From positions 1 to 64,000 of IMG/VR virus record IMGVR_UViG_3300028920_000052: a DNA stretch of 64,000 bases. The stretch is one strand, 5' to 3'. Shown in pieces: positions 1 through 64,000 of the stretch. Both the position numbers and the translations under genes were made by a program. Within the stretch, counting starts at the first letter, position 1. Every line of letters begins with the position of its first letter. Source of the stretch: a virus. Below the pieces are notes generated by a model that searched no databases, was not told the origin of the DNA, and was given only the letters and a program-made list of their open reading frames with translations.

Positions 1-1
1 A

Positions 2-3000
2 ATGTCAGATAAAACTAGAAGTCCTATTATTGAAGCCCCCAAATTTAAATTTAATCTATTAACTTCAGGTGTTCAGAAAGATGGTACTATAACTAAAGAG
101 GCTTTACCATTTCAAGTTAGAAATGAAGTAGGAAATATAGTTAAAGCTGAGGCTGCTCGTATTAGAGAAATATATGGTAAGATTAAAGAGCATACTGAGA
201 ATGGTACTTTAGAAGAATATAAAAGAAATGTTGGTGAACAATATTTTTATGGCTCACAATATTTCTATCTATTTCCAGAACTAAATGATATTATTTGGAA
301 GGATGGTGTAGTAGATCCTACCTTTTTAGTAGGTAAACAACTAGAGGCTCTTATTGATAGTGCTATGAATAGTATAGTAGATGTTGTAAATAATACTATA
401 ACTCAATGGCAAAATGATGGAACAACTAAACTAGATTCAAAAGGTAAATTAGAACATCAATTTAATTTATCATATGTAAAAGAACACATAAGTAGTTATA
501 AAGGACTAAACTTGGCAGCATTTGCAGCAGCAGACTTAGAAATAAATAACTTTATTTTTAATGCTAATATGCTGCAAATAGTGCAAGGAGATCCTGCATT
601 ATATTATAATACTAAATGGAACAAATTAAGTCCTAGAGAAAAAGTTGAAAATACTCTTAAAGAATACCAAAAGAGAGAGGCTAAAGATGCTGCTCCAGGT
701 GAATTAGGAACAACAGAGTGGGAAATTAGAGATGGAAATAAGGTATGGAGAGGTAATACTCATTATACAGTGCAGTTTGTAAAAGATGATGGACACGGCT
801 CATTAACTGATGGATATTTGCAAAGTCTTGAAGCTTACACTGGTAAGTTAGATAGAACAGATGCTCAGGAATACACCACAGTTAAAGAAAAAATAACTGC
901 TATAATGAACCATGGTAGAATTCCTGATGCTATTTTCATCAGCATAATGAATAAAATAGATAATGCTAAAGATGGTTATTATGAATTAGACGGAGAAGAG
1001 TTAGAATTCATTATGGGGCCTGATAAACCTGTACAAATTGTAAGAGAAGATATTGATGGGCATGAGCATACTTATTATATAAAGTCTTCATCATTTCCAC
1101 TTATTCCCCAATTTACTAAGGATACAGATTTAGATAAAGTTCGCAGAGCAATGGAGAGTAGCGGAACAGATAGAATAGCTTTTGTTTCTGCTACTAAAAC
1201 AGGTGCTAGAAATATTGTTGAAGTATTTGATAAAGAAGGAAATGTCAAAGATGGCCTAGACTTTAAAAAAACTCAGAGCCTTTTAAGTAGAAAAGGATTT
1301 AGTATTCAGCAAGATGTTCCTTATGATGACACTAAACATAATATTACAGTAGTTAGCCAGGCAGATAGGCTATTATTACAAGGGTTAGCTAATGTAGATT
1401 TTGAGTATAATGGTAAGAATGTTAAAGGAAAAGATTTAAAGAAACTTAAAGAAAAGATTAGGTCTAATCTTATGGATATGTCTAGAGAAGAATTATTCAC
1501 TAAGATTGGAGTTAAACTTACAGATGATAATAAACCCTATGTTGCTGACATGAATAAATTCCTTGAAGGGATTCGTGAAGAAGCAATAGATAGAAAGTGG
1601 AATATTAATGATGTAATGTCATTGAACATTGTAGATGGTAATGTGGTTGTTCCTTTAGGATTTAATAATAGTGCTGAAAGAATAGAGACATTGATAACTT
1701 CTATGTTCAATAAAGTTATTAAACAAAAAATTAATGGTAAATCTCTTGTACAAGGAAGTTCATCAGGACTAAGAAACAATGTTAAAACTTTAGAAGAACT
1801 TACTTCTAAAGATAAAAATGGTATAGTTTGGATTAAGGGTACAGATAATGATTTCAATCCACAGAAGGGGTTAACTTTTATAGATAGTAAAAGTGGCAAA
1901 CTAGCACAAGTAGTTTTACCCTGGAAATATCAAGCAGAAATGGAAAAGTTTTTAATTCCTGATACTAGCATGCTTGATATATCTAAGATAGATAAAGAAC
2001 TTCTTAATATTGTAGGATTTCGTATTCCTAATCAAGGACATAGTTCTCAACTAAGTATTCAGATAGTAGGATTTCTACCTAAGAATATGGGGGATTTAGT
2101 TTTAGTTCCTGGTGAGATAACTAAACAGATGGGTTCTGACTTTGATGTGGATAAACTCTATACCTATATATTTAACCACGTTGTTAATGATGACGGTAAA
2201 TTAGTTAAGATACCTGAATTTGTAACAGTAGAAGGAGATGTAGATGTAGATAAACTAAACAAATGGGTAAGTAAAAACTTTCCTACTAAAATCAATAATT
2301 TACAGAAATATACTTATTATGTAAAAGAAAGTAAAAAAGAAATTCAAGAGGGTATTGATTTTATAAGTAAATTATTCCAAGAAGAAAATGTAGAAACTGT
2401 TGATGAAGTAAGCGTTAAAAAAGATGTTCTAAAAGAACTAGGATTGACATATGAAGATATTAATGTGCCTAGTAGAAAATTTTTTAAAAGAGCCATTTTA
2501 CAAAATGCTTATATTGGAATACATTTAAATGTTCTTAGTAATCCAAAAGTTATGAAGTTAATGACTGAGCCTCTTGATGCTAAAGATTTAGAAATTACTG
2601 GTAAGAAAGGTGCTAAAATAAAAGAACCTAAACTATTTCTTTCAAGACAGAGGCAACTTGAAGATTTTGAGATACAACAAGCTGGTAAGAAAGGTGTTGC
2701 TATATTTTCAAGAGCTGTAGTAGGTCTTGCCATGATAGAGGACTATGACATTAGATTAGGTACTATAGTTAAAAAAGAAGAACAACCATTTGACTTTATA
2801 GGATTTAAAGATGATAAAGGAAATGTTATAACTCTTAATAAACTATCTGGTACAGGAACTTCTACTTTTAATGGAGAAATTAGAAGTAAAATTAGGAACT
2901 TAATTATTCAACAGTCTGGTGCAGTAGATAATGCTAAAACCCCTGTATTAGATATGAATGGATTGCATAGTTTGTTATTTAATGCTTCAATTGCAATGTC

Positions 3001-6000
3001 TATACTTCAATCTGAATCAGGAAAAGCATTAGATTTAAGATATAATTCTTACTTTTTAAGACAGCCTATTATTCAAGCCTATGTTAAAGAGTTAAGAAAT
3101 TTATCAGACTCTTTAAATACAGACTTTGTTCCAGATAGAAAAGAAGAAGCAATAGAGAGAGTTAAGGAACAGTTTAAAAGTAAACTAATTAATCCTGAGT
3201 ACCAAACTATAGGTAAATCTTATAGTCCTAATGAGTTATTAAAGTTATTAGAAATAACTGAAACTTCTAGTGAAACTTTTATTCAGGATCAATTAGAAAT
3301 ACTTGCACATTTTACAACTTTAGATACTATAGGTACAGAATTAGGTGAAATATTTACAGCATTATCTTCTGAAAGTAAGGGAGTAGGTAAAGGATATTGG
3401 GAAGCTTCACAAAGACAAGAGCAAATTTTTAAATTAGGTAAGAAAAGCCTAATACGTGGAGCAGAAGAATTAGTTGGAGATAATCAGAGTGGTAAAATTG
3501 CATCTTATGTTGGTGATGCTGTTAATATTTTATCTCAAATATTTCCTTATAATACTGAAGTGGTAAAAGGTATTATTAATGAAATTGAACTTGAGAATGG
3601 TAAAGATAGAGTGGATATTGAAATGAGAAAAGATATTTGGGAAGCACTTAAATCTTTCATATTTACAGATCCTCAGCTTGATACCACAGCGGAAAATAGA
3701 AATGATTTGTTTTATGGAGAAAATAGTGTAGCAAAACAACTAAATAAATTTTTAGAGACTAAAGAAGGTAAAGTAAATAAATTTGCTTTAAAACTTAAAA
3801 CCAAAGTAAACAACTCTAAAGGACTACCTGATATAATTACTTTTAATGCAGCTATTTCTGAAAGAACTGATGAACAAGAACTAGTAAAGTACTTTGTTGA
3901 TATGTTTACTAGTGCTAATGAAGAAACTAGAAATTTAGCTGAAAGGTTATTACAGTATGCATATGCTCAAGGAGGTATTCAACAGGCCTTACAGTTTGTT
4001 AAATATATTCCTACTCCTTATTTAAGTGCTACTAATTTTGGTAAAAGGTTAGAAGAAATATCTACATTACTAAAAGGAGAAAATGGAATTATAGACTCTA
4101 ATATATTTATTGAACAATTTTTTCAGCATAATCCTAATTTAGCAAGAAAACACAATGTAGAGAAAATAGGCAAAATTGCTAAAGAAGGTATAACTTTTAA
4201 TACAGAAAATGATAGACTAGCACATCTTAAAACTGTTAAAAATAACAAAGTTGTATTTGTAGATTATATTTCAATAAGAGATACAAGTAAGAATAAATGG
4301 ATATTACTAAAAAAAGTTGAGACTAACGGTAACAAATTAGTTTATAAACCTATTCCTTTAAAAGGTGGATTTGGTAAAAATTTTACAGCATATAATGAAT
4401 ATAATTTTAATGGGGAACAAGTTACATCAACAATACCTGAAAATAATCCAGAAGGAACTATTACACCTGTTGTTAAACCCAAAATAACACCTACTATAGA
4501 TACTACTATTGAAATAGGAGAAATATTAAACACAGAGTTTGAAAACATCAAAGCTTCTAAATATGTAGATGTGTTTAATGCTGAAGGAAAAGAAGCCTTA
4601 GATTTTGCATTATCACAGCTAGAAACTGATAGATATAAAGCATTGATACCCTTATTTACTAAAGAAAACTTATTTCCTAAGTTTAAAGTTATTTTAGATA
4701 ATAATCTTAAAGATAAAAATGGAAATATAATTAAAGGGAAAAGAAAAGGTGATACTATTATTATTAATCCTAAAGAACATAAAAGAATTGCGGATTTTTA
4801 TGGAAGAAAATTATCTAATGAAGATATTGAAAACACTTTAATCCACGAATTAGTTCATATTCCTACTGCAGATGCTTATAGAGCTTATAGATTAAAAGAA
4901 GAGCATCCTTTACTTACAGATAAAGTAAGAGAGAAGTTTAGAAATATTGATACCTTATTTATGGTAGCTTACAACAAGCTTTCAAAAGAGGATCAAAAGA
5001 AAATTGAATTAATTAGAAATAAAAAATTAGATGATTCTTCATTATCTGTAGAAGATAAAACTGGACTATATGGATTTACTAGCCCTACAGAGTTTATGGC
5101 TGAAGTTCTTACTAAAAAAGAATTTCAACAAAGATTAAATGAAATGTCCTTTAATTCTCAAAAAACTATTTGGGAAAGGTTTAAAGATTTAATTAGACAA
5201 GTTTACAATGAATTTATTAAAGGATTAGGATTTACTGTAAATGAGCAGAGTGTTTTAACAAATACTTTAGTTGAAGTTATTGATTTATTAGAAACTATTG
5301 GAAAAGATGAAAATGTTATTACGTCTAAAGTTTCAGAAATATATTCTCAATTAGGTAATAAAACTGAATCTGAAAATGTACATATTGAGCCTTGGAGTAA
5401 TTTAAAAAATGCTACAGAGGCTATTGTAAGTGTGGATGAAGATGTTTCAGCCCACATAGTTTCAACAAGAATTCAAGGAACTAATGAACATTTTGGTAAT
5501 CCTTTTAGTCATGCTCCTACTGGAAAAACACAAGGATTAATAAAAACAGAAACTATAAAAGAAGCTGTTGAGGCATATACTCAATGGATTATTCAAGAGG
5601 AAGATATTAGTTCTTCTTTTTATGAAAAGTATTTAAATAATATTAATTCTGATTTATATGATAATCTTCTTCAAAGAAGACAGTGGATTAGAGAACAACT
5701 TGAATCTGGAGAATTAAAAAATAAACCTATTTTTTATTATAAAGAATTGGGTCAACCTTCTCATGCTACTGCTTTAGATTATTTAATTAATAAATATGAT
5801 TGGAATACTAAAAATAAAAAAGAAGTAACTGATAAGGAACAAATACTTAAAGATAAATTAACAGGTAATATTGCTGATGATATAGATTTATCTATAAGCC
5901 CTTTAGTTGAAGGGTATGATAAAAATAAAGTTAATCTTGTATTTGGAGAAGAAGGACAAGTACAGTATGTATACGATGTAGTTAATAAAGTATTTAATAA

Positions 6001-7306
6001 TTTAAATAAAATAAATAACTGGGCTAAAGGTATTAAAAATGAAGATGTGTTATGGACTAAAATACAGAAAGATTTACAGATACCTTTAGAACAAATAGAA
6101 TTATTAAAAAATAGTAGGGGCAATACTATAGAAGAAAAACTATTAGATTTAGTTGGTAATTATGGTTATAGTGTTGAAGTTAATACTGCTAAAAACAAAC
6201 AAAAACAATTTGGTAGTTTTGAGGCAGAACCTGGAATTCCAATAGAAGCAATAATGCAAAATAGAAATGCAGCTGAAAGTGAAAAAGGAGAACCTACTAG
6301 TTATTATGCTAACTTAACAGTTCCAGGAGGTACTAACTATACTGAGAATGAAATATCTACTCCATTAATTACACCTTCTATTAAAGGACATGCTCAGTTT
6401 AGTACAGATAAAGGTATAGGTTGGTTTAGAAGTGATGAAAAAATCAGTAAAGAAGCAGAATATGTGGAAAAATTAGAGGATGAATATTTACCTTTTCCCA
6501 TGAAAACTAAAGAAGTTGAAGGTTCTAAAACTCGTAGAATACTGGAAATACAATCTGATTTATTTCAGAAAGGTAGAGATAGTAAAGAATTAGTTAGAGA
6601 AACTGGTTTAGAAACTATAGATTATGATGAGGAAGGTAGCCCATTACCTGCACCAATTTATAATGATACTAAAGGTAATCAATTTTTACAACTTCTAAAC
6701 AAAGACTCTAATTGGGTAACATTCTTTATTAAATCTATTGTGCAAGATAGTGCTAAGAAAGGATATGAGAAAGTATTATTTCCTAAAGGTGAAACTGCTG
6801 CTAAAATTGAAGGTCATCAAACTATTGCTGATGAGATAAAAGCTTTAGATACACGTATTGCTGGATTGAAACTTAGATTTAAAACTGATTTTGGCATAAT
6901 AGAACAAGGTAAAAATAAGGGGATGTGGTTTGGCTACGATAAACCATATAATAATAAATTACTTGCTGAAAGAAGCTGGACTTATGGTATTGAGCAATTA
7001 GAAAAACAAAAACAGAATCTTAAATCACAAGGTATAGAAAAACTTAAACCTATTGAAGCATTTTATGAGATTAGAGTAGGCAAAATATTAGAGAAACAAT
7101 TTGGTAAAAATAATGTTAAAACTATTACTGATGAATATGGAAATCAGTGGAGAGAAATAACTATTGTAAAACCAAAAGAAAATGTTACCTTTGAAGGAGA
7201 TTTAGGCATGTCAGTAAGTAAATATATGCAGACATTAACTAAAGAACAAAGAGAATTAATGAGAAAATTAATCAGCACAGGTCAGATAAAATTTAAGTGT
7301 GAGTAA
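2..7306 (+). CDS. Giant virion RNA polymerase fused to metallopeptidase and polyvalent modules (5' end uncertain)
   Basis: This 2434-residue reading frame touches the left edge, so the true start may lie outside. The centre carries the two-barrel RNA polymerase signature of crAss-like phages. SATKTGA lies around K399, and a run of conserved text (GFRIPNQGHSSQ, then IVGFLP) leads to MGSDFDVDKLY, whose D713, D715 and D717 would bind the catalytic Mg2+. This family (phi14:2 gp66/YonO-like) is packaged in the virion and transcribes early genes. Farther on, HELVH (1615-1619) followed by TEFMAEVL looks like a zinc metallopeptidase. Residues about 1805-1920 hold an unidentified NPF-containing domain. 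Residues about 2060-2330 (GHAQFSTDKGIGWF, RRILEIQSDLFQ) match modules seen in large phage polyvalent proteins. The stop overlaps the next gene region. Polymerase assignment is firm; the roles of the C-terminal modules are inferred. Confidence 0.85.
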   Translation: MSDKTRSPIIEAPKFKFNLLTSGVQKDGTITKEALPFQVRNEVGNIVKAEAARIREIYGKIKEHTENGTLEEYKRNVGEQYFYGSQYFYLFPELNDIIWKDGVVDPTFLVGKQLEALIDSAMNSIVDVVNNTITQWQNDGTTKLDSKGKLEHQFNLSYVKEHISSYKGLNLAAFAAADLEINNFIFNANMLQIVQGDPALYYNTKWNKLSPREKVENTLKEYQKREAKDAAPGELGTTEWEIRDGNKVWRGNTHYTVQFVKDDGHGSLTDGYLQSLEAYTGKLDRTDAQEYTTVKEKITAIMNHGRIPDAIFISIMNKIDNAKDGYYELDGEELEFIMGPDKPVQIVREDIDGHEHTYYIKSSSFPLIPQFTKDTDLDKVRRAMESSGTDRIAFVSATKTGARNIVEVFDKEGNVKDGLDFKKTQSLLSRKGFSIQQDVPYDDTKHNITVVSQADRLLLQGLANVDFEYNGKNVKGKDLKKLKEKIRSNLMDMSREELFTKIGVKLTDDNKPYVADMNKFLEGIREEAIDRKWNINDVMSLNIVDGNVVVPLGFNNSAERIETLITSMFNKVIKQKINGKSLVQGSSSGLRNNVKTLEELTSKDKNGIVWIKGTDNDFNPQKGLTFIDSKSGKLAQVVLPWKYQAEMEKFLIPDTSMLDISKIDKELLNIVGFRIPNQGHSSQLSIQIVGFLPKNMGDLVLVPGEITKQMGSDFDVDKLYTYIFNHVVNDDGKLVKIPEFVTVEGDVDVDKLNKWVSKNFPTKINNLQKYTYYVKESKKEIQEGIDFISKLFQEENVETVDEVSVKKDVLKELGLTYEDINVPSRKFFKRAILQNAYIGIHLNVLSNPKVMKLMTEPLDAKDLEITGKKGAKIKEPKLFLSRQRQLEDFEIQQAGKKGVAIFSRAVVGLAMIEDYDIRLGTIVKKEEQPFDFIGFKDDKGNVITLNKLSGTGTSTFNGEIRSKIRNLIIQQSGAVDNAKTPVLDMNGLHSLLFNASIAMSILQSESGKALDLRYNSYFLRQPIIQAYVKELRNLSDSLNTDFVPDRKEEAIERVKEQFKSKLINPEYQTIGKSYSPNELLKLLEITETSSETFIQDQLEILAHFTTLDTIGTELGEIFTALSSESKGVGKGYWEASQRQEQIFKLGKKSLIRGAEELVGDNQSGKIASYVGDAVNILSQIFPYNTEVVKGIINEIELENGKDRVDIEMRKDIWEALKSFIFTDPQLDTTAENRNDLFYGENSVAKQLNKFLETKEGKVNKFALKLKTKVNNSKGLPDIITFNAAISERTDEQELVKYFVDMFTSANEETRNLAERLLQYAYAQGGIQQALQFVKYIPTPYLSATNFGKRLEEISTLLKGENGIIDSNIFIEQFFQHNPNLARKHNVEKIGKIAKEGITFNTENDRLAHLKTVKNNKVVFVDYISIRDTSKNKWILLKKVETNGNKLVYKPIPLKGGFGKNFTAYNEYNFNGEQVTSTIPENNPEGTITPVVKPKITPTIDTTIEIGEILNTEFENIKASKYVDVFNAEGKEALDFALSQLETDRYKALIPLFTKENLFPKFKVILDNNLKDKNGNIIKGKRKGDTIIINPKEHKRIADFYGRKLSNEDIENTLIHELVHIPTADAYRAYRLKEEHPLLTDKVREKFRNIDTLFMVAYNKLSKEDQKKIELIRNKKLDDSSLSVEDKTGLYGFTSPTEFMAEVLTKKEFQQRLNEMSFNSQKTIWERFKDLIRQVYNEFIKGLGFTVNEQSVLTNTLVEVIDLLETIGKDENVITSKVSEIYSQLGNKTESENVHIEPWSNLKNATEAIVSVDEDVSAHIVSTRIQGTNEHFGNPFSHAPTGKTQGLIKTETIKEAVEAYTQWIIQEEDISSSFYEKYLNNINSDLYDNLLQRRQWIREQLESGELKNKPIFYYKELGQPSHATALDYLINKYDWNTKNKKEVTDKEQILKDKLTGNIADDIDLSISPLVEGYDKNKVNLVFGEEGQVQYVYDVVNKVFNNLNKINNWAKGIKNEDVLWTKIQKDLQIPLEQIELLKNSRGNTIEEKLLDLVGNYGYSVEVNTAKNKQKQFGSFEAEPGIPIEAIMQNRNAAESEKGEPTSYYANLTVPGGTNYTENEISTPLITPSIKGHAQFSTDKGIGWFRSDEKISKEAEYVEKLEDEYLPFPMKTKEVEGSKTRRILEIQSDLFQKGRDSKELVRETGLETIDYDEEGSPLPAPIYNDTKGNQFLQLLNKDSNWVTFFIKSIVQDSAKKGYEKVLFPKGETAAKIEGHQTIADEIKALDTRIAGLKLRFKTDFGIIEQGKNKGMWFGYDKPYNNKLLAERSWTYGIEQLEKQKQNLKSQGIEKLKPIEAFYEIRVGKILEKQFGKNNVKTITDEYGNQWREITIVKPKENVTFEGDLGMSVSKYMQTLTKEQRELMRKLISTGQIKFKCE

Positions 7307-7307
7307 T

Positions 7308-10300
7308 ATGAAATGTAGAATAACAGAAGCAGCAGATCCTAGATTAGTAGAGCTTATTGAAAAATATGGACAATCTAAGGGACTTGAAATATATGTGGAT
7401 GAAAAAGGTACTGGAATTCCTTATAAAGAGCCTTCTCCTGAAATAGAATCAGAGCCTGTATTTGTTCCTTATGAAAAAGCTATAGTTCATTTAAAAGGTC
7501 AATTAAGGCTGGAACAAAGAAGATTAGATGACTTAAAATCTAAAACTTCTGTTGAAGATAATCTTGAAAAAGCTAAATTGCATGAACATAGTAGAGAGTT
7601 AAAAGAAAAAATTGAAGAGTTGGAGAATTCCCAGGATTTAGATACTCTTATAAATATTGCTAATTTACAATTAGACTGGGTAGTTAGTTTATTTAATAAA
7701 GAAAATTTCCATCCTGCAGAATTAAATGAAGCTAAAAGAGTTATAGAGTTGTGGTATGATATTAAAACTATACTTTACGGTGAAGGAGTTGAAAGAGATG
7801 CTTTAGATGAAAGAGTGATTGAGAAATTTGATGCTTTAAGAGCTAGAATAGATTCTGAAGGTATAACAGATAGACTATTTAACATTAATGCAGAATTCTT
7901 AACTAAGCAGGCAGGTTATTTAAGTACTTCTGAATTTCTTAAAGAACTTTATAAATTAAAAGACTTGGATAAAGGTACAGAATTTGGTAGATGGCTAGGT
8001 GCTACAGGTACTAAATATCTGACTGTTCTGGATAAAATGAATAGAGATGCTGCTGTTAGAGTGGATCAAATAATGAAAAGTTGGAGTCAAAGAATTAAAG
8101 ATGTTTTGGCTCCTATTAAAAAAAGGGGATTAGAGAGCCTTTTATGGCAAGTAGATAAAGATGGGAACCCAACAGGTAATATGACTAATAGATATTCTCA
8201 AACTTGGTATGATGCTAGAAAGGCAGCGTATAATGCATTGAGAAAAAGTATAACTAATCCTAAATCTACTACTACTAGCAGAAACAACGCTTATAAAAAA
8301 CTAACTAAATTTCTTAAAGATAATACTGTTACTGTAGATATGAGGTATTTTATTGATAGTAAATACGAGTCTAGAGAGGGTGTTACTAAGGAAATGCACA
8401 TTGAATATCTTAAAGAGCAGTTTGGAGAGGTTAGAGCTAATGAAATTATAGAACAAGCAGCAGAGTCTTATCAAAAATATTTAGAGAATTTAGAAATAAT
8501 TAAGAGGCTTAATGAAGAAAAAGTAGAAACTGGAGAATTAAGTTCTGAACAGGCTACTATGATAGTATCAGAATGGGTAGATAAAAATAGTCCTATAGTT
8601 TGGTTAGAACAACAAGATGCTCCCATAGAAGGTCAAACAAAGAAATTTACTCAATCTACTTTTAATAGATTTGTTGTTAATAAACCTAAGAAAATAATTG
8701 AAGGTAAAAAAACTGAATGGTATGATGCTAACTATGAAAGAATAGAGAATGATAAAGAATTATTAGAAGCATACAATACTATAAGGGAATTTATGGATGA
8801 GATGATGTCTTATTTACCTCAACATATTAGATCAGATATACAAGCTAACTTCTTACCTAGAATAAAAAGAGAATTTGTTCTTGCTATGAATGCAGAAGGA
8901 CTTAAAGGTGCTGTAGCTGGATATGGTGAAGACTTTATTAATAGTATGACTTCTACGGCTGGAATGGAGAATAGATTTTTAGAAGAAAATGAGATAGGAC
9001 AATTATATAAAAGTATACCTACTAAATTTACATCTCCAATACCAGTGGATGAAAGAAGTAGAGATTTAGAAAAAATTCTTCCTATGTTTGGTACAATGGC
9101 TCTTAACTATAAGTATAAAAGTGAAGTACAGGATAGAACAGAATTAGCACATAAATTTCTGCAATCTATTGCTAAAAGTAAACAACGCAAAGAATATACT
9201 ACAAATGAATTAAATAATACTCTTGAAACTATAGAGTGGTTTATGGATTCTCAACTATTTGAGAAGACTAAAATGGATGAAGGGGTAACTAGCATTAAAA
9301 CCTTTAAAGGAAATACTTTTGAAATAGTTAATCAAGATAAAGCAGAAGAAATAGAAAAGGCTTTTAAAAAATTAAGAAAATCTAATGATGCTGATACTGC
9401 TGTTAGACTTCTCAAAGAGATGTTTGGGAATGATATAAAAGTAATGAAGGTTAAAGAAAGATATAAACAACTAGTAGAAAAAAGAGATGAGATTGAGGAT
9501 AAACTGTATAATGATGAAATTACTCAAGATGAATATGAGAAATTAATTAAACCTCTTGAAGATGAAGCTAACGGTCTTGGTAGAAACTTAGTAATGTCTA
9601 AAGTTGCAGATAAGTTAATGAGGTATAATCAGGCTATGGCATTTTGGTTTAACCCTTTCTCAGCATTTAATAACTATATGTTTGGTGTTCTATCGAATTT
9701 AACTTGGGCAGCAGGAAAAACAGATTTTAATCCAAAACAAACTATACAAGCTTTTGGATTAATGTGGAAATCTGCATTGAATTTAAAAGATGGTAAGTTG
9801 GATAAGGCTACCAATTTAATTGCTAAATTTAATCTTCTTTATGAAAATTTAGAGTATAACAGTTCAGATACACAAAATGAAACATTGAAGAAATTAAAGG
9901 CTTTTCCTTATGTACTACTTAGGAAAGGAGATTTATTTATCAAAGGGCAGACTATGATTTCTATTATGTTAAATAAAAAAGTTAATGTAGTTGAGAATGG
10001 TATAGAAAAAGAAATAAGTTTATGGGAAGCTTTTGATGATAGTGGTGAATGGAATGTGGAAAGATTTGGAGAAAATAAAGAATGGAGGGGAGATTGGACT
10101 AATCCTGAAGATAATAAAGCTTTTCTAGACTTTAATAGATATGTAAATAAGATAGAAATAAAGTTGCATGGTAACTTTGATCCTAATGCATCCCCAATGT
10201 ATAAAAAATATGTACTAACTAGAATGTTAGCACAATTTAGAGCAAGTTGGATGATAGAAGGTATTGCACAAAGATTTGAAAGTAGAAAATTTGATGATGA

Positions 10301-10826
10301 TTTGCAAAGAGAAGTTGAAGGAAGATACAGAACTTTTGGTAAACTGGGGTTTAAAAAGTCTTTTCAGGTATTAGGTAAATTAGTTGCTGGGCATTTTACT
10401 GGTAAAGTAGATTTAAATAATATTTCTGCTAAAGATAGAAATCTAGTATTGGAGAATATGAGAAGAAATCTTATGGAAATTTATCTCTACGCAGCAATGT
10501 TCTCAATATACTTATTATTAAAAGCAAGTATAGATGATGATGACGATAATGAAGATGCTAAAATGGCTCTAAATATGCTAAATAGAGTCATGGCTGACAC
10601 TACATTTTACCTAAGCCCTAAAACATTTATTGAAATCGTGAAAGATCCAATTCCAATTTTAGCAATTCCTATTAGAGCAACCAGAGGTTTTAATTCAGCA
10701 CTAGATCTAATATTTGAAGATCTAACAGAATCTGAGGAAGAACAAAAGTGGAGAAATATTACATCTAATTTTTATCTTATAAATCAATACAATAAGACAG
10801 TTAATATGAGAAATAAAGTATTTTAA
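7308..10826 (+). CDS. Giant probable virion protein downstream of the RNA polymerase
   Basis: This 1172-residue protein is predicted from ATG 7308, two bases after the stop of the polymerase gene. An in-frame GTG at 7299 would overlap that stop by 8 bases. The N-terminal third is charged and helical (about residues 40-110). Around residue 770-800 there is MAFWFNPFSAFNNYMFGVLSN, a hydrophobic stretch typical of late domains of large phage polyvalent proteins. Near residue 1050 comes MEIYLYAAMFSIYLLLKA, a probable membrane segment, followed by an acidic DDDDDNED run. No enzyme motif is visible. Position directly after the virion polymerase suggests a protein packaged and ejected with the DNA, perhaps inserting into the host envelope. 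Function is inferred from context only. Confidence 0.7.
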   Translation: MKCRITEAADPRLVELIEKYGQSKGLEIYVDEKGTGIPYKEPSPEIESEPVFVPYEKAIVHLKGQLRLEQRRLDDLKSKTSVEDNLEKAKLHEHSRELKEKIEELENSQDLDTLINIANLQLDWVVSLFNKENFHPAELNEAKRVIELWYDIKTILYGEGVERDALDERVIEKFDALRARIDSEGITDRLFNINAEFLTKQAGYLSTSEFLKELYKLKDLDKGTEFGRWLGATGTKYLTVLDKMNRDAAVRVDQIMKSWSQRIKDVLAPIKKRGLESLLWQVDKDGNPTGNMTNRYSQTWYDARKAAYNALRKSITNPKSTTTSRNNAYKKLTKFLKDNTVTVDMRYFIDSKYESREGVTKEMHIEYLKEQFGEVRANEIIEQAAESYQKYLENLEIIKRLNEEKVETGELSSEQATMIVSEWVDKNSPIVWLEQQDAPIEGQTKKFTQSTFNRFVVNKPKKIIEGKKTEWYDANYERIENDKELLEAYNTIREFMDEMMSYLPQHIRSDIQANFLPRIKREFVLAMNAEGLKGAVAGYGEDFINSMTSTAGMENRFLEENEIGQLYKSIPTKFTSPIPVDERSRDLEKILPMFGTMALNYKYKSEVQDRTELAHKFLQSIAKSKQRKEYTTNELNNTLETIEWFMDSQLFEKTKMDEGVTSIKTFKGNTFEIVNQDKAEEIEKAFKKLRKSNDADTAVRLLKEMFGNDIKVMKVKERYKQLVEKRDEIEDKLYNDEITQDEYEKLIKPLEDEANGLGRNLVMSKVADKLMRYNQAMAFWFNPFSAFNNYMFGVLSNLTWAAGKTDFNPKQTIQAFGLMWKSALNLKDGKLDKATNLIAKFNLLYENLEYNSSDTQNETLKKLKAFPYVLLRKGDLFIKGQTMISIMLNKKVNVVENGIEKEISLWEAFDDSGEWNVERFGENKEWRGDWTNPEDNKAFLDFNRYVNKIEIKLHGNFDPNASPMYKKYVLTRMLAQFRASWMIEGIAQRFESRKFDDDLQREVEGRYRTFGKLGFKKSFQVLGKLVAGHFTGKVDLNNISAKDRNLVLENMRRNLMEIYLYAAMFSIYLLLKASIDDDDDNEDAKMALNMLNRVMADTTFYLSPKTFIEIVKDPIPILAIPIRATRGFNSALDLIFEDLTESEEEQKWRNITSNFYLINQYNKTVNMRNKVF

Positions 10827-10828
10827 AT

Positions 10829-10857
10829 AAAAAGGGAGAACTTAATCTCCCTTTTTC
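10829..10857. terminator. Bidirectional terminator between convergent blocks
   Basis: The hairpin arms AAAAGGGAGA and TCTCCCTTTT are separated by ACTTAA and flanked by A and T runs, so it can work in both directions. It ends the plus-strand giant genes and also carries the stop codon of the convergent minus-strand gene. Confidence 0.85.
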
Positions 10858-11489
10858 TTTCTTATCCATTCTCTGGCAAAAAATATATAATTTTCCTCTG
10901 TATATTTAATATTTTCATAACTGAAGAAAATTTTAGCGTTTATTATAAAATCTAATAAGTCTTTTTTACTAAATTTAGGTTTATTTTCATTTATATATTT
11001 TTCTGCATCTTTTCTAAATTTAAAATGTTTTACATTTTTTCTAATATTACTATCACATACTAATCCTTGCCACATTTCAAAATTAAAATCTACGAACCAA
11101 AAAACATCTCTTTCAAATAATTCATTACCAAATTCATCTTTTAATAAAGGTTCTTTATAATGCTCAATCTTATGTATTCCAACATGTCCTGGGCCAACTA
11201 ACATATGCCTACCTTCACAATCTAAATAGAATTTTTCTATTGTAAATTTTTGTGTGGGGCATTTAGGATTATATACTTTATCTCCAAGTTTAAATTTTAC
11301 TCTATCAGGTAATCTCATAACTACTGTTCCTAATATTACCCAATTCTTTCCTTCAACTTTTTCCCAAAATTCTGGATAGTATTTAACATCTGCTGAAACA
11401 TCACATTCATTATCATACTTTAATATACAACCTAAATCAGGAGAACCTGGATATTCTTTTATAAGTTTGTACTTCAATTTGTTATTCAT
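10842..11489 (-). CDS. Hypothetical protein, last gene of the minus block
   Basis: This 215-residue protein is not recognised. It begins with YKLIKEYPGSPDLGCIL and a following YPEFWEKV, a phrase I associate with small modular phage proteins. Short beta-type segments with VKFKLGDKVY follow, and the C-terminus is basic (REWIRKKKGD). Its start overlaps the end of the upstream gene by 8 bases, so the two are probably translationally coupled. The last codons run into the bidirectional terminator. The modular style resembles the 710-residue protein at 27207-29339. Confidence 0.7.
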   Translation of the reverse strand: MNNKLKYKLIKEYPGSPDLGCILKYDNECDVSADVKYYPEFWEKVEGKNWVILGTVVMRLPDRVKFKLGDKVYNPKCPTQKFTIEKFYLDCEGRHMLVGPGHVGIHKIEHYKEPLLKDEFGNELFERDVFWFVDFNFEMWQGLVCDSNIRKNVKHFKFRKDAEKYINENKPKFSKKDLLDFIINAKIFFSYENIKYTEENYIFFAREWIRKKKGD

Positions 11490-11781
11490 TTTCTTTAGTT
11501 TTAATTACCTGTGGGGCGCAATCTAAATAAACAAAGCCCCAACTTCTATTAAATAATTCTCCTCTAACTTTAGTTACCTTTTTAGTATATTCCTTAGCCC
11601 ATTGTAACCATTCATCATGTTGCTCCTGTGTTACAGCATACTTTTCATAGAACTCTCTAGTATGTTCACTAGGATTCTCTTTCCATTTAGGATTCTCTTC
11701 TAAAATTTTTTCTATATTAGTACCATGATATTTTTCTAACCACCAGTTTACTAAATCATCTATATTAACTTTTTTACCCAT
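11482..11781 (-). CDS. Small hypothetical protein
   Basis: This 99-residue protein is unrecognised and rich in Trp, Glu and Lys (LVNWWLEKYHGT near the N-terminus). It sits in a tight run with 8-base overlaps on both sides, which supports real coding. No transmembrane segment or metal motif is visible. Confidence 0.65.
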   Translation of the reverse strand: MGKKVNIDDLVNWWLEKYHGTNIEKILEENPKWKENPSEHTREFYEKYAVTQEQHDEWLQWAKEYTKKVTKVRGELFNRSWGFVYLDCAPQVIKTKENE

Positions 11782-11974
11782 ATTTCTGATATATTAGTCT
11801 ATATTGTTTATTCAGCCTTAGATTAATACAATCCAAATGAATTTGTTCAGCTTCTTCTATATTACCATCTTCAGTTCCGTCTACTCCCATTAATACTATT
11901 GGTTTATCTTCATTAGTATTACATATAGGGCATTTCCAATCATTACCCATATTAGGATGTTCAAATTGTTTCAT
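11774..11974 (-). CDS. Small zinc-ribbon-like protein
   Basis: This 66-residue protein contains CPIC at residues 15-18 and a later HLDC, an arrangement (CxxC...HxxC) that could bind one zinc ion. The family is not recognised. It overlaps the next gene by 8 bases. Such small zinc proteins recur through this phage block, at 30298-30113, 33973-33734 and 40811-40497. Confidence 0.6.
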   Translation of the reverse strand: MKQFEHPNMGNDWKCPICNTNEDKPIVLMGVDGTEDGNIEEAEQIHLDCINLRLNKQYRLIYQKYG

Positions 11975-12007
11975 ATAATTTTAATTTTATGTACTTATTT
12001 ACCCGTA

Positions 12008-12556
12008 TTAAAACATACTCAAACTTATTTTAGTCATTTTATCAAATACTTCCTCTAAAGATATAGGATAATAATTTTGAGCATCTACCCCACAATCAAA
12101 ACTTAATCCTGAATTTTGAAATCTTCCATGTACATGCCCATACATATGCATTGCACCATGTATTTTCCTCTCCCAACTAGCTATGGGATAATGACATAGC
12201 ACTATATGAATATTAGGATAACTAGGAGAGTTAAATGTAAAATTCTTAATTTGAGTAATTTGAGTAAACAGTGTGGAATTTAACAAATTGTTGTCATGGT
12301 TCCCTATTATTAAGAACTTGTTCTTACATTTAATTTTCATTATTAAAGGTTCAGTATTTTTCTTACTTCCCATACTAACATCTCCTAGAATATAAAGTTG
12401 ATCTTGTTTACCAACTTTCTCATTTATTCTACTAATAATCCATTCATCATGTTCTTCTATAGAAGTGGGTCTACTGCAAATCTCCACTATTTTAGGGTGA
12501 AGTAGATGTAAATCTGCAGTAAACCATATTCTTTTTATATCAGTATCAGGTCTCAT
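12008..12556 (-). CDS. Calcineurin-like metallophosphoesterase
   Basis: This 182-residue protein shows the full set of metallophosphoesterase motifs: D15-x-H17 (FTADLHL), G58-D59 (ILGDVS), GNHD at 85-88, CHYP, and GHVHGRF near residue 140. These residues bind two metal ions for phosphoester hydrolysis, and the length matches small single-domain members of the family. The substrate cannot be told from sequence; small phage members may act on nucleotides or RNA ends. It overlaps the upstream gene by 11 bases within a minus-strand operon. Confidence 0.9.
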   Translation of the reverse strand: MRPDTDIKRIWFTADLHLLHPKIVEICSRPTSIEEHDEWIISRINEKVGKQDQLYILGDVSMGSKKNTEPLIMKIKCKNKFLIIGNHDNNLLNSTLFTQITQIKNFTFNSPSYPNIHIVLCHYPIASWERKIHGAMHMYGHVHGRFQNSGLSFDCGVDAQNYYPISLEEVFDKMTKISLSMF

Positions 12557-12833
12557 TTCTTTCTTTTAAAAATTGTTTAAAGCAATAATCTGTAGATACT
12601 TTACACCTACTCCACTCATCAAATAATTCTACATTATCTAATAAGTATTCTCCAAATTCAACAACTATTTCTTCTACTTTAGATTTCGCAAAACTAACAG
12701 CACCTTTAAAATTAGCTTCTATTAAATTTTTAAGTTGCTGATTACTCCATTCAGTAGGAGTATATTCTGAAACAACATAATTTGCATGTTTCTCAGCAGC
12801 TTTATCAATTTCTTCTTGTTCAAATACTTTCAT
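12546..12833 (-). CDS. Small hypothetical protein
   Basis: This 95-residue, mostly helical protein (MKVFEQEEIDKAAEKHANYVV, then repeated charged helices) is not recognised. It overlaps the phosphoesterase start by 11 bases and lies 6 bases after a 53-residue gene, which fits an operon of small accessory genes. Confidence 0.65.
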   Translation of the reverse strand: MKVFEQEEIDKAAEKHANYVVSEYTPTEWSNQQLKNLIEANFKGAVSFAKSKVEEIVVEFGEYLLDNVELFDEWSRCKVSTDYCFKQFLKERNET

Positions 12834-12839
12834 AACTCT

Positions 12840-13001
12840 TTAAGTATAAGTGTCTTCTTCATATTTTCTTGCTATTCTTTTTAGATCATTATAAATTTCC
12901 TTTATAGCAACTCTTTTTTCTTCAACCGACATAGAATCATCCTGTTCAATAAGTTCAATTTCATGTTCAGCTCTTCTTTCAAAACTTTCTAAAGTATTCA
13001 T
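12840..13001 (-). CDS. Small helical protein, 53 residues
   Basis: Reading from ATG at 13001 to TAA ending at 12840 gives a 53-residue, highly charged helical protein that starts MNTLESFERRAEHEIELIEQ and ends RKYEEDTYT. It fills an otherwise empty gap between two minus-strand genes in the same direction and has the Lys/Glu-rich style of its neighbours. No function is recognised. Confidence 0.6.
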   Translation of the reverse strand: MNTLESFERRAEHEIELIEQDDSMSVEEKRVAIKEIYNDLKRIARKYEEDTYT

Positions 13002-13021
13002 AATAGTATTAAATATTTTTT

Positions 13022-13264
13022 TTAAGTAAAGTCTATAACCTTTTTAAATTCTTTTATAAGAGCAAGTTCTTCTTTAAAGTAATCCATATCACTGTAACTC
13101 CTTCTAGAGTACATATAAGCTTCTGCACCACTTAAAATATTTTTTAGAGCGTTAATTTGTCTTTCATTCTCTAACTTTACTTTAAACTCAAGTTTAGTAA
13201 CTATTTCATACTGTTCAGCAATTATAGTTTTATTCTTATTTTCTTTTCTTTTCCTGTTAAACAT
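13022..13264 (-). CDS. Small basic hypothetical protein
   Basis: This 80-residue protein has a very basic N-terminus (MFNRKRKENKNK) followed by two predicted helices. The family is unknown. It may bind nucleic acid, judging only by charge. It shares spacing and direction with its neighbours. Confidence 0.6.
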   Translation of the reverse strand: MFNRKRKENKNKTIIAEQYEIVTKLEFKVKLENERQINALKNILSGAEAYMYSRRSYSDMDYFKEELALIKEFKKVIDFT

Positions 13265-13284
13265 GTTAAAAATATATTATTTGC

Positions 13285-13593
13285 TTATATTTTTTCATAA
13301 GTAGTGACTTGAACAGCTTTCATTGGGAAAGCTTTAATTGTGTGATACATGTCTTCAATAGAGCTACTTTCAGAGTAACACTGTGTAACATATTCAATAC
13401 CAAAATACTGACCTTCAAATTCATAAACTGTAGTAGATAATTCATACCATCTATGCCTATCTATATATAACTCATCTGCAACTATTGTGCACAAATAAAG
13501 AATTTCTTGTATTTTTTTAGGGAATAACATTTCATCTGGATACTCAGTTTGTATTATTTTTGCAGAGTTAATTTTTTCTATTAAATTTTTCAT
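13285..13593 (-). CDS. Hypothetical protein
   Basis: This 102-residue mixed alpha/beta protein is unrecognised. It has a central aromatic stretch (RHRWYELSTTVYEFEGQYFG) and no visible metal or membrane motif. It lies just downstream of the free-standing homing endonuclease gene. Confidence 0.6.
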   Translation of the reverse strand: MKNLIEKINSAKIIQTEYPDEMLFPKKIQEILYLCTIVADELYIDRHRWYELSTTVYEFEGQYFGIEYVTQCYSESSSIEDMYHTIKAFPMKAVQVTTYEKI

Positions 13594-13613
13594 TTTACCA
13601 TTGTATTATTTGT

Positions 13614-14288
13614 TTATTTCTTGCTTTTTATTGCATCCATAAATAGTTTAAAAGAATAGTGTTTTCGTTCTAGAAACAACTCAGCATCTTTATATAAATA
13701 ACTGTATAATTTTATTAATTCTTTTCTATTGAAACATCTTAAATACCTTATATTATTTATGGTGTATTTACCTTTTTTATAATCATAAATGGTACTTTCA
13801 ATATCATTTATCTTAAATATATTCTTAATTTTAAAAAGAATATTATCTAATCCAATGATACCAAAAGTAGCCACTTTATTATTATATCTGGAATCTAAGC
13901 AAAACCAGCCATCTCCATCAAAAAATCCTCTAATATAATGAGAATAAAGAGTATCATCCAGCTCAGGAAAATTCAATGACTTAGTTTTGTACTGTGGACA
14001 TCCTGCATTTGCCAAAGATTTACTTAAAGTTTTCCGTGTAATAGTAAGTCTATATTGATTTTGTCTAGTAAAATCTTTAACATCATAAGTTAAGTTACCT
14101 TCGTATTTCAACTCAGTTTTTATTTTTAATAAAATGTCAACATCACGTTCCTGTAGATTAAGTACTATAGTACCTCTTTGTTCATTATTATACCCATCTG
14201 CACAAAACAACCCTAGAATATATGCTTTATTAGGAGTATCTATAACATCAAAATAATTTTCATCTACTAAATACTTTATTTTCCCCAT
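13614..14288 (-). CDS. Free-standing LAGLIDADG homing endonuclease
   Basis: This 224-residue protein has two LAGLIDADG helices: YILGLFCADGYN near residue 28 and YIRGFFDGDGWF near 119. The acidic residues at the end of each helix bind the catalytic metal, and two motifs in one chain imply a monomeric enzyme that cuts a long asymmetric site. I see no split gene around it, since UDG and the downstream gene are both intact, so it appears to be a free-standing mobile gene. A 22-base perfect palindrome sits just upstream of its start. Confidence 0.88.
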   Translation of the reverse strand: MGKIKYLVDENYFDVIDTPNKAYILGLFCADGYNNEQRGTIVLNLQERDVDILLKIKTELKYEGNLTYDVKDFTRQNQYRLTITRKTLSKSLANAGCPQYKTKSLNFPELDDTLYSHYIRGFFDGDGWFCLDSRYNNKVATFGIIGLDNILFKIKNIFKINDIESTIYDYKKGKYTINNIRYLRCFNRKELIKLYSYLYKDAELFLERKHYSFKLFMDAIKSKK

Positions 14289-14300
14289 AATTAGTATTAA

Positions 14301-14322
14301 TTGTAATTAATATTAATTACAA
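14301..14322. repeat. Perfect 22-base palindrome upstream of the homing endonuclease
   Basis: The arms TTGTAATTAAT and ATTAATTACAA meet with no spacer. The palindrome lies 13 bases upstream of the endonuclease start and 22 bases past the UDG stop. It could be an operator, a hairpin ending UDG transcription, or a scar of insertion. The AT-only centre makes chance formation easier than for a mixed sequence. Confidence 0.5.
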
Positions 14323-14343
14323 ATTTACTAAAAATAGTAATAA

Positions 14344-15039
14344 TTACCAATTAATTATAGATTTATTTCTATATTCCAATTCACAATTTATATTCTTAAA
14401 AACATTGCAACCAAAGAAACCACTTCCTCCATAACTATGCACTGCAGGATGTGTGATATTCAATATAGTATGAGTTTTATTTGTCACAAATTTAGCATAT
14501 TTTTGTGACTCTTTACCAAAAAATACATGAATTATTTCATTTTTAGTATTTAATGCTTCTAACACAGCAGTAGTAAATTTGTTCCAATATTTTATATGCG
14601 AAGTTGGATTACCTTTTTCTACAGTAAGTGCTGCATTAGTTAACAATACTCCTTGTTTAGCCCATCTTAGTAAGTCTTGTCTATCCAATCTTCCATAATC
14701 TACTCTATCTATCCACTCAGGATAGTTATCATCTACTTCAATTAACACATTTTTTAGGCTTGGAGCCATTCCTGTACTCAAACTATTAGAAAATAATAGC
14801 CCATCTGCAAATCCTTCTGTTGGATACGGGTCCATCCCCCATAGAACTACTTTAACTTTATCAAAAGGAGTTTCTTTAAAGCATCTAAATACTCTATCAC
14901 TAGTTGGATATATAGTTTTAGTAGTTCTTAAATGTGCTAGTCCTTGTCCTAATTTATTAAAATGTTCACTCTCTAAATATGTCTTCAAACATTCGTGCCA
15001 ACCAGAGCCAAAAGTCTTCTGTAACCATTCCTTGTTCAT
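14344..15039 (-). CDS. ung: Uracil-DNA glycosylase, family 1-like
   Basis: From ATG 15039 this is a 231-residue protein. It has WGMDPYPTEGFADGL, the water-activating loop of UDG (GQDPYH in the family, with the Asp kept and Gln and His changed to Met and Pro). Later comes HPAVHSYGGSGFFG, matching HPSPLS and the leucine-loop region. The role is removal of uracil from DNA by cleaving the glycosidic bond. I chose the start MNKEWLQ because GGAGA lies upstream and the family usually begins near this WL..FG.GWH segment. An in-frame ATG at 15069 would add ten residues. Its first 74 bases overlap a small membrane-protein gene in another frame. Confidence 0.88.
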   Translation of the reverse strand: MNKEWLQKTFGSGWHECLKTYLESEHFNKLGQGLAHLRTTKTIYPTSDRVFRCFKETPFDKVKVVLWGMDPYPTEGFADGLLFSNSLSTGMAPSLKNVLIEVDDNYPEWIDRVDYGRLDRQDLLRWAKQGVLLTNAALTVEKGNPTSHIKYWNKFTTAVLEALNTKNEIIHVFFGKESQKYAKFVTNKTHTILNITHPAVHSYGGSGFFGCNVFKNINCELEYRNKSIINW

Positions 15040-15139
15040 ATAGTTGTCTCCATAGTAAGTATAATGCAACCATTAAACCTAGGACAACTCCTAGGCTTAA
15101 TGCTGCAACATTAATTAAAATTATTATTATTGTTTCCAT
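14966..15139 (-). CDS. Small single-pass membrane protein overlapping the UDG start
   Basis: A 57-residue frame runs from ATG 15139 to TGA ending at 14966. It begins METIIIILINVAALSLGV, a clear hydrophobic helix, then LYLLWRQLYEQ and a short amphipathic tail. It overlaps the stop of the upstream gene by 13 bases and the UDG start by 74 bases in a different frame. The strong membrane profile in a gap with no other gene supports coding. Function is unknown; small phage membrane proteins can act in lysis or exclusion, but nothing here decides that. Confidence 0.5.
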   Translation of the reverse strand: METIIIILINVAALSLGVVLGLMVALYLLWRQLYEQGMVTEDFWLWLARMFEDIFRE

Positions 15140-15894
15140 AATTCCTGCTCTAGTTTAGGTTTTATATCTAAATCTATATTCCAGAAAAATCCTCTAGGAG
15201 TTCTAAAGTTATCTTCAAATTGTTTGATAAGAGATTCATCTTTTGTCAATATTTTCCATAAATTGCTTTTTTCACTCAATTTATAAAAAAGTTTTATCAT
15301 ACTTTTTAACTCTTTAGATAATTTTGAATATTTTCCTTTTTTAAATAGTTGTATATCATCTTCAATATATTCTGGAATACTAAAAATAAATAAATCATAT
15401 CCTGGTATAGAATTCTTTAATTGCAGAAATCTAGGATGATTGAAAAGTCTTTTTTCTAACTCACCATAGTATTCAGTTTTAGCAAATCTATACAATAAAT
15501 ATAATTTTGTATCTTTTTCTCCTAAGTAAGCATTAATAAGATACCCATCAGTATCAAAATATGCCTTATTCTGCCCTAAACAAGGAAGAATATAGTCAGT
15601 TGTTTTATTTCTTTCATGTGAAAGAATTGTATATTTATGTCTAAAAGTAAGTTTAGAGTCTCCTCCTCTCATTATTTTAAACACTTCATAACTACTTGGT
15701 ATTTCTTCATAGTTATGTGAGAACTTATCACCTACCTTAACAGTTTTACTTCCAATAGTTATTCCTTTAATTTCACCAGTTTCTGCTATAATTTCTTCAG
15801 TAACTTCAATGGTATTAGTGTAAAGCTCTATCATCCTAGCATTTTTAGGAATATACTTAATCTCATTTCCCGCTTCAATTTTGATAGAGTTCAT
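15127..15894 (-). CDS. Hypothetical protein, 255 residues
   Basis: The N-terminal 70 residues are beta-rich (EVTEEIIAETGEIKGITIG, VKVGDKFSHNYEEIP). A middle and C-terminal helical part follows with several Tyr/Phe/Lys-rich stretches. I do not recognise the family and see no catalytic motif. It lies between the UDG group and the exonuclease group in the same operon. Confidence 0.65.
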   Translation of the reverse strand: MNSIKIEAGNEIKYIPKNARMIELYTNTIEVTEEIIAETGEIKGITIGSKTVKVGDKFSHNYEEIPSSYEVFKIMRGGDSKLTFRHKYTILSHERNKTTDYILPCLGQNKAYFDTDGYLINAYLGEKDTKLYLLYRFAKTEYYGELEKRLFNHPRFLQLKNSIPGYDLFIFSIPEYIEDDIQLFKKGKYSKLSKELKSMIKLFYKLSEKSNLWKILTKDESLIKQFEDNFRTPRGFFWNIDLDIKPKLEQELWKQ

Positions 15895-15905
15895 TATAAA
15901 AGGCT

Positions 15906-16151
15906 TTAAAGGTTTAATTTTGGTTGGTAGGGTATTTCATAGCATTTATCAACATTAATTTGACTACTTAACTCTTTTTCTGTATTTTGCAAAGTTTCTA
16001 GTTCAAATTTAAAAGTTTTGTACAATTCTTCTTTTGGAGTTCTTCTTACCTTATTAATAGCAGTAGTTAAATCTTCTGCTTCAACAGTAAACTTTTGTTT
16101 CTCCCAAACTTGAGTTAGTGCATCTCTTTCTATAATAAAAGATTTATTCAT
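15906..16151 (-). CDS. Small hypothetical protein
   Basis: This 81-residue protein starts MNKSFIIERDALTQVWEKQKF and then has VEAEDLTTAINKVR, a beta-alpha pattern common in small phage proteins of unknown role. It overlaps the next upstream gene by 8 bases. Confidence 0.6.
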   Translation of the reverse strand: MNKSFIIERDALTQVWEKQKFTVEAEDLTTAINKVRRTPKEELYKTFKFELETLQNTEKELSSQINVDKCYEIPYQPKLNL

Positions 16152-16386
16152 CTATCTCCTTTCCATATTTTATTAATTTATCATAATAATAATCATATAA
16201 CTCTAAAGACTCATTTAAATAGTCTTCTCTATATCTAAACACACCATCATCACATTCTTCAAATAATCTGGTATCAATTTCATCTTCAGTATATCCAGCT
16301 TCTCTAAAAGGTTCTTTTAACCTTTCTTCAGCAAGTTCTGAAGCAACTTTTACAACGTTAATTTTAATTTCCATATCAAAAACCAT
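16144..16386 (-). CDS. Small acidic hypothetical protein
   Basis: This 80-residue, acidic and Tyr-rich protein (LYDYYYDKLIKYGKEIDE at the end) overlaps the exonuclease gene by 11 bases and the following gene by 8. MEIKINVV, four codons after the listed ATG, is an equally plausible start. The family is not recognised. Confidence 0.6.
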   Translation of the reverse strand: MVFDMEIKINVVKVASELAEERLKEPFREAGYTEDEIDTRLFEECDDGVFRYREDYLNESLELYDYYYDKLIKYGKEIDE

Positions 16387-17272
16387 TATCTTGTTCTAAA
16401 CTTTCATTTTGTGTATTAACTACTTCATTAATATGAGGTAATTCAGGTAGTTCTCCAACTTCTCTTTCAAAATCTCTATCGCAATCTAGTAAATGAAGTA
16501 ATCTATAGTTCTTTTGAAATTCATAGATACCTTGACTGTTTCCATACGTCATTATATACTGAAGCAAAACTGTATCAAATGAATAAAACTCTATAGAATC
16601 ATAAATTTTTTCAAAGTATTTTATTCCTTTACCTTCAATTCCTTTAATTCCATCTGTAGTATCTCCACATATCAATTGCATAAGTTGGAATTTCATACAG
16701 TCTTTTTTTTCAGTTTCAACCCACCAACCTTTAATTAAACTACCAGGATTATCTTTTTCTTCTAATCTATAAGTATAATTAAAATGTTTACCTGGAATTG
16801 ATTGCAATAAATCTTTATCAGGACTTGCTATAATAACTTCTAAAGGTTCATAATGAAATAAATCTAGTTTTTCTTGTTTACAATAATCTAAAGCATCATC
16901 AAATACTTCTCTAGGTTCTATCTTACCGTCATCTGCAATATGTAAATCTTTATTAAACCAATATGCTACTAAGTCATCAGCTTCAACTAAATACATACTG
17001 TTTGCATTATAACCCTCTACAAGGTACTTTTTAAGTGTTTTAAGCCACTTTAAAGATGAACTGCACTTAGATCTTGATGCTTTATATAAAGGGTCTATTT
17101 TGTGTCTGAAATAAGGATTATTTGAAATAAATAAACTATAATGAGTTGCTTCAGTTTTCTCTAAAATGTTGTTTATTTTTTCATCAATTATTTCTATAGA
17201 TTCTTGAAGAGTTTCTTTTGAAGAATGATAACATAAACCATCTGCATCTATTAATACTAATTTAGACTTCAT
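16376..17272 (-). CDS. 5'-3' exonuclease / flap nuclease (PIN-FEN fold)
   Basis: This 298-residue protein has the spaced acidic motifs of the T4 RNase H / T5 exonuclease / Pol I 5'-nuclease family. VLIDADG is at the N-terminus, EADDLVAYW near residue 98, SPDKDLLQ near 150, and GDTTDGIKGIEGKG near 203. The last is the helix-hairpin-helix that holds duplex DNA. It would remove RNA primers and flaps during lagging-strand synthesis, which the family A polymerase of this phage needs because that polymerase has no 5' nuclease domain. Its stop overlaps the next gene and its start abuts the DUF932-like gene. Confidence 0.88.
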   Translation of the reverse strand: MKSKLVLIDADGLCYHSSKETLQESIEIIDEKINNILEKTEATHYSLFISNNPYFRHKIDPLYKASRSKCSSSLKWLKTLKKYLVEGYNANSMYLVEADDLVAYWFNKDLHIADDGKIEPREVFDDALDYCKQEKLDLFHYEPLEVIIASPDKDLLQSIPGKHFNYTYRLEEKDNPGSLIKGWWVETEKKDCMKFQLMQLICGDTTDGIKGIEGKGIKYFEKIYDSIEFYSFDTVLLQYIMTYGNSQGIYEFQKNYRLLHLLDCDRDFEREVGELPELPHINEVVNTQNESLEQDNGF

Positions 17273-17955
17273 TATCTAAAATTTGTCATTATAAAGTTAT
17301 GAAAACTTACATGTCTATCAATGTACTCAATAGGATGAGATTCTTTAAGAGCATGTGTAACATGATTATAAAAAGACCATGCGGTATCTTCAAGAAATTT
17401 TGTAGACCCTATAATTTCTTTTCTAACAATATTTGCCATAGTAGGCGTTACAATTTCTTCTTCAACAAAAATTCTTCCTAATAGCTCTGCTTGTGCTCTT
17501 TTATCAAATTCTATATCAGATAATCTATCTTTTGCACTTATAATCATTCTGTAATTATCATACAGCATTTTAACACTTTGAGAAATCATTTCTTCTAAAT
17601 CTCTCCATACATTAGTAGTATGTTTTCTTCTCATTTCGTAATCTGCTGATAGACACCCATTCATACAGATAAACACTTCTGCTCCAATCCCTATCATAGC
17701 ACTTTTACTTTTGTCATAAGAATTAACAATTCCTATTTGCATATTAATTCCAGGCTCATCTCCAATAAATATAAGTTTACCAGACATTAAATCACCTTCT
17801 CTAGCAATTTTATAATCTTCTCTTACAAACTGAAAACCTTCTTTATCTGCTTTTTCACGAATAATATTTATAAATTCTCCATGAGGAACTGGTGTGTAAC
17901 TTCTAGTTTCTTCAGGTAGAGAAACATTTTTTAATTCATTTAATGTTACTATCAT
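17272..17955 (-). CDS. DUF932-like protein
   Basis: This 227-residue protein has a core of INMQIGIVNSYDKSKSAMIG and EVFICMNGCLSAD, the pattern of the DUF932 family found in phages and plasmids. The family's biochemical role is not established. It overlaps the PrimPol gene by 20 bases and the exonuclease gene by one base, so it is co-transcribed with replication genes. Confidence 0.6.
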   Translation of the reverse strand: MIVTLNELKNVSLPEETRSYTPVPHGEFINIIREKADKEGFQFVREDYKIAREGDLMSGKLIFIGDEPGINMQIGIVNSYDKSKSAMIGIGAEVFICMNGCLSADYEMRRKHTTNVWRDLEEMISQSVKMLYDNYRMIISAKDRLSDIEFDKRAQAELLGRIFVEEEIVTPTMANIVRKEIIGSTKFLEDTAWSFYNHVTHALKESHPIEYIDRHVSFHNFIMTNFR

Positions 17956-18415
17956 AATTATTTATTTTTTTATCTAAAACCGCTTTGTAGCAAAACAATC
18001 CTTCTAGCCAATTATTCATTAGTTCGGATGTTTCTTTAATTTCATCTAAACACTCTTCTATAGGCTTAGTATGCCACCATGCTACATATCCTTTTTCAGT
18101 TCTTAAATCTATACCTTGACCACAAGTTTTATTTCCTAATTTTTTATCTCCAGTGTATTTGAACCAACAATGCATTCCATTATTTTTAGTTTTGTAGTGC
18201 AAAGTAGATAATAATTCTTTAAGAATATGAGGATGTATTATATCAAAACCATTCTTCTTTCCTTCATGGTTGTCTATATCTACAACAATGTATCCAGGAG
18301 TAGGTGAGACAGCTAGGTTATAGCCATCTGGTACTACTCCTTTATACATTACTCCATCTGGTAATAGTTTAAATTTTACTATCGGTTCTTTACCTCTTAA
18401 TAAGAAAGTACGCAT
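17936..18415 (-). CDS. PrimPol-like primase/polymerase domain protein
   Basis: This 159-residue protein resembles the bifunctional primase-polymerase N-terminal domain. It has VVDIDNHEG near residue 47 with the paired metal-binding Asp, NGMHCWFKY near residue 80, and GIDLRTEKGYVAWW near 100. It is a lone catalytic domain without a helicase fusion. The DnaG-type primase at 23719-24741 makes this a second possible priming enzyme; it might instead do bypass synthesis. Family assignment rests on motifs alone. Confidence 0.75.
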   Translation of the reverse strand: MRTFLLRGKEPIVKFKLLPDGVMYKGVVPDGYNLAVSPTPGYIVVDIDNHEGKKNGFDIIHPHILKELLSTLHYKTKNNGMHCWFKYTGDKKLGNKTCGQGIDLRTEKGYVAWWHTKPIEECLDEIKETSELMNNWLEGLFCYKAVLDKKINNYDSNIK

Positions 18416-18417
18416 GA

Positions 18418-18720
18418 TTAAAATACATATTGTTCTCTTGCTTCTTTAGTATTCCAAAAGATTTCATAACAATTATCATAAGCAAAATCAAATACTCTAT
18501 CTAATTCTGTAGCTGCACTAGGTGATAGAGATAATTTGAATATTATTTCTTCTCCATCATGCCTATTCCCCCCTTCTTGTTCTAGTAGGTAAGAAATATA
18601 CCCTGCAAGTATAACACATGTACCATTTAGGTCACTTCCTGTTCCATCAAAATCTAGTCCATTATCTTTAATGAACTTTTTAACTTTTCTAAGTAATCTG
18701 TTTATATCTTTTACTTCCAT
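18418..18720 (-). CDS. Small hypothetical protein
   Basis: This 100-residue, mainly helical protein (MEVKDINRLLRKVKKFIKDNG, later ATELDRVFDFAYDNC) is not recognised. It lies 2 bases from each neighbour in the replication operon. Confidence 0.6.
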   Translation of the reverse strand: MEVKDINRLLRKVKKFIKDNGLDFDGTGSDLNGTCVILAGYISYLLEQEGGNRHDGEEIIFKLSLSPSAATELDRVFDFAYDNCYEIFWNTKEAREQYVF

Positions 18721-18722
18721 AT

Positions 18723-18911
18723 CTAAATATTTTCATAAGGATTATCTTTCTGCCATTCTTTTAAGAATGCATCTAATTCACTTTGTTCCATTCCTAGTTC
18801 TGCAAAATCATCTTTACTTCCTATTCTGCTCCAAGTATCTTTAGTATTTTCTAAAGTAACCTCTGATGGATTTTGCAAAGCATTTAACAATTCATCTATT
18901 GTAACTGTCAT
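18723..18911 (-). CDS. Small acidic protein, 62 residues
   Basis: This helical, acidic 62-residue protein begins MTVTIDELLNALQNPSEVT. It is tightly packed between its neighbours with 1-2 base gaps, as expected of a real operon member. No function is recognised. Confidence 0.6.
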   Translation of the reverse strand: MTVTIDELLNALQNPSEVTLENTKDTWSRIGSKDDFAELGMEQSELDAFLKEWQKDNPYENI

Positions 18912-18912
18912 A

Positions 18913-19671
18913 TTATATTTCTTTAATTTTTTCTTGTAATAGTTCTAGTTGTTCATCTGTAATTTCATGCGTTTCTAGCCATACTTTACAGATCTCTTTA
19001 ACAATTTTAGTGTTCTTTTTCCTTATTTTTAATTTTTCACTAAAATTATCAGAATCAAAAATGTTTTGAAACTTTTGTACCTCATCAATTAATTCTATAT
19101 ATTTTAGAACTACAGCATCAGTATTATACCCTCTTTTGTGGTATTTAATTACTCTAGTTAACTGTCTGAGAATACGAGATATTTGCCATAGTTCTGAGTC
19201 ATAAAAGTTAGTATTCCACTTATTCCAAGATGCAATTTTAGTTTCTGTAGATCCTTCTGTTAAGTCTAATTCTTTTTCCAAAAATGTATCATATGCTTTG
19301 GAAATAATATTCATATCAAATGATGCTAATACTGCAAATGCAGATTCACATTTTGCTTTATATATAATATTTACTGGAACACAAGTATTGTATACAAATT
19401 TAATTGTAGTAATTCCTACATATCCTTGTTTTGGGTCATTAATGAATTTATCTGCCTTCCATTTTTCCAAAGGATCTACTATATGAAACATTTTATCATG
19501 GTACATTGCATAAAACATTTCTGTAAAAGATTTTTCCGTATATGCAAAAAAGTCAACATCTTGAGGATGTTTTTCATCTGGAAATACTCCTAATAATGTA
19601 GAGCCTGTAATACAGCCTTTAATCTTTTTCTTTTTTAGCCATTCAATAACTTGTTCTATATTTTCCCTCAT
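18913..19671 (-). CDS. Nucleotidyltransferase-fold protein
   Basis: This 252-residue protein has the beta-polymerase-like nucleotidyltransferase signature. GCITGSTLLG at residues 19-28 is followed by HPQDVDFFAY near 40, with the two metal-binding Asp residues. VNIIYKA near 105 could supply the third acidic region less clearly. The helical C-terminal half resembles tRNA nucleotidyl- or adenylyltransferase helpers only in general style. The substrate is unknown; it could modify RNA, a protein or a small molecule. It overlaps the next gene by 4 bases. Confidence 0.7.
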   Translation of the reverse strand: MRENIEQVIEWLKKKKIKGCITGSTLLGVFPDEKHPQDVDFFAYTEKSFTEMFYAMYHDKMFHIVDPLEKWKADKFINDPKQGYVGITTIKFVYNTCVPVNIIYKAKCESAFAVLASFDMNIISKAYDTFLEKELDLTEGSTETKIASWNKWNTNFYDSELWQISRILRQLTRVIKYHKRGYNTDAVVLKYIELIDEVQKFQNIFDSDNFSEKLKIRKKNTKIVKEICKVWLETHEITDEQLELLQEKIKEI

Positions 19672-20033
19672 AATTTTTCTTTAATTTCTCTTATATTAAA
19701 TTTTTGCAGTTCTAAATTCATATCTATATAATTAAATATTTTCAATGAACGAACACTAATAAAAATCTTTGCCCCATTTTTTAATGATGGTGCTACTAAA
19801 GGATACCCTAATTTTCTTTTTAATTCTAATCCTTTATAACCAGGATATTGCTCTATCCATCTATTATCAATTATTAAATTATTTCCATAATTAATACATT
19901 CTTCTTCAGTGTTAAATAAATCAGAATTTATGAATTTATTAAAATATATTTGTTGATGGGTATCTTCTGGTAAATTTTCATCTTCTGGAATTGAATATCT
20001 AATTTCTATTTTTAAATAATATTTAAGTTCCAT
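19668..20033 (-). CDS. Hypothetical protein, 121 residues
   Basis: This mixed alpha/beta protein starts MELKYYLKIEIRYSIPEDEN. It overlaps the nucleotidyltransferase start by 4 bases (ATGA-type coupling). It follows a terminator, so it should be first in its transcript, but I see no clear promoter box. Function is not recognised. Confidence 0.6.
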   Translation of the reverse strand: MELKYYLKIEIRYSIPEDENLPEDTHQQIYFNKFINSDLFNTEEECINYGNNLIIDNRWIEQYPGYKGLELKRKLGYPLVAPSLKNGAKIFISVRSLKIFNYIDMNLELQKFNIREIKEKL

Positions 20034-20044
20034 ATTAGAATATT

Positions 20045-20075
20045 AAAAAAGCCTGACATTTCTATCAGGCTTTTA
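20045..20075 (-). terminator. Intrinsic terminator, A/T flanked
   Basis: The arms AAAAAGCCTGA and TCAGGCTTTT surround a short loop between two same-direction genes. The stem is nearly symmetric with A and T runs, so it could stop transcription of the 20096-20590 gene on the minus strand. Confidence 0.8.
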
Positions 20076-20095
20076 TTAAGTTAAATTAATAAAAA

Positions 20096-20590
20096 TTAAT
20101 CAATTAAGTCAATAACTTCTGTTACAGCTTTTACAATTTCTTCAATTGTATAAATTTTGTCTAATTTACAAATGTCTTCCTCAAAATATAGACCAAAATC
20201 TTCAAATTCCTTAATAATGTTAAACTGCTGCAAAAAAGCATTAATTTTATCTGCTCTTGTCTTTTTTGCTTGGTATGCAATAAAGTTTAAAGCTTCTTTT
20301 TGTAGTTTTTCCGACAAACTATTATTTACTTTTTCAGGAGAATCTACATATTTAACAGTTTTATTATTTAGTACTGCTCTTACTTCATTTACAACATCTT
20401 GAACTGTATCAGGAACTTTACCAACAAAATCTTTATCTTTTGCTTTTTCTGCAAAAGTTACTACCCATTCAGCGTGATTTTGAAGGGCAACAAACTTTTG
20501 ATTAAATACAGGAATATTATCATCACCTGCTACTAAATAACCACCATTTTTTAAACTCAAGGTTTCTTTTGTTACAAAAATCTTTTTCAT
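20096..20590 (-). CDS. Hypothetical protein, 164 residues
   Basis: This protein begins MKKIFVTKETLSLKNGGYLV and then becomes mostly helical, with a Lys-rich middle and acidic C-terminus. It is flanked by a terminator on the 3' side. It resembles no family I know. It is probably co-transcribed with the VWA/MoxR pair upstream. Confidence 0.6.
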   Translation of the reverse strand: MKKIFVTKETLSLKNGGYLVAGDDNIPVFNQKFVALQNHAEWVVTFAEKAKDKDFVGKVPDTVQDVVNEVRAVLNNKTVKYVDSPEKVNNSLSEKLQKEALNFIAYQAKKTRADKINAFLQQFNIIKEFEDFGLYFEEDICKLDKIYTIEEIVKAVTEVIDLID

Positions 20591-20621
20591 GTTGTTTAAT
20601 TTTAATTTATTTGTAATTTAA

Positions 20622-21635
20622 TTATTTTAGGTATTTAATCCAATTATTTACTCTTGTAATATCTTTTTCTTCTACATCAAACCATCTACTATATCCAGCT
20701 AAGTATCTAGTACCTTCTGTATGTAGTGAAATTAATTTATCTATAGCCCATCTACACAACTTCTTACCATCTTCATCTGATATGCAACTACCATCACTAT
20801 GCCAATCATCGCCAGGATGATTATTATCTCCATAGCATATGACTGTGCCATACTGCTTGGTATCAGAAGTTAATAGTTTTTTGAACATATTATTTTCTTG
20901 TCCATTCCCCCACTGTTTATATGCAGTATCTATAGTTATTGTATGTAGTTCTTCGTAAGGAATTAGAACACTTTTCCTACCTGTAATTAAAATATCAGCA
21001 TAGAAAGTTTCTCCTAAATATTTACCCATAGCTAAAAAAGTACTTCCTATACCTTTAGGAATACTTCTAGATATATCAAATATAAACAAATTCTTTTTAG
21101 GAGAAGTTAGTTCTATACTTCCATACATTCCATCCAATTTCTTATTATACATATTTGGATTATAAACAGAAAAGTTGTGTATATTTGTTTTAACAGCTTC
21201 TTCTATATTATCTAACCAAATAGGAAAAATATTTAGATTCTTTATTACTTGAATGTCTAGAATAGCAACAGCATCATTTATATACTGTCTAATTCCTAAA
21301 CTGTGCTGTATTTGCTCAAGTTTAAGATCATCATCATCTTTTATGCTATTAACATTTCCACTTGTAGAGTAATTGACATAAACAGTTTCACACCACTCAT
21401 AATCTTGTATAGCATATCCTTCATCTTCTAATATCTTTTTAAAGTTAAAAGGTAAACCTGTAGCTAAAGCTCTTTGATAGAGTATTTCATATTCTAATAT
21501 TCTAATCAAGTTATCTTTGACAGATTCATCTCCATATATAAAAGGAATTCCTATAGGAAGTTCTTTTATTTCCTTTCTATTTGTAATAAAATAGATAGTG
21601 GGCAATTTAAACTTTTTACTTGTTAATAATTCCAT
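20622..21635 (-). CDS. VWA-like (MIDAS) protein, partner of the MoxR ATPase
   Basis: This 337-residue protein carries FIFDISRSIPKG near residue 185, matching the DxSxS metal-ion-dependent adhesion site of von Willebrand A domains. An acidic loop (YGDNNHPGDD) lies near residue 270. The N-terminal half is specific to this protein. It lies 7 bases downstream of a MoxR-type AAA+ gene, and MoxR/VWA neighbours are a known pairing in which the ATPase remodels or activates a client bound through the VWA protein. The VWA call rests on one motif plus context, so it is moderate. Confidence 0.55.
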   Translation of the reverse strand: MELLTSKKFKLPTIYFITNRKEIKELPIGIPFIYGDESVKDNLIRILEYEILYQRALATGLPFNFKKILEDEGYAIQDYEWCETVYVNYSTSGNVNSIKDDDDLKLEQIQHSLGIRQYINDAVAILDIQVIKNLNIFPIWLDNIEEAVKTNIHNFSVYNPNMYNKKLDGMYGSIELTSPKKNLFIFDISRSIPKGIGSTFLAMGKYLGETFYADILITGRKSVLIPYEELHTITIDTAYKQWGNGQENNMFKKLLTSDTKQYGTVICYGDNNHPGDDWHSDGSCISDEDGKKLCRWAIDKLISLHTEGTRYLAGYSRWFDVEEKDITRVNNWIKYLK

Positions 21636-21642
21636 AAATTAA

Positions 21643-22662
21643 TTATTTATTTTTTTTTGAAAAAAAAAGAAAAAGAGAAGGAGAGAGAGAAGCGAGGGCG
21701 GTGCGGGGGGTGGGGCTTATTTTAACACCTCTTTCTATATCCTTTAAAGCCTGTTCAGAAAAATGATACATTAATTTTAATTTTTCAATGTTTTCTATTT
21801 CTCCAATAATATTATCATTCTCATCCAGCATTAAAATTTCATAATGCTTAGTTTTTCCCAAACCTTCTTCTTCAATATTAAAAATACTGATATTTTTATT
21901 TAACCTAATTAAATCTAACCAAGGAATATTTTCTCCAGGTAAAAGTTCTCTTTCATCATTGAGTTTTACAGGGTTTTCTGTCTTATTCTCAATTAGTGTA
22001 GTTAAAATAGGTTTTAAAAGAACTTCATATGGAGTAAATATATCATTAATTATCATATTTACAGCTTTATCAATACTTCTAGGAGTACAGAAGTTATAAG
22101 TACTATAATCTTCTGCTGTTATTAAACTTACTAATTTATTAGACACAGCATTAACTAATCCATACTTTTTAAACATATATTCTTTCCACATTTTAGCATC
22201 AAAAACTGTATCATACCACAAAAATCTTTCTTTAATTTGTGGAGTCATTGGTGTCATTCCTTCTTTATTACCTGCTGCTACAATCATTATATCAGGTAAC
22301 TTTCTCCCCGCTGCAGTAATTCTACTCTCTAATAGAGTTAAACTAGCATTTAAAGTGGGTAATAATCCATTAGGCATTTCATCAAAGAATAGTATATCTC
22401 CATCTTTTAATTTGAGTATATTTTCAAATTCTATGTGAACTGCTTGTGTTCTTTTTGTATTTGGGACACCAATACCGTCAATTTCAAAAGGTGGTTTAGA
22501 AGAAGTTAGAAATAATTCTAAATGTACTCCTTTATCTTCTGCAAATTTTCTAATGATGTGAGTTTTACCAATACCAGTTTTTCCCATAAATAAAGGAACA
22601 ACTGTTCTACGTAATTCTAAGTTATTATATACTCCTTCTAATACTTTATATATATTTTTCAA
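21643..22662 (-). CDS. MoxR-family AAA+ ATPase
   Basis: This 339-residue protein has Walker A GKTGIGKT at 27-34, Walker B DILFFDEMPN near 94, a sensor-type IMIVAAGNKEG near 128 and an arginine-finger region QIKERFLWY. These place it with MoxR-like AAA+ ATPases, which remodel protein complexes. The last 25 or so codons are strange. They are encoded by a pyrimidine run (G-rich on the plus strand) that yields Ser/Pro/Leu/Phe-rich text unlike the rest. That tail may be a sequencing artefact, a repeat expansion or a real addition. It is probably co-transcribed with the VWA-like gene. Confidence 0.85.
   Translation of the reverse strand: MKNIYKVLEGVYNNLELRRTVVPLFMGKTGIGKTHIIRKFAEDKGVHLELFLTSSKPPFEIDGIGVPNTKRTQAVHIEFENILKLKDGDILFFDEMPNGLLPTLNASLTLLESRITAAGRKLPDIMIVAAGNKEGMTPMTPQIKERFLWYDTVFDAKMWKEYMFKKYGLVNAVSNKLVSLITAEDYSTYNFCTPRSIDKAVNMIINDIFTPYEVLLKPILTTLIENKTENPVKLNDERELLPGENIPWLDLIRLNKNISIFNIEEEGLGKTKHYEILMLDENDNIIGEIENIEKLKLMYHFSEQALKDIERGVKISPTPRTALASLSPSLFLFFSKKNK
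21657..21717 (+). repeat. Polypurine, G-rich low-complexity tract
   Basis: The plus strand changes from A-rich to AG-rich to nearly pure G within about 60 bases (GAGGGCGG, then GCGGGGGGTGGGG). It is entirely purine apart from a few C and T. The surrounding DNA is strongly AT-rich. The tract codes the odd C-terminus of the MoxR gene and could form triplex or G-quadruplex DNA. Confidence 0.85.
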
Positions 22663-22676
22663 TTTCGTAAAAACTT

Positions 22677-23087
22677 TTAAAAGTTGATATATTTACTAGT
22701 TATTTTTTCTAACATTTCATCTACATTTTCTGAATCTATAGTTTCAATAACAATATCTTCTTTAATAGTATCTAATCCGATACCTTGTTTTAAAGGCAAT
22801 CCTCTTCTATATACAGTACGCACTATTTGGTCTATTTCTTCTGTAGATTTTTTACTTACGCTATTAATATAATAATCACAAAAGAGTTTTAGCTCATCAT
22901 TGACTATTATAGCCTTACAAGCATTTACAGCGTTGTTATAAAGTACTCTATAATTAGAATTCTTTTTCTCCCATTTTTCAAATTCTTTATCAGAATTTAG
23001 ATTCTCATTATACTTGTTAATTTTAAGATTAACTTCACGGTATAGTTTAGTTGCTAAAGCAGTAATTTGTTGATTTGTTAATTTCAT
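22677..23087 (-). CDS. Hypothetical helical protein, 136 residues
   Basis: This protein begins MKLTNQQITALATKLYREV and is helical with several charged stretches, ending in an acidic region and SKYINF. It lies between RusA and the MoxR gene in the same direction. The family is not recognised. Confidence 0.6.
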   Translation of the reverse strand: MKLTNQQITALATKLYREVNLKINKYNENLNSDKEFEKWEKKNSNYRVLYNNAVNACKAIIVNDELKLFCDYYINSVSKKSTEEIDQIVRTVYRRGLPLKQGIGLDTIKEDIVIETIDSENVDEMLEKITSKYINF

Positions 23088-23088
23088 T

Positions 23089-23520
23089 TTAATTTAATAT
23101 TTTAATATATACACCAGGAGCTGTTTTATCATAGTTCCAATAATTGTCATCTATTTCTAAAGGAAAAGGTAGTAAGAAGTTTACATTATCATCTGGAATA
23201 ATATCAAAAGCTGTCATAAGATCTAATAATATATGACAAGGATTATGAAAATCCCACTTATGTCTACTACCTCTTACAAAATGAAATCCAAGCTTAATTG
23301 GATATATACTACATTCTTTTATAGGTTTACATAATTTTTCAAAATTATATTGTTTAGGAATTCTTTTGAAAAATTTAACTTCTTTTCTTCCAGAATTATA
23401 ACTCTGTATTCCATATAGCCTTAACCATTTGGTAACAGTTTTAGAAGGAAATCTACCCATTACCTTGCTATTCTTTAGTGATGGGATATTTCCTGGGATA
23501 AATATTAATTCATTTTGCAT
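23089..23520 (-). CDS. RusA-like Holliday junction endonuclease
   Basis: This 143-residue protein matches RusA in order. It starts IFIPGNIPSLKNSKVMG, has a basic middle, then FHFVRGSRHKWDFHNP near 98-113. LLDLMTAFDIIPDDN follows near 116-130, whose acidic residues (D110, D119 and DD128-129 by this count) are the expected metal ligands. It would resolve branched DNA during replication or before packaging. Its first 16 bases overlap the preceding gene. The length is typical of RusA. Confidence 0.8.
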   Translation of the reverse strand: MQNELIFIPGNIPSLKNSKVMGRFPSKTVTKWLRLYGIQSYNSGRKEVKFFKRIPKQYNFEKLCKPIKECSIYPIKLGFHFVRGSRHKWDFHNPCHILLDLMTAFDIIPDDNVNFLLPFPLEIDDNYWNYDKTAPGVYIKILN

Positions 23521-23729
23521 ACTCTGTTAATAAAAGATTCTGAAAGTTTGTATACCTGTCTTTTGACAGTATGATTTGCAGTAGGATAGTTTCTTTCTCT
23601 AATTGCTTCCCTTAATCTATTTTCCTGCATTAATTCTTCATTATTTCTCTTTCTTATTTCTTCAGATTTAGCAACTTGAAAAGGTTTTCTACTTTGTAAA
23701 ATTTTATTATATATTTCATTATAACCCAT
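23505..23729 (-). CDS. Small basic helical protein
   Basis: This 74-residue protein is rich in Arg, Lys and Glu (EEIRKRNNEELMQENRLRE), probably one long helix. It overlaps the primase gene by 11 bases and RusA by 16. No known function; a DNA-binding or coiled-coil role is guesswork. Confidence 0.6.
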   Translation of the reverse strand: MGYNEIYNKILQSRKPFQVAKSEEIRKRNNEELMQENRLREAIRERNYPTANHTVKRQVYKLSESFINRVCKMN

Positions 23730-24741
23730 AAATTTTACTTTTTATTAATTTAAAAAATTCTTTTAACCCATATTTTTTAGAGAAGTCACTTGGATCTTTA
23801 GGTGTATCTATAGGTGTATAAAAATACTGTAAATTATATAATTCACCGTATTTTTGTGCATTTTTAATACCAGTACTATCATTGTTATAAAAAATTATTA
23901 TCTTTTTCCACCTATTTTGCATTTTATAAAACCAATCACTTGGTACAAATGCACCTTCATTATTTGGTGCTACACCATGTATAATTAGCTCTGGAAACAT
24001 CTTATCTAACCGCATTCTCCAAAATATACCAGCATCTTTTTTACTGCTAGTAATGAATAAAATATCTCCCATTTTAGGAGCAACATCTACTAATTGAACT
24101 ATTGTGTTATCAACATTACTAACCCATTTAAAGTTATCTCTTTCTGGAAAATAAAGTTTTCGTTGCATTCTTTTATTATGCCAATAGTACTCATAACTAA
24201 AAGCTAATTCATTAGTCTTTATTCTCCACATGTTGTCATTAATCCAATAATGAGAAATAGATTGAGTTTTAGCCTCATTTAACATCCATTCAGTCCAATA
24301 AAAAGAATTCCAGTATTCTAAATCTTTTTTAGTAAATTCTTTTTTCTTCTTTTTAATAACTGTATACTGCTTCTCTTTAAACTTAGGTCTAACTTTTAGT
24401 ATTTCAGGTCTAGCTGTTCTATCTGGTTTAAAATCTATAGTATATCCTAATCCAAGATGGAAATCTGAGTTAATTTGTTGTAATGCACCTACAAAATTTA
24501 AACCTAGTCTTGCCATTACAAAGTCTATACATCTATATGTTTCTCTAGTACCAAAATCTGTATACATTAAATCTCCTCTAATCTGAGCAATACAGCAAGA
24601 TGGGTTATTATCTTCTCTAAAATCTGAATTGAATAGTTTTCCTACTTCTATAAAGTTTTCACTATAATGTTTAAATATATCATAAGAAGAAACTTTAGAT
24701 AGAAGGTTTTCTTTGGTGAGTTCTTCTCCAAATCCATACAT
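23719..24741 (-). CDS. DnaG-family DNA primase
   Basis: This 340-residue protein shows primase organisation. The N-terminal part has NSDFREDNNPSCCI and YTDFGTRETYRCIDFVM, resembling the CHC2-type region though not a full zinc set. A C-terminal toprim domain has ILFITSSKKDAG near 222 and IIIFYNNDSTGIKNAQK near 280, followed by PKDPSDFSKKYG. It would make RNA primers for the SF4 helicase-driven fork. It is shorter than bacterial DnaG and has no helicase-binding domain I can identify. Confidence 0.82.
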   Translation of the reverse strand: MYGFGEELTKENLLSKVSSYDIFKHYSENFIEVGKLFNSDFREDNNPSCCIAQIRGDLMYTDFGTRETYRCIDFVMARLGLNFVGALQQINSDFHLGLGYTIDFKPDRTARPEILKVRPKFKEKQYTVIKKKKKEFTKKDLEYWNSFYWTEWMLNEAKTQSISHYWINDNMWRIKTNELAFSYEYYWHNKRMQRKLYFPERDNFKWVSNVDNTIVQLVDVAPKMGDILFITSSKKDAGIFWRMRLDKMFPELIIHGVAPNNEGAFVPSDWFYKMQNRWKKIIIFYNNDSTGIKNAQKYGELYNLQYFYTPIDTPKDPSDFSKKYGLKEFFKLIKSKIYGL

Positions 24742-24755
24742 AGTAATTAATTTAA

Positions 24756-24783
24756 AAATAGGGAAGATTTCTCCTCCCTATTT
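24756..24783 (-). terminator. Intrinsic terminator after the SSB-candidate gene
   Basis: The arms AAATAGGGA and TCCCTATTT lie 3' of the gene that ends at 24795. On the minus strand a T-rich run follows. With the upstream hairpin region this makes 24795-25391 a probable single-gene unit. Confidence 0.8.
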
Positions 24784-24794
24784 GATGTTAATTA

Positions 24795-25391
24795 CTAAAA
24801 ATCATCTGTAGTTGCTACTTCTGGTGTAGGAGGTAAATCATCATTATCTGGAGATTCACTTCCAGGGTTATATGATGATACTACAGTATCATATTTAGGA
24901 TTAATAATTAATTTTGAAGGAGTTGTTTCTATATTTTCAAATATAGGTGCTACATTAGGAAGAGTTGGAAATCCATCTTTATTATAAACACATTTAACAC
25001 GTAATTCTTTCCCCTCATATTTATTTCCAATATCTGCCATTACAACTTTACACAAACTTTTGAAACCTGTTACTCCTTTTGGTACATATTTTTCTCCTAG
25101 AAATCTACGAGCAATATTAGCCATTACGCCATTAAATTGGCTAATCTTTGTTTTAAGAACTTTTTCATCTACAAATCCACCTAACTTAGGTTCAAACCAT
25201 GCTTTCTGCGCAGTTTGTCCTTGTACATTTTTTACTACTACTTTAAACCTCGTTTTGTCTCCATCTTCAATCAGTTCCATGCTGTCAATAAATCTACCTT
25301 CTGCAATTGCAGTTTCTGGTGTAATTTGAATAAATTTACCACCTACTTCTGATGTTTCTTCAGTGAATCCAAATGTTGCTTCTGTACTCAT
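24795..25391 (-). CDS. Single-stranded DNA-binding protein candidate
   Basis: This 198-residue protein is beta-rich (FKVVVKNVQGQTAQKAWFEP, LRVKCVYNKDGFPTLP) and ends in a flexible acidic tail, SPDNDDLPPTPEVATTDDF. Such tails are typical of phage and bacterial SSBs, where they bind partner proteins. It is a single-gene unit with a terminator on each side, as expected for a highly expressed protein. No full SSB motif is visible, so this rests on tail, size and replication context. Confidence 0.5.
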   Translation of the reverse strand: MSTEATFGFTEETSEVGGKFIQITPETAIAEGRFIDSMELIEDGDKTRFKVVVKNVQGQTAQKAWFEPKLGGFVDEKVLKTKISQFNGVMANIARRFLGEKYVPKGVTGFKSLCKVVMADIGNKYEGKELRVKCVYNKDGFPTLPNVAPIFENIETTPSKLIINPKYDTVVSSYNPGSESPDNDDLPPTPEVATTDDF

Positions 25392-25429
25392 AAAATTTAA
25401 TTTAATTATTGTTTAATTGATTATTTTTG

Positions 25430-25600
25430 TCAAAAATAGCAGGAGCATTTCTAGAATACTCCTGCTGTAAAAGGATTTCCAAGTGTGCTTCAATGAGAGG
25501 CATGGAAATCATCTAAAAATGTCCTAATAACTGTTCTAATGGTAAGTTAGTAAGAACATTGACTCTAGGAATCTCTCCTAGAGGGGGCACAAGTTTTTTT
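25430..25600 (-). ncRNA. Structured non-coding region with three or four stem-loops
   Basis: The 303-base gap 25392-25694 holds no credible gene but several perfect stems. CTCTAGGA pairs with TCCTAGAG (25563-25570 with 25576-25583). GTTCT pairs with AGAAC (25533-25537 with 25553-25557). GATTTCCA pairs with TGGAAATC (25474-25481 with 25503-25510). AGCAGGAG pairs with CTCCTGCT (25438-25445 with 25459-25466). On the minus strand the last stem is followed by ATTTTTG, terminator-like, so a small RNA of about 170 bases is possible. TATTTTTG is also a TAnnTTTG-type -7 box for the SSB-candidate gene, so the last stem could instead be an operator. The remaining bases to 25694 show nothing clear. Confidence 0.5.
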
Positions 25601-25694
25601 TAAATTTCCATTTTTAAACTCATATTTATTTTCATACTTACAGTTTTTACAGGTGTTATAAAACAACTCCCCTGCTACTTAGTATTATGCAAAT

Positions 25695-25934
25695 TTAAGC
25701 ATTTATTGTTTCATTTGCAATAGTTTCTACAACTTTTTTCTTACGAGGTGCTCTTTTTTTAACAGGTTTAGGTTTAATTTCCTCAAGCAGTCTTTGTTTG
25801 GCTTTAATATCAGCACTCATTTGTAATTCTAACAACCATTGTGACAACATCCAAGGAAGCACCACTAAAAGCCATATAAGCCCACCTATAAGTTTAGCAA
25901 TACCTTTTAATCCATCTAAAACTTTTTCTATCAT
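25695..25934 (-). CDS. Small membrane protein with basic tail
   Basis: This 79-residue protein has one strong hydrophobic segment (LIGGLIWLLVVLPWMLSQWLL, about 16-36), a short linker and a very basic tail (KPVKKRAPRKKKVVE). This layout is seen in some holins and small phage membrane proteins. The lysozyme gene lies about 3.5 kb away, so a lysis role is only a possibility. Confidence 0.65.
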   Translation of the reverse strand: MIEKVLDGLKGIAKLIGGLIWLLVVLPWMLSQWLLELQMSADIKAKQRLLEEIKPKPVKKRAPRKKKVVETIANETINA

Positions 25935-25953
25935 ATTTATTTAATTTAATTTA

Positions 25954-26154
25954 TTAATCCATTTTAATACTTTTTCTTCCCATACTCAAACCTTCTACAA
26001 AGTACCAAAAACCTATTATAATTGTTAAACTAGGTAGTATGTATTCATACCAAATAGCTGCTTTTTCAAAATAATGTTCTCCAATAAGAGCTGTCATTAT
26101 TCCTAGAAGAATATAAAAGAAAGCCCATATTAATATTCTAGTTGCTCTATTCAT
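25954..26154 (-). CDS. Two-helix membrane protein, holin candidate
   Basis: This 66-residue protein has two hydrophobic helices (ILIWAFFYILLGIMTALIG at 7-25 and YILPSLTIIIGFWYFVEG at about 38-55) and a charged C-terminus. This is the size and shape of class II holins, but small membrane proteins of other roles look the same. It lies between the RecA-like ATPase and another small membrane protein gene. Confidence 0.6.
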   Translation of the reverse strand: MNRATRILIWAFFYILLGIMTALIGEHYFEKAAIWYEYILPSLTIIIGFWYFVEGLSMGRKSIKMD

Positions 26155-26159
26155 ATTAA

Positions 26160-26810
26160 TTATTTTGTAAATTCAACAATCTTTTCTAATACATACTTAC
26201 TGTCATTTGGTATTTTAAAAACATCTTCTCCAAATATATCTGGTGGACATTTTGAACTAGAGTTATCTAATGCTAAATCAAACCAAGCTTCTACTTTTTT
26301 GGTATTAGGATCTAAATGCCTATCAACGTAAAGTACAATAGAAAACTCTTTTTCAATTGTACCCTCCCAGGCTTTTCCTTGTGTTTTTACTCTTCTTTCT
26401 TTAGCACCTCCTTCATCTTGTATCCATTCATAATGAGCAGTAAGAAATACCTCTTTTTCTATCTTTTTAATTTCAGTTAAAAAATCTGAAACAAGCCCAT
26501 TATAATAATTATAAATATCATAACCTTTTTTTGTAGCTTTTGCCTCTGCCATAAATATATCAAATACAGCACTTAAACTATCTATAACAATACAATCTAT
26601 TTCTTTATTATCGCTATAAGCTTTTAAAGCAGCAAATACACCACCTCTTGCTAAAGGTTTACCATGATACTTAAAATTTCCTTTAAAAGGTAAGGGCTTA
26701 TTCTCTACATTTATAAATCCTGTAGTTTCTCTATCCATATTTCTGAAACTAAAAGTTTTGCCCTTACCTGACTGACTTACTAATAATACTTTATAATAAT
26801 CTCTTGCCAT
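26160..26810 (-). CDS. RecA-like P-loop ATPase (Sak4-like)
   Basis: This 216-residue protein has Walker A VSQSGKGKTFS near residues 11-20, Walker B DCIVIDSLSA near 75 and EVFLTAHYEW near 121. This order matches the short RecA-like recombination ATPases of phages (Sak4 / AAA_24 type), which aid annealing and strand exchange with an SSB. It is 6 bases from the upstream membrane gene side and one base from the coiled-coil gene. No separate annealing protein is obvious in the window. Confidence 0.75.
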   Translation of the reverse strand: MARDYYKVLLVSQSGKGKTFSFRNMDRETTGFINVENKPLPFKGNFKYHGKPLARGGVFAALKAYSDNKEIDCIVIDSLSAVFDIFMAEAKATKKGYDIYNYYNGLVSDFLTEIKKIEKEVFLTAHYEWIQDEGGAKERRVKTQGKAWEGTIEKEFSIVLYVDRHLDPNTKKVEAWFDLALDNSSSKCPPDIFGEDVFKIPNDSKYVLEKIVEFTK

Positions 26811-27170
26811 TTATTTCTCCTCTTTCATTAAACTTTCATGCTGTTCCTTCAAAAAAGTAATAGTACCAATATGAGCATCAAGATGTTTTTGAGCAATTCT
26901 TACTCCTTCTTCAGCATCAAGTAGCTGAGAAATATAGTAAGTTCTATCAGTAATAGCTTTACCATTATTAATCCTAGCCCCCATTAACTTCTCTTGTGCT
27001 TCCGTAACCCTATCTTCTTTTTCAATTAAATCACCTTCCATTGAAGAGATTGAACTTTTAAGAGCAGAATTAGCCTGTCTCCATACTTTTTCAGCTTGTG
27101 CTTCTACATCATCACCTTTTACCTTTGCAATAAATTCTTTGCAAAATGAATTTAAAACTGTCTTTGCCAT
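26811..27170 (-). CDS. Coiled-coil hypothetical protein
   Basis: This 119-residue protein is almost entirely helical with a long charged coiled-coil region (LIEKEDRVTEAQEKLMGARI). It directly precedes the RecA-like ATPase with no gap. Function is unknown; a partner role for the ATPase is a guess from adjacency. Confidence 0.6.
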   Translation of the reverse strand: MAKTVLNSFCKEFIAKVKGDDVEAQAEKVWRQANSALKSSISSMEGDLIEKEDRVTEAQEKLMGARINNGKAITDRTYYISQLLDAEEGVRIAQKHLDAHIGTITFLKEQHESLMKEEK

Positions 27171-27206
27171 AATTTAAAAATTTAATTGTTAGTTAATAAT
27201 TATTTG

Positions 27207-29339
27207 TTAATCAATTGTTAATTGTTTTGTTACTTTAACTTCTTCTCTGGGTCTAGCCATAGGAAGTTCATCATCATCAATAGATAAAATTGTTTTTAAT
27301 GTAGGTTGTTCATAAGAATCTCCTACCATCCACTCAGGAATTATATTACCTATTCTTCTACGTGTTCTTGCACTATAGTTCATTTCTTTGTGTAATTCTT
27401 TTATATAGGCAGTCTGAACTTCTTCAGGTCTAGCTTTTCTAACTTCACTACAAAAGCTGTCCCCATGACCTTTCATTTCTGGATGGTCTACTCTAAATCC
27501 TATTGTGCCCGCTATTGCTAATAATTTACCAATATATCCTTCATGTGCATAATTATCCGCATACTGTTTAGTAACTACAATCCAATCTCCAACTTTTAGT
27601 TCTTCACTAGGAATTTCATGTAGTAATGCTTTTCTAAAATTTTTCGGATAATATTTCCCGCTACTTTGATTAGTTCCTTTATTATCTATCCAATCTATAT
27701 TTATATATTTTCCATCAAAAGGAGTAACACATTTAGCAATACTTCCTGTAGGAGCTGCAAATTGTTTTTTATCATTTAGAAAATAAAGAATATCGCCTGC
27801 TTTGAATTTTTCTTCAGAATCAGATTTTTCTTCGGGAATATTTTCTTTTAAAGCCTTTCCATACATATCATATCCTCTTAAGGCATAATCTTTTTCTACA
27901 AATGTTCCTTTAGTCATACATACATTTAACCACTTAATCTCTTCAGAGGTAGCTCTTCTCAAATTATCCCAATGTGCATCATTTAATCCAGTATTCATTG
28001 CATATTGACCACCATTGTTACCAGGCTTACTCATTATCATATGTGTCAAATTTATATAATGTGAATTTTTAATAGATCTAAATTGAAATACATAAGGGCC
28101 ATAAGTTCCATCAGAAGTATAGCATTCTCCTACTATTAAATCATTTATAGTTAATTTAGTAGGATTTACTGTTTCTAAAATTTCAAAATCAGACTGTCTA
28201 TAGTTAGTTGTATTTTTATTATTTTCTGGAGTAATGGCAGTTTTAGAATTTCCTTTCCATGTTTCACCTTCTTCAAAAGCACACCATGTAATATCCCCAG
28301 GAAAAAACTTTTTCTTTTCTTCTACTTTGGAAGGATGACTATCATACCAGTTAGTAGTTTCTTTAATACACCTCAATTTCCAGTATGGTTTATCTGTTGG
28401 AAAAGGTCTCATTACATTTATACTTTTCTTTTCTTCTTTCAATACATACTTTTTAAATTGTTCAGTTGTTATTTCTTCACCGAAATCATAACTATCTCCT
28501 TTTTTAATATGTCCAGGATTATGATCTGGTCTACCATTACTAGTTGCAATTCCTACAATAAACCCGATTTTAAGTAAAGGAGTGCTCGCTTTATATTTCC
28601 ATCTTGAAAGTATTTCTTGGTTTTCTTCAGTTACTACAACATGCCATCTTTCAGGTAATACAAATCCTTTAACTATTAAATCTGGATGTCCTTTAGGTAA
28701 ATATGGCTGAATTTCTTCTAATGAACAAGCTATAGCCTCATCATAATTACAAGAGCCTCCTATACCTGAATAATCTCCTCTATCAGAAATATATTCTGAA
28801 CATGCGCCTAAAGATTTATATTTAGCAAGGAAATTACTAGTTTTTGGTAGTTTATACCACTGTCCAACTATAAATTCTTCTTTTTTAGTTTTGGTTTTAG
28901 GTTCTTCTATTACTTCTGCCCATTTATTATCCTTAAAATGACAGTAAAAAGTAAACCCATTAGTAACTGAATATACATCTTTAGCTTCATGTTTATGCGT
29001 TCCTATCCTAAAATGCGCATCTTTAGGAATTTCATCAATTTTTTTAGTAACTAAACATTTAAATTTAGTCCCAACAGGGTATCTAAACTTAGCACATTCT
29101 AATAGTAAAGCATCAGTTAATTTCTCTACATCTTCTAGAGTTTTCATAATAGGAAAACCTCCTACTGAACTTTTATACCCTATAACTTTTTCAGAAAACT
29201 CTTTTTTATCTATTCCAAGAAAATCAAATATTGCATCATTGGCTCCACGATAACGCTCCCAGTAAAATCCTTCAAAAGCTTCTCTAAGCGTGTAAGACAT
29301 TTCTAAGAAGTCAATTTTATCTTTTAAGTTATATTTCAT
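27207..29339 (-). CDS. Large modular protein with repeated beta-type domains
   Basis: This 710-residue protein is unrecognised. It seems built of tandem modules, each a beta-rich stretch ending in a short helix with the pattern A-x-x-E-E-[IV]. Examples are ACSLEEIQPYL near 203, RRATSEEIKWLN near 475, and RKARPEEVQTAYI near 645. Segments such as KVGDWIVVTKQYADNYAHEG resemble SH3-like barrels. There is no signal peptide or catalytic motif. It overlaps the lysozyme gene by 11 bases. A binding or scaffold role is plausible but unproven. Confidence 0.65.
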   Translation of the reverse strand: MKYNLKDKIDFLEMSYTLREAFEGFYWERYRGANDAIFDFLGIDKKEFSEKVIGYKSSVGGFPIMKTLEDVEKLTDALLLECAKFRYPVGTKFKCLVTKKIDEIPKDAHFRIGTHKHEAKDVYSVTNGFTFYCHFKDNKWAEVIEEPKTKTKKEEFIVGQWYKLPKTSNFLAKYKSLGACSEYISDRGDYSGIGGSCNYDEAIACSLEEIQPYLPKGHPDLIVKGFVLPERWHVVVTEENQEILSRWKYKASTPLLKIGFIVGIATSNGRPDHNPGHIKKGDSYDFGEEITTEQFKKYVLKEEKKSINVMRPFPTDKPYWKLRCIKETTNWYDSHPSKVEEKKKFFPGDITWCAFEEGETWKGNSKTAITPENNKNTTNYRQSDFEILETVNPTKLTINDLIVGECYTSDGTYGPYVFQFRSIKNSHYINLTHMIMSKPGNNGGQYAMNTGLNDAHWDNLRRATSEEIKWLNVCMTKGTFVEKDYALRGYDMYGKALKENIPEEKSDSEEKFKAGDILYFLNDKKQFAAPTGSIAKCVTPFDGKYINIDWIDNKGTNQSSGKYYPKNFRKALLHEIPSEELKVGDWIVVTKQYADNYAHEGYIGKLLAIAGTIGFRVDHPEMKGHGDSFCSEVRKARPEEVQTAYIKELHKEMNYSARTRRRIGNIIPEWMVGDSYEQPTLKTILSIDDDELPMARPREEVKVTKQLTID

Positions 29340-29829
29340 ACCATTTTAATAAGTTTTTAGTTTTAATAAATTTATTTACATAATTAGGAACATTATATTT
29401 TACACCATATTTATTAGTTCCTATTTTACCTTTCCATTTTTTACTACCACTATTCCAGAAAGAAGCTATTTCTTCATTAGTAAATCCATTTCTTACTAAC
29501 ATATCAACTTTAGCTCTAGCAACTAAGTCTTGATTTTCTGGTATTTTTATATCTAAGTATTTTTTAAAGAATACATAAGAATAATACTTCCATGTTGCTT
29601 TAGTAAATTGATATGCTCCATATTCTTTTGATTTTCCTTTTAATTGGTAGTTCTCTCTTGACTCAATAATTCTTATAGTTTTAAGAATTAGATTAATTCT
29701 GTCTTGTAGCAGTATCTCTTTAACATTGTTGTTAAACCTAGTTTCTAAAAACTCTTTATCTAATGTAGGAGCTTTACTACTTAGGTTGATTGCGAGGATA
29801 AGACTTAAAATTATACATATTCTTTTCAT
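29329..29829 (-). CDS. Secreted lysozyme / lytic transglycosylase-like protein
   Basis: This 166-residue protein starts with a signal peptide (MKRICIILSLILAINLSS). The SLT/goose-lysozyme pattern follows: IRIIESRENYQLKG with catalytic-candidate E56, EYGAYQFTKATW near 68-80 and FWNSGSKKWKG near 123. It would cut peptidoglycan in the periplasm, as an exported endolysin or an entry enzyme. A Bacteroidetes-type promoter (29855-29885) lies directly upstream, so it can be expressed apart from the operon before it. Confidence 0.78.
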   Translation of the reverse strand: MKRICIILSLILAINLSSKAPTLDKEFLETRFNNNVKEILLQDRINLILKTIRIIESRENYQLKGKSKEYGAYQFTKATWKYYSYVFFKKYLDIKIPENQDLVARAKVDMLVRNGFTNEEIASFWNSGSKKWKGKIGTNKYGVKYNVPNYVNKFIKTKNLLKWYEI

Positions 29830-29846
29830 TGTTTTTAAATTTAAAA

Positions 29847-30116
29847 TTAGCTTGCAAAGGTAGTATTTTTTTTAATACTAACAAATGCACGCCTTAAAAG
29901 AGCAAGTTCTTGATTACCACCTTTCATAAAAGGTACATCATGTAACCAACCAACTTCTACTACACTGCCGTTTAATTGTTGTACACTTAAATGAACTGCA
30001 GGAGAATAGTTAATTAACCAGTATTTTATTACTTCATGTAGATATTCTTTTTCTTCTTCTTTATTTTTAAAAGATTTAGTAGTTTTTAAACTTTTTTTGA
30101 ATTCTTCCTCTGTCAT
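29847..30116 (-). CDS. Small hypothetical protein
   Basis: This 89-residue protein starts with a Lys-rich helix (MTEEEFKKSLKTTKSFKNKE). It then has VIKYWLINYSPAVHLSVQQL and a short beta part. Its stop region overlaps the lysozyme promoter and its start overlaps the next gene by 4 bases. The family is unknown. Confidence 0.6.
   Translation of the reverse strand: MTEEEFKKSLKTTKSFKNKEEEKEYLHEVIKYWLINYSPAVHLSVQQLNGSVVEVGWLHDVPFMKGGNQELALLRRAFVSIKKNTTFAS
29855..29885 (-). promoter_or_regulatory. Bacteroidetes-type promoter for the lysozyme gene
   Basis: On the minus strand TTTG is followed by 19 bases and then TACCTTTG, matching the Bacteroidetes consensus TTTG-N19-21-TAnnTTTG. The -7 box ends 26 bases upstream of the lysozyme start and lies in the tail of the preceding gene. 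Confidence 0.6.
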
Positions 30117-30298
30117 TCTTCTTCTTTTTTAGACTCATAACAAGCAGGCACTCTATTATCTACAGAATATGGAAAATCTGGACTTCCCCACCATAATTCT
30201 CCTTTTCTTTTCTGTTCATCATTCATAGCATCTGTACAAGTATCAAAATTTATACAAGTATTTTGTGAACAGAAAGTTTTATCCCTAAAGGTTATCAT
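30113..30298 (-). CDS. Small Cys-rich protein
   Basis: From the ATG at 30298 (MITFRDKTF) this is a 61-residue protein with FCSQNTCINFDTCTD and a later CYESK, four Cys that could bind zinc. An in-frame ATG at 30331 would overlap the neighbouring zinc-ribbon gene by 47 bases, so I prefer the inner start, which overlaps by 14. The family is not recognised. Confidence 0.55.
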   Translation of the reverse strand: MITFRDKTFCSQNTCINFDTCTDAMNDEQKRKGELWWGSPDFPYSVDNRVPACYESKKEEE

Positions 30299-30479
30299 AA
30301 GTTTTCTTACTTTTTTTAGTACATTCATCACAGTAATAAGATGGAAGAGCTATGCTATTTTTTACTGCATTTATTTCTTCTTCAGTAAAGTCTCTTCCTT
30401 CTTTGATAATCTTATCACAATTAGAACACAGAATTGCTAAATTACCGCTATTCCATTTTATTTTCCATCTGTTCATCAT
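30285..30479 (-). CDS. Small zinc-ribbon protein
   Basis: This 64-residue protein has CSNC near residue 18 and CDEC near 50, a clear CxxC pair-of-pairs that should bind one zinc ion. HNH-like and DksA-like proteins share such ribbons, but no further motif is present. It overlaps the next gene by 4 bases. Confidence 0.6.
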   Translation of the reverse strand: MMNRWKIKWNSGNLAILCSNCDKIIKEGRDFTEEEINAVKNSIALPSYYCDECTKKSKKTYDNL

Positions 30480-30826
30480 TCTAATAATTTTTTAACATCT
30501 TTTTGAATAACTTCAAAATACCCACCCTTTTCTACTAAAGGGGCTTTTTCATCATATTTAGCAATACATTCAAGTATATCAATTACTTCAACCATTTTTT
30601 TTGTTAAAGGCATAATTACTTTTTCTCTTTTGTCTACTACGTATTCACTATCTACAGGTGTAGATTTTAATTCATCTATCCTTATAGAAAATGTATTATC
30701 TATAATAGGAGAATACACAATATAATCATCAGTAGGAGAATTAGGCATTTTTAGTACTGTTACTGGAACAGTTAAATCCTTATGTTCTTTATAAGGTTGT
30801 TTTAGATATAATTTATCTTTTTCCAT
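30476..30826 (-). CDS. Hypothetical protein, 116 residues
   Basis: This protein begins MEKDKLYLKQPYKEHKDLTV, beta-rich in the first half and helical at the end (EVIDILECIAKYDEK, VIQKDVKKLLE). The family is not recognised. It lies 50 bases after the helicase gene in the same direction. Confidence 0.6.
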   Translation of the reverse strand: MEKDKLYLKQPYKEHKDLTVPVTVLKMPNSPTDDYIVYSPIIDNTFSIRIDELKSTPVDSEYVVDKREKVIMPLTKKMVEVIDILECIAKYDEKAPLVEKGGYFEVIQKDVKKLLE

Positions 30827-30876
30827 ATTTTATTCAGTTTTTATATTAATAATATAAAAGATTTTACTAGTATAAG

Positions 30877-32004
30877 TTAAAGAGTAACAGTTCTAGTCTC
30901 TATTTTTCTATATGTATCTTCTGACATTTTATCCGCTGAAGGAAGTTCTTTATATACAGAAGTAGCTCCGTCAAAATACATTGGGATTTCTTTATTAGTT
31001 TCAGATATATTAGATTTAAGAATAATAAAACTTCTATAAGCATCTTTTAGTCTATCAATATTATATCCTTCATAGTTTCCAATACCAAATCTATTAGGTG
31101 CCCACAATCCAAATATGAGTATATGATCTCTTTGGCATTCTTTTGAATTACCTAATCCGTCTAAAGAAACTTTACATCTTTCTACTATAAGATTACCTCT
31201 TAAATCAAATTGAGGTTTTTCTGACTCTGCAGCTTGTTGTAAAATATTAATTACATTCCACTTCCAATGCTTAGTTATTTGAAGTCTGCCATATCTAGAA
31301 GTCCATTTATTAATAGTTTCTAATCTAGTTTCACCTTTTTCAGTCTGTAAATTATTCAAATTATCTATTACCCAGATTACTTGCTCATCAGGATCATTAG
31401 GAACATAGTGAGAGTATACTTCATGTTTATAAGTACCACCTTTATCATCAGAAAAATCCATTTCCTTTGTATAATGTGTGCCAATTTTATTACTTATAGC
31501 TCTTCCCCACTTATAAATTCCAGTAGGATTGTACACACTGTCATTTATCTCACAATAACTAAGTAATTCATTTATTTCTTCTTCTGCAGAATCTAATAAG
31601 CTCTCAATTTCTTTTGGTAAAGGAGCACCTCTTCTACTATTTAGTTCAAGAACATCTGTTCTTTTATTAAATTTGTGTAATATTACAGCTGAATACAATT
31701 TTGCAATAAAATCTTCTTTACTATCTTCTAACAAAGAGATAAGAAACCTAAATTTATAATTATTTTTTGGATGCTTCTTTTTTAATTTATACACTGTTAA
31801 AAGTAATAATCCTATCCAAGAGTTGCTTTTACCTACACCTGAACCAGCAGTTATCATTACTTGAATTGCTGGTGGAATTACAGGAATAAATTGTCCTAGC
31901 TTTGGAAAAGATTCATAAAGAGGTAATCCTACCAATTTTCCTTCTAAAACTTTTTGTTTATTATCTAAAAAAGTTTGTTTAACTTGTTTTACAGTATCTT
32001 TCAT
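30877..32004 (-). CDS. DnaB-like replicative helicase (SF4, RecA fold)
   Basis: This 375-residue protein has Walker A AGSGVGKS at 53-60 and Walker B QVIWVIDNLNNL near 210. A SWIGLLLLTVYKL helix and a late GNSKECQRDHILIFG region are compatible with SF4 hexameric helicases. It lacks the N-terminal domain of DnaB and is only the motor part. It would unwind DNA at the fork together with the DnaG primase. The helicase-loader candidate gene overlaps it by 4 bases, which supports the assignment. Confidence 0.8.
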   Translation of the reverse strand: MKDTVKQVKQTFLDNKQKVLEGKLVGLPLYESFPKLGQFIPVIPPAIQVMITAGSGVGKSNSWIGLLLLTVYKLKKKHPKNNYKFRFLISLLEDSKEDFIAKLYSAVILHKFNKRTDVLELNSRRGAPLPKEIESLLDSAEEEINELLSYCEINDSVYNPTGIYKWGRAISNKIGTHYTKEMDFSDDKGGTYKHEVYSHYVPNDPDEQVIWVIDNLNNLQTEKGETRLETINKWTSRYGRLQITKHWKWNVINILQQAAESEKPQFDLRGNLIVERCKVSLDGLGNSKECQRDHILIFGLWAPNRFGIGNYEGYNIDRLKDAYRSFIILKSNISETNKEIPMYFDGATSVYKELPSADKMSEDTYRKIETRTVTL

Positions 32005-32534
32005 ACCATTTCACTAGTTCTACCTATTTGAGGTTTAAAACTTAAATATTTAACATCTTGTTGCCACTTTTGTTGATTAATATATGTTTCTAAATTATTC
32101 ATATATTCATAATCTTTACTAGCAACTCTTGCTTTAACTATCTGTATTATTTTATTGTGAATTTCCACACTTTTTACTTTTGCAAGATATTTTTTTCTGC
32201 ATACTTCATAATCTCTAGTAGGTTTACCTATCCACATTTTTTTACTTGCTCTTAATATTCTACCAGAAGGAGTAGTAACAGGAAATACTTCCCAAAATTC
32301 ATCAAAGTTAACAACAGGATGTTTAGGTTCAAATAGTTCTTTAGCCTTACTTCTTAGTTCAATAGTATCTTCACAGTATTTAACCCACATGTTATTTTCC
32401 ATATTTTCTAACATTTTAGAAGGCCAATGATACTCTCCTGCTAATGGATCTTCTCCCTCATTAATTAAGGCAAGAAACATAAATTCATCAACAAATAATC
32501 CACTTTTTTTAAGTGCTTTTAAATCTATTTCCAT
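32001..32534 (-). CDS. Helicase-loader / replication-initiator candidate
   Basis: From ATG 32534 this is a 177-residue protein. The middle has NFDEFWEVFP, then RASKKMWIGK and a helical end with ETYINQQKWQQD. This FxxFW..P....A.K.W pattern is found in the C-terminal part of phage O/DnaT-like replication proteins that load helicase. The start at 32606 would overlap the upstream gene by 70 bases, while MEIDLKAL at 32534 sits just after that gene's stop. Its position next to the helicase supports a loader role. Confidence 0.55.
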   Translation of the reverse strand: MEIDLKALKKSGLFVDEFMFLALINEGEDPLAGEYHWPSKMLENMENNMWVKYCEDTIELRSKAKELFEPKHPVVNFDEFWEVFPVTTPSGRILRASKKMWIGKPTRDYEVCRKKYLAKVKSVEIHNKIIQIVKARVASKDYEYMNNLETYINQQKWQQDVKYLSFKPQIGRTSEMV

Positions 32535-32535
32535 A

Positions 32536-32814
32536 TTAAATTTCAATATTATAAGTTCCACCAGTAAGTGTATATGGTTCTCCAACTGTACCTGTTTTAT
32601 CCCCATATGTAAACCAAGGCTGTACTACCCAAGGTTGATAAAGATCTACAACAATTGGTGGAGTAGTCCATGTAATAGTAACATTAGTTTCTAATGAGAA
32701 CTCTCTCCATTTATCATAAGGTAAAAGTTTCTCTAATATTTCTACAAAAGCACCAAGATTTACTTTATCTTCAATCTTGATTATTTTATTATCTGTATCA
32801 AGTTGTAATTTCAT
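32536..32814 (-). CDS. Hypothetical protein, 92 residues
   Basis: From ATG 32814 (MKLQLDTDNKII) this is a beta-rich protein with many Trp and Thr residues (TITWTTPPIVVDLYQPWVVQ). An earlier ATG at 32826 is possible but overlaps the preceding gene more. The family is unknown. Confidence 0.6.
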   Translation of the reverse strand: MKLQLDTDNKIIKIEDKVNLGAFVEILEKLLPYDKWREFSLETNVTITWTTPPIVVDLYQPWVVQPWFTYGDKTGTVGEPYTLTGGTYNIEI

Positions 32815-33214
32815 CTTTTTCTTCATAAATAAGTTTAAATTTTCTTAATTCTTGGTTGTATTTATAAACAAATACTTTATCAAATTCTATTTCTATTTCA
32901 AGAATACCGCTTCTAATAAAGTTACCGTTAATAATGGTATTAAAATAGTCTAAAATAGCTAATTTATTAGAATAATCCCTTAAATCTCCATAAAATACTA
33001 CAACCATCGCAGCAATAGAAGATTCATCAGTATTTTTAATTATTTTATACTCTATGCTCCCTTCACTTCCACAAGGTAATTTAGATTTTTCCCAGTGTTG
33101 AGTATCTTCATCTTCCCATTTACAAATTTTACCTAATTCTTTTTCTGTAGGTAATCCTAATCCTTGAAATCCATCAAATCTAATTGATGCATTCACATGT
33201 GTCCATTGACTCAT
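32798..33214 (-). CDS. Hypothetical protein, 138 residues
   Basis: This mixed alpha/beta protein begins MSQWTHVNASIRFDGFQGLG and has a Cys/Gly segment LPCGSEGSIEYKI. It is not recognised. Its ends overlap both neighbours by 17 to 35 bases in the compact gene string. Confidence 0.6.
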   Translation of the reverse strand: MSQWTHVNASIRFDGFQGLGLPTEKELGKICKWEDEDTQHWEKSKLPCGSEGSIEYKIIKNTDESSIAAMVVVFYGDLRDYSNKLAILDYFNTIINGNFIRSGILEIEIEFDKVFVYKYNQELRKFKLIYEEKDEITT

Positions 33215-33494
33215 TATTTAAAGGTTTATTAGTTTTAAAATTAATTTGAAATCCTACATTAAATCCTAACCAATCAAAATGTAGTCCTATTCCTACGTAG
33301 GATTCGTGTATTCCATTTTCATCTTTCCAATCAAATGTTTCATTCATTTGAGCATCTATAAAGAAATCAAGTGATGGGAATAATGCAATATCAAGATATT
33401 TACAAGTTAGATAATGCAGTCCTCCCCACCACTCAAATCTCTTAAAAGATAAATCTGCATTATTAAGCTCTTCTATTAAATCTTTAGTGTCCAT
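33180..33494 (-). CDS. Hypothetical protein, 104 residues
   Basis: From ATG 33494 (MDTKDLIEEL) this aromatic-rich protein has FEWWGGLHYLTCKYLD and FDWLGFNVGFQINF. The frame extends to an ATG at 33527, but that overlaps the previous gene by 44 bases, so the inner start is preferred. The family is unknown. Confidence 0.6.
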   Translation of the reverse strand: MDTKDLIEELNNADLSFKRFEWWGGLHYLTCKYLDIALFPSLDFFIDAQMNETFDWKDENGIHESYVGIGLHFDWLGFNVGFQINFKTNKPLNNESMDTCECIN

Positions 33495-33741
33495 ACTGCT
33501 TATATAAAAGTTCATTTTCTGTCTCACATATCTCTAAAGAATATACTTTAATTACATCATCTAAAGTACAATCAATAAGGAATTCTTTTTTAAGGAATTC
33601 ATAGATTTCATCATATCCTCCAATAGGAGAAAATTTATGATGTATAATATCACATAGTTCTCTAAGAATTGTTAAACTTACTTTTTTTAATATAGGTTTA
33701 ACTTCTTCTTTTATAATATGAGGTTTTATTGTATTAATCAT
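33484..33741 (-). CDS. Small hypothetical protein
   Basis: This 85-residue helical protein (MINTIKPHIIKEEVKPILKK) has HHKFSPIGGYDEIYEFLKK. It overlaps the following gene by 8-11 bases. Function is not recognised. Confidence 0.55.
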   Translation of the reverse strand: MINTIKPHIIKEEVKPILKKVSLTILRELCDIIHHKFSPIGGYDEIYEFLKKEFLIDCTLDDVIKVYSLEICETENELLYKQYGH

Positions 33742-33973
33742 CTTTAGTATATTGATTAAAGTAATCTTCTACAGTTATGTCATCATTTATTATTTCTGCT
33801 TTGCTTGTTTGCATGAATTCTTTTAAATAGCTTTTTACTTCTTCTCCTTTAATATTAGGATATTTTTCTTTAAATTCTTCTTTACATTCTCTACAAATAT
33901 ATCCTATATCTGGAATATACGTGTCACATAAAATATTCTCACAGTCTTTTCTAGAACAGTTCATTACTCCCAT
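33734..33973 (-). CDS. Small zinc-finger protein
   Basis: This 79-residue protein has Cys at NCSRKDCENILC and CRECKE in the first 31 residues, enough to bind one zinc ion. An acidic helical tail follows. It lies 2 bases after the SF2 helicase gene. Function is unknown. Confidence 0.6.
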   Translation of the reverse strand: MGVMNCSRKDCENILCDTYIPDIGYICRECKEEFKEKYPNIKGEEVKSYLKEFMQTSKAEIINDDITVEDYFNQYTKDD

Positions 33974-33975
33974 AG

Positions 33976-35112
33976 TTATAATTCATTAAAATTAATCCAA
34001 TTAAGATATTCTGTATTAAATCCTTCTAAAGCAGTTTTAAGATATTGAGTATCCTGAGTATTCTTTACATAGAGTATATAATATTCAGGATGTTCTGCAC
34101 GAAGCACTCGCCCGCAGCTTTGAATAAAAGACTTCATATTATTATCTAATTGCACCATTACTCCTGCTTCAATATTGTTAAGATTCATACTTTCTCTAAG
34201 CATTCTAGTAGTAAATAATTTACTAATCTTACCTTCATTAAAATCTTTTATCATATCTGCTCTTAAATCTGCAGATATATTAGAATGTACTGAATAGCCA
34301 TTAGACAATATTTCAGATTGTGCTATAGAATAAGTAAAACATATTAATCTTTTATCCTTTAGTTTATGTAATAAAATTTTAGCATAAGGTGTTTTAAGGT
34401 CTGAAAGAAACTTTTTTCTTGTTCCTCCAGCTCTTAACCAATTAGTTTTATCCCATTCTGTTCTGCTACTAAAAAACCTTTGTTTTAAGTACTCAATTCT
34501 ATTTGACTGTAAATCATACCATTCTTGTTGTGTACATGGTTTAGATTTATCTCTACTAAATTTAAACACATATTTTTTACTTTTGGTATCTAAGACTATT
34601 CCAATAAGATGTATTTTAGGCTCAGGTAAAATTTCTTCTTTTATAGCATGAGACATAGTAATTTTATGGTAAAACACATCTGGAATAATTTTATTTAAAT
34701 TTTCTTTCTGTTTTCTACTAAGAGTAGCAGATAGTCCAACAAGTCTTTTTAGTTTATAAAAATATATTTGTTGAATAGCATTTAGTCTTTTAACACTTAA
34801 TAATCCATTATGAAATTCATCAAAACAATAATATTCATTATCTATAAACTTATGTAAAGATGCATAGCATAGAAATCTAACATTCTCTAATAAACCTTCT
34901 TTACCATGTTTCTTAAATTCATCCTTCCAGTTTTGAATATGGTTAGTTTCTGCTACTACAATGTTCCAAAAACCACCAACTTTTTCCATTATTTTAATGA
35001 AAGTTAAAGATTTTCCCAATCCAGTTGGATGTTCATAGACAATGAAAGGATGCTTTAGTGCTAGTTCAACCGCATTGGACTGTATTTCATCTTTAAGTTG
35101 ATTAGTTTTCAT
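33976..35112 (-). CDS. SF2 DEAD/SNF2-type helicase
   Basis: This 378-residue helicase has motif I HPTGLGKSLTF near 28-38, motif II YCFDEFHNG near 116 (DEFH in place of DEAH), motif III VGLSATLS near 146 and motif VI SFIQSCGRVLR near 333. This is a compact two-domain SF2 enzyme of the type common in crAss-like phages. It could remodel replication forks or recombination intermediates. Its start overlaps the upstream gene by 4 bases. Confidence 0.85.
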   Translation of the reverse strand: MKTNQLKDEIQSNAVELALKHPFIVYEHPTGLGKSLTFIKIMEKVGGFWNIVVAETNHIQNWKDEFKKHGKEGLLENVRFLCYASLHKFIDNEYYCFDEFHNGLLSVKRLNAIQQIYFYKLKRLVGLSATLSRKQKENLNKIIPDVFYHKITMSHAIKEEILPEPKIHLIGIVLDTKSKKYVFKFSRDKSKPCTQQEWYDLQSNRIEYLKQRFFSSRTEWDKTNWLRAGGTRKKFLSDLKTPYAKILLHKLKDKRLICFTYSIAQSEILSNGYSVHSNISADLRADMIKDFNEGKISKLFTTRMLRESMNLNNIEAGVMVQLDNNMKSFIQSCGRVLRAEHPEYYILYVKNTQDTQYLKTALEGFNTEYLNWINFNEL

Positions 35113-35327
35113 TTTTTATTAATTAAAGTTTTCATAAATAGGTAACTAAATTGTGTATTTAATCCAAAGTGATATTTACCATCTAGTTTTCCTTTATCTA
35201 TAATGTTTAAAACTTCTGCAATAATATCTTCAGATACATCTTTACCTTCTCTTAAATCATACCATTTATAAGGAGTTATAGTTCTTAAAAATTCATAAGC
35301 TTTATGCTGTATTTCATCTTTGATCAT
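35109..35327 (-). CDS. Small hypothetical protein
   Basis: This 72-residue protein starts MIKDEIQHKAYEFLRT, which echoes the N-terminus of the adjacent helicase (QLKDEIQSNAVELAL). The likeness is short and could be chance or a fragment duplication. No motif beyond that. It overlaps the helicase start by 4 bases. Confidence 0.55.
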   Translation of the reverse strand: MIKDEIQHKAYEFLRTITPYKWYDLREGKDVSEDIIAEVLNIIDKGKLDGKYHFGLNTQFSYLFMKTLINKK

Positions 35328-35333
35328 TTTTAT

Positions 35334-35594
35334 TTATTTTACTATTATTTGGTTCTTTACTCTTTGTATAAAATTATCAAAGGATTCAAACCTTATTGAC
35401 ACCATCTGTAATGCTGGCATTAATACTTTCCCATCAGTTGTCAATATTTCTTTACAGGTAACTTCATACTGTGTTTCCCATGTTTCAGAGGCTCTGCCAT
35501 GATACCCTTCAAAGGTTCTTCTTATAGATAAATTAAATTGAAGTTCTCCACTAAACCAACCTGTCTGTTCAATGTACTTTGCTATTTCTTCCAT
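35334..35594 (-). CDS. Small hypothetical protein
   Basis: This 86-residue beta-rich protein contains FNLSIRRTFEGYHGR and ILTTDGKVLMPALQ. It lies 6 bases before the next gene in the same operon. The gap upstream (35595-35664) is AT-rich with no clear signal. The family is unknown. Confidence 0.55.
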   Translation of the reverse strand: MEEIAKYIEQTGWFSGELQFNLSIRRTFEGYHGRASETWETQYEVTCKEILTTDGKVLMPALQMVSIRFESFDNFIQRVKNQIIVK

Positions 35595-35664
35595 TATTCA
35601 ATTAAGTTAATTACATTAAGTATGGATTAATATTATTATTATAAGTGTTATCATTTTTTTTTAT

Positions 35665-36030
35665 TTAATCTGATAAAAGGTCAGTTAATTGAGATCTCGC
35701 TTCATTTTTTATATTAGATAAGTCTATTTCAGAAAGTTTTATTGCTTCTTTTATTAAAGAATTTAAATTAAGCCTAATAACTTTATCTAAATAAAAAGCA
35801 AGTCTAGGCATTTGATGATATACAGCATCTCCAGAGGGTATTTCTGTGGAATAACTTATCAAATATCCTAAATTTTCTCCATTGTTATACCATTTATCTT
35901 TAGAAGTTGTTAGTTCATATATAATTTTTCTATTTTTTTTCTTATTCACAATAGAAGCTTTAGTTATGATAGAAATCATATATTCATGCTCTTCTTTTTC
36001 CTTTAAATATTTATTCATTAAATTTTCCAT
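35665..36030 (-). CDS. Hypothetical protein, about 121 residues
   Basis: This protein is preferably read from MENLMNKYLKEKEEHEY at ATG 36030, because this abuts the stop of the preceding gene; an ATG at 36039 would add three residues. It has a Lys-rich helix, then beta strands and a helical end. The family is not recognised. Confidence 0.55.
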   Translation of the reverse strand: MENLMNKYLKEKEEHEYMISIITKASIVNKKKNRKIIYELTTSKDKWYNNGENLGYLISYSTEIPSGDAVYHQMPRLAFYLDKVIRLNLNSLIKEAIKLSEIDLSNIKNEARSQLTDLLSD

Positions 36031-36329
36031 TATTTCCAAGTATTTAAAAATTCAATATATTCTTTCATTTTTTCAATAGGCACATCAAATGCTTTTTTAT
36101 TTACTTCATACATAAATGCCTCCATTTCATCAAATGCAAATTCAGCTTGATCTCCTTGCCTATTACATTGAAATAATAGTTCTTTCCACATTTGAGAAGC
36201 TTGTTTATGAAGAATATTTACCCATCTTTTAGCACCATGTTTGAGATCTAAGTCTTTAAGACTGTTTATAAATATAGTAAGTACTCCAAATAGTACCATT
36301 ACTTTACTTGATTCTGATATATTTTTCAT
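36030..36329 (-). CDS. Hypothetical protein, 99 residues
   Basis: From ATG 36329, directly after the stop of the DNA polymerase gene, this protein begins MKNISESSKVMVLFGV and is helical with a Trp-containing middle (AKRWVNILHKQ). A start at 36368 would lie inside the polymerase frame. Close linkage to the polymerase suggests co-expression, nothing more. Confidence 0.55.
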   Translation of the reverse strand: MKNISESSKVMVLFGVLTIFINSLKDLDLKHGAKRWVNILHKQASQMWKELLFQCNRQGDQAEFAFDEMEAFMYEVNKKAFDVPIEKMKEYIEFLNTWK

Positions 36330-36330
36330 G

Positions 36331-36570
36331 TTATTTGGTCCAGTAATCACTAACACTGCAATCAGCAACTATAGGTATTGTTTTGATAGATTCTTGTGCA
36401 GCTTGTATCATTAATCTTTCTAATACCTTACTCCATTCTTCAGCAAAGTCTTCTCTACATTCAGTCTGTATTTCATCATAAATACTTAATAGGATATATA
36501 CAGGGTAGTTATGTTTATCAATTTCATTTTGAACTAGACATAAAGCTCTCTTAATAATATCTCCATTTGT
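36331..36570 (-). CDS. polA: DNA polymerase I family, exon 3 (palm, motif C)
   Basis: This exon encodes 79 residues starting TNGDIIKRALCLVQ, continuing the NxPIQG of exon 2. It contains LLSIYDEIQTECRED, motif C of family A polymerases with the second catalytic Asp (HDE in most members, YDE here), and ends DCSVSDYWTK. An ATG three bases before the predicted splice point opens this frame but is intron sequence. The reading phase is zero across both junctions. Confidence 0.85.
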   Translation of the reverse strand, partial: TNGDIIKRALCLVQNEIDKHNYPVYILLSIYDEIQTECREDFAEEWSKVLERLMIQAAQESIKTIPIVADCSVSDYWTK

Positions 36571-37420
36571 CATTTTTGTTATCCTAAAGGCTCTTTATCC
36601 TTTAGTTCTATAGGTTCTTCATTTCCTATAGTTCGGACTATATCATTAATATTTAAATAATTTATAATATTTTCTGTAAAAATGTATAATTGTTCTATAG
36701 TTGCAGAATTTTTCATAGTATTGGCTAAAGTACTTATAACTTTAACATTCCCTTGTATATATCCTTTAGTATTATCAATTCTATCTAAAGATGGTGAATT
36801 TTGATAATTTCCTTTTGTACCTGTAAATAAAGGTATTTTCAGAATTGGGCATATTTCAGGAATTACTATATCATCTAATGTTATATCAAAAAGAATATCT
36901 TTTTTCAATGCACGTATTTGGGCATTTTTTAATAAACGCTTAGCCACATATCTAGGATATCTTTCTCGTTGTTTATTATTTACATTTTCCCGTATAATAC
37001 TGTCGTCCATTCTATCTTTATAATACTTGCGCTTATTAATATTAACTTTTTCTTTATTTTCACGTCTGTATTTATTTAAATATGCTTTACGTGAGTTATT
37101 ATAACATTTTTTGCAACAAGACATATACGATATTTTACCTTTATATTCACCAACTTTATAAAAATCAATTAAAGGCTTAATTTCGCTACATTTTTTACAT
37201 TTTTTCATAGTATCTACATTAGTTTATTTACTAATGTAAATATAATAAAATTATTTGAATATTATTCCATTTTCGTGGGAAAAATATACTCCTATAATTT
37301 ATAGGTATCATTTCCTAGTCTCTGCACCTTCAAAAATATTACTATTTAAGCTTGGCTCAAGATTGGCATCTCAGCTTTCCTTGAATTTATGGAATTTAGA
37401 CAGGGCACAATTTAGCATCT
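36571..37420 (-). other. Group I intron 2 in the DNA polymerase gene (with HNH gene)
   Basis: This 850-base intron interrupts the codons for PIQG|TNGDIIKR. The 5' exon ends in T (GGT) and the intron ends in G, the group I rule. The core is visible on the minus strand: TTGAGCCAAGC (37350-37360), GGTGCAGAGACTAGG (37314-37328) and GATATAGTCC (within 36626-36644), where GACTA and TAGTC form P7. The HNH gene covers the 3' part of the core. Confidence 0.85.
36579..37208 (-). CDS. HNH homing endonuclease inside intron 2
   Basis: This 209-residue protein has a Cys-rich N-terminus (CKKC, CCKKC, zinc-binding) and a helical basic linker. The HNH core is CPILKIPLF then SPSLDRIDNTKGYIQGNVKVIS and LANTMK. 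This arrangement, a zinc region followed by HNH, is common in phage intron endonucleases. It should nick or cut intronless polymerase genes and spread the intron. It ends 8 bases before the 3' splice site, so its last codons overlap intron core sequence. Confidence 0.88.
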   Translation of the reverse strand: MKKCKKCSEIKPLIDFYKVGEYKGKISYMSCCKKCYNNSRKAYLNKYRRENKEKVNINKRKYYKDRMDDSIIRENVNNKQRERYPRYVAKRLLKNAQIRALKKDILFDITLDDIVIPEICPILKIPLFTGTKGNYQNSPSLDRIDNTKGYIQGNVKVISTLANTMKNSATIEQLYIFTENIINYLNINDIVRTIGNEEPIELKDKEPLG

Positions 37421-37912
37421 ACCCTGTATCGGACTATTTTTACTTTTTCTTTCAATACTACCTAAAGATTTATAATCTTCTTTATTTAAAGAAAGATTTT
37501 TATAATTTTTAAAATAAGATTTCCACTCAGGAAAATATCTTAGTCTTCTATATGGAGCACCTGTTCTAATATATCCTCTTGTTTTACCTAATTCTCCTAA
37601 ATGCACTAGAAATGAATATACTTGTGATACTCTAGAAAAGAAGGTTTTAATAAGTTTTTTAGCATCATCTACTGATACTTGTATTGTATCTGCTAACTTA
37701 TATTCTGACATTCCAAAAGCCAATCCAAAATTTATAGTCTTTTGTACATCTCTGTATGTAAATGTAGGTTTTGGTGGAAATGGTTTTTTTACATCCTTTA
37801 TAGGAATATTAAATGTCATTGCACATAGTTTAGAGTGCAAATCTTCCCCGTTCTTAAACGCATTAACCCAGGTTGGATCTTGGCTGAATTCTGCTATAAT
37901 TCTGAGTTCCAT
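37421..37912 (-). CDS. polA: DNA polymerase I family, exon 2 (motif A end, motif B)
   Basis: This 164-residue exon starts MELRIIAEFSQDP, completing the motif A region, and carries motif B, RDVQKTINFGLAFGM. There Arg and Lys bind incoming dNTP, and the usual Tyr of FGLIYGM is Phe. It ends SKNSPIQG, cut just before the last palm segment. In-frame stops lie directly upstream and downstream in the introns. Confidence 0.88.
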
Positions 37913-38878
37913 CAACAGGTTTTCTTCCTGCTGGACTTTATCTTAACCATATACAATTATATTGTACTTAGGTAATCTCCGTTAAGTCTCTACACCTTCC
38001 TTATTTCACACAAGGCTTGGCTCGGTATTCCCAACGCTGGTTCACCGAATTTGAAGATTTTGTACTTTAAATGTTTCCAAATAAAGAGGCATATAATCTG
38101 TTATATTTTCTTTCTAGATAAACAGATGCGTTTTTGTATATTAAATTATATAAAGAAGCTATGTCTTTTTTAGAATATATTCCTATTATGTAAATACTAT
38201 CTTTTCTACAAGAAACTGTACAATGAATATTATTTTGGGTAAACCACTCTACAAGTTGATTCTTAAATTCTACAGATTGGGTAGCAATTTCAGTCCTACC
38301 AGTAGTTTTTCTAATAAACCCATCTCCATCTATTACTCCTCTAATAAAAGAAGGTGATAGTGAAATATTCATTTTAATAGTTTTACTTTTTCTGGGAGTT
38401 ATTCCAAGATTTCTCAAGAATAAATTACAAGATTTATTTTTGAATACGACTCTATATTCAATAGAATTAAACTTTTTACTAAAAACTGTTCTTATAGGTA
38501 CCTTTGAAAATTTTGAATACTTTTTTATATGTTCTAAATCTTTTTCTTGTAATCCTAAAGATACTACATATTCTTTATCTCCTATAGTTCCATCAGAAGC
38601 AAGCATACCTAACCAATATTGCACTTCTTCATTTTCTAAATCTAAAAATGGATTAAGTACTTTACTTTGAGCTTCTGATTGATTTCTTGGAATTATTCTA
38701 TTTCTTAATAATATTCTTCTAATAGTAGTATTATAAGTTTTTAACTCTAAAGCTAATTGTTTCGTAGTCTTACCCTGTAAATATTCTTTAACTATTTGTT
38801 CTTCATTATATTTTAACATACGTATAATTATTGATTCGGCAATATATACCACAATAATCATACCAATTTTTATCTTCT
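37913..38878 (-). other. Group I intron 1 in the DNA polymerase gene (with LAGLIDADG gene)
   Basis: This 966-base intron separates GGDYSG from MELRII. The upstream exon ends in GGT and the intron ends in G, as group I introns require. Visible minus-strand core: CGAGCCAAGCC (near 38014-38024), GGTGTAGAGACTTAACGG (37979-37996) and TTAAGATAAAGTCC (37933-37946), where GACTT and AAGTC can form P7. The core lies 3' of the endonuclease gene. The spliced reading gives DYSGMELR, matching the T7-like DASGLELR. Confidence 0.88.
38067..38819 (-). CDS. LAGLIDADG homing endonuclease inside intron 1
   Basis: From ATG 38819 this is a 250-residue protein. An N-terminal helix-turn-helix-like segment (EEQIVKEYLQGKTTKQLALEL) is followed by YWLGMLASDGTIG near residue 70 and FIRGVIDGDGFIRK near 163, the paired LAGLIDADG helices. 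A start at 38861 is possible but lies almost at the 5' splice site. It should drive intron homing into polymerase genes lacking the intron. It is different from the HNH enzyme of intron 2, so the introns arrived separately. Confidence 0.88.
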   Translation of the reverse strand: MLKYNEEQIVKEYLQGKTTKQLALELKTYNTTIRRILLRNRIIPRNQSEAQSKVLNPFLDLENEEVQYWLGMLASDGTIGDKEYVVSLGLQEKDLEHIKKYSKFSKVPIRTVFSKKFNSIEYRVVFKNKSCNLFLRNLGITPRKSKTIKMNISLSPSFIRGVIDGDGFIRKTTGRTEIATQSVEFKNQLVEWFTQNNIHCTVSCRKDSIYIIGIYSKKDIASLYNLIYKNASVYLERKYNRLYASLFGNI

Positions 38879-40060
38879 ACCGCTGTAGTCTCCACCAACA
38901 ATTTTATATCCTTCTCTAGGTATAAAAGCACTTCTAATTTCTTTACCAAATTCTCCATGTGAAGGGATTTGATTTAGGTTAGGTTCTGATACTGAGATTC
39001 TTCCAGTTGCCAATATTTGCCATACATTATAATGAACTCTTTTAGTAACAGAATTTATATGTTTTAAAAAGTTCATACCAAAAGCATCAGCAAGTTTATT
39101 ATGTTTACTGTAATTTATTAATAGGGAAACTAATGAATGGCTAAACTTATTTTTTTGCAGTATTCTATCTCCTACAGAGTCAATTTTTAATCCTAATTCT
39201 CTTAATATTTCTAATTTCTGTTGATTTGACTTCCAATTTATGTAAGTATCTCTTTCTGTATTATCAAAGAAAAGATTTCCTTGTTTATATATTGTACAAT
39301 ATTTAGTTAAAGCATTAGTATTCGGTAAATCTTTAGTACCTAATTTATAAATTAAAGTATCCATTTCTTTTTCTACATCATCTCTAATTTTTGAAGCTTT
39401 AATTGCAACATTTTTCCATTTATCAGTGTCTACTCTAATCCCAGTGTACTCCATCCTAGCAAATACTTTTACTACTTCATTTTCTAAATTTAATGTGTTT
39501 TCTAACCCTAAAGTTTTTATTTTTGGCAATTGTAAGTCTTTGATTTTACCTAAATACTTTACATCATTACATCCATAAACTATTACTCTATCTGATAATC
39601 CTTCAGAATGTATTTTTCCTCTTATTTCTTTATCTAATTCAACATTAAGGTACTTCTTTGCTATACCTTTTAAACTTACATCTCTTTCTTCATCTGAATA
39701 TCCAGTAGTTAGAATGCATTCAGCAAGAAATGTATCATAAATATTTTCTACAACTAGATTATTATGATAAAGAAATTTTAAATCAAATTTTGCGTTTTGA
39801 AATAAAAATAACTTAGACTTATCTGCAAATAAAGGTATAAAAACTGAAGAATCTATACTACTCCAATCAATAAAAAATTGATTATCATAATCTCCTAATT
39901 GTAAAGATATTACTCTTTTAGTATAAGGGTCAAATCCTTCAGTTTCTGTATCTACTCCTATTTCTTTTAAACTATTACAATATTCAAGACAATCTTGAAT
40001 ACTTGCTAGTTTTATATCTTCATTTTCAATTCTTTTTTGATTACTGACTAAGTATATCAT
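38879..40060 (-). CDS. polA: DNA polymerase I family, exon 1 (proofreading exonuclease and start of polymerase)
   Basis: This 394-residue exon begins the replicative polymerase of the phage. The 3'-5' exonuclease shows GVDTETEGFDPY (Exo I), FQNAKFDLKFL (Exo II) and VIVYGCNDVKYLG (Exo III), so proofreading looks intact. The polymerase part follows, with TGRISVSEPNLNQIPSHGEFG and the first half of motif A (VGGDYSG), where intron 1 interrupts. Joined with exons 2 and 3 it gives about 637 residues in one phase, a normal size for crAss-like PolA. There is no 5' nuclease domain; the separate gene at 16376 can supply that. Its ATG overlaps the previous stop (ATGA). Confidence 0.9.
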
Positions 40061-40461
40061 ATCTTCTTTATAAATAAAAGTATTATTCTTTCCTCTATTA
40101 GTATTTCGTAGGATAGTATTTTATTTTCTGTTACTAGTATATATTCAGTAGCAGATACTTTAATAAAGTCTTTATCATTATTAAAAGCTTTTAACATATT
40201 ACCTAGTATAGATATTTCATAAGCATATACTTGCATATCACAAATATCTTTTTCATTAAAATACATCCATACTATTACTTCTTCTTTTTCAAGTATTAAA
40301 TACTTAACACCTTCTTCTGTATATTTAGTTATTGCTTGTGAATATTCATCTTTAATTGTAGTGTAATCTACATCAAGCTTTAACTTTATATCTTGTGCAA
40401 AAGTATTACCACTTAAACATAAGATTATTATTATAATTAAATTTTTCATTAATTTATACAT
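40057..40461 (-). CDS. Secreted hypothetical protein
   Basis: This 134-residue protein has a signal peptide (MKNLIIIIILCLSGNTFAQ, from the second Met at residue 5) with a likely cut after AQ. A mature beta-rich protein follows with a Glu/Lys-rich middle. It would be exported to the periplasm. Its stop overlaps the start of the polymerase gene by 4 bases. Function is unknown; exported phage proteins can modify the cell envelope or block later infection. Confidence 0.6.
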   Translation of the reverse strand: MYKLMKNLIIIIILCLSGNTFAQDIKLKLDVDYTTIKDEYSQAITKYTEEGVKYLILEKEEVIVWMYFNEKDICDMQVYAYEISILGNMLKAFNNDKDFIKVSATEYILVTENKILSYEILIEERIILLFIKKI

Positions 40462-40496
40462 AGTTATTCTTTGGTTTAATCATACCTACTAGGTAG

Positions 40497-40811
40497 TTAG
40501 CGTCCAGTTTGCCATTGTTCATTGCAATCATCACACTCAAATGTATTCTCGTTTACCCAATAATAAACTAATTTACTTCCGCATCTAGGGCAAACCGTAC
40601 CCTTACCCACAGGCTCAACGCTCTCGCTAACAGCGGGTATAGAACAGTTTTTTAACCCTGCTTTTACCAATGGAATTAAGCCATCAACAATTTTGGTCAA
40701 ACTTTCTCTTGGTATATATTCATATCCTGTTTCATTCTCTGGCATATATTCATACACTTTGTGTTTCCAAAATTGTTTATCCAAATAATCTACTATTTTA
40801 TCTCTATTCAT
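40497..40811 (-). CDS. Zinc-ribbon protein in a GC-richer island
   Basis: This 104-residue protein has CPRCGSKLVYYW and CDDCNEQW at the C-terminus, a standard zinc ribbon, behind a helical N-terminus. Codons here use more G and C than the surrounding phage genes. The nearest relatives cannot be named. It belongs to a run of four small genes with the same unusual composition, probably acquired together. Confidence 0.65.
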   Translation of the reverse strand: MNRDKIVDYLDKQFWKHKVYEYMPENETGYEYIPRESLTKIVDGLIPLVKAGLKNCSIPAVSESVEPVGKGTVCPRCGSKLVYYWVNENTFECDDCNEQWQTGR

Positions 40812-40859
40812 ATTTCTACTTTTAAGTCGTTAAAAAACCGATTCCATACCTGAGTACCG

Positions 40860-41072
40860 TTAGCGGTAATACTGGTTTAACGCTAAGTTTCGTTCGCAAA
40901 ATGCACATATCTTTTTATGTTGTTTACTAAACACAACATATTTACATCTATCGCAAGGGTCTTCATCATTTTCTGTCAGAGTAGGTGTTCCATATTTGTA
41001 AATGGAAGTACTACCGCTAACAATGCGTATAATCCATTGCTTGCATTCTGCTAATTTGTTAAGTATCTTCAT
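40860..41072 (-). CDS. Small Cys-rich protein in the GC-richer island
   Basis: This 70-residue protein has CDRCKYVVFSKQHKKICAFC, two CxxC-type pairs that should bind zinc. It belongs to the same island as the previous gene and lies 49 bases from it. No function is recognised. Confidence 0.6.
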   Translation of the reverse strand: MKILNKLAECKQWIIRIVSGSTSIYKYGTPTLTENDEDPCDRCKYVVFSKQHKKICAFCERNLALNQYYR

Positions 41073-41108
41073 TTTATAATTTTTAGTTGTTAATTAAAGT
41101 TTCGGCTA

Positions 41109-41318
41109 TTAAACGCAACGTATCATACGCTCACCGTTGTGGTGCATTAAAACGTTCGCTCCGCCACCACAACATGCAATATACTGCATGGCTTTGTAGT
41201 GGCTTCGATTAAACGTCTGTGCCAATTTACCGTAATTAAACATTTTTATATCGCACAAATAAATATTTCCAATGCCTTTGTCCAGTATCGTCAAACACAT
41301 AATGCATCTAATCCGCAA
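41109..41318 (-). CDS. Small Cys/His-rich protein in the GC-richer island
   Basis: This 69-residue protein is rich in Cys, His and Met (MRIRCIMCLTILDKG, then YIACCGGGANVLMHHNGERM). It could bind a metal, though the motif is not classical. It lies in the same run of small genes. Confidence 0.5.
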   Translation of the reverse strand: MRIRCIMCLTILDKGIGNIYLCDIKMFNYGKLAQTFNRSHYKAMQYIACCGGGANVLMHHNGERMIRCV

Positions 41319-41627
41319 CTAATCTTATACAAACCGTTATGCGTAATAGCTATAACTTTTCCAATTGTCCTATACAGTGTTTCAAACACATTAAATTCCA
41401 TTCTTTCCAATACCTAGCATCCTCTTTATTTGTTTTTATTACAGTTCTTAAAGTTCCATTTACGTATTTAATCAAACCTTTAGGTTCGCTACTACGCATA
41501 ACACCGTATAAAACAAATAGCTCTTTATCTGCTTGTTTTGGTGTTATTTTACCTTCTGCAACTTTCTGTAAAATTTTAATTCTATTTTTCATATCTCGCT
41601 ACTTGTCTTATACATCAACGTTATGGC
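41313..41627 (-). repeat. Repeated spacer motif in the GC-richer island
   Basis: The spacer at 41595-41627 and the spacer at 41313-41343 share the pattern ATAACG...TGTATAAGA..AGT.GCG on the minus strand, about 24 of 32 positions. A weaker copy with CCGTTAGCGG lies at 40838-40866. The copies sit between the small genes, as if each gene were a cassette with its own boundary. Confidence 0.5.
41350..41592 (-). CDS. Small helical protein in the GC-richer island
   Basis: This 80-residue protein begins MKNRIKILQKVAEGKITPKQA, a helical pattern, and ends in a Trp/Cys-containing helix. It is the first gene of the run after a terminator. Function is unknown. Confidence 0.55.
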   Translation of the reverse strand: MKNRIKILQKVAEGKITPKQADKELFVLYGVMRSSEPKGLIKYVNGTLRTVIKTNKEDARYWKEWNLMCLKHCIGQLEKL

Positions 41628-41667
41628 TCAATCCCTCCTGCAATTTACAAACATTTTCATATAAAAA

Positions 41668-41703
41668 AAATAAGCCCTACACACATTACTGTATGTAGAG
41701 CTA
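41668..41703 (-). terminator. Intrinsic terminator after the 41719 gene
   Basis: On the minus strand AGCTCTACA pairs with TGTAGGGCT, using one U-G pair, and is followed by TTATTTTTTTT. The wobble pair and the T-run both fit the minus strand. It separates the GC-richer island from the genes upstream. Confidence 0.8.
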
Positions 41704-41718
41704 TATTTAGTTTATGGT

Positions 41719-42204
41719 TTATTTACGTGCTGCAAATTCAGTATTTGCTTCTGTTTTTGAAGCAACTGGCTCCCTATCCATACCAAGTTTTACATCTTCT
41801 TCTACTGAACTTTCAGGAAGAACTAAAGTATTCCTATAAACAGGAGCACCTTCAAATGTAATAGTTTCATTAGTACTAGGGTTAATTTTTGGGCTATGTC
41901 CTTCGTAAGCTGGTTCAAAAGATTCTTTAATAACCAATTTAACAGGAAACATTTTCACTGAAAAATCCATTCCTTCTTTTAGTCCATAAGTTTCAACATC
42001 TTTTACAAGATCTTCAACTTTACCTACATACCTACCTACTCTTTTTTCTTCTTGCCTAAATCCGCCATCATTGATAGATAGAGTATTACTACGTAACATA
42101 ATAAATCCAAATTCAGGATTATTAGCATTTACAGTAATAATAGGATACTTCTCATGTGGAGTTGAGTTGTTGTAATTTTCGGGTTTTGAAATAATTGCTT
42201 TCAT
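41719..42204 (-). CDS. Hypothetical protein, 161 residues
   Basis: From ATG 42204 the protein starts MKAIISKPENYNNSTP, beta-rich with an acidic/Ser-rich C-terminus (EDVKLGMDREPVASKTE). The frame runs back to 42276 but those residues look like a leader (MNTLTKLQQNFTKL). It is a single-gene unit ending at a strong terminator, suggesting high expression. No family is recognised. Confidence 0.6.
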   Translation of the reverse strand: MKAIISKPENYNNSTPHEKYPIITVNANNPEFGFIMLRSNTLSINDGGFRQEEKRVGRYVGKVEDLVKDVETYGLKEGMDFSVKMFPVKLVIKESFEPAYEGHSPKINPSTNETITFEGAPVYRNTLVLPESSVEEDVKLGMDREPVASKTEANTEFAARK

Positions 42205-42345
42205 TTTTGTAAGAGTTTTGATTAGTAATTTATTTAATTTTGTAAAGTTTTGTTGAAGTTTTGTCAGAGTATTCAACTTTCCTCTGTCATTTCTATCTCA
42301 GTATTATATTTACTGCAAGAGTAGAATATGAATTAGTATTTTTAA

Positions 42346-43056
42346 TTATTCTTTAATCCAACTTATAAATGTTGGAAGATATGTATCTAATTTTAAATCT
42401 TTGATAATCTTTGCTCTACATTTATATTTTTCTATAAAAGCTGCTTCATTAAATTCTTTATAAGCCATAACATTATGAAGAGCTTCTAATATTCTAGATG
42501 TAACAATTTCGTATTTATCTAATTTAGAAGCAAGTTTTAAAGTCTCTTTTGTTTCTTCTAAAAGATTTATTCTAAAATTACCATCTTTTACTATATATAA
42601 AGTATTTTTATTACTACTTCTAGAATGTAGCAATCTACATATAGTATCTATAGTGTATCTTGTTCTACTTTTAACAGATACTGCTTGTACATAATCTGCA
42701 TAACCCAACATAGCATACGCTTTAACATAGTCCATTGTAGCCCATCTTTTTTGAGTACTATTCAAAGTAGAAACAAAATTAACTAATTTTGGCACAGATT
42801 TGAATTTTAAATCCAATACATTTGCGTAAAAAGGAATATCCATAGATAATGCAGTAGCCATTCTATGTTGACCGTCTACGACATAACTTTCTTTTTCTCC
42901 AGTTATTATGTCGGTTTGAATAACTAAAATAGGATGAATAAATCCATATTTATGCATACTTTCTTGTAAGACTTTTCTTACATGGAATTCTCTGTTAAAA
43001 GGTAAAACTTTTAAATCTTTCCCAGTTGTGTACTTTACTAATTTTATGTTTTTCAA
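42346..43056 (-). CDS. ParB-like nuclease-domain protein
   Basis: This 236-residue protein has the ParB/sulfiredoxin domain. NREFHVRKVLQESMHKYG (residues 21-38) is followed by HPILVIQ and D61-G-Q-H-R65 (VVDGQHRMATAL). The rest is helical and could hold a DNA-binding part. In phages such proteins may act as CTP-dependent DNA binders or nucleases. A long inverted repeat lies just upstream of it, which might control its expression. Confidence 0.8.
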   Translation of the reverse strand: MKNIKLVKYTTGKDLKVLPFNREFHVRKVLQESMHKYGFIHPILVIQTDIITGEKESYVVDGQHRMATALSMDIPFYANVLDLKFKSVPKLVNFVSTLNSTQKRWATMDYVKAYAMLGYADYVQAVSVKSRTRYTIDTICRLLHSRSSNKNTLYIVKDGNFRINLLEETKETLKLASKLDKYEIVTSRILEALHNVMAYKEFNEAAFIEKYKCRAKIIKDLKLDTYLPTFISWIKE

Positions 43057-43084
43057 ATTTTATTATTATTAAAAGTTTAAAAAG

Positions 43085-43172
43085 AAATCCTCTGAGGCTT
43101 TATATAATTGAATTGTCGCTCGCTACTAAAAACACTCCATGATTACGCTTCATGTAACGGCTCAGAGGATTT
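43085..43172 (-). ncRNA. Long-loop hairpin, structured leader or small RNA
   Basis: A perfect 12-base inverted repeat, AAATCCTCTGAG (43085-43096) with CTCAGAGGATTT (43161-43172), encloses 64 bases. Within these, CATGA can pair with TCATG. On the minus strand the closing arm is followed by CTTTTT, so it may be a terminator for the gene ending at 43178 or a regulatory leader for the ParB gene. No reading frame lies in it. Confidence 0.55.
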
Positions 43173-43177
43173 CATGT

Positions 43178-43465
43178 CTAACCTAACCTTTCCATTTGTT
43201 CTCTCATCTCTTCAATATTCCAAAGAGACTCTTCTATTATTACATCATCAATATCTTTTAACGCTAAAAAGATATGATTGTCAAAATTTTCATCAGGTAT
43301 TATAGCCTGAAGAATTTGTCTTATTGTTGCTCCAGTCTCTGCATTTTGGTACTCTACTAATATGTTACCATTAACTACATCATAAGATGTAACTGCAGTA
43401 AAATCTCCCATAGTTGCTTCTATAGAAGGCTTTAGATTATGATAATAAGTCATCAGCATCTTCAT
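43178..43465 (-). CDS. Hypothetical protein, 95 residues
   Basis: This protein contains TSYDVVNGNILVEYQ and a helical acidic end (LKDIDDVIIEESLWN, IEEMREQMERLG). An inner start at residue 5 is possible. Its stop is next to the long-loop hairpin. It overlaps the next gene by 29 bases. The family is unknown. Confidence 0.6.
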   Translation of the reverse strand: MKMLMTYYHNLKPSIEATMGDFTAVTSYDVVNGNILVEYQNAETGATIRQILQAIIPDENFDNHIFLALKDIDDVIIEESLWNIEEMREQMERLG

Positions 43466-43748
43466 TTGTTACATTATACAATTCTTTCTGATTATCTAAA
43501 AATATTTCTTCACATAACAATGGTTCTGTACCTAATATTTTTAATAATTCAGATTCATATCCTTTTGGAATTATTTCATCCAAAGTAGTAATTGCCTTGC
43601 TGTAGAATTCACACTCTAACCAAAATCTAATTGCAGATTCTACATCATCAAACTCTTTTTCCATTTGATGATAACCATGTTTAGTAATATGCTTTCTATC
43701 TTCAGGTAAATCTATATTACCATTATATACTACTACAATTTTACTCAT
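43437..43748 (-). CDS. Hypothetical protein, 103 residues
   Basis: From ATG 43748 (MSKIVVVYNGNIDLPED) this acidic alpha/beta protein ends NVTNEDADDLLS. A longer frame to 43844 would overlap the neighbouring gene by about 100 bases, so the inner start is chosen. Function is not recognised. Confidence 0.6.
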   Translation of the reverse strand: MSKIVVVYNGNIDLPEDRKHITKHGYHQMEKEFDDVESAIRFWLECEFYSKAITTLDEIIPKGYESELLKILGTEPLLCEEIFLDNQKELYNVTNEDADDLLS

Positions 43749-44022
43749 GGTATAATTTGTTATTAAAGTAAACTTTATTAATAATATATCCAGCATCTCT
43801 AAGAGACTGTAGATGAGTTGATACTTCACTTTTATAACATACAAATGAGTGAGTAGATCTATACTCTTTTACTTTAGGAGAATGTTGAGTATATACTATT
43901 AGCCTACATTTATATTTCTCATAAGGTGTATAAAAACTACCTACTAATTTTTCCTTATGAAGTGATTTCATAAGTTTAATTTGCTTCCTTTCTTCAGGAG
44001 TTTTTTGAATTGTATTGCTCAT
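43741..44022 (-). CDS. Hypothetical protein, 93 residues
   Basis: This basic protein (MSNTIQKTPEERKQIKLM, then LHKEKLVGSFYTPYEKYKC) ends in YFNNKLYHE. The start is preceded by CTCAAATTATG, close to the leaders of two other small genes in this block (44436 and 48241). The family is unknown. Confidence 0.6.
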   Translation of the reverse strand: MSNTIQKTPEERKQIKLMKSLHKEKLVGSFYTPYEKYKCRLIVYTQHSPKVKEYRSTHSFVCYKSEVSTHLQSLRDAGYIINKVYFNNKLYHE

Positions 44023-44043
44023 AATTTGAGTCTTTAGTGTTAG

Positions 44044-44436
44044 TTAATAAATATCAAATCTCCAAGTATACTTTGAAGTATTATTTTTTCTTGTTCTTAC
44101 TGTTGTAGATTGAATATATCCAAATAAAGATTCTATTGCTCTTTCAATAGGAGTTTCAGATGTTCTTACTATTCCTTTGTAAAAGCTATCATTAAAAATA
44201 GTTAGTATATCATTATAGTATCCTGTATTTTCTCTAATTTTCATATATAGTTCAAATAGATTTGTAAACATACAACTTCTAAACTCATATAAATATTTTT
44301 TAGGGTCTAAAGCATAATGTTTTTTATAATACTTCTCTAATAATCCTATTATTGTGCCATCATTTTTGAAAGGGTGTCTTCCTTTACATAGTCTTAATAA
44401 TCTCTTTTCACGCTTATTTAAAATTATTTTGCTCAT
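44044..44436 (-). CDS. Basic helical hypothetical protein
   Basis: This 130-residue protein begins MSKIILNKREKRLLRLCKGR and is helical and basic. It ends with an Arg/Lys-rich stretch (TTVRTRKNNTSKYTWRF) that might bind nucleic acid. Its leader carries a strong 10-base hairpin. The family is unknown. Confidence 0.6.
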   Translation of the reverse strand: MSKIILNKREKRLLRLCKGRHPFKNDGTIIGLLEKYYKKHYALDPKKYLYEFRSCMFTNLFELYMKIRENTGYYNDILTIFNDSFYKGIVRTSETPIERAIESLFGYIQSTTVRTRKNNTSKYTWRFDIY

Positions 44437-44470
44437 AATTTTGAGGCTTTATTATTAGTTTAATTTGTAA

Positions 44471-44510
44471 AGAGAGTGTTATACCTTTTTCAGGCTCTAC
44501 AACACTCTCT
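44471..44510 (-). promoter_or_regulatory. Leader hairpin of the 44044-44436 gene
   Basis: AGAGAGTGTT (44471-44480) and AACACTCTCT (44501-44510) form a perfect 10-base stem with a 20-base loop, 35 bases upstream of the start of the 44044-44436 gene. No strong T-run follows on the minus strand, so control of the leader fits better than termination. Confidence 0.55.
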
Positions 44511-44557
44511 CTGTCTGTTTAAAGGTTAGACTTTACCTTTTATGTTATAATATTAAA

Positions 44558-44635
44558 AAGACATGGTAGAGATAATTATAAAAATGAACCAGGGATTAGT
44601 TAATAATTAAGATAACTATAGTTCTACCATGTCTT
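44558..44635 (-). terminator. Long-loop hairpin followed by a T-run
   Basis: AAGACATGGTAGA (44558-44570) and TCTACCATGTCTT (44623-44635) form a perfect 13-base stem around 52 bases. On the minus strand a T-rich run follows. It lies 6 bases after the lipoprotein gene stop and could end that transcript. The gap 44437-44640 contains no gene. Confidence 0.6.
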
Positions 44636-44640
44636 ATAAG

Positions 44641-44967
44641 TTATTCAATAGTAAAGTAATACTCAAAAAATTCACTATTTGGCCAACATACTATTTGATA
44701 GTCTGCTGGTGTTAAATAAAACTCTAATTCAAAAAAATCAATTCCAACATAATCAACTTTACCTGTTGTTAAATTTAGTACAGCAAGTTCACTTACTTCA
44801 AAATTAGAAATAATCTCAATTTTGTTGTTAAAAGGATAAATATGCATTAATATTAAGTCTTCTCCACTAGAATAAAGAGTAGTAGTTTCATACTCTTTAT
44901 CTACTTCTTGTTTCTCGCATGCTACAACTGTTATTAACAGGAGCATTATAAATAGTAGTTTTTTCAT
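44641..44967 (-). CDS. Phage-encoded lipoprotein
   Basis: This 108-residue protein starts MKKLLFIMLLLITVVACEKQ. The signal peptide ends in the lipobox VVAC, so the Cys should be lipid-modified and the protein held at a membrane. The mature part is acidic and beta-rich with no recognised domain. In other phages such lipoproteins often block superinfection by later phages; here that is inference only. Confidence 0.7.
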   Translation of the reverse strand: MKKLLFIMLLLITVVACEKQEVDKEYETTTLYSSGEDLILMHIYPFNNKIEIISNFEVSELAVLNLTTGKVDYVGIDFFELEFYLTPADYQIVCWPNSEFFEYYFTIE

Positions 44968-44989
44968 TTTTTGTTGTATTTATAAATAA

Positions 44990-45214
44990 TTATCTTGTAA
45001 ATTCTGATACAAAGAACCAATTGTATTCTCTGTAATTACAAAGAAAATCAATTTTTCCCCAAGATTTATTACCTAAATCATTAGCTTTTGGAAATTTTTT
45101 ATTTTTTCCATTTAATACTTGAATAGTTTTAGTGGTACTATTCACATTTACATCATGTTTTTTGGATAAGGCTTTAAGCACTTCATCCTCTGTGTACCGT
45201 TGTTTACGTGCCAT
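44990..45214 (-). CDS. Small basic protein, 74 residues
   Basis: This basic protein begins MARKQRYTEDEVLKALSKKH and resembles a small DNA-binding helix followed by beta strands (NSTTKTIQVLNGK). The leader is ACAATTATG, similar to that of the 46780 gene. Function is unknown. Confidence 0.6.
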   Translation of the reverse strand: MARKQRYTEDEVLKALSKKHDVNVNSTTKTIQVLNGKNKKFPKANDLGNKSWGKIDFLCNYREYNWFFVSEFTR

Positions 45215-45238
45215 AATTGTAATTTTTATTATTAATAA

Positions 45239-45475
45239 ACAAAATAAACCTCTCCTAACCTAATTTAATAGGTAACTCTCATCAAGGTTATTTCTTGAGT
45301 TTTATAAATCACCTTTCTCCTAACTAGATGCTGGTGATTATTTGAAATCCCAATTCTTAACTTCTTCTATTGGAATTAGATTACCCTGTATTAATATATA
45401 CATGATTAAATGTATTTAGCCGTTTATATTATTTCTACAGTTAAGTCTGGCTAAGGCTAGATTGTAGAAATTAAT
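45239..45475 (-). ncRNA. Non-coding stretch with several stems
   Basis: This gap holds no firm gene. Stems seen: ATTTCTACA with TGTAGAAAT (around 45431-45471), AATCACC with GGTGATT (around 45307-45339) and ATACATGATTAAATGTAT. A 21-codon frame (45338-45403, minus, MYILIQGNLIPIEEV) is possible but too short to trust. It may be a structured leader for the 45214 gene. Confidence 0.4.
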
Positions 45476-45604
45476 TTACTTATTAATAGTCTTTTCATAT
45501 TTCTTCCATTGATATCTTTCTACAAGATAATCAACAAGAAGAAATCCAAAAACAATGCCTAGAGCTACTCCAAGCATTAAAAGTAAACCAGTAGTTTGAG
45601 ACAT
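45476..45604 (-). CDS. Tiny single-pass membrane protein
   Basis: This is a 42-residue frame from ATG 45604 to TAA at 45476: MSQTTGLLLMLGVALGIVFG, then FLLVDYLVERYQWKK and a basic tail. It has a clear membrane helix with a positive C-terminal side. It shares its leader style (AAAACTATG) with the next tiny gene upstream. The role is unknown. Confidence 0.55.
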   Translation of the reverse strand: MSQTTGLLLMLGVALGIVFGFLLVDYLVERYQWKKYEKTINK

Positions 45605-45627
45605 AGTTTTAATAAGAATTTAGTAAT

Positions 45628-45783
45628 TTAACTTAGATAATAAAATATACTCCAAAGAATACAAGTTGGAATATAAATAAACCAATGTACCCAATTTGAA
45701 ATATTTGTTTCAATTTGTTCAAATGCATACATTCTTATAGAAAGAATAGTAAATAATAAACAAAAGAATAATAAGATTGCCAT
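45628..45783 (-). CDS. Tiny two-helix membrane protein
   Basis: This is a 51-residue frame from ATG 45783 to TAA at 45628: MAILLFFCLLFTILSIRMYA, a linker, and WVHWFIYIPTCILWSIFYYL. The two hydrophobic segments fit a small hairpin membrane protein. The leader AAAACTATG matches that of the 45604 gene. Function is unknown. Confidence 0.55.
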   Translation of the reverse strand: MAILLFFCLLFTILSIRMYAFEQIETNISNWVHWFIYIPTCILWSIFYYLS

Positions 45784-45789
45784 AGTTTT

Positions 45790-46500
45790 AAGTATTAGGT
45801 TAGTAATGTTTTTTATAACTATTGCAGGTTAATCACTCCTACTGCACAATGTTTAATACTTCCTAGTTGGTTCATACATCAAATATTACCTATAAGACTA
45901 GTACTGGATTAAACTACTATACTTGTATTACTACAAGCAAGGCATATTAAAACAGATAGTTGTAGCTATCACTCTTTTATGAGTTGTTATAATATGCTGC
46001 CACTACAATAATAGGAATAATTTCTGTACCTATTGATTAAATAGGCTATTATTGCTTTATACTTCTCTACCAATTATGAGGCTAATCTCAACAGCTAATA
46101 ACTGCTTTATTGGTATGAAGATATTAAATAAGTGAAATTGGTAGCTTTTTATAGTTTTTATTTAAGCCACTCTACTCTTCTGTTAGCACTGCCAATATTC
46201 ACTTATATTATCAAATAGTTTGTAATTATGTGGCTACGTCACATACCTCTTTAGACTTCCATAGGCTATATTACAAACTTCCATTACTGGTTTGATAATT
46301 TGTAAAAACTCTTTCTATCCACAATGCTAACTGTAGAATATAATTAAACGTAGGCTCATCTCTACTATGGGTTTGTACACCAAGTTTTATTATTAATTAT
46401 ATCTTACCTCAGACAACATTCTGTTAGCTTAAAATTAAATAGTAGGTGTCGCAACTGTTTTATCCTAGTATTTTTATCTGCATTCAGTAGAAAGAGTTTA
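45790..46500. ncRNA. Large multi-domain structured RNA candidate
   Basis: About 710 bases with no credible gene but a chain of closed domains. GCATATT/AATATGC (about 45941-45996) encloses two small hairpins. CAATAATAG/CTATTATTG is at 46006-46014 and 46046-46054, with an inner CCTAT/ATAGG. TACCAAT/ATTGGTA (about 46069-46115) encloses two hairpins. ATAAGTGAA.ATTGG pairs with CCAATATTCACTTAT (about 46128-46206). AGTTTGTAAT/ATTACAAACT (about 46217-46279) lies within TATCAAA/TTTGATA. AAACTCTTTCTA/TAGAAAGAGTTT (46306-46317 and 46488-46499) encloses GCTAAC/GTTAGC and ATATAATTAA/TTAATTATAT. The strand is not decided; neighbouring genes run on minus. Confidence 0.55.
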
Positions 46501-46507
46501 GTTAGTT

Positions 46508-46780
46508 TTAAGGTTTAAATGTATAAATGTAAGTAGTATCTGTTACTGTTTTGCTGTCTTCAATAGTATTAGTAATTACTACTTTAGGAATAACTCTGTA
46601 TTTTACTTTGTATTCAGGGGCAATATTTATGGCTGCTGTTAATATTATTGTAAATATAACAACAATTATAATTGCTGCCATTCCTACTCCTACAAAGTCA
46701 TCTTCTTTTAAACATAACAAATTAGCAATTATTCCAAAAACTGCTATTAGTCCTAAAAATACTATAAATGCTGTTATCAT
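46508..46780 (-). CDS. Membrane protein, 90 residues
   Basis: From ATG 46780 the protein begins MITAFIVFLGLIAVFGIIAN and has a second hydrophobic stretch (AAIIIVVIFTIILTAAI), then a soluble beta-rich tail ending TTYIYTFKP. A longer start at 46819 is less likely, since the leader ACAATTATG at 46780 matches a neighbour. Function is unknown. Confidence 0.65.
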   Translation of the reverse strand: MITAFIVFLGLIAVFGIIANLLCLKEDDFVGVGMAAIIIVVIFTIILTAAINIAPEYKVKYRVIPKVVITNTIEDSKTVTDTTYIYTFKP

Positions 46781-46893
46781 AATTGTAAGTTTTAATTGAT
46801 AAAATTTAAAGGTTAGCACTAGTTTATAAAATAAGTTTTCACACCTTTGATGCTATCTCAGGTGGGAAACTAAATACTATTTTTGTAGTTTAA

Positions 46894-47241
46894 TTATTCA
46901 CTTTCTTTCTGTCCTTCCCGTTCTACTTTAGACACCATTCCACTACTAGTTCTAAAAACAGCATTACCACATTTTATTTTAATATCTTGTAAGTAAACTA
47001 TTTTTGTGTTCCTTGTAAAGGAAGGATCTATTGCTATTTTATTGGTTATATTAACTTTTAAAACTATACAATCAATAAATTTAAGTTTTTTGTGTATTCC
47101 TGTAAGTTTTGGATAAGAAAAGACAATATGACATTTTTTTTCTTCATGTGTTAATGCAGAACCATCTATTAATCTTACTATATCTCCTACTTTTATAGTA
47201 GGGTCAATATAATGTTTAATTGTTGCTGTAAAAGTTTCCAT
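46894..47241 (-). CDS. Hypothetical beta-rich protein, 115 residues
   Basis: This protein has IKVGDIVRLIDGSALTHEEK near residue 16, like an SH3/KOW-type barrel, and further strands. The C-terminus is Glu/Lys-rich. The gap to the next gene (46820-46893) has a weak CACCT/AGGTG hairpin. The family is not recognised. Confidence 0.6.
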   Translation of the reverse strand: METFTATIKHYIDPTIKVGDIVRLIDGSALTHEEKKCHIVFSYPKLTGIHKKLKFIDCIVLKVNITNKIAIDPSFTRNTKIVYLQDIKIKCGNAVFRTSSGMVSKVEREGQKESE

Positions 47242-47337
47242 TATAATAAGTTTTTAGGTTAGTATTAGGTTAATCCACTCTGTATTTATCAGGGCTTGTG
47301 ACCTGCTATCATAAGATAGGCTACATTAGATTATGTT

Positions 47338-47360
47338 ATATATATTTGATGTGTCAAATA
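47338..47360 (+). promoter_or_regulatory. Possible -7 box overlapping an operator-like palindrome
   Basis: TATATTTG overlaps the palindrome TTTGATGTGTCAAA. A related palindrome, TTGATACATCAA (about 47475-47486), sits just upstream of a second -7-type box, TACTTTTG. No good -33 element is seen for either, so promoter activity is uncertain. Confidence 0.35.
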
Positions 47361-47529
47361 ATAGTGATGTTGGAAAAAGGGGAAAAAGGTATAAGTGGTA
47401 ATAGAGCCACATACTTACACCTTTATTTCTCAAACATTTTCAAGCATTTTCAAACAATTTACTTGATACATCAAATACTTTTGAACAAAATGTCCTATAT
47501 ATATAAAGGTATACATTATGTTAAATAGA

Positions 47530-47970
47530 AATAAACTCTCACAAGGTTGCACCTTGAAGATATGCACCAAAACACCTTATAGATAGCTCCGAACCCTTTA
47601 GGTATTATACTGGAGATAGTGCATTATTAGCTATAAGTTCCTGCAATTGGATGAGAGTTTATCAGAAAAATACTGTAAATTCATGGGAATCAGCTTTACT
47701 GCCTAGATTAAGACAGACCCAAGTATCCTTTATTAATATAAGCTGCGAAACCTATAAGCCCCTTTAAAGATAAAACTAGGTAAAGGCATTTTACAGTATA
47801 AGAAAGAAACACTCAAACTGTATAGTACATAAGGAAAAACATTAAAAACCCTTATAATACAACAGTAAGAGTGTTGTGAATATTTAAAAGGTACACAACT
47901 CCACTAATCCTGCGCACTACTCTATCACTATATTTCTCTGTATATAGTAGTGGAATTGCGTACCTTATAT
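47530..47970. ncRNA. Pseudoknotted multi-domain RNA candidate
   Basis: Four adjacent closed domains lie in a gene-free stretch. The first is ATAAACTCTC/GAGAGTTTAT (47531-47540, 47653-47662). It holds the hairpin CAAGGT/ACCTTG and two crossing pairings, ATGCAC/GTGCAT (47562, 47619) and CTTATAG/CTATAAG (47576, 47631), which make a pseudoknot. The second is ATACTGTAAA/TTTACAGTAT (47670-47679, 47790-47799). It has crossing pairings CAGCTT/AAGCTG (47691, 47740) and CCTAG/CTAGG (47702, 47776). The third is AACACTC/GAGTGTT (47808, 47869) with nested ACTGT/ACAGT and ATAAGG/CCTTAT. The fourth is AAGGTAC/GTACCTT (47888, 47960) with CCACTA/TAGTGG. The strand is undecided. The rest of the gap back to 47242 shows a 12-base imperfect stem and promoter-like boxes. 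Confidence 0.55.
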
Positions 47971-47978
47971 TATGTCTA

Positions 47979-48007
47979 ATAAAAAAAGAACTAGCCTAAT
48001 AGGCTAG
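47979..48007 (-). terminator. Intrinsic terminator of the 47996-48241 gene
   Basis: CTAGCCT and AGGCTAG form a 7-base stem with a 3-base loop, followed on the minus strand by TTCTTTTTTT. The stop codon of the gene lies inside the stem. Confidence 0.88.
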
Positions 48008-48241
48008 AACTTTCAGTGGTGAGCCATCCTTGGCAGCTCTTACTTCCCCAGTTTCTGCATCTACCATATCAACTATGATAAATCCATCAGGGATTGGAAA
48101 CTCTTCCCCTTCCTTGATACCTTCAGGTAATGCAGTCTTAGGGATATAAACTGGAGTTGCACTGAATACAAATGCATTAGCCTTAATCATTACTAATGCA
48201 GATTTTTCCCCACGTAGGGAATGGAATTTAGCAAGTGCCAT
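47996..48241 (-). CDS. Small hypothetical protein with structured leader
   Basis: This 81-residue beta-rich protein begins MALAKFHSLRGEKSALVM and has VDMVDAETGEVRAAKDG. It is the first minus-strand gene next to the divergent region and is a single-gene unit with its own terminator, so it may be early and highly expressed. The leader contains C5-G5-C5 blocks that can form alternative hairpins. The family is unknown. Confidence 0.65.
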   Translation of the reverse strand: MALAKFHSLRGEKSALVMIKANAFVFSATPVYIPKTALPEGIKEGEEFPIPDGFIIVDMVDAETGEVRAAKDGSPLKVLAY

Positions 48242-48272
48242 AATTTTGAGTTATTAGGTTAGACAATTTGAT

Positions 48273-48308
48273 GGGGGCTATATCCCCCTTGCTAGAAGTT
48301 AGTGGGGG
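48273..48308 (-). promoter_or_regulatory. Alternative-hairpin leader upstream of the 48241 gene
   Basis: On the minus strand the leader has CCCCC (48308-48304), GGGGG (48288-48284) and CCCCC (48277-48273). The middle block can pair with either neighbour, giving two mutually exclusive stems, 32 bases upstream of the start codon. Such switches are typical of attenuators and riboswitches, though no ligand motif is recognised. Confidence 0.5.
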
Positions 48309-48319
48309 TTATTGAGTAG

Positions 48320-48400
48320 ATACATCATATTTTCGTCAATGAAAAAAATTTAAAAAAAAATTATAAAAAAAATATTTTTTACATTTTTATTAATGATGTA
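48320..48400. repeat. AT-only divergent region with inverted ATACATCA/TGATGTAT
   Basis: The stretch between the two divergent transcription blocks is almost pure A and T at 48340-48390. It is bounded by ATACATCA and TGATGTAT. It could be a divergent control region or an unwinding element of a replication origin. Nothing more specific is visible. Confidence 0.4.
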
Positions 48401-48443
48401 TTTTTGCATCATAAAGTATGAATATTGTACTTAATGTTGAATA

Positions 48444-48473
48444 TTTGCTACTTTAACATAAAGGATAAATTTG
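48444..48473 (+). promoter_or_regulatory. Bacteroidetes-like promoter of the plus-strand RNA unit
   Basis: TTTG (48444-48447) and TAAATTTG (48466-48473) are separated by 18 bases, one shorter than the usual 19-21. It points toward the structured gene-free stretch that begins near 48480. Confidence 0.45.
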
Positions 48474-48479
48474 AGAAAA

Positions 48480-48970
48480 GTATTAAAATTTTTAAATTTT
48501 CTAAAATTTTTACTAAAATATTTGGAATTGTCAGAAGTATTGTTTTACTTTGCACAATACTTCCCAAAGCTCAGGACTGTTCACGAGTTGATCCTGGTCC
48601 ACAAGCTGAGGGCATGAATACCCTCTGAGGTAGCCAAAGTAAGAGGAGAACAGGGCCAAGTAGATGCACTCTTGAAATAATAGAGAAACATAGTGTTAAG
48701 GAAGTCCTGTAGTATGAAAGATGATACATAGCAATGTGTAAAGGAGATAAAGGCTAGGGTGAGATTGAGATGCCTCTCTACAATTTAAAAGTTGGACGGG
48801 ATAACCAAGACGGCGCATTGTGAAAGTTGAAATTAAGTAGGAAGCCTGAAAACCTAGTTTTCTCAGGAAGTTTTCTATTTAAATAAAAGGTAATTAATCA
48901 CTTAATTCAAAACACTTATTGTTAAGTTTTAACAAAGGGAAGGAAAAGTTGTAAAATTTTTCCTTTTTTA
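48480..48970 (+). ncRNA. Plus-strand non-coding RNA unit, about 490 bases
   Basis: This promoter-to-terminator unit holds no credible gene, and the 48560-48860 part is visibly richer in G and C than nearby DNA. Stems include AAGTATTGT/ACAATACTT near 48535-48564, whose loop TTACTTTG can pair with CAAAGTAA near 48637. Others are GGAC/GTCC and GAGGG/CCCTC, ACAGG/CCTGT, TTGG/CCAA, and CCTGAAAAC with GTTTTCTCAGG at 48845-48867. The sequence does not match RNase P, tmRNA or SRP RNA features I know. It directly precedes the late block, so a role in packaging or late control is conceivable. Confidence 0.55.
48938..48970 (+). terminator. Intrinsic terminator ending the plus-strand RNA unit
   Basis: AGGAAAA (48941-48947) pairs with TTTTCCT (48958-48964), followed by TTTTTA. 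It lies directly before the promoter of the methyltransferase gene. Confidence 0.8.
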
Positions 48971-49002
48971 TTTGGATATTATGCGTAAGTTACATATCTT
49001 TG
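48971..49002 (+). promoter_or_regulatory. Bacteroidetes-type promoter of the late block
   Basis: TTTG-N20-TATCTTTG matches the consensus TTTG-N19-21-TAnnTTTG exactly, with the -7 box ending 23 bases before the methyltransferase ATG at 49026. Confidence 0.75.
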
Positions 49003-49025
49003 TTTAGAACTAAAATTAAAATGAT

Positions 49026-49445
49026 ATGAAAGATAGAAATTTAAAACATAGTGATAATTGGGCCACTCCAAGAGAATTTTTTGACAAATTAAACAAAGAA
49101 TTTAAATTTGATTTTGACCCTTGCCCTCTACACAGTACATTTGATGGGCTAAAAATTGAATGGGGTAATTCTAATTTCATCAATCCCCCATACTCAAAGA
49201 AATTAAAAGAACAGTTTGTTATAAAAGCTATTGATGAAAGTTTAAAAGGTAAATTATGTGTGATGTTACTACCAGTATCCACAAGTACAAAATTATTTCA
49301 CCAACATATTTTACCCAATGCTAAAGAGATAAGATTTGTGGAGAAAAGAATAAGATTTTTAGGAATAAATACCAAAGGGGAATACGTTACAAATAAAACA
49401 CCAATGCATGATAGTATGGTAGTTATATTCGATGGTAGAAATTAA
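49026..49445 (+). CDS. Phage DNA N6-adenine methyltransferase
   Basis: This 139-residue protein has the layout of the phage Dam family: SDNWATPREFFDKLN at 9-23, FDFDPCPLHS near 30-37, and NFINPPYSKKL near 50-60, where NPPY is the catalytic motif of N6-adenine methyltransferases. The C-terminal half has RIRFLGIN and TPMHDSMVVIF. It would methylate adenine in phage DNA, which can protect it from host restriction. It stands at the head of the late block. Confidence 0.85.
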   Translation: MKDRNLKHSDNWATPREFFDKLNKEFKFDFDPCPLHSTFDGLKIEWGNSNFINPPYSKKLKEQFVIKAIDESLKGKLCVMLLPVSTSTKLFHQHILPNAKEIRFVEKRIRFLGINTKGEYVTNKTPMHDSMVVIFDGRN

Positions 49446-49460
49446 TTAAAACTATAATAT

Positions 49461-49670
49461 ATGACAAAGAAAAGAGTAGACATTGAACTAAAAGTAACTA
49501 CATTAGCCTGGGCAGCATCTGAATCTACTAAGTTGGGGATTAGTAGAAGGCAGTATTTAGCTAGAGTAATAGAAAGATTTTATGCAGAGGGTTTATATGG
49601 TAATCCTTCTTTAGCGCAAGCAGCTTATCCTTTAACATATGATGAAGCTTATACAAAGAATAATGGATAA
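49461..49670 (+). CDS. Small hypothetical protein
   Basis: This 69-residue protein is basic at the start (MTKKRVDIELKVTTLAWAAS), has SRRQYLARVIERFYAEG and ends acidic. The middle resembles ribbon-helix-helix regulators only in composition. It lies 15 bases after the methyltransferase gene. Confidence 0.6.
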   Translation: MTKKRVDIELKVTTLAWAASESTKLGISRRQYLARVIERFYAEGLYGNPSLAQAAYPLTYDEAYTKNNG

Positions 49671-49720
49671 TTTAAAGATAGCTTTTAAAGAAGAATTTAA
49701 ACTTTTAAAAATAGAAGAAG

Positions 49721-50080
49721 ATGACACCAGAACTAAAACTTGAAAAATTAAAAGAACTAGTAAATACTTGGGTAAACTACCTAGATTTATGGAAAAATGT
49801 AACAGTTCATACAGTTACTAAGACTGAAAAGAATAATACTACTACAGTAACAATTAGAGATGAATATGGAAGAGAAAGAGAGGGTATTCATACAGTAGTA
49901 GAAGAAGTGCCTCCAACAACTTTTGTTAGAGTAATATGGCATACTCCTAAAGGAAAATGGAAGAATATATTACACCCTAAAGGATTTGAAGCTAAAGAAT
50001 TTCCATTATCTGATATAGATAAAAGAATAGATCATTATAAATATAAACTTAGGAGTATTAAAGAAAAACTTGCACAGTAA
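49721..50080 (+). CDS. Hypothetical protein, 119 residues
   Basis: This protein begins MTPELKLEKLKELVNTWVNY, then is beta-rich with Thr/Val repeats (TVHTVTKTEKNNTTTVTI) and a charged helical end. The family is not recognised. The gap before it (49671-49720) has only a 26-codon frame I do not trust. Confidence 0.6.
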   Translation: MTPELKLEKLKELVNTWVNYLDLWKNVTVHTVTKTEKNNTTTVTIRDEYGREREGIHTVVEEVPPTTFVRVIWHTPKGKWKNILHPKGFEAKEFPLSDIDKRIDHYKYKLRSIKEKLAQ

Positions 50081-50100
50081 ATAAAAAGTATATATATTTG
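50070..50100 (+). promoter_or_regulatory. Bacteroidetes-type promoter before the GroES-like gene
   Basis: TTG at 50070-50072, 20 bases, then TATATTTG at 50093-50100. The -7 box ends 22 bases before the ATG. Confidence 0.65.
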
Positions 50101-50122
50101 TCAAACTAAAAAATTAAATTAA

Positions 50123-50428
50123 ATGGAAAGAATTAAAGACTTGAGCAAAGTTACACTTCAGATGCATACAGTATTACTGAAGATGACAGAAAAGAAAACT
50201 AACATTATTATGCCTGAAGAAGCAGAAGAGGGCAATAAGATGAATTTTAAGCACGGTATTGTTATTGCTAAAGATGCTAGTGTAACTAAACTAGATGTTG
50301 GGGATGTAGTTTTAGAATTTCCAGGAGGAAGAGTATATGACTGGAAAGGTAATAAGTATGTTATGGTTAGAGCAGATGCTATAACTTTAGCAGTTAAGCC
50401 TGATAATATTGAATTAACAGAAGAGTAA
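50123..50428 (+). CDS. GroES-like co-chaperonin candidate
   Basis: This 101-residue protein shows a GroES-like path. VLLKMTEKKTNIIMP at 18-32 is followed by GIVIAKDAS, KLDVGDVVLEFPGG near 58-70, then YVMVRADAITLAVKP. T4 gp31 and related phage proteins of this fold replace GroES so the host chaperonin can fold the capsid protein. Its place in the late block with its own promoter fits that. The motif match is moderate because GroES sequences vary. Confidence 0.55.
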   Translation: MERIKDLSKVTLQMHTVLLKMTEKKTNIIMPEEAEEGNKMNFKHGIVIAKDASVTKLDVGDVVLEFPGGRVYDWKGNKYVMVRADAITLAVKPDNIELTEE

Positions 50429-50460
50429 CTTACCAATTAGTAACTTAAACATTAAAAATT

Positions 50461-50778
50461 ATGGCAGAACAAGAGCAAGCACCGAGAGTATTAACTCAAA
50501 AAGAATTAAATGAGAGAAGGAAAGAAATTAATAGACGTAAAAAAGAGATGAAAGAAGAAGTTGAACTATTAAAGTTAGAATATGACTTTATGCAACTTAA
50601 TATGATACTTCCTGAAAAGAGGTTAGAATATATGGAGTTTCTGAAAGAAAGGCAGAAAGCTATGAAACAACCTGACAAAAAGACTGAAAACCCTTTAAAA
50701 GGCTCTAAAGAAAAAGTAGATTTAAGTGTTGGCACAAAGATTGAAGAAACTTCAGAAGTTGAACTTAAAAAAGAATAG
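50461..50778 (+). CDS. Coiled-coil protein, 105 residues
   Basis: This protein is highly charged and helical (NERRKEINRRKKEMKEEVEL), with MILPEKRLEYMEFLKERQ in the middle and an acidic/Lys-rich C-terminus. It may be a small structural or scaffolding helper. It is followed 2 bases later by another coiled-coil gene. Function is unknown. Confidence 0.6.
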   Translation: MAEQEQAPRVLTQKELNERRKEINRRKKEMKEEVELLKLEYDFMQLNMILPEKRLEYMEFLKERQKAMKQPDKKTENPLKGSKEKVDLSVGTKIEETSEVELKKE

Positions 50779-50780
50779 TT

Positions 50781-51029
50781 ATGAAATATTATGTAAATGG
50801 GTATCTTGTATATTCAGATGACAGTGAATATCAGTGGGTAGATACATCAAAATATGATGTAGTAGAGAAGAAAGAAGCTAAGATTGAAAGATTGGAGCAA
50901 GAAGTTAAGGACAAAACAGAGCAGATGGATTCTTGCAGAAAATCTGCAGAGAAGTACATTAGATCAGAATTAAACTTAGATAAAGAGATTAAAGAACTTC
51001 AAAAAGATTTGAGTGAGTTAAAAGGTTGA
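50781..51029 (+). CDS. Small protein with coiled-coil tail
   Basis: This 82-residue protein begins with a beta hairpin (MKYYVNGYLVYSDDSEYQWV) and continues as a long charged coiled coil (KIERLEQEVKDKTEQMDSC). The family is unknown. It is closed by a terminator. Confidence 0.6.
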   Translation: MKYYVNGYLVYSDDSEYQWVDTSKYDVVEKKEAKIERLEQEVKDKTEQMDSCRKSAEKYIRSELNLDKEIKELQKDLSELKG

Positions 51030-51057
51030 TAGTTGGTATGTTAGTTAGTTGAGTGAG

Positions 51058-51099
51058 GCCCTAAGTAAATTATTTTTTGCTTAGGGCTTGTTTTTTATT
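51058..51099 (+). terminator. Intrinsic terminator, overlapping a promoter
   Basis: GCCCTAAG (51058-51065) pairs with CTTAGGGC (51080-51087), followed by TTGTTTTTTATT. The T-run overlaps the -33 end of the next promoter, so one transcript ends where another begins. Confidence 0.85.
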
Positions 51100-51118
51100 A
51101 AAACATTTTATATATTTG
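51088..51118 (+). promoter_or_regulatory. Bacteroidetes-type promoter of the HTH gene
   Basis: TTG at 51088-51090, 20 bases, TATATTTG at 51111-51118. The -7 box ends 23 bases before ATG 51142. Confidence 0.7.
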
Positions 51119-51141
51119 ACAAGAATTTAAAAGCAAAGACA

Positions 51142-51501
51142 ATGGAACTGACAGCAAATGTAACAAAAGAGCAAAAGTTTATGTGGATTGTGGAGGTATT
51201 AGGTAGTGTAACTACCCCTTTTAACCTTCTTAGATTAAAAGAAAGACAGGTGTTAGCACAGTTATATTATCATAATACACTACACAATGATGTACCAAAA
51301 GAATATAGAGATAAAATTACTTTTGATAAAGAAACTAAGCAATTGATATGTGACAGACTTAATATTACTATGGAAAATTTGTATAATATCATGGTAGTAC
51401 TTCGTAAAAAGAAACTCTTACAAAAAGAACCTGTAGGGTTTAATCCTAAATTTATTATTGAAGATACAAACAATTTAACATTAAATTTTAATGAAGGTTG
51501 A
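51142..51501 (+). CDS. Helix-turn-helix protein, possible late regulator
   Basis: From ATG 51142 this is a 119-residue protein. LKERQVLAQLYYHNTLH and ICDRLNITMENLYNIMVVLRKKKLL suggest a winged or sigma-like helix-turn-helix. A longer frame from 51088 would start inside the promoter. It is preceded by its own promoter and terminator, so it may be a DNA-binding regulator of late genes. The family is not identified. Confidence 0.6.
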   Translation: MELTANVTKEQKFMWIVEVLGSVTTPFNLLRLKERQVLAQLYYHNTLHNDVPKEYRDKITFDKETKQLICDRLNITMENLYNIMVVLRKKKLLQKEPVGFNPKFIIEDTNNLTLNFNEG

Positions 51502-51739
51502 TAAAAGTTTAACTGGGTTATTTATTGATTTAGTAATGACTCATTATGGCTTTATAGAGCATTTTAAAGATAACAACAAGTATATATATAAAGGTAACAG
51601 CATTCTTTACAAGAAGAATGAAGATATATACTCACTTAATTACACACTAACTAATACAACAGAAGATAATGAATACAGAGAAAATTACAGAACTGATACA
51701 GTTTTTAACCAAGAACCCAGGTTACTTAAAACGTGGTAA
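51491..51739 (+). CDS. Small hypothetical protein
   Basis: This 82-residue protein begins MKVDKSLTGLFIDLVMTHYG and is Asn/Tyr-rich later (NYTLTNTTEDNEYRENYRTD). It overlaps the next gene by 71 bases in another frame, so the last third may be shared by chance. The family is unknown. Confidence 0.5.
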   Translation: MKVDKSLTGLFIDLVMTHYGFIEHFKDNNKYIYKGNSILYKKNEDIYSLNYTLTNTTEDNEYRENYRTDTVFNQEPRLLKTW

Positions 51740-52991
51740 AGAGAATTTAGCAGCATTATTAGACAGTACTACAGACGAGGTACAAGAAGCAAAAGATATA
51801 GTTAATGGTAAAAAATTAGATTGGGCTACTAATGAAAAAATTGGAATAGGTTGTCCTCCGCCACCTTATAATATATCAATAGGAAGCACGGGTATTGGAG
51901 TAGAATGCCCTGAGGGTATACTAGACTTATCATCAAAACTACATAACGATTTAAACAATAAAAATGAATCAGAGATAAAAGAATTCTCTCAGCATTTAGA
52001 AAAATTAGGATTAAAAGAAGAAGATGTTAAATCTGTTAAATTCTGGCAAACTCAGGGTGGAGATATAAGATACAGTATAGTAACAAAAAATGATGGGTTA
52101 GAATTACCTTCCTTAGAAGATGTAACCAAAGAGTTAGTTACTAAAATAGAACCTACTCAACTTCCTAAAGTTAAAGAAACAACTGGTGATATCTTGGTTG
52201 TATTCCTCTCAGATAAACATATAGGAGCATTAACAAAACCAGAAGCAATGTATGATAATCCTTACAATGAAGAAGAACTACAAAATAGATTAATTAAAGT
52301 AGTATCTGAAATTGCTAATACTTATACAAATAGAAGTGAATTTGCTTTTGAAGAAATAGTATTAATAGACTTAGGAGATGCATTAGATGGGTATAATGCA
52401 CAAACAACCAGGGGAGGACATACATTACCACAAAATATGACAAATAAAGAAGCCTTTGAAGTATTTATCAGACTTCACAAGGCTTTTTATAATGCATTAT
52501 TTCTAAGTGGATTTGCTAAGTCTTATTCAGTATATCATGTGTCAAATAGTAATCATGGTGGAGAATTTGAACATTTTGCCACAAGGTGTCTACAAGAATA
52601 TTTAACCTGTTCATATCCAGAAGTAAAATTTGAACTTTTAGATAAATTTATCACTCCAATAAGTATTAGTAATCATACGTATCTTCTATCACATGGTAAG
52701 GATACAGAAGATATGAAGCAGGGATTACCTTTGTGTTTAGATGCTAAAACTGAAAATTACATTAAAGATTATGTGCTAGAGAAAGGAATTTCTACTAAAA
52801 ATCTTCATTTTGTAAAAGGAGATTTGCATCAAGCTGGTACACAATGGGGCAAGCATTTTAGATATAGAAATGTACCTAGTATGTATGGCAGTTCTAAATG
52901 GATTATGACTAATTTTGGATTAACTAAACCAGGATGTAGTTTTGACTTGATAGAAGGAAATAGTATTAAGCAGTGGGAATTGTGGTTTTAA
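51669..52991 (+). CDS. Metallophosphoesterase-fold protein, 440 residues
   Basis: The N-terminal 170 residues are helical and of unknown type. The C-terminal part shows phosphoesterase motifs: VVFLSDKHIGAL near 179, LIDLGDALDGYNAQTTRGGH near 236-255, NSNHGGEFEH near 294, LLSHGKDTEDM near 340 and VKGDLHQAG near 378. These fit the metal-binding pattern D-x-H, GD, N-H-x, and two later His of calcineurin-like phosphatases. It lies in the late block between the HTH gene and the IHF-like gene. Possible roles include DNA end processing or phosphate removal; the substrate is unknown. Confidence 0.7.
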   Translation: MNTEKITELIQFLTKNPGYLKRGKENLAALLDSTTDEVQEAKDIVNGKKLDWATNEKIGIGCPPPPYNISIGSTGIGVECPEGILDLSSKLHNDLNNKNESEIKEFSQHLEKLGLKEEDVKSVKFWQTQGGDIRYSIVTKNDGLELPSLEDVTKELVTKIEPTQLPKVKETTGDILVVFLSDKHIGALTKPEAMYDNPYNEEELQNRLIKVVSEIANTYTNRSEFAFEEIVLIDLGDALDGYNAQTTRGGHTLPQNMTNKEAFEVFIRLHKAFYNALFLSGFAKSYSVYHVSNSNHGGEFEHFATRCLQEYLTCSYPEVKFELLDKFITPISISNHTYLLSHGKDTEDMKQGLPLCLDAKTENYIKDYVLEKGISTKNLHFVKGDLHQAGTQWGKHFRYRNVPSMYGSSKWIMTNFGLTKPGCSFDLIEGNSIKQWELWF

Positions 52992-53003
52992 AAACAAAGG
53001 ATT

Positions 53004-53186
53004 ATGAAAGAGATATACTGCATATCATGTGAAATAAAAGGTAAAAAGAAAAGGAGGAAAGGAGTGATACCTGTAAAAGATCCTACCACAGGAGAAATTA
53101 ACTATATGTGTGAAGAATGTTTTGATGAATGGCAACAGTTAAAATTAATAGCAGAATACAATGGAAATACTTACACAGAGGATTAA
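53004..53186 (+). CDS. Small zinc-ribbon protein
   Basis: This 60-residue protein has YCISCEIKG near 5-12 and MCEECFDEWQQ near 35-44, a CxxC...CxxC zinc ribbon. It is basic between the two. Its last codons overlap the next small frame. Function is unknown. Confidence 0.65.
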   Translation: MKEIYCISCEIKGKKKRRKGVIPVKDPTTGEINYMCEECFDEWQQLKLIAEYNGNTYTED

Positions 53187-53416
53187 CACTATCAGTATAA
53201 ATCTTATTCAAGATATTGATGATGATATAGATGATATCACTCCATTTGCAAGTTCTTTGCCTAAACTTAAAAAAAATTATTAATGAGGCAGGATATAAAA
53301 ATAAGTTTACTAAAACAGAGAGAGAATTTTGGAATGAAATATTTGATACATTTATAACTGAAGATGCTCCTGAAGGAACAGTTTATATTCCAGGAGATAA
53401 AGTTTCTGTAGAATAA
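53161..53416 (+). CDS. Small protein split by an A8 run (frameshift candidate)
   Basis: A 40-residue frame (53161-53283, MEILTQRINTIS to LPKLKKNY) and a following frame (to 53416, KKIINEAGYKNKFTKTERE to DKVSVE) meet at eight A residues near 53268-53275. Removing one A gives a single 84-residue protein with smooth sequence. So this may be one gene with ribosomal or polymerase slippage, or a one-base sequencing error. Alternatively the second half starts alone at ATG 53231. Confidence 0.5.
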
Positions 53417-53691
53417 TGAAACATTTACAGACAAGAGGAGTAATAAGAGAGTTGGCTCTAAAACATGGTATAAGTATTAAACAGTTGGAGAATATAGTTG
53501 GAATATTCTCAGAATTTATACAGCTTAAGATAAAAGAAGATGTAGACAAAGTTAATGGTAAGTATCCAGTCTTTTATGTTAAAGGACTTGGTACTTTCCA
53601 TGTTAAAGATTCAGTAAAAGAAGCAGTAATGAGAGCATATAAAAGAAAACAAGAACAACAAGATGAATCTATTCCAATTCAACAAGAGTAG
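53416..53691 (+). CDS. IHF/HU-like DNA-bending protein
   Basis: This 91-residue protein has the HU/IHF pattern. LALKHGISIKQLENIVGIFSEF forms the first helices, and YPVFYVKGLGTFHVKDSV near 50-65 matches the conserved V..G.GtF segment at the base of the arm. A helical, acidic end follows. crAss-like phages commonly carry an IHF-type gene upstream of terminase. It would bend DNA, perhaps at the packaging start. Its 3' end overlaps the next gene by 29 bases. Confidence 0.75.
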   Translation: MKHLQTRGVIRELALKHGISIKQLENIVGIFSEFIQLKIKEDVDKVNGKYPVFYVKGLGTFHVKDSVKEAVMRAYKRKQEQQDESIPIQQE

Positions 53692-54232
53692 TTTTGAGGT
53701 AGAAATATCTCCAGAAGTATTAACTATTGACAAGTTTAAAACTATTGTTAATAGGGATAAAAATAAAAATAAAAGTAAAGCCATAAAGGAGTTATCTTTA
53801 ATATATCTATATGTAGATGTTAGATCTGACTATATGTATATAACAGATGAAGAACAGAGGCTAGAAGAGATTAAACATGACTTAGATTTACCTAAAGATT
53901 GGAAGATAGATAAAACATTAGAAGAAGCTATAAATTTATACAAAGAGAGGTCAATTACTGTAAATTCTGCTTTATACAAAGGAGCATTAGTAGCAGCAAA
54001 TGCTGTTAATGAAGTTTGTATGAAGGCTAAGGAACATATTAAAAATGCAGAAGACCCTATTACAGCAGCCCAGAAAATAACAGGTATTTTAGAAAAGATA
54101 CCTAAAGCAATGGCTAACTTATCTGCAGCATATCAAGAATTAATTAAAGAACAGAGAATAACAGAAGGTAGAAGTAAGGGAAGTAGAGTATTCAACATGT
54201 ACGAGGACGGACTAGATGATAAAGATGAATAA
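53663..54232 (+). CDS. Terminase small subunit candidate
   Basis: This 189-residue helical protein ends DGLDDKDE. It contains KSKAIKELSLIYLYVDVRSDY near 38-58, which recurs next to terminase in related phages, and a long helical C-terminal half (LVAANAVNEVCMKAKEHIK). It overlaps TerL by 17 bases. Position and size favour a small terminase subunit or a packaging adaptor, but I see no DNA-binding motif. Confidence 0.5.
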   Translation: MNLFQFNKSSFEVEISPEVLTIDKFKTIVNRDKNKNKSKAIKELSLIYLYVDVRSDYMYITDEEQRLEEIKHDLDLPKDWKIDKTLEEAINLYKERSITVNSALYKGALVAANAVNEVCMKAKEHIKNAEDPITAAQKITGILEKIPKAMANLSAAYQELIKEQRITEGRSKGSRVFNMYEDGLDDKDE

Positions 54233-56525
54233 ATATCAAACAGTATTTACAGAAGAAGATTTTAAAAATTTGCCTAGAGAGATACGTAGTGAATACTATG
54301 AAGCTCTTTCTACCATAAAATTTGTTAAATGGTTAATAGAACCAGAAGAGGTTAGAGGATTTGCTAAGAATAGAAAAAGGTGGGATAACCCTAATGATTT
54401 AGAATATAGAAAAGAAGATCCCAATGGTAGAATTTGGGTGGATTTATCAAAGCCTCATATTTTAGAAGACTTAGATTTTTTTAGAGAAAGGGCTTTATTT
54501 TTTAACAAATATAAAAAATACACAGGTATTCCTCCTAATCCAAATCCTAAATCTGCATATGCTGCATTTTGGAGAGAGGAACTAAGAAGATGGAGGTATG
54601 GACTTGTTAGACCCTCTGATGGAGAATGGATACCTGGAGGATTATACTTTTATTGGAACTATTCTCCTATATGGTTAACAAAGAGTGATGACAAAGCAAA
54701 AAGAAAAGGTAAGAGCAGGGGAACAAGAATAAGAGCTTTTCCTCATCCTTGGTTAGGAGATTATTTATTCTATCATTATAAAGAACAAGCTAGAGATAAT
54801 GGACAGCATGGAAAAGTACTTAAAGCTAGAGGTATGGGTATTAGTTTTAAGATGGGTTCAGAATCTCCACGTAATATGTATGTTTATCCAGGATCAGGTA
54901 ATCCAAACTTCCATTTAGCTTCTGATAAGACTTTTCTTACAGGGGATAAAGGTGTATTTGGTAAAGCTATAGATACTTTAGACTGGGTAGCTGAGCATAC
55001 GCCATTGCCTAAATTAAGATTAACTGACAGTAAGCAGAAGATGGAAATACAGTTAGGATATTTAGATGAATACGGTGGTAGGAAAGGGCTGCTTTCAAGT
55101 GTATATGGTATATCTTTAAAAGATAATCCAGATAAAGCTAGAGGTATTAGGGGACCTTTAATACATTATGAAGAAGATGGATTATTTCCTCATCTTGAAG
55201 ATGCCTGGAATATAAATAGGAAAGCTGTTGAAGATGGAGATACTGTATATGGCATTATGCTTGCTTTAGGCACTGGAGGAGTTGAAGGTAGTGATTTTGC
55301 TGGTTCTGAAAAGTTATTTTATAATCCAAGTGTATATAATATATATGGTATTCCAAATGTATTTGATAAAAATGCTAATGGAGAATCCCTGTGTGGATTT
55401 TTTTGGGGTTCCTATCTAAATAGAAATGGTTGTTATGATTTAAATACAGGAGAACCAGATGTTACTAAAGCAATCTTTGATATTCTACAGGATAGATATC
55501 TTGTAAAAAAAGGTGCTGCAGATGCTAGAGCAATAACTCAGAAAAAAGCAGAAGAGCCTTTGACACCACAAGATAGCATAATGAGAGTAGAAGGTAGTAT
55601 ATTTCCCATATCAGATTTAAAAGATTGGTTGGCTGACATTACTCCTAACATACAACGATTTATATCTCCTCACTATGTAGGAACTCTTAATGTGAATTCT
55701 TCTGGAGAAGTTGATATAAATGTTTCTGAAAATTGTTATCCTATAAGGGAATATCCTGCTATAGACAATAAATTAGGAGCTGTAGAAATATTTGAACTTC
55801 CTAGTAAAGTTACTGATCCTTTTAGATATATTTTAGGTACGGATACGTATGATGATGATGATGTAAGTTATTCTGACTCATTAGGTAGTGTGTTTGTATT
55901 TGATAGATGGACTAGAAGAATAGTTGCTGAATATACAGGTAGACCACAAACAGCTAATGAATTTTATGAAATAGTGTATAGACTTGCCTTATTTTATAAT
56001 GGTACAATAATGTACGAGAATAATAAAAAAGGATTATATGCTTACTTTGCTAATGTTAAAAAGGCTTTACATTTATTAGCAGATACACCTAAAATTATTA
56101 CAGATAAACAAGTATTTAAAGCAAGAAGTGAGATGAGTAATACCTCTAAAGGTATTAATGCTACTACAGCTTTAAATGCTTATGGAAGAAGATTACAAGC
56201 AGACTGGCAAGTTGAAGAAGCTTATGATGAAAGTAATAAAAATGTTGCAATGGATGAGGAAGCTGAGAAGCCTCCTTTTATACCTAATCTTCGTAAAATA
56301 AGAAGTATTGGATATATAAAAGAATGCATAGCGTGGAATTCTGATATAAATACTGACAGAGTTTCTGCTATGAACATGGTAATGATATATGATATAGAAC
56401 TTACTGAATATGGTACTAATAAATCTAGAGAAAGAGTAAAAACTTTAGCTGATGATCCTTTCTTTAATAGGTTTGGTAAGAATGTTGAAAAGACTTCTTT
56501 AGCAATGAAAGGTTGGAATATTTAA
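54216..56525 (+). CDS. terL: Terminase large subunit
   Basis: This 769-residue protein has a Walker A-like loop KARGMGISFKMG around residue 203-214, Walker B LIHYEEDGL around 314, and the nuclease segment ILGTDTYDDDDVSY around 537-550 whose Asp residues bind metal. MNKYQTVF at 54225 is a second possible start. The enzyme cuts concatemers and pumps DNA into the procapsid through the portal. The large size and the long N-terminal part are usual for crAss-like TerL. Confidence 0.88.
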   Translation: MIKMNKYQTVFTEEDFKNLPREIRSEYYEALSTIKFVKWLIEPEEVRGFAKNRKRWDNPNDLEYRKEDPNGRIWVDLSKPHILEDLDFFRERALFFNKYKKYTGIPPNPNPKSAYAAFWREELRRWRYGLVRPSDGEWIPGGLYFYWNYSPIWLTKSDDKAKRKGKSRGTRIRAFPHPWLGDYLFYHYKEQARDNGQHGKVLKARGMGISFKMGSESPRNMYVYPGSGNPNFHLASDKTFLTGDKGVFGKAIDTLDWVAEHTPLPKLRLTDSKQKMEIQLGYLDEYGGRKGLLSSVYGISLKDNPDKARGIRGPLIHYEEDGLFPHLEDAWNINRKAVEDGDTVYGIMLALGTGGVEGSDFAGSEKLFYNPSVYNIYGIPNVFDKNANGESLCGFFWGSYLNRNGCYDLNTGEPDVTKAIFDILQDRYLVKKGAADARAITQKKAEEPLTPQDSIMRVEGSIFPISDLKDWLADITPNIQRFISPHYVGTLNVNSSGEVDINVSENCYPIREYPAIDNKLGAVEIFELPSKVTDPFRYILGTDTYDDDDVSYSDSLGSVFVFDRWTRRIVAEYTGRPQTANEFYEIVYRLALFYNGTIMYENNKKGLYAYFANVKKALHLLADTPKIITDKQVFKARSEMSNTSKGINATTALNAYGRRLQADWQVEEAYDESNKNVAMDEEAEKPPFIPNLRKIRSIGYIKECIAWNSDINTDRVSAMNMVMIYDIELTEYGTNKSRERVKTLADDPFFNRFGKNVEKTSLAMKGWNI

Positions 56526-56548
56526 GTTATTATAAATGAAAAATAAAA

Positions 56549-56579
56549 TTGGAGTGGTATATATATAAACTTAACTTTG
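56549..56579 (+). promoter_or_regulatory. Bacteroidetes-type promoter of the portal gene
   Basis: TTG at 56549-56551, 20 bases, TAACTTTG at 56572-56579. The -7 box ends 19 bases before the portal ATG. Confidence 0.7.
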
Positions 56580-56598
56580 TAAATTAAAATACATATCT

Positions 56599-59121
56599 AT
56601 GAGTACATTTGGGATTAACCCTACATATTTTCCAGCACAAAAGAAACTTGAGTCAGAAAAAACAGAAAAATGGTTTAAAGAGTGTATTGATGTTGGAGTT
56701 GGAGTATGTCAATGGGGACAAAATAGTGTTAGAACAGCAAATGTAAGATCATCTAGAAAGAACAAAATTTCTAATTATAATCTTATAAATGATATAGTTG
56801 ATCCTACTGAAGTTGAAAGAGTAGTCAATCCTTATAAAATTCAAAATGAGGATTTTCCAAATAATTACAAAAACTACCCTTTAATAAATCCAGCAATAAA
56901 TTTACTATCTGGAGAGGAAAGAAAAAGAATATTTACTCCTATGGTGTCTGTAATCAATAGTGATGCTGTTACTAGTAAGTTACAGCAAATTGATGAAAAG
57001 TTTACAGACTTTGCAATGCAGAAAATTACTGCTAAAGGATTTGATGAAGAGAAAATAAAACAAGAAATAGCTGATTTTGAGAAGTGGAGGAAGTACACTT
57101 TTAAAGATAAGAAGGAGAGAATGGGTAATCAAGTACTTAAGTATTTGTATTATACTCAAGATCTAGCAGAGGAGTTTAGCAGAGGATTTGCAGATATGCT
57201 TATTGCTGCAGAAGAAATATATGTAATAGAGATTGTTGGTGGAGAACCTATAATGAGAAAAGGTAATCCTCTTAATTTCTATACTATGAGAAGTGGTAGT
57301 TCTTGGAAGATTGAAGATAGTGATGTTATTGTAGAAGATGTATTTATGCCTATAGGTAAGATAATTGATAGATACCACGACAGTCTTACTCCTAATCAAA
57401 TAAAATTTTTAGAGAATGGGCATCGTACACAAACTTCTTCTGGCTCAACTATGTTCTCTAATCAGATCACAACAGGTATAGATGTGAATTCTATTATACC
57501 AGATGTTGAGCTGGTAGAAGATTGGAATAATATAGTAGGACAGTATAATGGAGCATTTGATCCTGAAGGTAATGTTAGGGTAACTAGAGTACTTTGGAGA
57601 GGAATGCGTAAGATAGGCTTTATTACTAACTATGATGAATTTGGAGAAATGGTAAAAGATATAGTTCCAGAACAATACAAACCTAATAAAGAAATTGGAG
57701 AAGAAGTTAAATGGGAATGGATTAGTGAGTGGTATGAAGGTACTAGAATAGCTGGTGAAATAGATGTTAATACTCGTCCATGTGAAATTCAGATGAGGCA
57801 TAGAGATAATCCTTCAATTTGTAGTCCTGGTATTGTAGGTACTGTATTTAATGTAAACAGCAATGTTGGTAGAAGTTTAGTAGATGAGGCAAAAGATTTA
57901 CAATTCCTATTCAATTTATTCATGTATAGATTAGAATTAGCCTTTACTAAATATAAAGGTAAGATAGGTAAATTGCCTTTACACCTTATTCCAGATGGCT
58001 GGACTATTGATAAATGGCTATATTATGCAGAATACTTAGGGTGGGCTGTAGTTGATGCTTTTAATGAATCACAGAAAGCCGCATTTAGAGGTAAACCTGC
58101 AGGACTAATGAATGAGAGTTCTCCAGTAATAGATCTTGAAATGGGTAACTATATACAGAACCATTTGATAATGCTAGATTTTATTGAGAAAAGGTTAGAT
58201 AATCTTACAGGAATAACTCCTCAACGTAAAGGTGCTATAGATAATAGAGAGACTGTAGGCGGAGTAGAAAGATCTGTTATGCAATCTAGCCATATTACTG
58301 AGAAGTGGTTTAGTGTACATGATAATACTAGGAAACGTGCGTTAAGAGCATTACTTGAAGCAGCTAAAATAGCTTGGAAAGATAAATCTTTTGTTAAAGA
58401 ATTTGTATTAGATACAGGAACTAGAGAAATATTAGAGTTTGAATACAATGAGTTTATAGAAGCTACTTATGGTGTAGATGTTACTAACAGTTCTAATGAT
58501 ATGCAAACACTGCAAGCACTTAGATCTTTAGGTGAAAGGTTCTTACAGAATAATGGCTCATTATCTATTGTAGCTGAACTTTACAGAACTGGTAATGTTG
58601 GAGATATGCAACGTAAGATTGAAACTTATGAAGAAAACTTACAAAAAGCTGAGCAAGAAAGAATCCAACAAGAACAGCAGTTACAACAGCAACAGATACA
58701 GGCTGCTCAAGAAACTGAAGCTCAAAGAGTACAAATGCAGCATGACTTAGAGATTGAGAAGCTGGATAGAGAAGATATGAATAAACAACTTGATAGAGAA
58801 AATAAAATATATCTAGAAGAGATTAAGGCTATGTCATATGATCCAGAAAAAGATGTTGATAATGATGGTATTCCAGATGTTTTAGAACAGGGTAAATTAG
58901 CTTTAGAAAATACTAGAGTTTCTTTTGAACACGGTATTAAAGAAAAGGAGTTAACTTCTAAGCAAGATCTAGAAAGAAAGAAGATTGCTTTGGAAGAGAG
59001 AAAGTTAGAAGCAGCTAAAGAATTACAGAAACAAAAAGATAAAGCTGCTATGGAAAGAGAGCAATTAAAAGCTAAAACTGCTCTTAAAAATAAAGTTGCA
59101 GGAGAAAGTAAAAGAAAATAA
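56599..59121 (+). CDS. Portal protein
   Basis: This 840-residue protein follows TerL, as the portal does in crAss-like phages. Features include NPAINLLSGEERKRIFTP (near 99), LVDEAKDLQFLFNLFMYR and ITPQRKGAIDNRETVGG with VMQSSHITEKWF near 555-575, segments typical of large portal proteins. The C-terminal 150 residues are Gln/Lys/Glu-rich coiled coil. They include DVDNDGIPDVLE (D752, D754, D756), an EF-hand-like calcium-binding pattern. It would form the dodecameric ring for DNA passage. Confidence 0.82.
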   Translation: MSTFGINPTYFPAQKKLESEKTEKWFKECIDVGVGVCQWGQNSVRTANVRSSRKNKISNYNLINDIVDPTEVERVVNPYKIQNEDFPNNYKNYPLINPAINLLSGEERKRIFTPMVSVINSDAVTSKLQQIDEKFTDFAMQKITAKGFDEEKIKQEIADFEKWRKYTFKDKKERMGNQVLKYLYYTQDLAEEFSRGFADMLIAAEEIYVIEIVGGEPIMRKGNPLNFYTMRSGSSWKIEDSDVIVEDVFMPIGKIIDRYHDSLTPNQIKFLENGHRTQTSSGSTMFSNQITTGIDVNSIIPDVELVEDWNNIVGQYNGAFDPEGNVRVTRVLWRGMRKIGFITNYDEFGEMVKDIVPEQYKPNKEIGEEVKWEWISEWYEGTRIAGEIDVNTRPCEIQMRHRDNPSICSPGIVGTVFNVNSNVGRSLVDEAKDLQFLFNLFMYRLELAFTKYKGKIGKLPLHLIPDGWTIDKWLYYAEYLGWAVVDAFNESQKAAFRGKPAGLMNESSPVIDLEMGNYIQNHLIMLDFIEKRLDNLTGITPQRKGAIDNRETVGGVERSVMQSSHITEKWFSVHDNTRKRALRALLEAAKIAWKDKSFVKEFVLDTGTREILEFEYNEFIEATYGVDVTNSSNDMQTLQALRSLGERFLQNNGSLSIVAELYRTGNVGDMQRKIETYEENLQKAEQERIQQEQQLQQQQIQAAQETEAQRVQMQHDLEIEKLDREDMNKQLDRENKIYLEEIKAMSYDPEKDVDNDGIPDVLEQGKLALENTRVSFEHGIKEKELTSKQDLERKKIALEERKLEAAKELQKQKDKAAMEREQLKAKTALKNKVAGESKRK

Positions 59122-59123
59122 TT

Positions 59124-59753
59124 ATGAGACCTTGGCTACAAATACCTACTAAAACTAGGATGGGATTGTTGAGGGAGTATAAGAAGATGGGGTATTCTTA
59201 TAATCAAGCTATTAATGATTTTGAAACTAGTTTACCTAAGTATGAAGAAGGAGGAGAAATAGAAAAACCTCAAACATCTGAAACTTTTTCTAATTTAGCA
59301 CAAAATTTAGGTACTTATTTTTTGAATACTCCTCATACTGGTAGAATAAAAGCAACTTATTCCCCAACAGTAAGTATAAATAAAAATGCTGAGTATTATA
59401 CCTATCCTAATTTAAAAAATGATGTTTTAAAAGATTTAAAAAGTGATATAACTGTAGAAAATATAAATACACAGCAAAATAATTTTAAAATGCAAAAAGA
59501 AGAATATGCTCCACAGTACATAAAAAATAAAACATTTGAAGAATATTATAATTATTTAAACAATTCTCCTAAAAGTGGAAGACTTCAAGGTAGTTCTATA
59601 AACTTAGGTAAATATAAAGTTTCTGCAGGAAAAGATGAAAAAGGTAGATATATTTCTATATACGATAAATATGATTGGAACTTACTTGAACAGTTAGGGG
59701 TTAAAGGTAATTCTTGGGAGATATATGATAGAATATATGAAAATGAATTTTAA
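59124..59753 (+). CDS. Hypothetical structural protein, 209 residues
   Basis: This protein begins MRPWLQIPTKTRMGLLREYK and has YEEGGEIEKPQ near 40, a Gly-Gly spacer typical of phage proteins that attach to virion parts. The rest is Asn/Tyr/Lys-rich with little structure. It lies 2 bases after the portal gene, so a virion or assembly role is likely. The family is not recognised. Confidence 0.6.
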   Translation: MRPWLQIPTKTRMGLLREYKKMGYSYNQAINDFETSLPKYEEGGEIEKPQTSETFSNLAQNLGTYFLNTPHTGRIKATYSPTVSINKNAEYYTYPNLKNDVLKDLKSDITVENINTQQNNFKMQKEEYAPQYIKNKTFEEYYNYLNNSPKSGRLQGSSINLGKYKVSAGKDEKGRYISIYDKYDWNLLEQLGVKGNSWEIYDRIYENEF

Positions 59754-59760
59754 ATAGCCT

Positions 59761-59955
59761 ATGTGGATATCTTTACAAAATGGGCCTGTTAATTTTGATT
59801 TGATATTGAGATATTATATAGAAGGTAAAGTACTTACCTTAGTGACAATAAATAAAGACTATGTTCCTTTCTTTTATGCATCTGAAGAGAAAGTAAAAAG
59901 AGTTAAAACATTTTTAGACAAAACTTTAAATTATATAAATGATGAAGAGAATTAG
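59761..59955 (+). CDS. Small hypothetical protein
   Basis: This 64-residue protein begins MWISLQNGPVNFDLILRYYI, beta then helix, ending NYINDEEN. It overlaps the ferritin gene by 17 bases. Function is unknown. Confidence 0.6.
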   Translation: MWISLQNGPVNFDLILRYYIEGKVLTLVTINKDYVPFFYASEEKVKRVKTFLDKTLNYINDEEN

Positions 59956-60436
59956 TGATAAGATACACATGGCTTTGAAGGCTCAGTTAAAAAATGAGTT
60001 GGATAGTTCAAGGTTATATCTTGCTATGAGTCAATGGTTAGAATTTAATGGCTGGTTTGGAGCAGCTAAACTGTGGAAAAAATATGCTGATGAAGAATTA
60101 GTACATGTAGATAGGTTTTACAAGTACATGCAAGATAGAAATGCTATGCCTTGTACACCTGTTGCAAAAGAACAGCCTACAGAATTCAAAGGAATAAAAG
60201 AAATTGTTATTGCTAGTTATGAACATGAAGTACAAGTGAGTAATTGGATTAGAGATATAGCATTAGCAGCTTTAAATGAAAAAGATTTACATACCTATGA
60301 CTTTATGATGGAGTTAATTAGAGAACAGACAGAAGAAGAAGCTAAAACTTTATATTGGGTAGATAGAGTAGAAATGTTAGAACAGCAAAATGTATCCTTA
60401 TTTTTCTTAGATAAGGAATTTAGTAAAGGGGCTTAA
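59939..60436 (+). CDS. Ferritin with complete ferroxidase centre
   Basis: This 165-residue protein is a full-length ferritin of the FtnA type. The four-helix motifs appear in order: NELDSSRLYLAMSQWLE, YADEELVHVDRFY, SYEHEVQVS and REQTEEEAK. The ferroxidase ligands of E. coli FtnA (E17, E50, H53, E94, Q127, E130) align as E20, E53, H56, E97, Q130 and E133, all shifted by three. It should oxidise Fe(II) and store iron in a 24-subunit shell. It lies between portal and scaffold genes, an unusual place. MKRISD at the second codon could also start it. Confidence 0.9.
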   Translation: MMKRISDKIHMALKAQLKNELDSSRLYLAMSQWLEFNGWFGAAKLWKKYADEELVHVDRFYKYMQDRNAMPCTPVAKEQPTEFKGIKEIVIASYEHEVQVSNWIRDIALAALNEKDLHTYDFMMELIREQTEEEAKTLYWVDRVEMLEQQNVSLFFLDKEFSKGA

Positions 60437-60469
60437 CTAATCTTTATGTTATTATAACAAAAATAAAAA

Positions 60470-60502
60470 TTTGGTTAAGTCAATATAATCAAAGTATATT
60501 TG
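60470..60502 (+). promoter_or_regulatory. Bacteroidetes-type promoter of the scaffold/capsid unit
   Basis: TTTG at 60470-60473, 21 bases, TATATTTG at 60495-60502. The -7 box ends 27 bases before the ATG at 60530. It likely drives scaffold and capsid expression. Confidence 0.75.
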
Positions 60503-60529
60503 TATAACCTGAATTTAAAAGACAATTTT

Positions 60530-61744
60530 ATGAGCAAAACAAATGATGAAAGTAAAGGACTGTTAGGAGAAGTTGATTTTGGGGATCTTATTGAGCCTCA
60601 TTCATCTATAGCAGCCGATGAAGAATTTCCTAGTATGGGAAATGATTTTTTTGAACAACCAGCATTTCAAGATATAGATGCTGGTACTGATGCAGATAGT
60701 TCTTTGACAGATGATATTGAGTTAGATCTGGATAAAGAGGATAAGAAGAAAGTTGAGAAGAAAGTTGAGACTACCAAGGAAAACTTGGAAGATGATACTG
60801 AAACAGAAAAAACACCTCCTTCTCACGATGATGCTGAGTCCAACTCTCAGCTTGCTCTTGTCTTTGCCAGGTTTCTAAGTGAGAAGGGGGTTATTTCTGA
60901 TGTTAATGAAGATGAGTTCAAAGAGTACGTAAAAGAAAATGGAGATGATGCTGGTCTTGAATATCTATATAATACAGAGGTTGAGACTAGAGTTGAATCT
61001 ATTAAAAGTATGTATGAACAAGATGTTAAAGACTATATAGAGTTTAGAGATGCTGGTATTTCACCAGAAACTGCAAAAACTCTAAGTTTCTCTAAAAGTA
61101 AATTTGAAAGTATTACTGAAGATGATTTAGAAGAAAATGAAGATTTAAGAAAAGAAGTATTGGAACAACATTTAAAAAATACTACTAAATTTACTAAAGA
61201 AGAGATTGAAGATACAATAGATTCTATGGTTGCTACAGGTAAAGATGCTACTAAAGCTAAAACAGCTTTAAAAGCAATTAATCTTTATAATAAGGAACAG
61301 GTAGAATTAGAGAAGAAAAAGATTAAAGAATCTGAAGAAATACAGTTAAAACAACAAGAAGATAATATTAATAAGTTTAAGGCTGCTATCTATGAAAAGA
61401 AAGAGATACTTGGTCAAACTGTTAATAAGCAAACTCTTCAGAAGATAGAGAAATTTTTACTAAACCCTGCAGAAAAAGATCCTAATGGTAATCCTGTAGA
61501 TGGTATTACAGCATGGTTTATGAAAGATCCTGTTAATGCTAGAATTAAATTAGCATATGGTATTATGACAGGACTACTTGATGGTAAGATTGATAATTTG
61601 AAAACTAAGGCTAAATCAGCAACTATCAAGGATATTGAAGCTGCTCTTAATGGTAAGGGTGGTATGTTAGATGGACAGTCAGATAGAGGTGGTGAGAAGG
61701 GAGAAGGTTTATCAGCTCTCAAATCAGCATTTAGACTAGATTAA
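60530..61744 (+). CDS. Scaffold-like acidic protein
   Basis: From ATG 60530 this is a 404-residue protein just before the major capsid gene. The first 100 residues are acidic and disordered (DIELDLDKEDKKKVEKKVE). A long helical part follows (KEQVELEKKKIKESEEIQL), and a Gly-rich region (GKGGMLDGQSDRGGEKG) precedes the end. Acidic, helical proteins in this position are typically capsid scaffolds. A start at 60500 overlaps the promoter, so it is less likely. Confidence 0.7.
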   Translation: MSKTNDESKGLLGEVDFGDLIEPHSSIAADEEFPSMGNDFFEQPAFQDIDAGTDADSSLTDDIELDLDKEDKKKVEKKVETTKENLEDDTETEKTPPSHDDAESNSQLALVFARFLSEKGVISDVNEDEFKEYVKENGDDAGLEYLYNTEVETRVESIKSMYEQDVKDYIEFRDAGISPETAKTLSFSKSKFESITEDDLEENEDLRKEVLEQHLKNTTKFTKEEIEDTIDSMVATGKDATKAKTALKAINLYNKEQVELEKKKIKESEEIQLKQQEDNINKFKAAIYEKKEILGQTVNKQTLQKIEKFLLNPAEKDPNGNPVDGITAWFMKDPVNARIKLAYGIMTGLLDGKIDNLKTKAKSATIKDIEAALNGKGGMLDGQSDRGGEKGEGLSALKSAFRLD

Positions 61745-61784
61745 TAATAGAAACTATTTACTAACAATTTTTAAAAAATAAAAA

Positions 61785-63287
61785 ATGAGTGTTAAAATGT
61801 CAAAACTCCAAATTCTAGATCCTTCATACTGGGGAAAACTTACCAGAGAAGAGCATTTAGGTTGGATGGGTATGCAAGACCCTCAGTGGATTTCTAAATT
61901 CATTGATAGGGTATATGAAGTGAACTATGGGGCTGATAATATCGTGTCTTTTATTGACAGGTTCCCATTAAGGTATCTTGATGATGATACTCCTTTCCGT
62001 TGGGCTTTACAAGGTTCAGAAGAAAGGAATATACAACTTATTGCTGCTACTGTAAGTGCCAGTCCTACTGGTACACAAATTACAGATTCTACACAAGCAG
62101 GACTAGGTTTTGGTGAATTTTATATGTGGTTTGCTGAAGATTTCTTTAGTGCAACTTCTGTAATGGTAGGTCATCACCCTGAAAAGTATTCAGTGCGTGT
62201 AATGACTGATGCAATACAAGCTGGTGGATACTATGGTTATAGGTGTCAATTAGTAACTGGAGATCCTACTAAGTATATTGATGGAGACGAAGTTGCTGCT
62301 GGTACACTGTGGTCAGAAGAATATGGATTAGTTGAACAGACACTTTCTGTTCGTGGTAATGAACCTAAACATGCTAGTCACTTTGTAATGGAGAATACTT
62401 TCTCTATGATTCGTAAGAATTATGAAGTTCCTGGTAATATGATTCGTAAAGGTAAAGTTGCTCCTCTAGCTTTCAAATTTCTAGATCAGAATGGTAAAGA
62501 GCATGCTGCTTGGATTTCTAAACTTGAGTGGGATTTCTTAACTCAATTCCGTAGGGATAAAGCACGTTTACTTCTGGGTGGTAAATCCACTAAAATGGAT
62601 GATGGTAACTATTCACTGAAAGGTGAAAGTGGTAATGTTATCAAAGCTGGGTTTGGATTGTATGAGCAAATGGAAGGTTCTAATCTTCTTTTCTACAATG
62701 ACTTTTCACTGAAGGCTATTACTGACTTTGCTATGGATATTTCTGTAGGTAAAGTACCTGAAGACAAAAGGATGCTAGTTCTTTCTACTGGTGAATATGG
62801 TGCATATCAAGTTCATACTGCTTTAGCAGAAAGAGGTGGAGAAATTCCTTGGCTACGTAGTGATCATAACCTTGCAAAAATTGAAGGTAATAAGATGAAA
62901 CTTGCAGAAGGACAATTTATTGAGTATGAATTTATCAACGGAATTAAGTTTAAGTTGATGATTGACCCAATGAAAGATGATCCTGTACGTAATAAGATTC
63001 GTCACCCTAATGGAGGTTTGGCTAGTTCTTATATTTATGATATTTGGGACTTTGGTACAACTAACGGTAAAGCTAATATTCAAAGAGTAGCTGTAAAAGG
63101 AGATGAAGAAATCTACAGGTTTATTCCTGGAATGCGTGACCAGTTCACAGCATATAACAATCTTTCAGCTCCTGCTGCTACTTCTTCTTTGAAGGATGGA
63201 TACGTAGTTGGTAAAATGTATCAAGGCGCAATTCAATTGAACAATCCTCTTAAGGCTGGTAGGATTATTCCTACTATCTTACGATAG
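61785..63287 (+). CDS. Major capsid protein, HK97-type fold
   Basis: This 500-residue protein follows the scaffold gene. It has SKLQILDPSYWGKLTREEHL at the start, IVSFIDRFPLRYLDDDTPFRW near 50-70, and QLVTGDPTKYIDGDEVA. It is large and rich in Gly, Asn and beta-strand patterns, as expected for crAss-like capsid proteins. It ends in TAG, showing that TAG is a true stop here. It should form the icosahedral shell. A second Met at residue 5 could also start it. Confidence 0.85.
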   Translation: MSVKMSKLQILDPSYWGKLTREEHLGWMGMQDPQWISKFIDRVYEVNYGADNIVSFIDRFPLRYLDDDTPFRWALQGSEERNIQLIAATVSASPTGTQITDSTQAGLGFGEFYMWFAEDFFSATSVMVGHHPEKYSVRVMTDAIQAGGYYGYRCQLVTGDPTKYIDGDEVAAGTLWSEEYGLVEQTLSVRGNEPKHASHFVMENTFSMIRKNYEVPGNMIRKGKVAPLAFKFLDQNGKEHAAWISKLEWDFLTQFRRDKARLLLGGKSTKMDDGNYSLKGESGNVIKAGFGLYEQMEGSNLLFYNDFSLKAITDFAMDISVGKVPEDKRMLVLSTGEYGAYQVHTALAERGGEIPWLRSDHNLAKIEGNKMKLAEGQFIEYEFINGIKFKLMIDPMKDDPVRNKIRHPNGGLASSYIYDIWDFGTTNGKANIQRVAVKGDEEIYRFIPGMRDQFTAYNNLSAPAATSSLKDGYVVGKMYQGAIQLNNPLKAGRIIPTILR

Positions 63288-63303
63288 ATTAATATTATGC
63301 TTG

Positions 63304-63325
63304 GAGAGTGGGATTTTTTCCCACT
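63304..63325 (+). terminator. Intrinsic terminator after the capsid gene
   Basis: AGTGGGA and TCCCACT form a 7-base stem with a T-rich loop, 20 bases after the capsid stop, followed by a T-containing run (TTCCTTGCATTTTT). Confidence 0.75.
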
Positions 63326-63329
63326 TTCC

Positions 63330-63360
63330 TTGCATTTTTAAAATAAAAGTTATAACTTGG
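63330..63360 (+). promoter_or_regulatory. Possible Bacteroidetes-type promoter after the capsid gene
   Basis: TTG at 63330-63332, 20 bases, TAACTTGG at 63353-63360, one mismatch from TAnnTTTG. It would drive the last gene in the window. Confidence 0.5.
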
Positions 63361-63397
63361 CAAAAATTTTAGTATTACTAATTTTAATAAATTTATT

Positions 63398-64000
63398 ATG
63401 ATTTCAACAGAGCAAGCAGTGAAGCAAGGATTTTTAGAAGACAAAGTGGTTTATTTAAAGCCTGTACCTCGTGGAGGAGAAATGATAAAAGATCCTACAC
63501 ACATAGCATTTTTTAAAATGGAAGGAGCTTCAGATACATATCCACTAAAGATGGATGACGTTACTAAAAGAATTATAAACCCTTTTCGTAACGCTAAAGA
63601 AATGGAATACTTCTCAGAAGTTATGGGAGAGGATTTAAATCCATATAAAAAAAAGAATGAATTTTGGATGGGATTTTCTGTTAAGATTACAAAGAGTCCA
63701 GAATTAATGCAAATAGGAAAAAGATTTGATTTATCTGAGCCTAGAGAAATGTTAGAATATCTTGTACTAAGAACTTGGAAGAAAGAAATTGGTACAGATT
63801 GGGAAAAAAGAATGAATGGATTTAGATATTGTTTTGTAGATTCTGATTATGAAGAACAGAAAGCTGTAAGTGAAATGGATTTTACTTTAAAAGTAGGAGA
63901 AATTTATGGAATGCTACAGAGTAAACCTTCTGAAATGAAAGACTTTATTAATATATATTACCAAACTAAGCACAAGAATAAAATTGTTCCAGAAGATGCT
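63398..64000 (+). CDS. Structural protein candidate after the capsid gene (cut by window edge)
   Basis: An open frame runs 201 codons from ATG 63398 to the window end without a stop. It starts MISTEQAVKQGFLEDKVVY and contains KPVPRGGEMIKDPTHIAFFK and EFWMGFSVKITKSPELM. In related phages the genes after the capsid gene encode head-completion or connector proteins, but I do not recognise this one. The gap 63288-63397 holds only the terminator and promoter-like boxes. Confidence 0.75.
   Translation, partial: MISTEQAVKQGFLEDKVVYLKPVPRGGEMIKDPTHIAFFKMEGASDTYPLKMDDVTKRIINPFRNAKEMEYFSEVMGEDLNPYKKKNEFWMGFSVKITKSPELMQIGKRFDLSEPREMLEYLVLRTWKKEIGTDWEKRMNGFRYCFVDSDYEEQKAVSEMDFTLKVGEIYGMLQSKPSEMKDFINIYYQTKHKNKIVPEDA

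Follow-up and report, generated by a model that had tools for sequence, protein, structure and literature searches.

Here, we report that a crAss-like phage carries, within its structural gene block, what is likely a genuine ferritin of the FtnA type known from bacteria, with predicted ferroxidase activity. The gene lies in a 64,000-nucleotide stretch of viral DNA that we analyzed (hereafter the window), which is part of a 97,595-bp virus record. The best reading of its role, which we consider probable, is that of a ferroxidase cage made late in infection that would clear Fe2+ and peroxide from the surroundings of newly made phage DNA. This reading is based on several computed lines of evidence: the fold and metal ligands of the protein, purifying selection, a clade of viral copies, the placement of the gene, a slot swap with a Dps-like protein in a sister lineage, and an N-terminal tag shared by the two.

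The ferritin gene (59939-60436, + strand) is an uninterrupted reading frame of 165 aa from an ATG start to a TAA stop. Its product matches the Pfam Ferritin family (PF00210) with 87.8 bits, well above the curated cut-off of 24.5, and matches E. coli-type FtnA structures with an E value of ~1e-22, its nearest solved structures being FtnA-type ferritins from E. coli, V. cholerae, T. maritima, and P. furiosus. An earlier note on this DNA had claimed that all six FtnA ferroxidase ligands are present at a constant offset of three, and the alignment confirms it: E17, E50, H53, E94, Q127, and E130 of FtnA correspond to E20, E53, H56, E97, Q130, and E133 in the window protein (+3 for all six). In the same alignment, Tyr24 of FtnA falls on Y27, and the site C glutamates E49/E126/E129 fall on E52/E129/E132. 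Structure prediction, one of the checks proposed in that note, strengthens the assignment. The AF2 model (mean pLDDT 96.6) is a five-helix ferritin fold with helices at residues 7-36, 40-66, 86-113, 117-149, and 155-164, i.e., a four-helix bundle followed by a short fifth helix, and its best PDB fold matches are exclusively bacterial or archaeal ferritins (TM ~0.9, mostly 30-37% identity). The protein scores 87.5 bits against NF007638, the NCBIfam equivalog model for E. coli FtnA, which requires 178 bits; by this model, it is to be regarded as an FtnA homologue rather than an equivalog. It lacks the inter-subunit motif of Dps (H-x11-H-x14-D-x3-E in helices A-B) and carries instead the intra-subunit ligands of FtnA.

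As for the surroundings, the + strand order is TerL (54216-56525, phrog_6681), portal (56599-59121, phrog_6547), a 209-aa ORF (59124-59753), a 64-aa ORF (59761-59955), ferritin, probable scaffold (60533-61744), and MCP (61785-63287). The TerL and portal matches, together with the match of the MCP to PF23898 (374 bits), identify a crAss-like phage. The ferritin had been described as sitting between the portal and scaffold genes; there is indeed a portal gene upstream and an MCP gene downstream, but the 209-aa and 64-aa ORFs intervene. The 209-aa ORF was not found in the corresponding slots of relatives. The 64-aa ORF overlaps the start of the ferritin gene by 17 bp and is possibly coupled to it in translation; a homologue (33% identity, E 7e-10) directly precedes the ferritin gene in the related contig L010. 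The 64-aa product is a possible partner of the ferritin. The scaffold gene is conserved in place across relatives, but it owes its name to its position between portal and MCP, no family or PDB match having been found for it. More generally, the neighbors of the ferritin gave no useful PDB matches, and a scan for sigma-70-like promoters and terminators gave nothing above shuffled sequence. An opposite-strand block of the window contains the replication genes PolA, helicase, UDG, and 5'-3' exonuclease. Within it, DNA polymerase A (37412-40060, - strand) seems split: 38870-40060 encodes the exonuclease together with a portion of the polymerase domain, and next comes a LAGLIDADG ORF (38067-38861), an arrangement likely to reflect an intein or intron. 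A second LAGLIDADG ORF is found at 13614-14288.

While the window ferritin as a single query found no relative in the contig search, an alignment-based query did, and a search with five viral ferritin copies yielded 44 IMG/VR contigs encoding relatives. Nearly all sampled viral copies share their contig with a capsid or portal gene of crAss-like type. Each of these two genes was found in 41 of the 47 records searched, all but two of which had been picked for carrying ferritin, and in none of 14 control genomes. The order portal, ferritin, scaffold, MCP recurs in the window and in L002, L010, L011, L013, L016, and L017, with ferritin identities of 68% (L010), 62% (L011), and 49% (L002). In L017, an extra 233-aa ORF, with a distant match in L131, lies between ferritin and scaffold. 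In L002, the terminase large subunit (4015-7404, 1129 aa) is interrupted by ~350 aa (5082-6133) that separate its two matching halves, and this insert resembles an intein.

We next considered whether the gene might be passenger host DNA or the product of an assembly chimera, an objection raised in the earlier note and encouraged by the fact that the ferritin is the sole cellular-type gene in the block. This we regard as refuted, its residual probability being close to nil: independent contigs (at least seven) share the same gene order, the viral copies form one clade of their own, and ferritin and portal have diverged together, their distances being correlated with a Mantel r of 0.83 overall (0.86 in the window's group and 0.65 in the other group). 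The intact ORF, its Pfam score, and the viral clade thus uphold the earlier claim that a phage-encoded ferritin resides among the structural genes of a crAss-like phage.

The viral clade was seen in two trees. In the first, which included 37 viral copies and 44 cellular or cellular-type sequences, all viral copies fall on one side of a branch with support of 100/100. Because flavobacterial-type sequences might have been under-sampled, we used the viral profile as a query against 395 Bacteroidia genomes and added the 30 best-scoring ferritins. In this enlarged tree, which answers the proposal that phylogeny against Bacteroidetes ferritins be examined, 41 viral copies, distant members included, still lie on one side of a branch (100/99). 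Some rows in the tree (L016, L274, and L275) are long. The viral ferritins are therefore one clade apart from all sampled cellular ferritins, with the viral sampling confined to patterns built from this family, so that phages with unrelated ferritins would escape it. The clade sits on a long branch, and the trees do not indicate the cellular source of the gene; no close source was found in the 395 Bacteroidia genomes, where the best profile score was ~155 bits, compared with 240-281 bits for viral copies of a second crAss-like lineage. Four unverified gut "Bacteriophage sp." scaffolds (MT836766, MT838721, MT839617, and MT838998; L006-L009) have ferritins that group with cellular ones. These scaffolds are possibly bacterial DNA, so annotations of ferritin in viral sets from the gut should be treated with caution.

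Ferritin also appears to have moved between crAss-like lineages. L110 is an exception to the correlated divergence of ferritin and portal: its ferritin (3088-3612), which occupies the portal-scaffold position, is 67% identical to those of the second lineage, while its crAss-like portal is a different one that reaches no more than 33% identity with the other portals compared. We read this pattern as transfer of the ferritin.

Within the viral clade, the gene is under purifying selection, with dN/dS of 0.014-0.159 in 11 pairs, and there is accordingly no sign of the decayed copies in relatives that would have spoken against a functional gene. The six ferroxidase ligands and Y24 are invariant in all 44 full-length viral copies, down to ~30% identity, and so are E49 and E126 (FtnA numbering); site C as a whole is invariant save for one Glu that is Asp in two copies. 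Across 34 diverse copies, the invariant columns include every ferroxidase ligand. This conservation bears on the idea that the protein is a repurposed structural cage that has lost iron handling. The long viral branch and the place between portal and scaffold genes would suit such a cage, but retention of the ferroxidase ligands, Y24, and E49/E126 at these levels of divergence makes it very improbable.

The presence of the gene is patchy. Among 38 relatives in which both borders of the portal-scaffold slot are visible, three (L180, L183, and L184) have ferritin in it, and in the other 35 the gap is just 9-117 bp. Two of these 35 contigs carry ferritin elsewhere: on one (L173, on the L005 contig), it is flanked by ORFs of 3326 aa and 1374 aa with matches to the giant ORFs of the window at 2-10826, and on the other (L176, on the L015 contig), it lies between two long ORFs. 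In the second crAss-like lineage, 9 of 50 contigs have ferritin. Ferritin is thus an accessory gene of crAss-like phages and, being missing from most relatives, is not essential; its status as a core crAss gene was rejected on the same grounds. Two further members of the viral clade (L102, 10001-10489; L103, 5065-5553) have neighbors mostly on the opposite strand, on contigs in which no crAss capsid or portal was found. These may belong to another phage group, or the structural part may be missing.

In the second lineage, ferritin lies between c1 (~233 aa), which is homologous to the "virion structural protein" phrog_29507, and c6 (~450 aa), a late gene. Both borders of this slot are visible in 33 contigs, where it holds ferritin in 9, another protein in 22, and neither in 2. 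The other protein (141-172 aa) is DUF5856/phrog_858, labeled as a "starvation-inducible transcriptional regulator." Its profile matches Dps-family structures (HP-NAP, E 8e-5; MrgA, E 3e-4), and the 50 best hits of its model (pLDDT 81.8) are all, or almost all, Dps or other ferritin-family folds, although these matches are modest (TM 0.45-0.66, E 0.007-0.04). The Dps spacing H-x11-H-x14-D-x3-E is invariant (H48, H60, D75, and E79), and the position of Dps D47 is N or G. Given these structure matches, the model fold, the invariant spacing, and the substitution at D47, the slot protein is best called Dps-like. Sequence homology between ferritin and DUF5856 was not detectable (hhalign probability 1.3). 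The Dps-like protein is absent from all 17 ferritin-bearing second-lineage contigs tested by us, but strict mutual exclusion had to be rejected since L122 has both in tandem (Dps-like at 10455-10925). No Dps-like protein was found in the window's own genome or lineage. The regulator label is attached to DUF5856/phrog_858 in many phages (phiR1-37 and Enterobacter T4-like phages), and the family, which looks Dps-type, is probably misnamed.

The two slot proteins share a short N-terminal tag of the type [LIVMFY]-x-R-[P/S/T/D/N..] within the first 14 residues. It is present in 23 of 25 distinct ferritins of the second lineage, which have a basic N-terminal extension, and in 20 of 20 Dps-like proteins, but in just 7 of 330 other ORFs of those loci, one of the seven being the L122 Dps-like protein. 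The corresponding Fisher value of 7e-28 is descriptive, because the motif was chosen after the sequences had been seen. Across 80 loci (L194-L273), 40 of 761 ORFs have the tag, about nine in ten of them ferritin or Dps-like. Some tags are nearly identical on the two folds, as in MEKPRILKRPE (ferritin, L232) and MEKPRMLKRDT (Dps-like, L250), and the slot proteins of L122 begin with MQKIVRP and MQKIPRP. In some ferritin/Dps-like pairs, the tag codons are mostly identical in DNA with little similarity upstream; the sharing could therefore stem from recombination with a junction immediately downstream of the tag, and this is the sober alternative to independent selection. The window ferritin has just MMKR ahead of its first helix, without a long extension, and the argument from the tag therefore has no direct bearing on it.

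What might this ferritin do? In the reading that we favor, crAss-like phages acquired the gene, probably in a single event, and it was then handed from lineage to lineage as an accessory gene of the late class. In the crAss-like records examined, its neighbors on the same strand are late/structural genes, which makes expression during head assembly and filling probable. The protein would be expected to assemble into the usual 24-subunit cage, in which the conserved di-iron site would use O2 or H2O2 to oxidize Fe2+, the iron then being stored as a ferric mineral. The likeliest benefit would be that Fe2+ and peroxide are cleared from the vicinity of phage DNA, both replicated and packaged, so that less Fenton damage occurs in late infection and perhaps also within the particle. 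That a Dps-like protein with the same tag takes the slot in the sister lineage suggests that the two proteins share a function, the handling of iron and peroxide near DNA, as well as a destination. The earlier suggestion of a functional ferritin owned by the phage fits these results well, whereas starvation of the host and an iron store for late enzymes found no specific support.

The same observations suit a cytoplasmic, host-support metabolic gene less well. Such a protein would act as host FtnA does, buffering iron released by breakdown of host proteins or supplying iron to enzymes of phage and host, with its late-operon position being incidental. It would be of ordinary FtnA type with a full ferroxidase site and site C, as observed, and the patchy presence and varying insertion site between lineages would also be expected of it. 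However, ferritin is placed in late/structural blocks in the crAss-like records examined, it is swapped with a Dps-like protein and not with other metabolic genes, and a partial scan of 20 window proteins revealed no iron-dependent enzyme. We therefore hold this reading to be possible but less likely than not.

Whether the virion contains the ferritin, or its Dps-like replacement in the sister lineage, is a further matter. Addressed to the particle by its N-terminus or by contact with portal or head, the protein could protect packaged DNA or be ejected into the next host, a plausible reading to which we give somewhat less than an even chance. It is consistent with the position of the gene inside the head/portal block, beside the phrog_29507 homologue, or between giant late ORFs, and with the presence of one tag on two unrelated folds in one slot. 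In addition, g280 of phiR1-37, a homologue of the Dps-like protein (31% identity over 114 aa), is annotated as a "phage structural protein," and gp217 of the Vi01-like phage Sajous1, a predicted ferritin, was detected by mass spectrometry of the phage (PMC10892097). However, nearness to structural genes is not incorporation, the window copy is without the long tag, and a recombination joint after the tag could account for its sharing. We put forward only tentatively the broader idea of an interchangeable crAss-like slot for an iron-oxidizing cage (ferritin, Dps-like, or both), with a common N-terminal peptide addressing head or particle; if true, the virion would carry its own iron/peroxide scavenger.

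A viral ferritin clade under strong selection, located in late gene blocks and swapped with a Dps-like protein bearing the same tag, would add iron/peroxide control to the assembly of crAss-like phages, which are very abundant. Our findings suggest that iron-handling cages are used late in crAss-like infection, possibly inside the particle, and this one protein family offers a direct test of whether phage particles contain iron, a long-standing question. They also suggest that the widespread phage family DUF5856 is a Dps-like iron protein despite its annotation as a "transcriptional regulator."

A survey of ferritins by Bai in 2015 reportedly included viruses. As the earlier note had supposed, no described role of ferritin in crAss-like phages was found in the literature searched, nor was a publication on a crAss-like phage ferritin or Dps-like gene, subscription literature being mostly outside the search. 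Phage-borne iron/peroxide proteins of the ferritin superfamily have been published for "Gratiaviridae" (Dps and Mn-catalase; Benler 2021, PMC8008677) and for Lactobacillus phages (Dps-like proteins, with genes near replication genes; PMC6669764). These are Dps or catalase, not FtnA, and the accessible parts of both papers describe no slot swap or common tag. Sajous1 gp217 also has a predicted ferritin fold, but it comes from an unrelated phage group and was called by structure threading, the FtnA ligands not being described in the text available. For K02217 ferritins annotated in gut viral OTUs (PMC10098016), the accessible portion gives no phage group, placement, or phylogeny. DUF5856/phrog_858 fills the ferritin slot in sister phages and has no detectable sequence kinship to ferritin. 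Among the closest known systems are the bacterial nonheme FtnA proteins of E. coli and V. cholerae and the ferritins of T. maritima and P. furiosus, with which the viral proteins have in common the five-helix fold, the six ligands, site C, and Tyr24. In contrast to these, the viral copies form a separate clade in a phage late-gene context, with a basic N-terminal extension in the second lineage, and the window protein scores far below the NCBIfam FtnA equivalog level (~87 of 178 bits).
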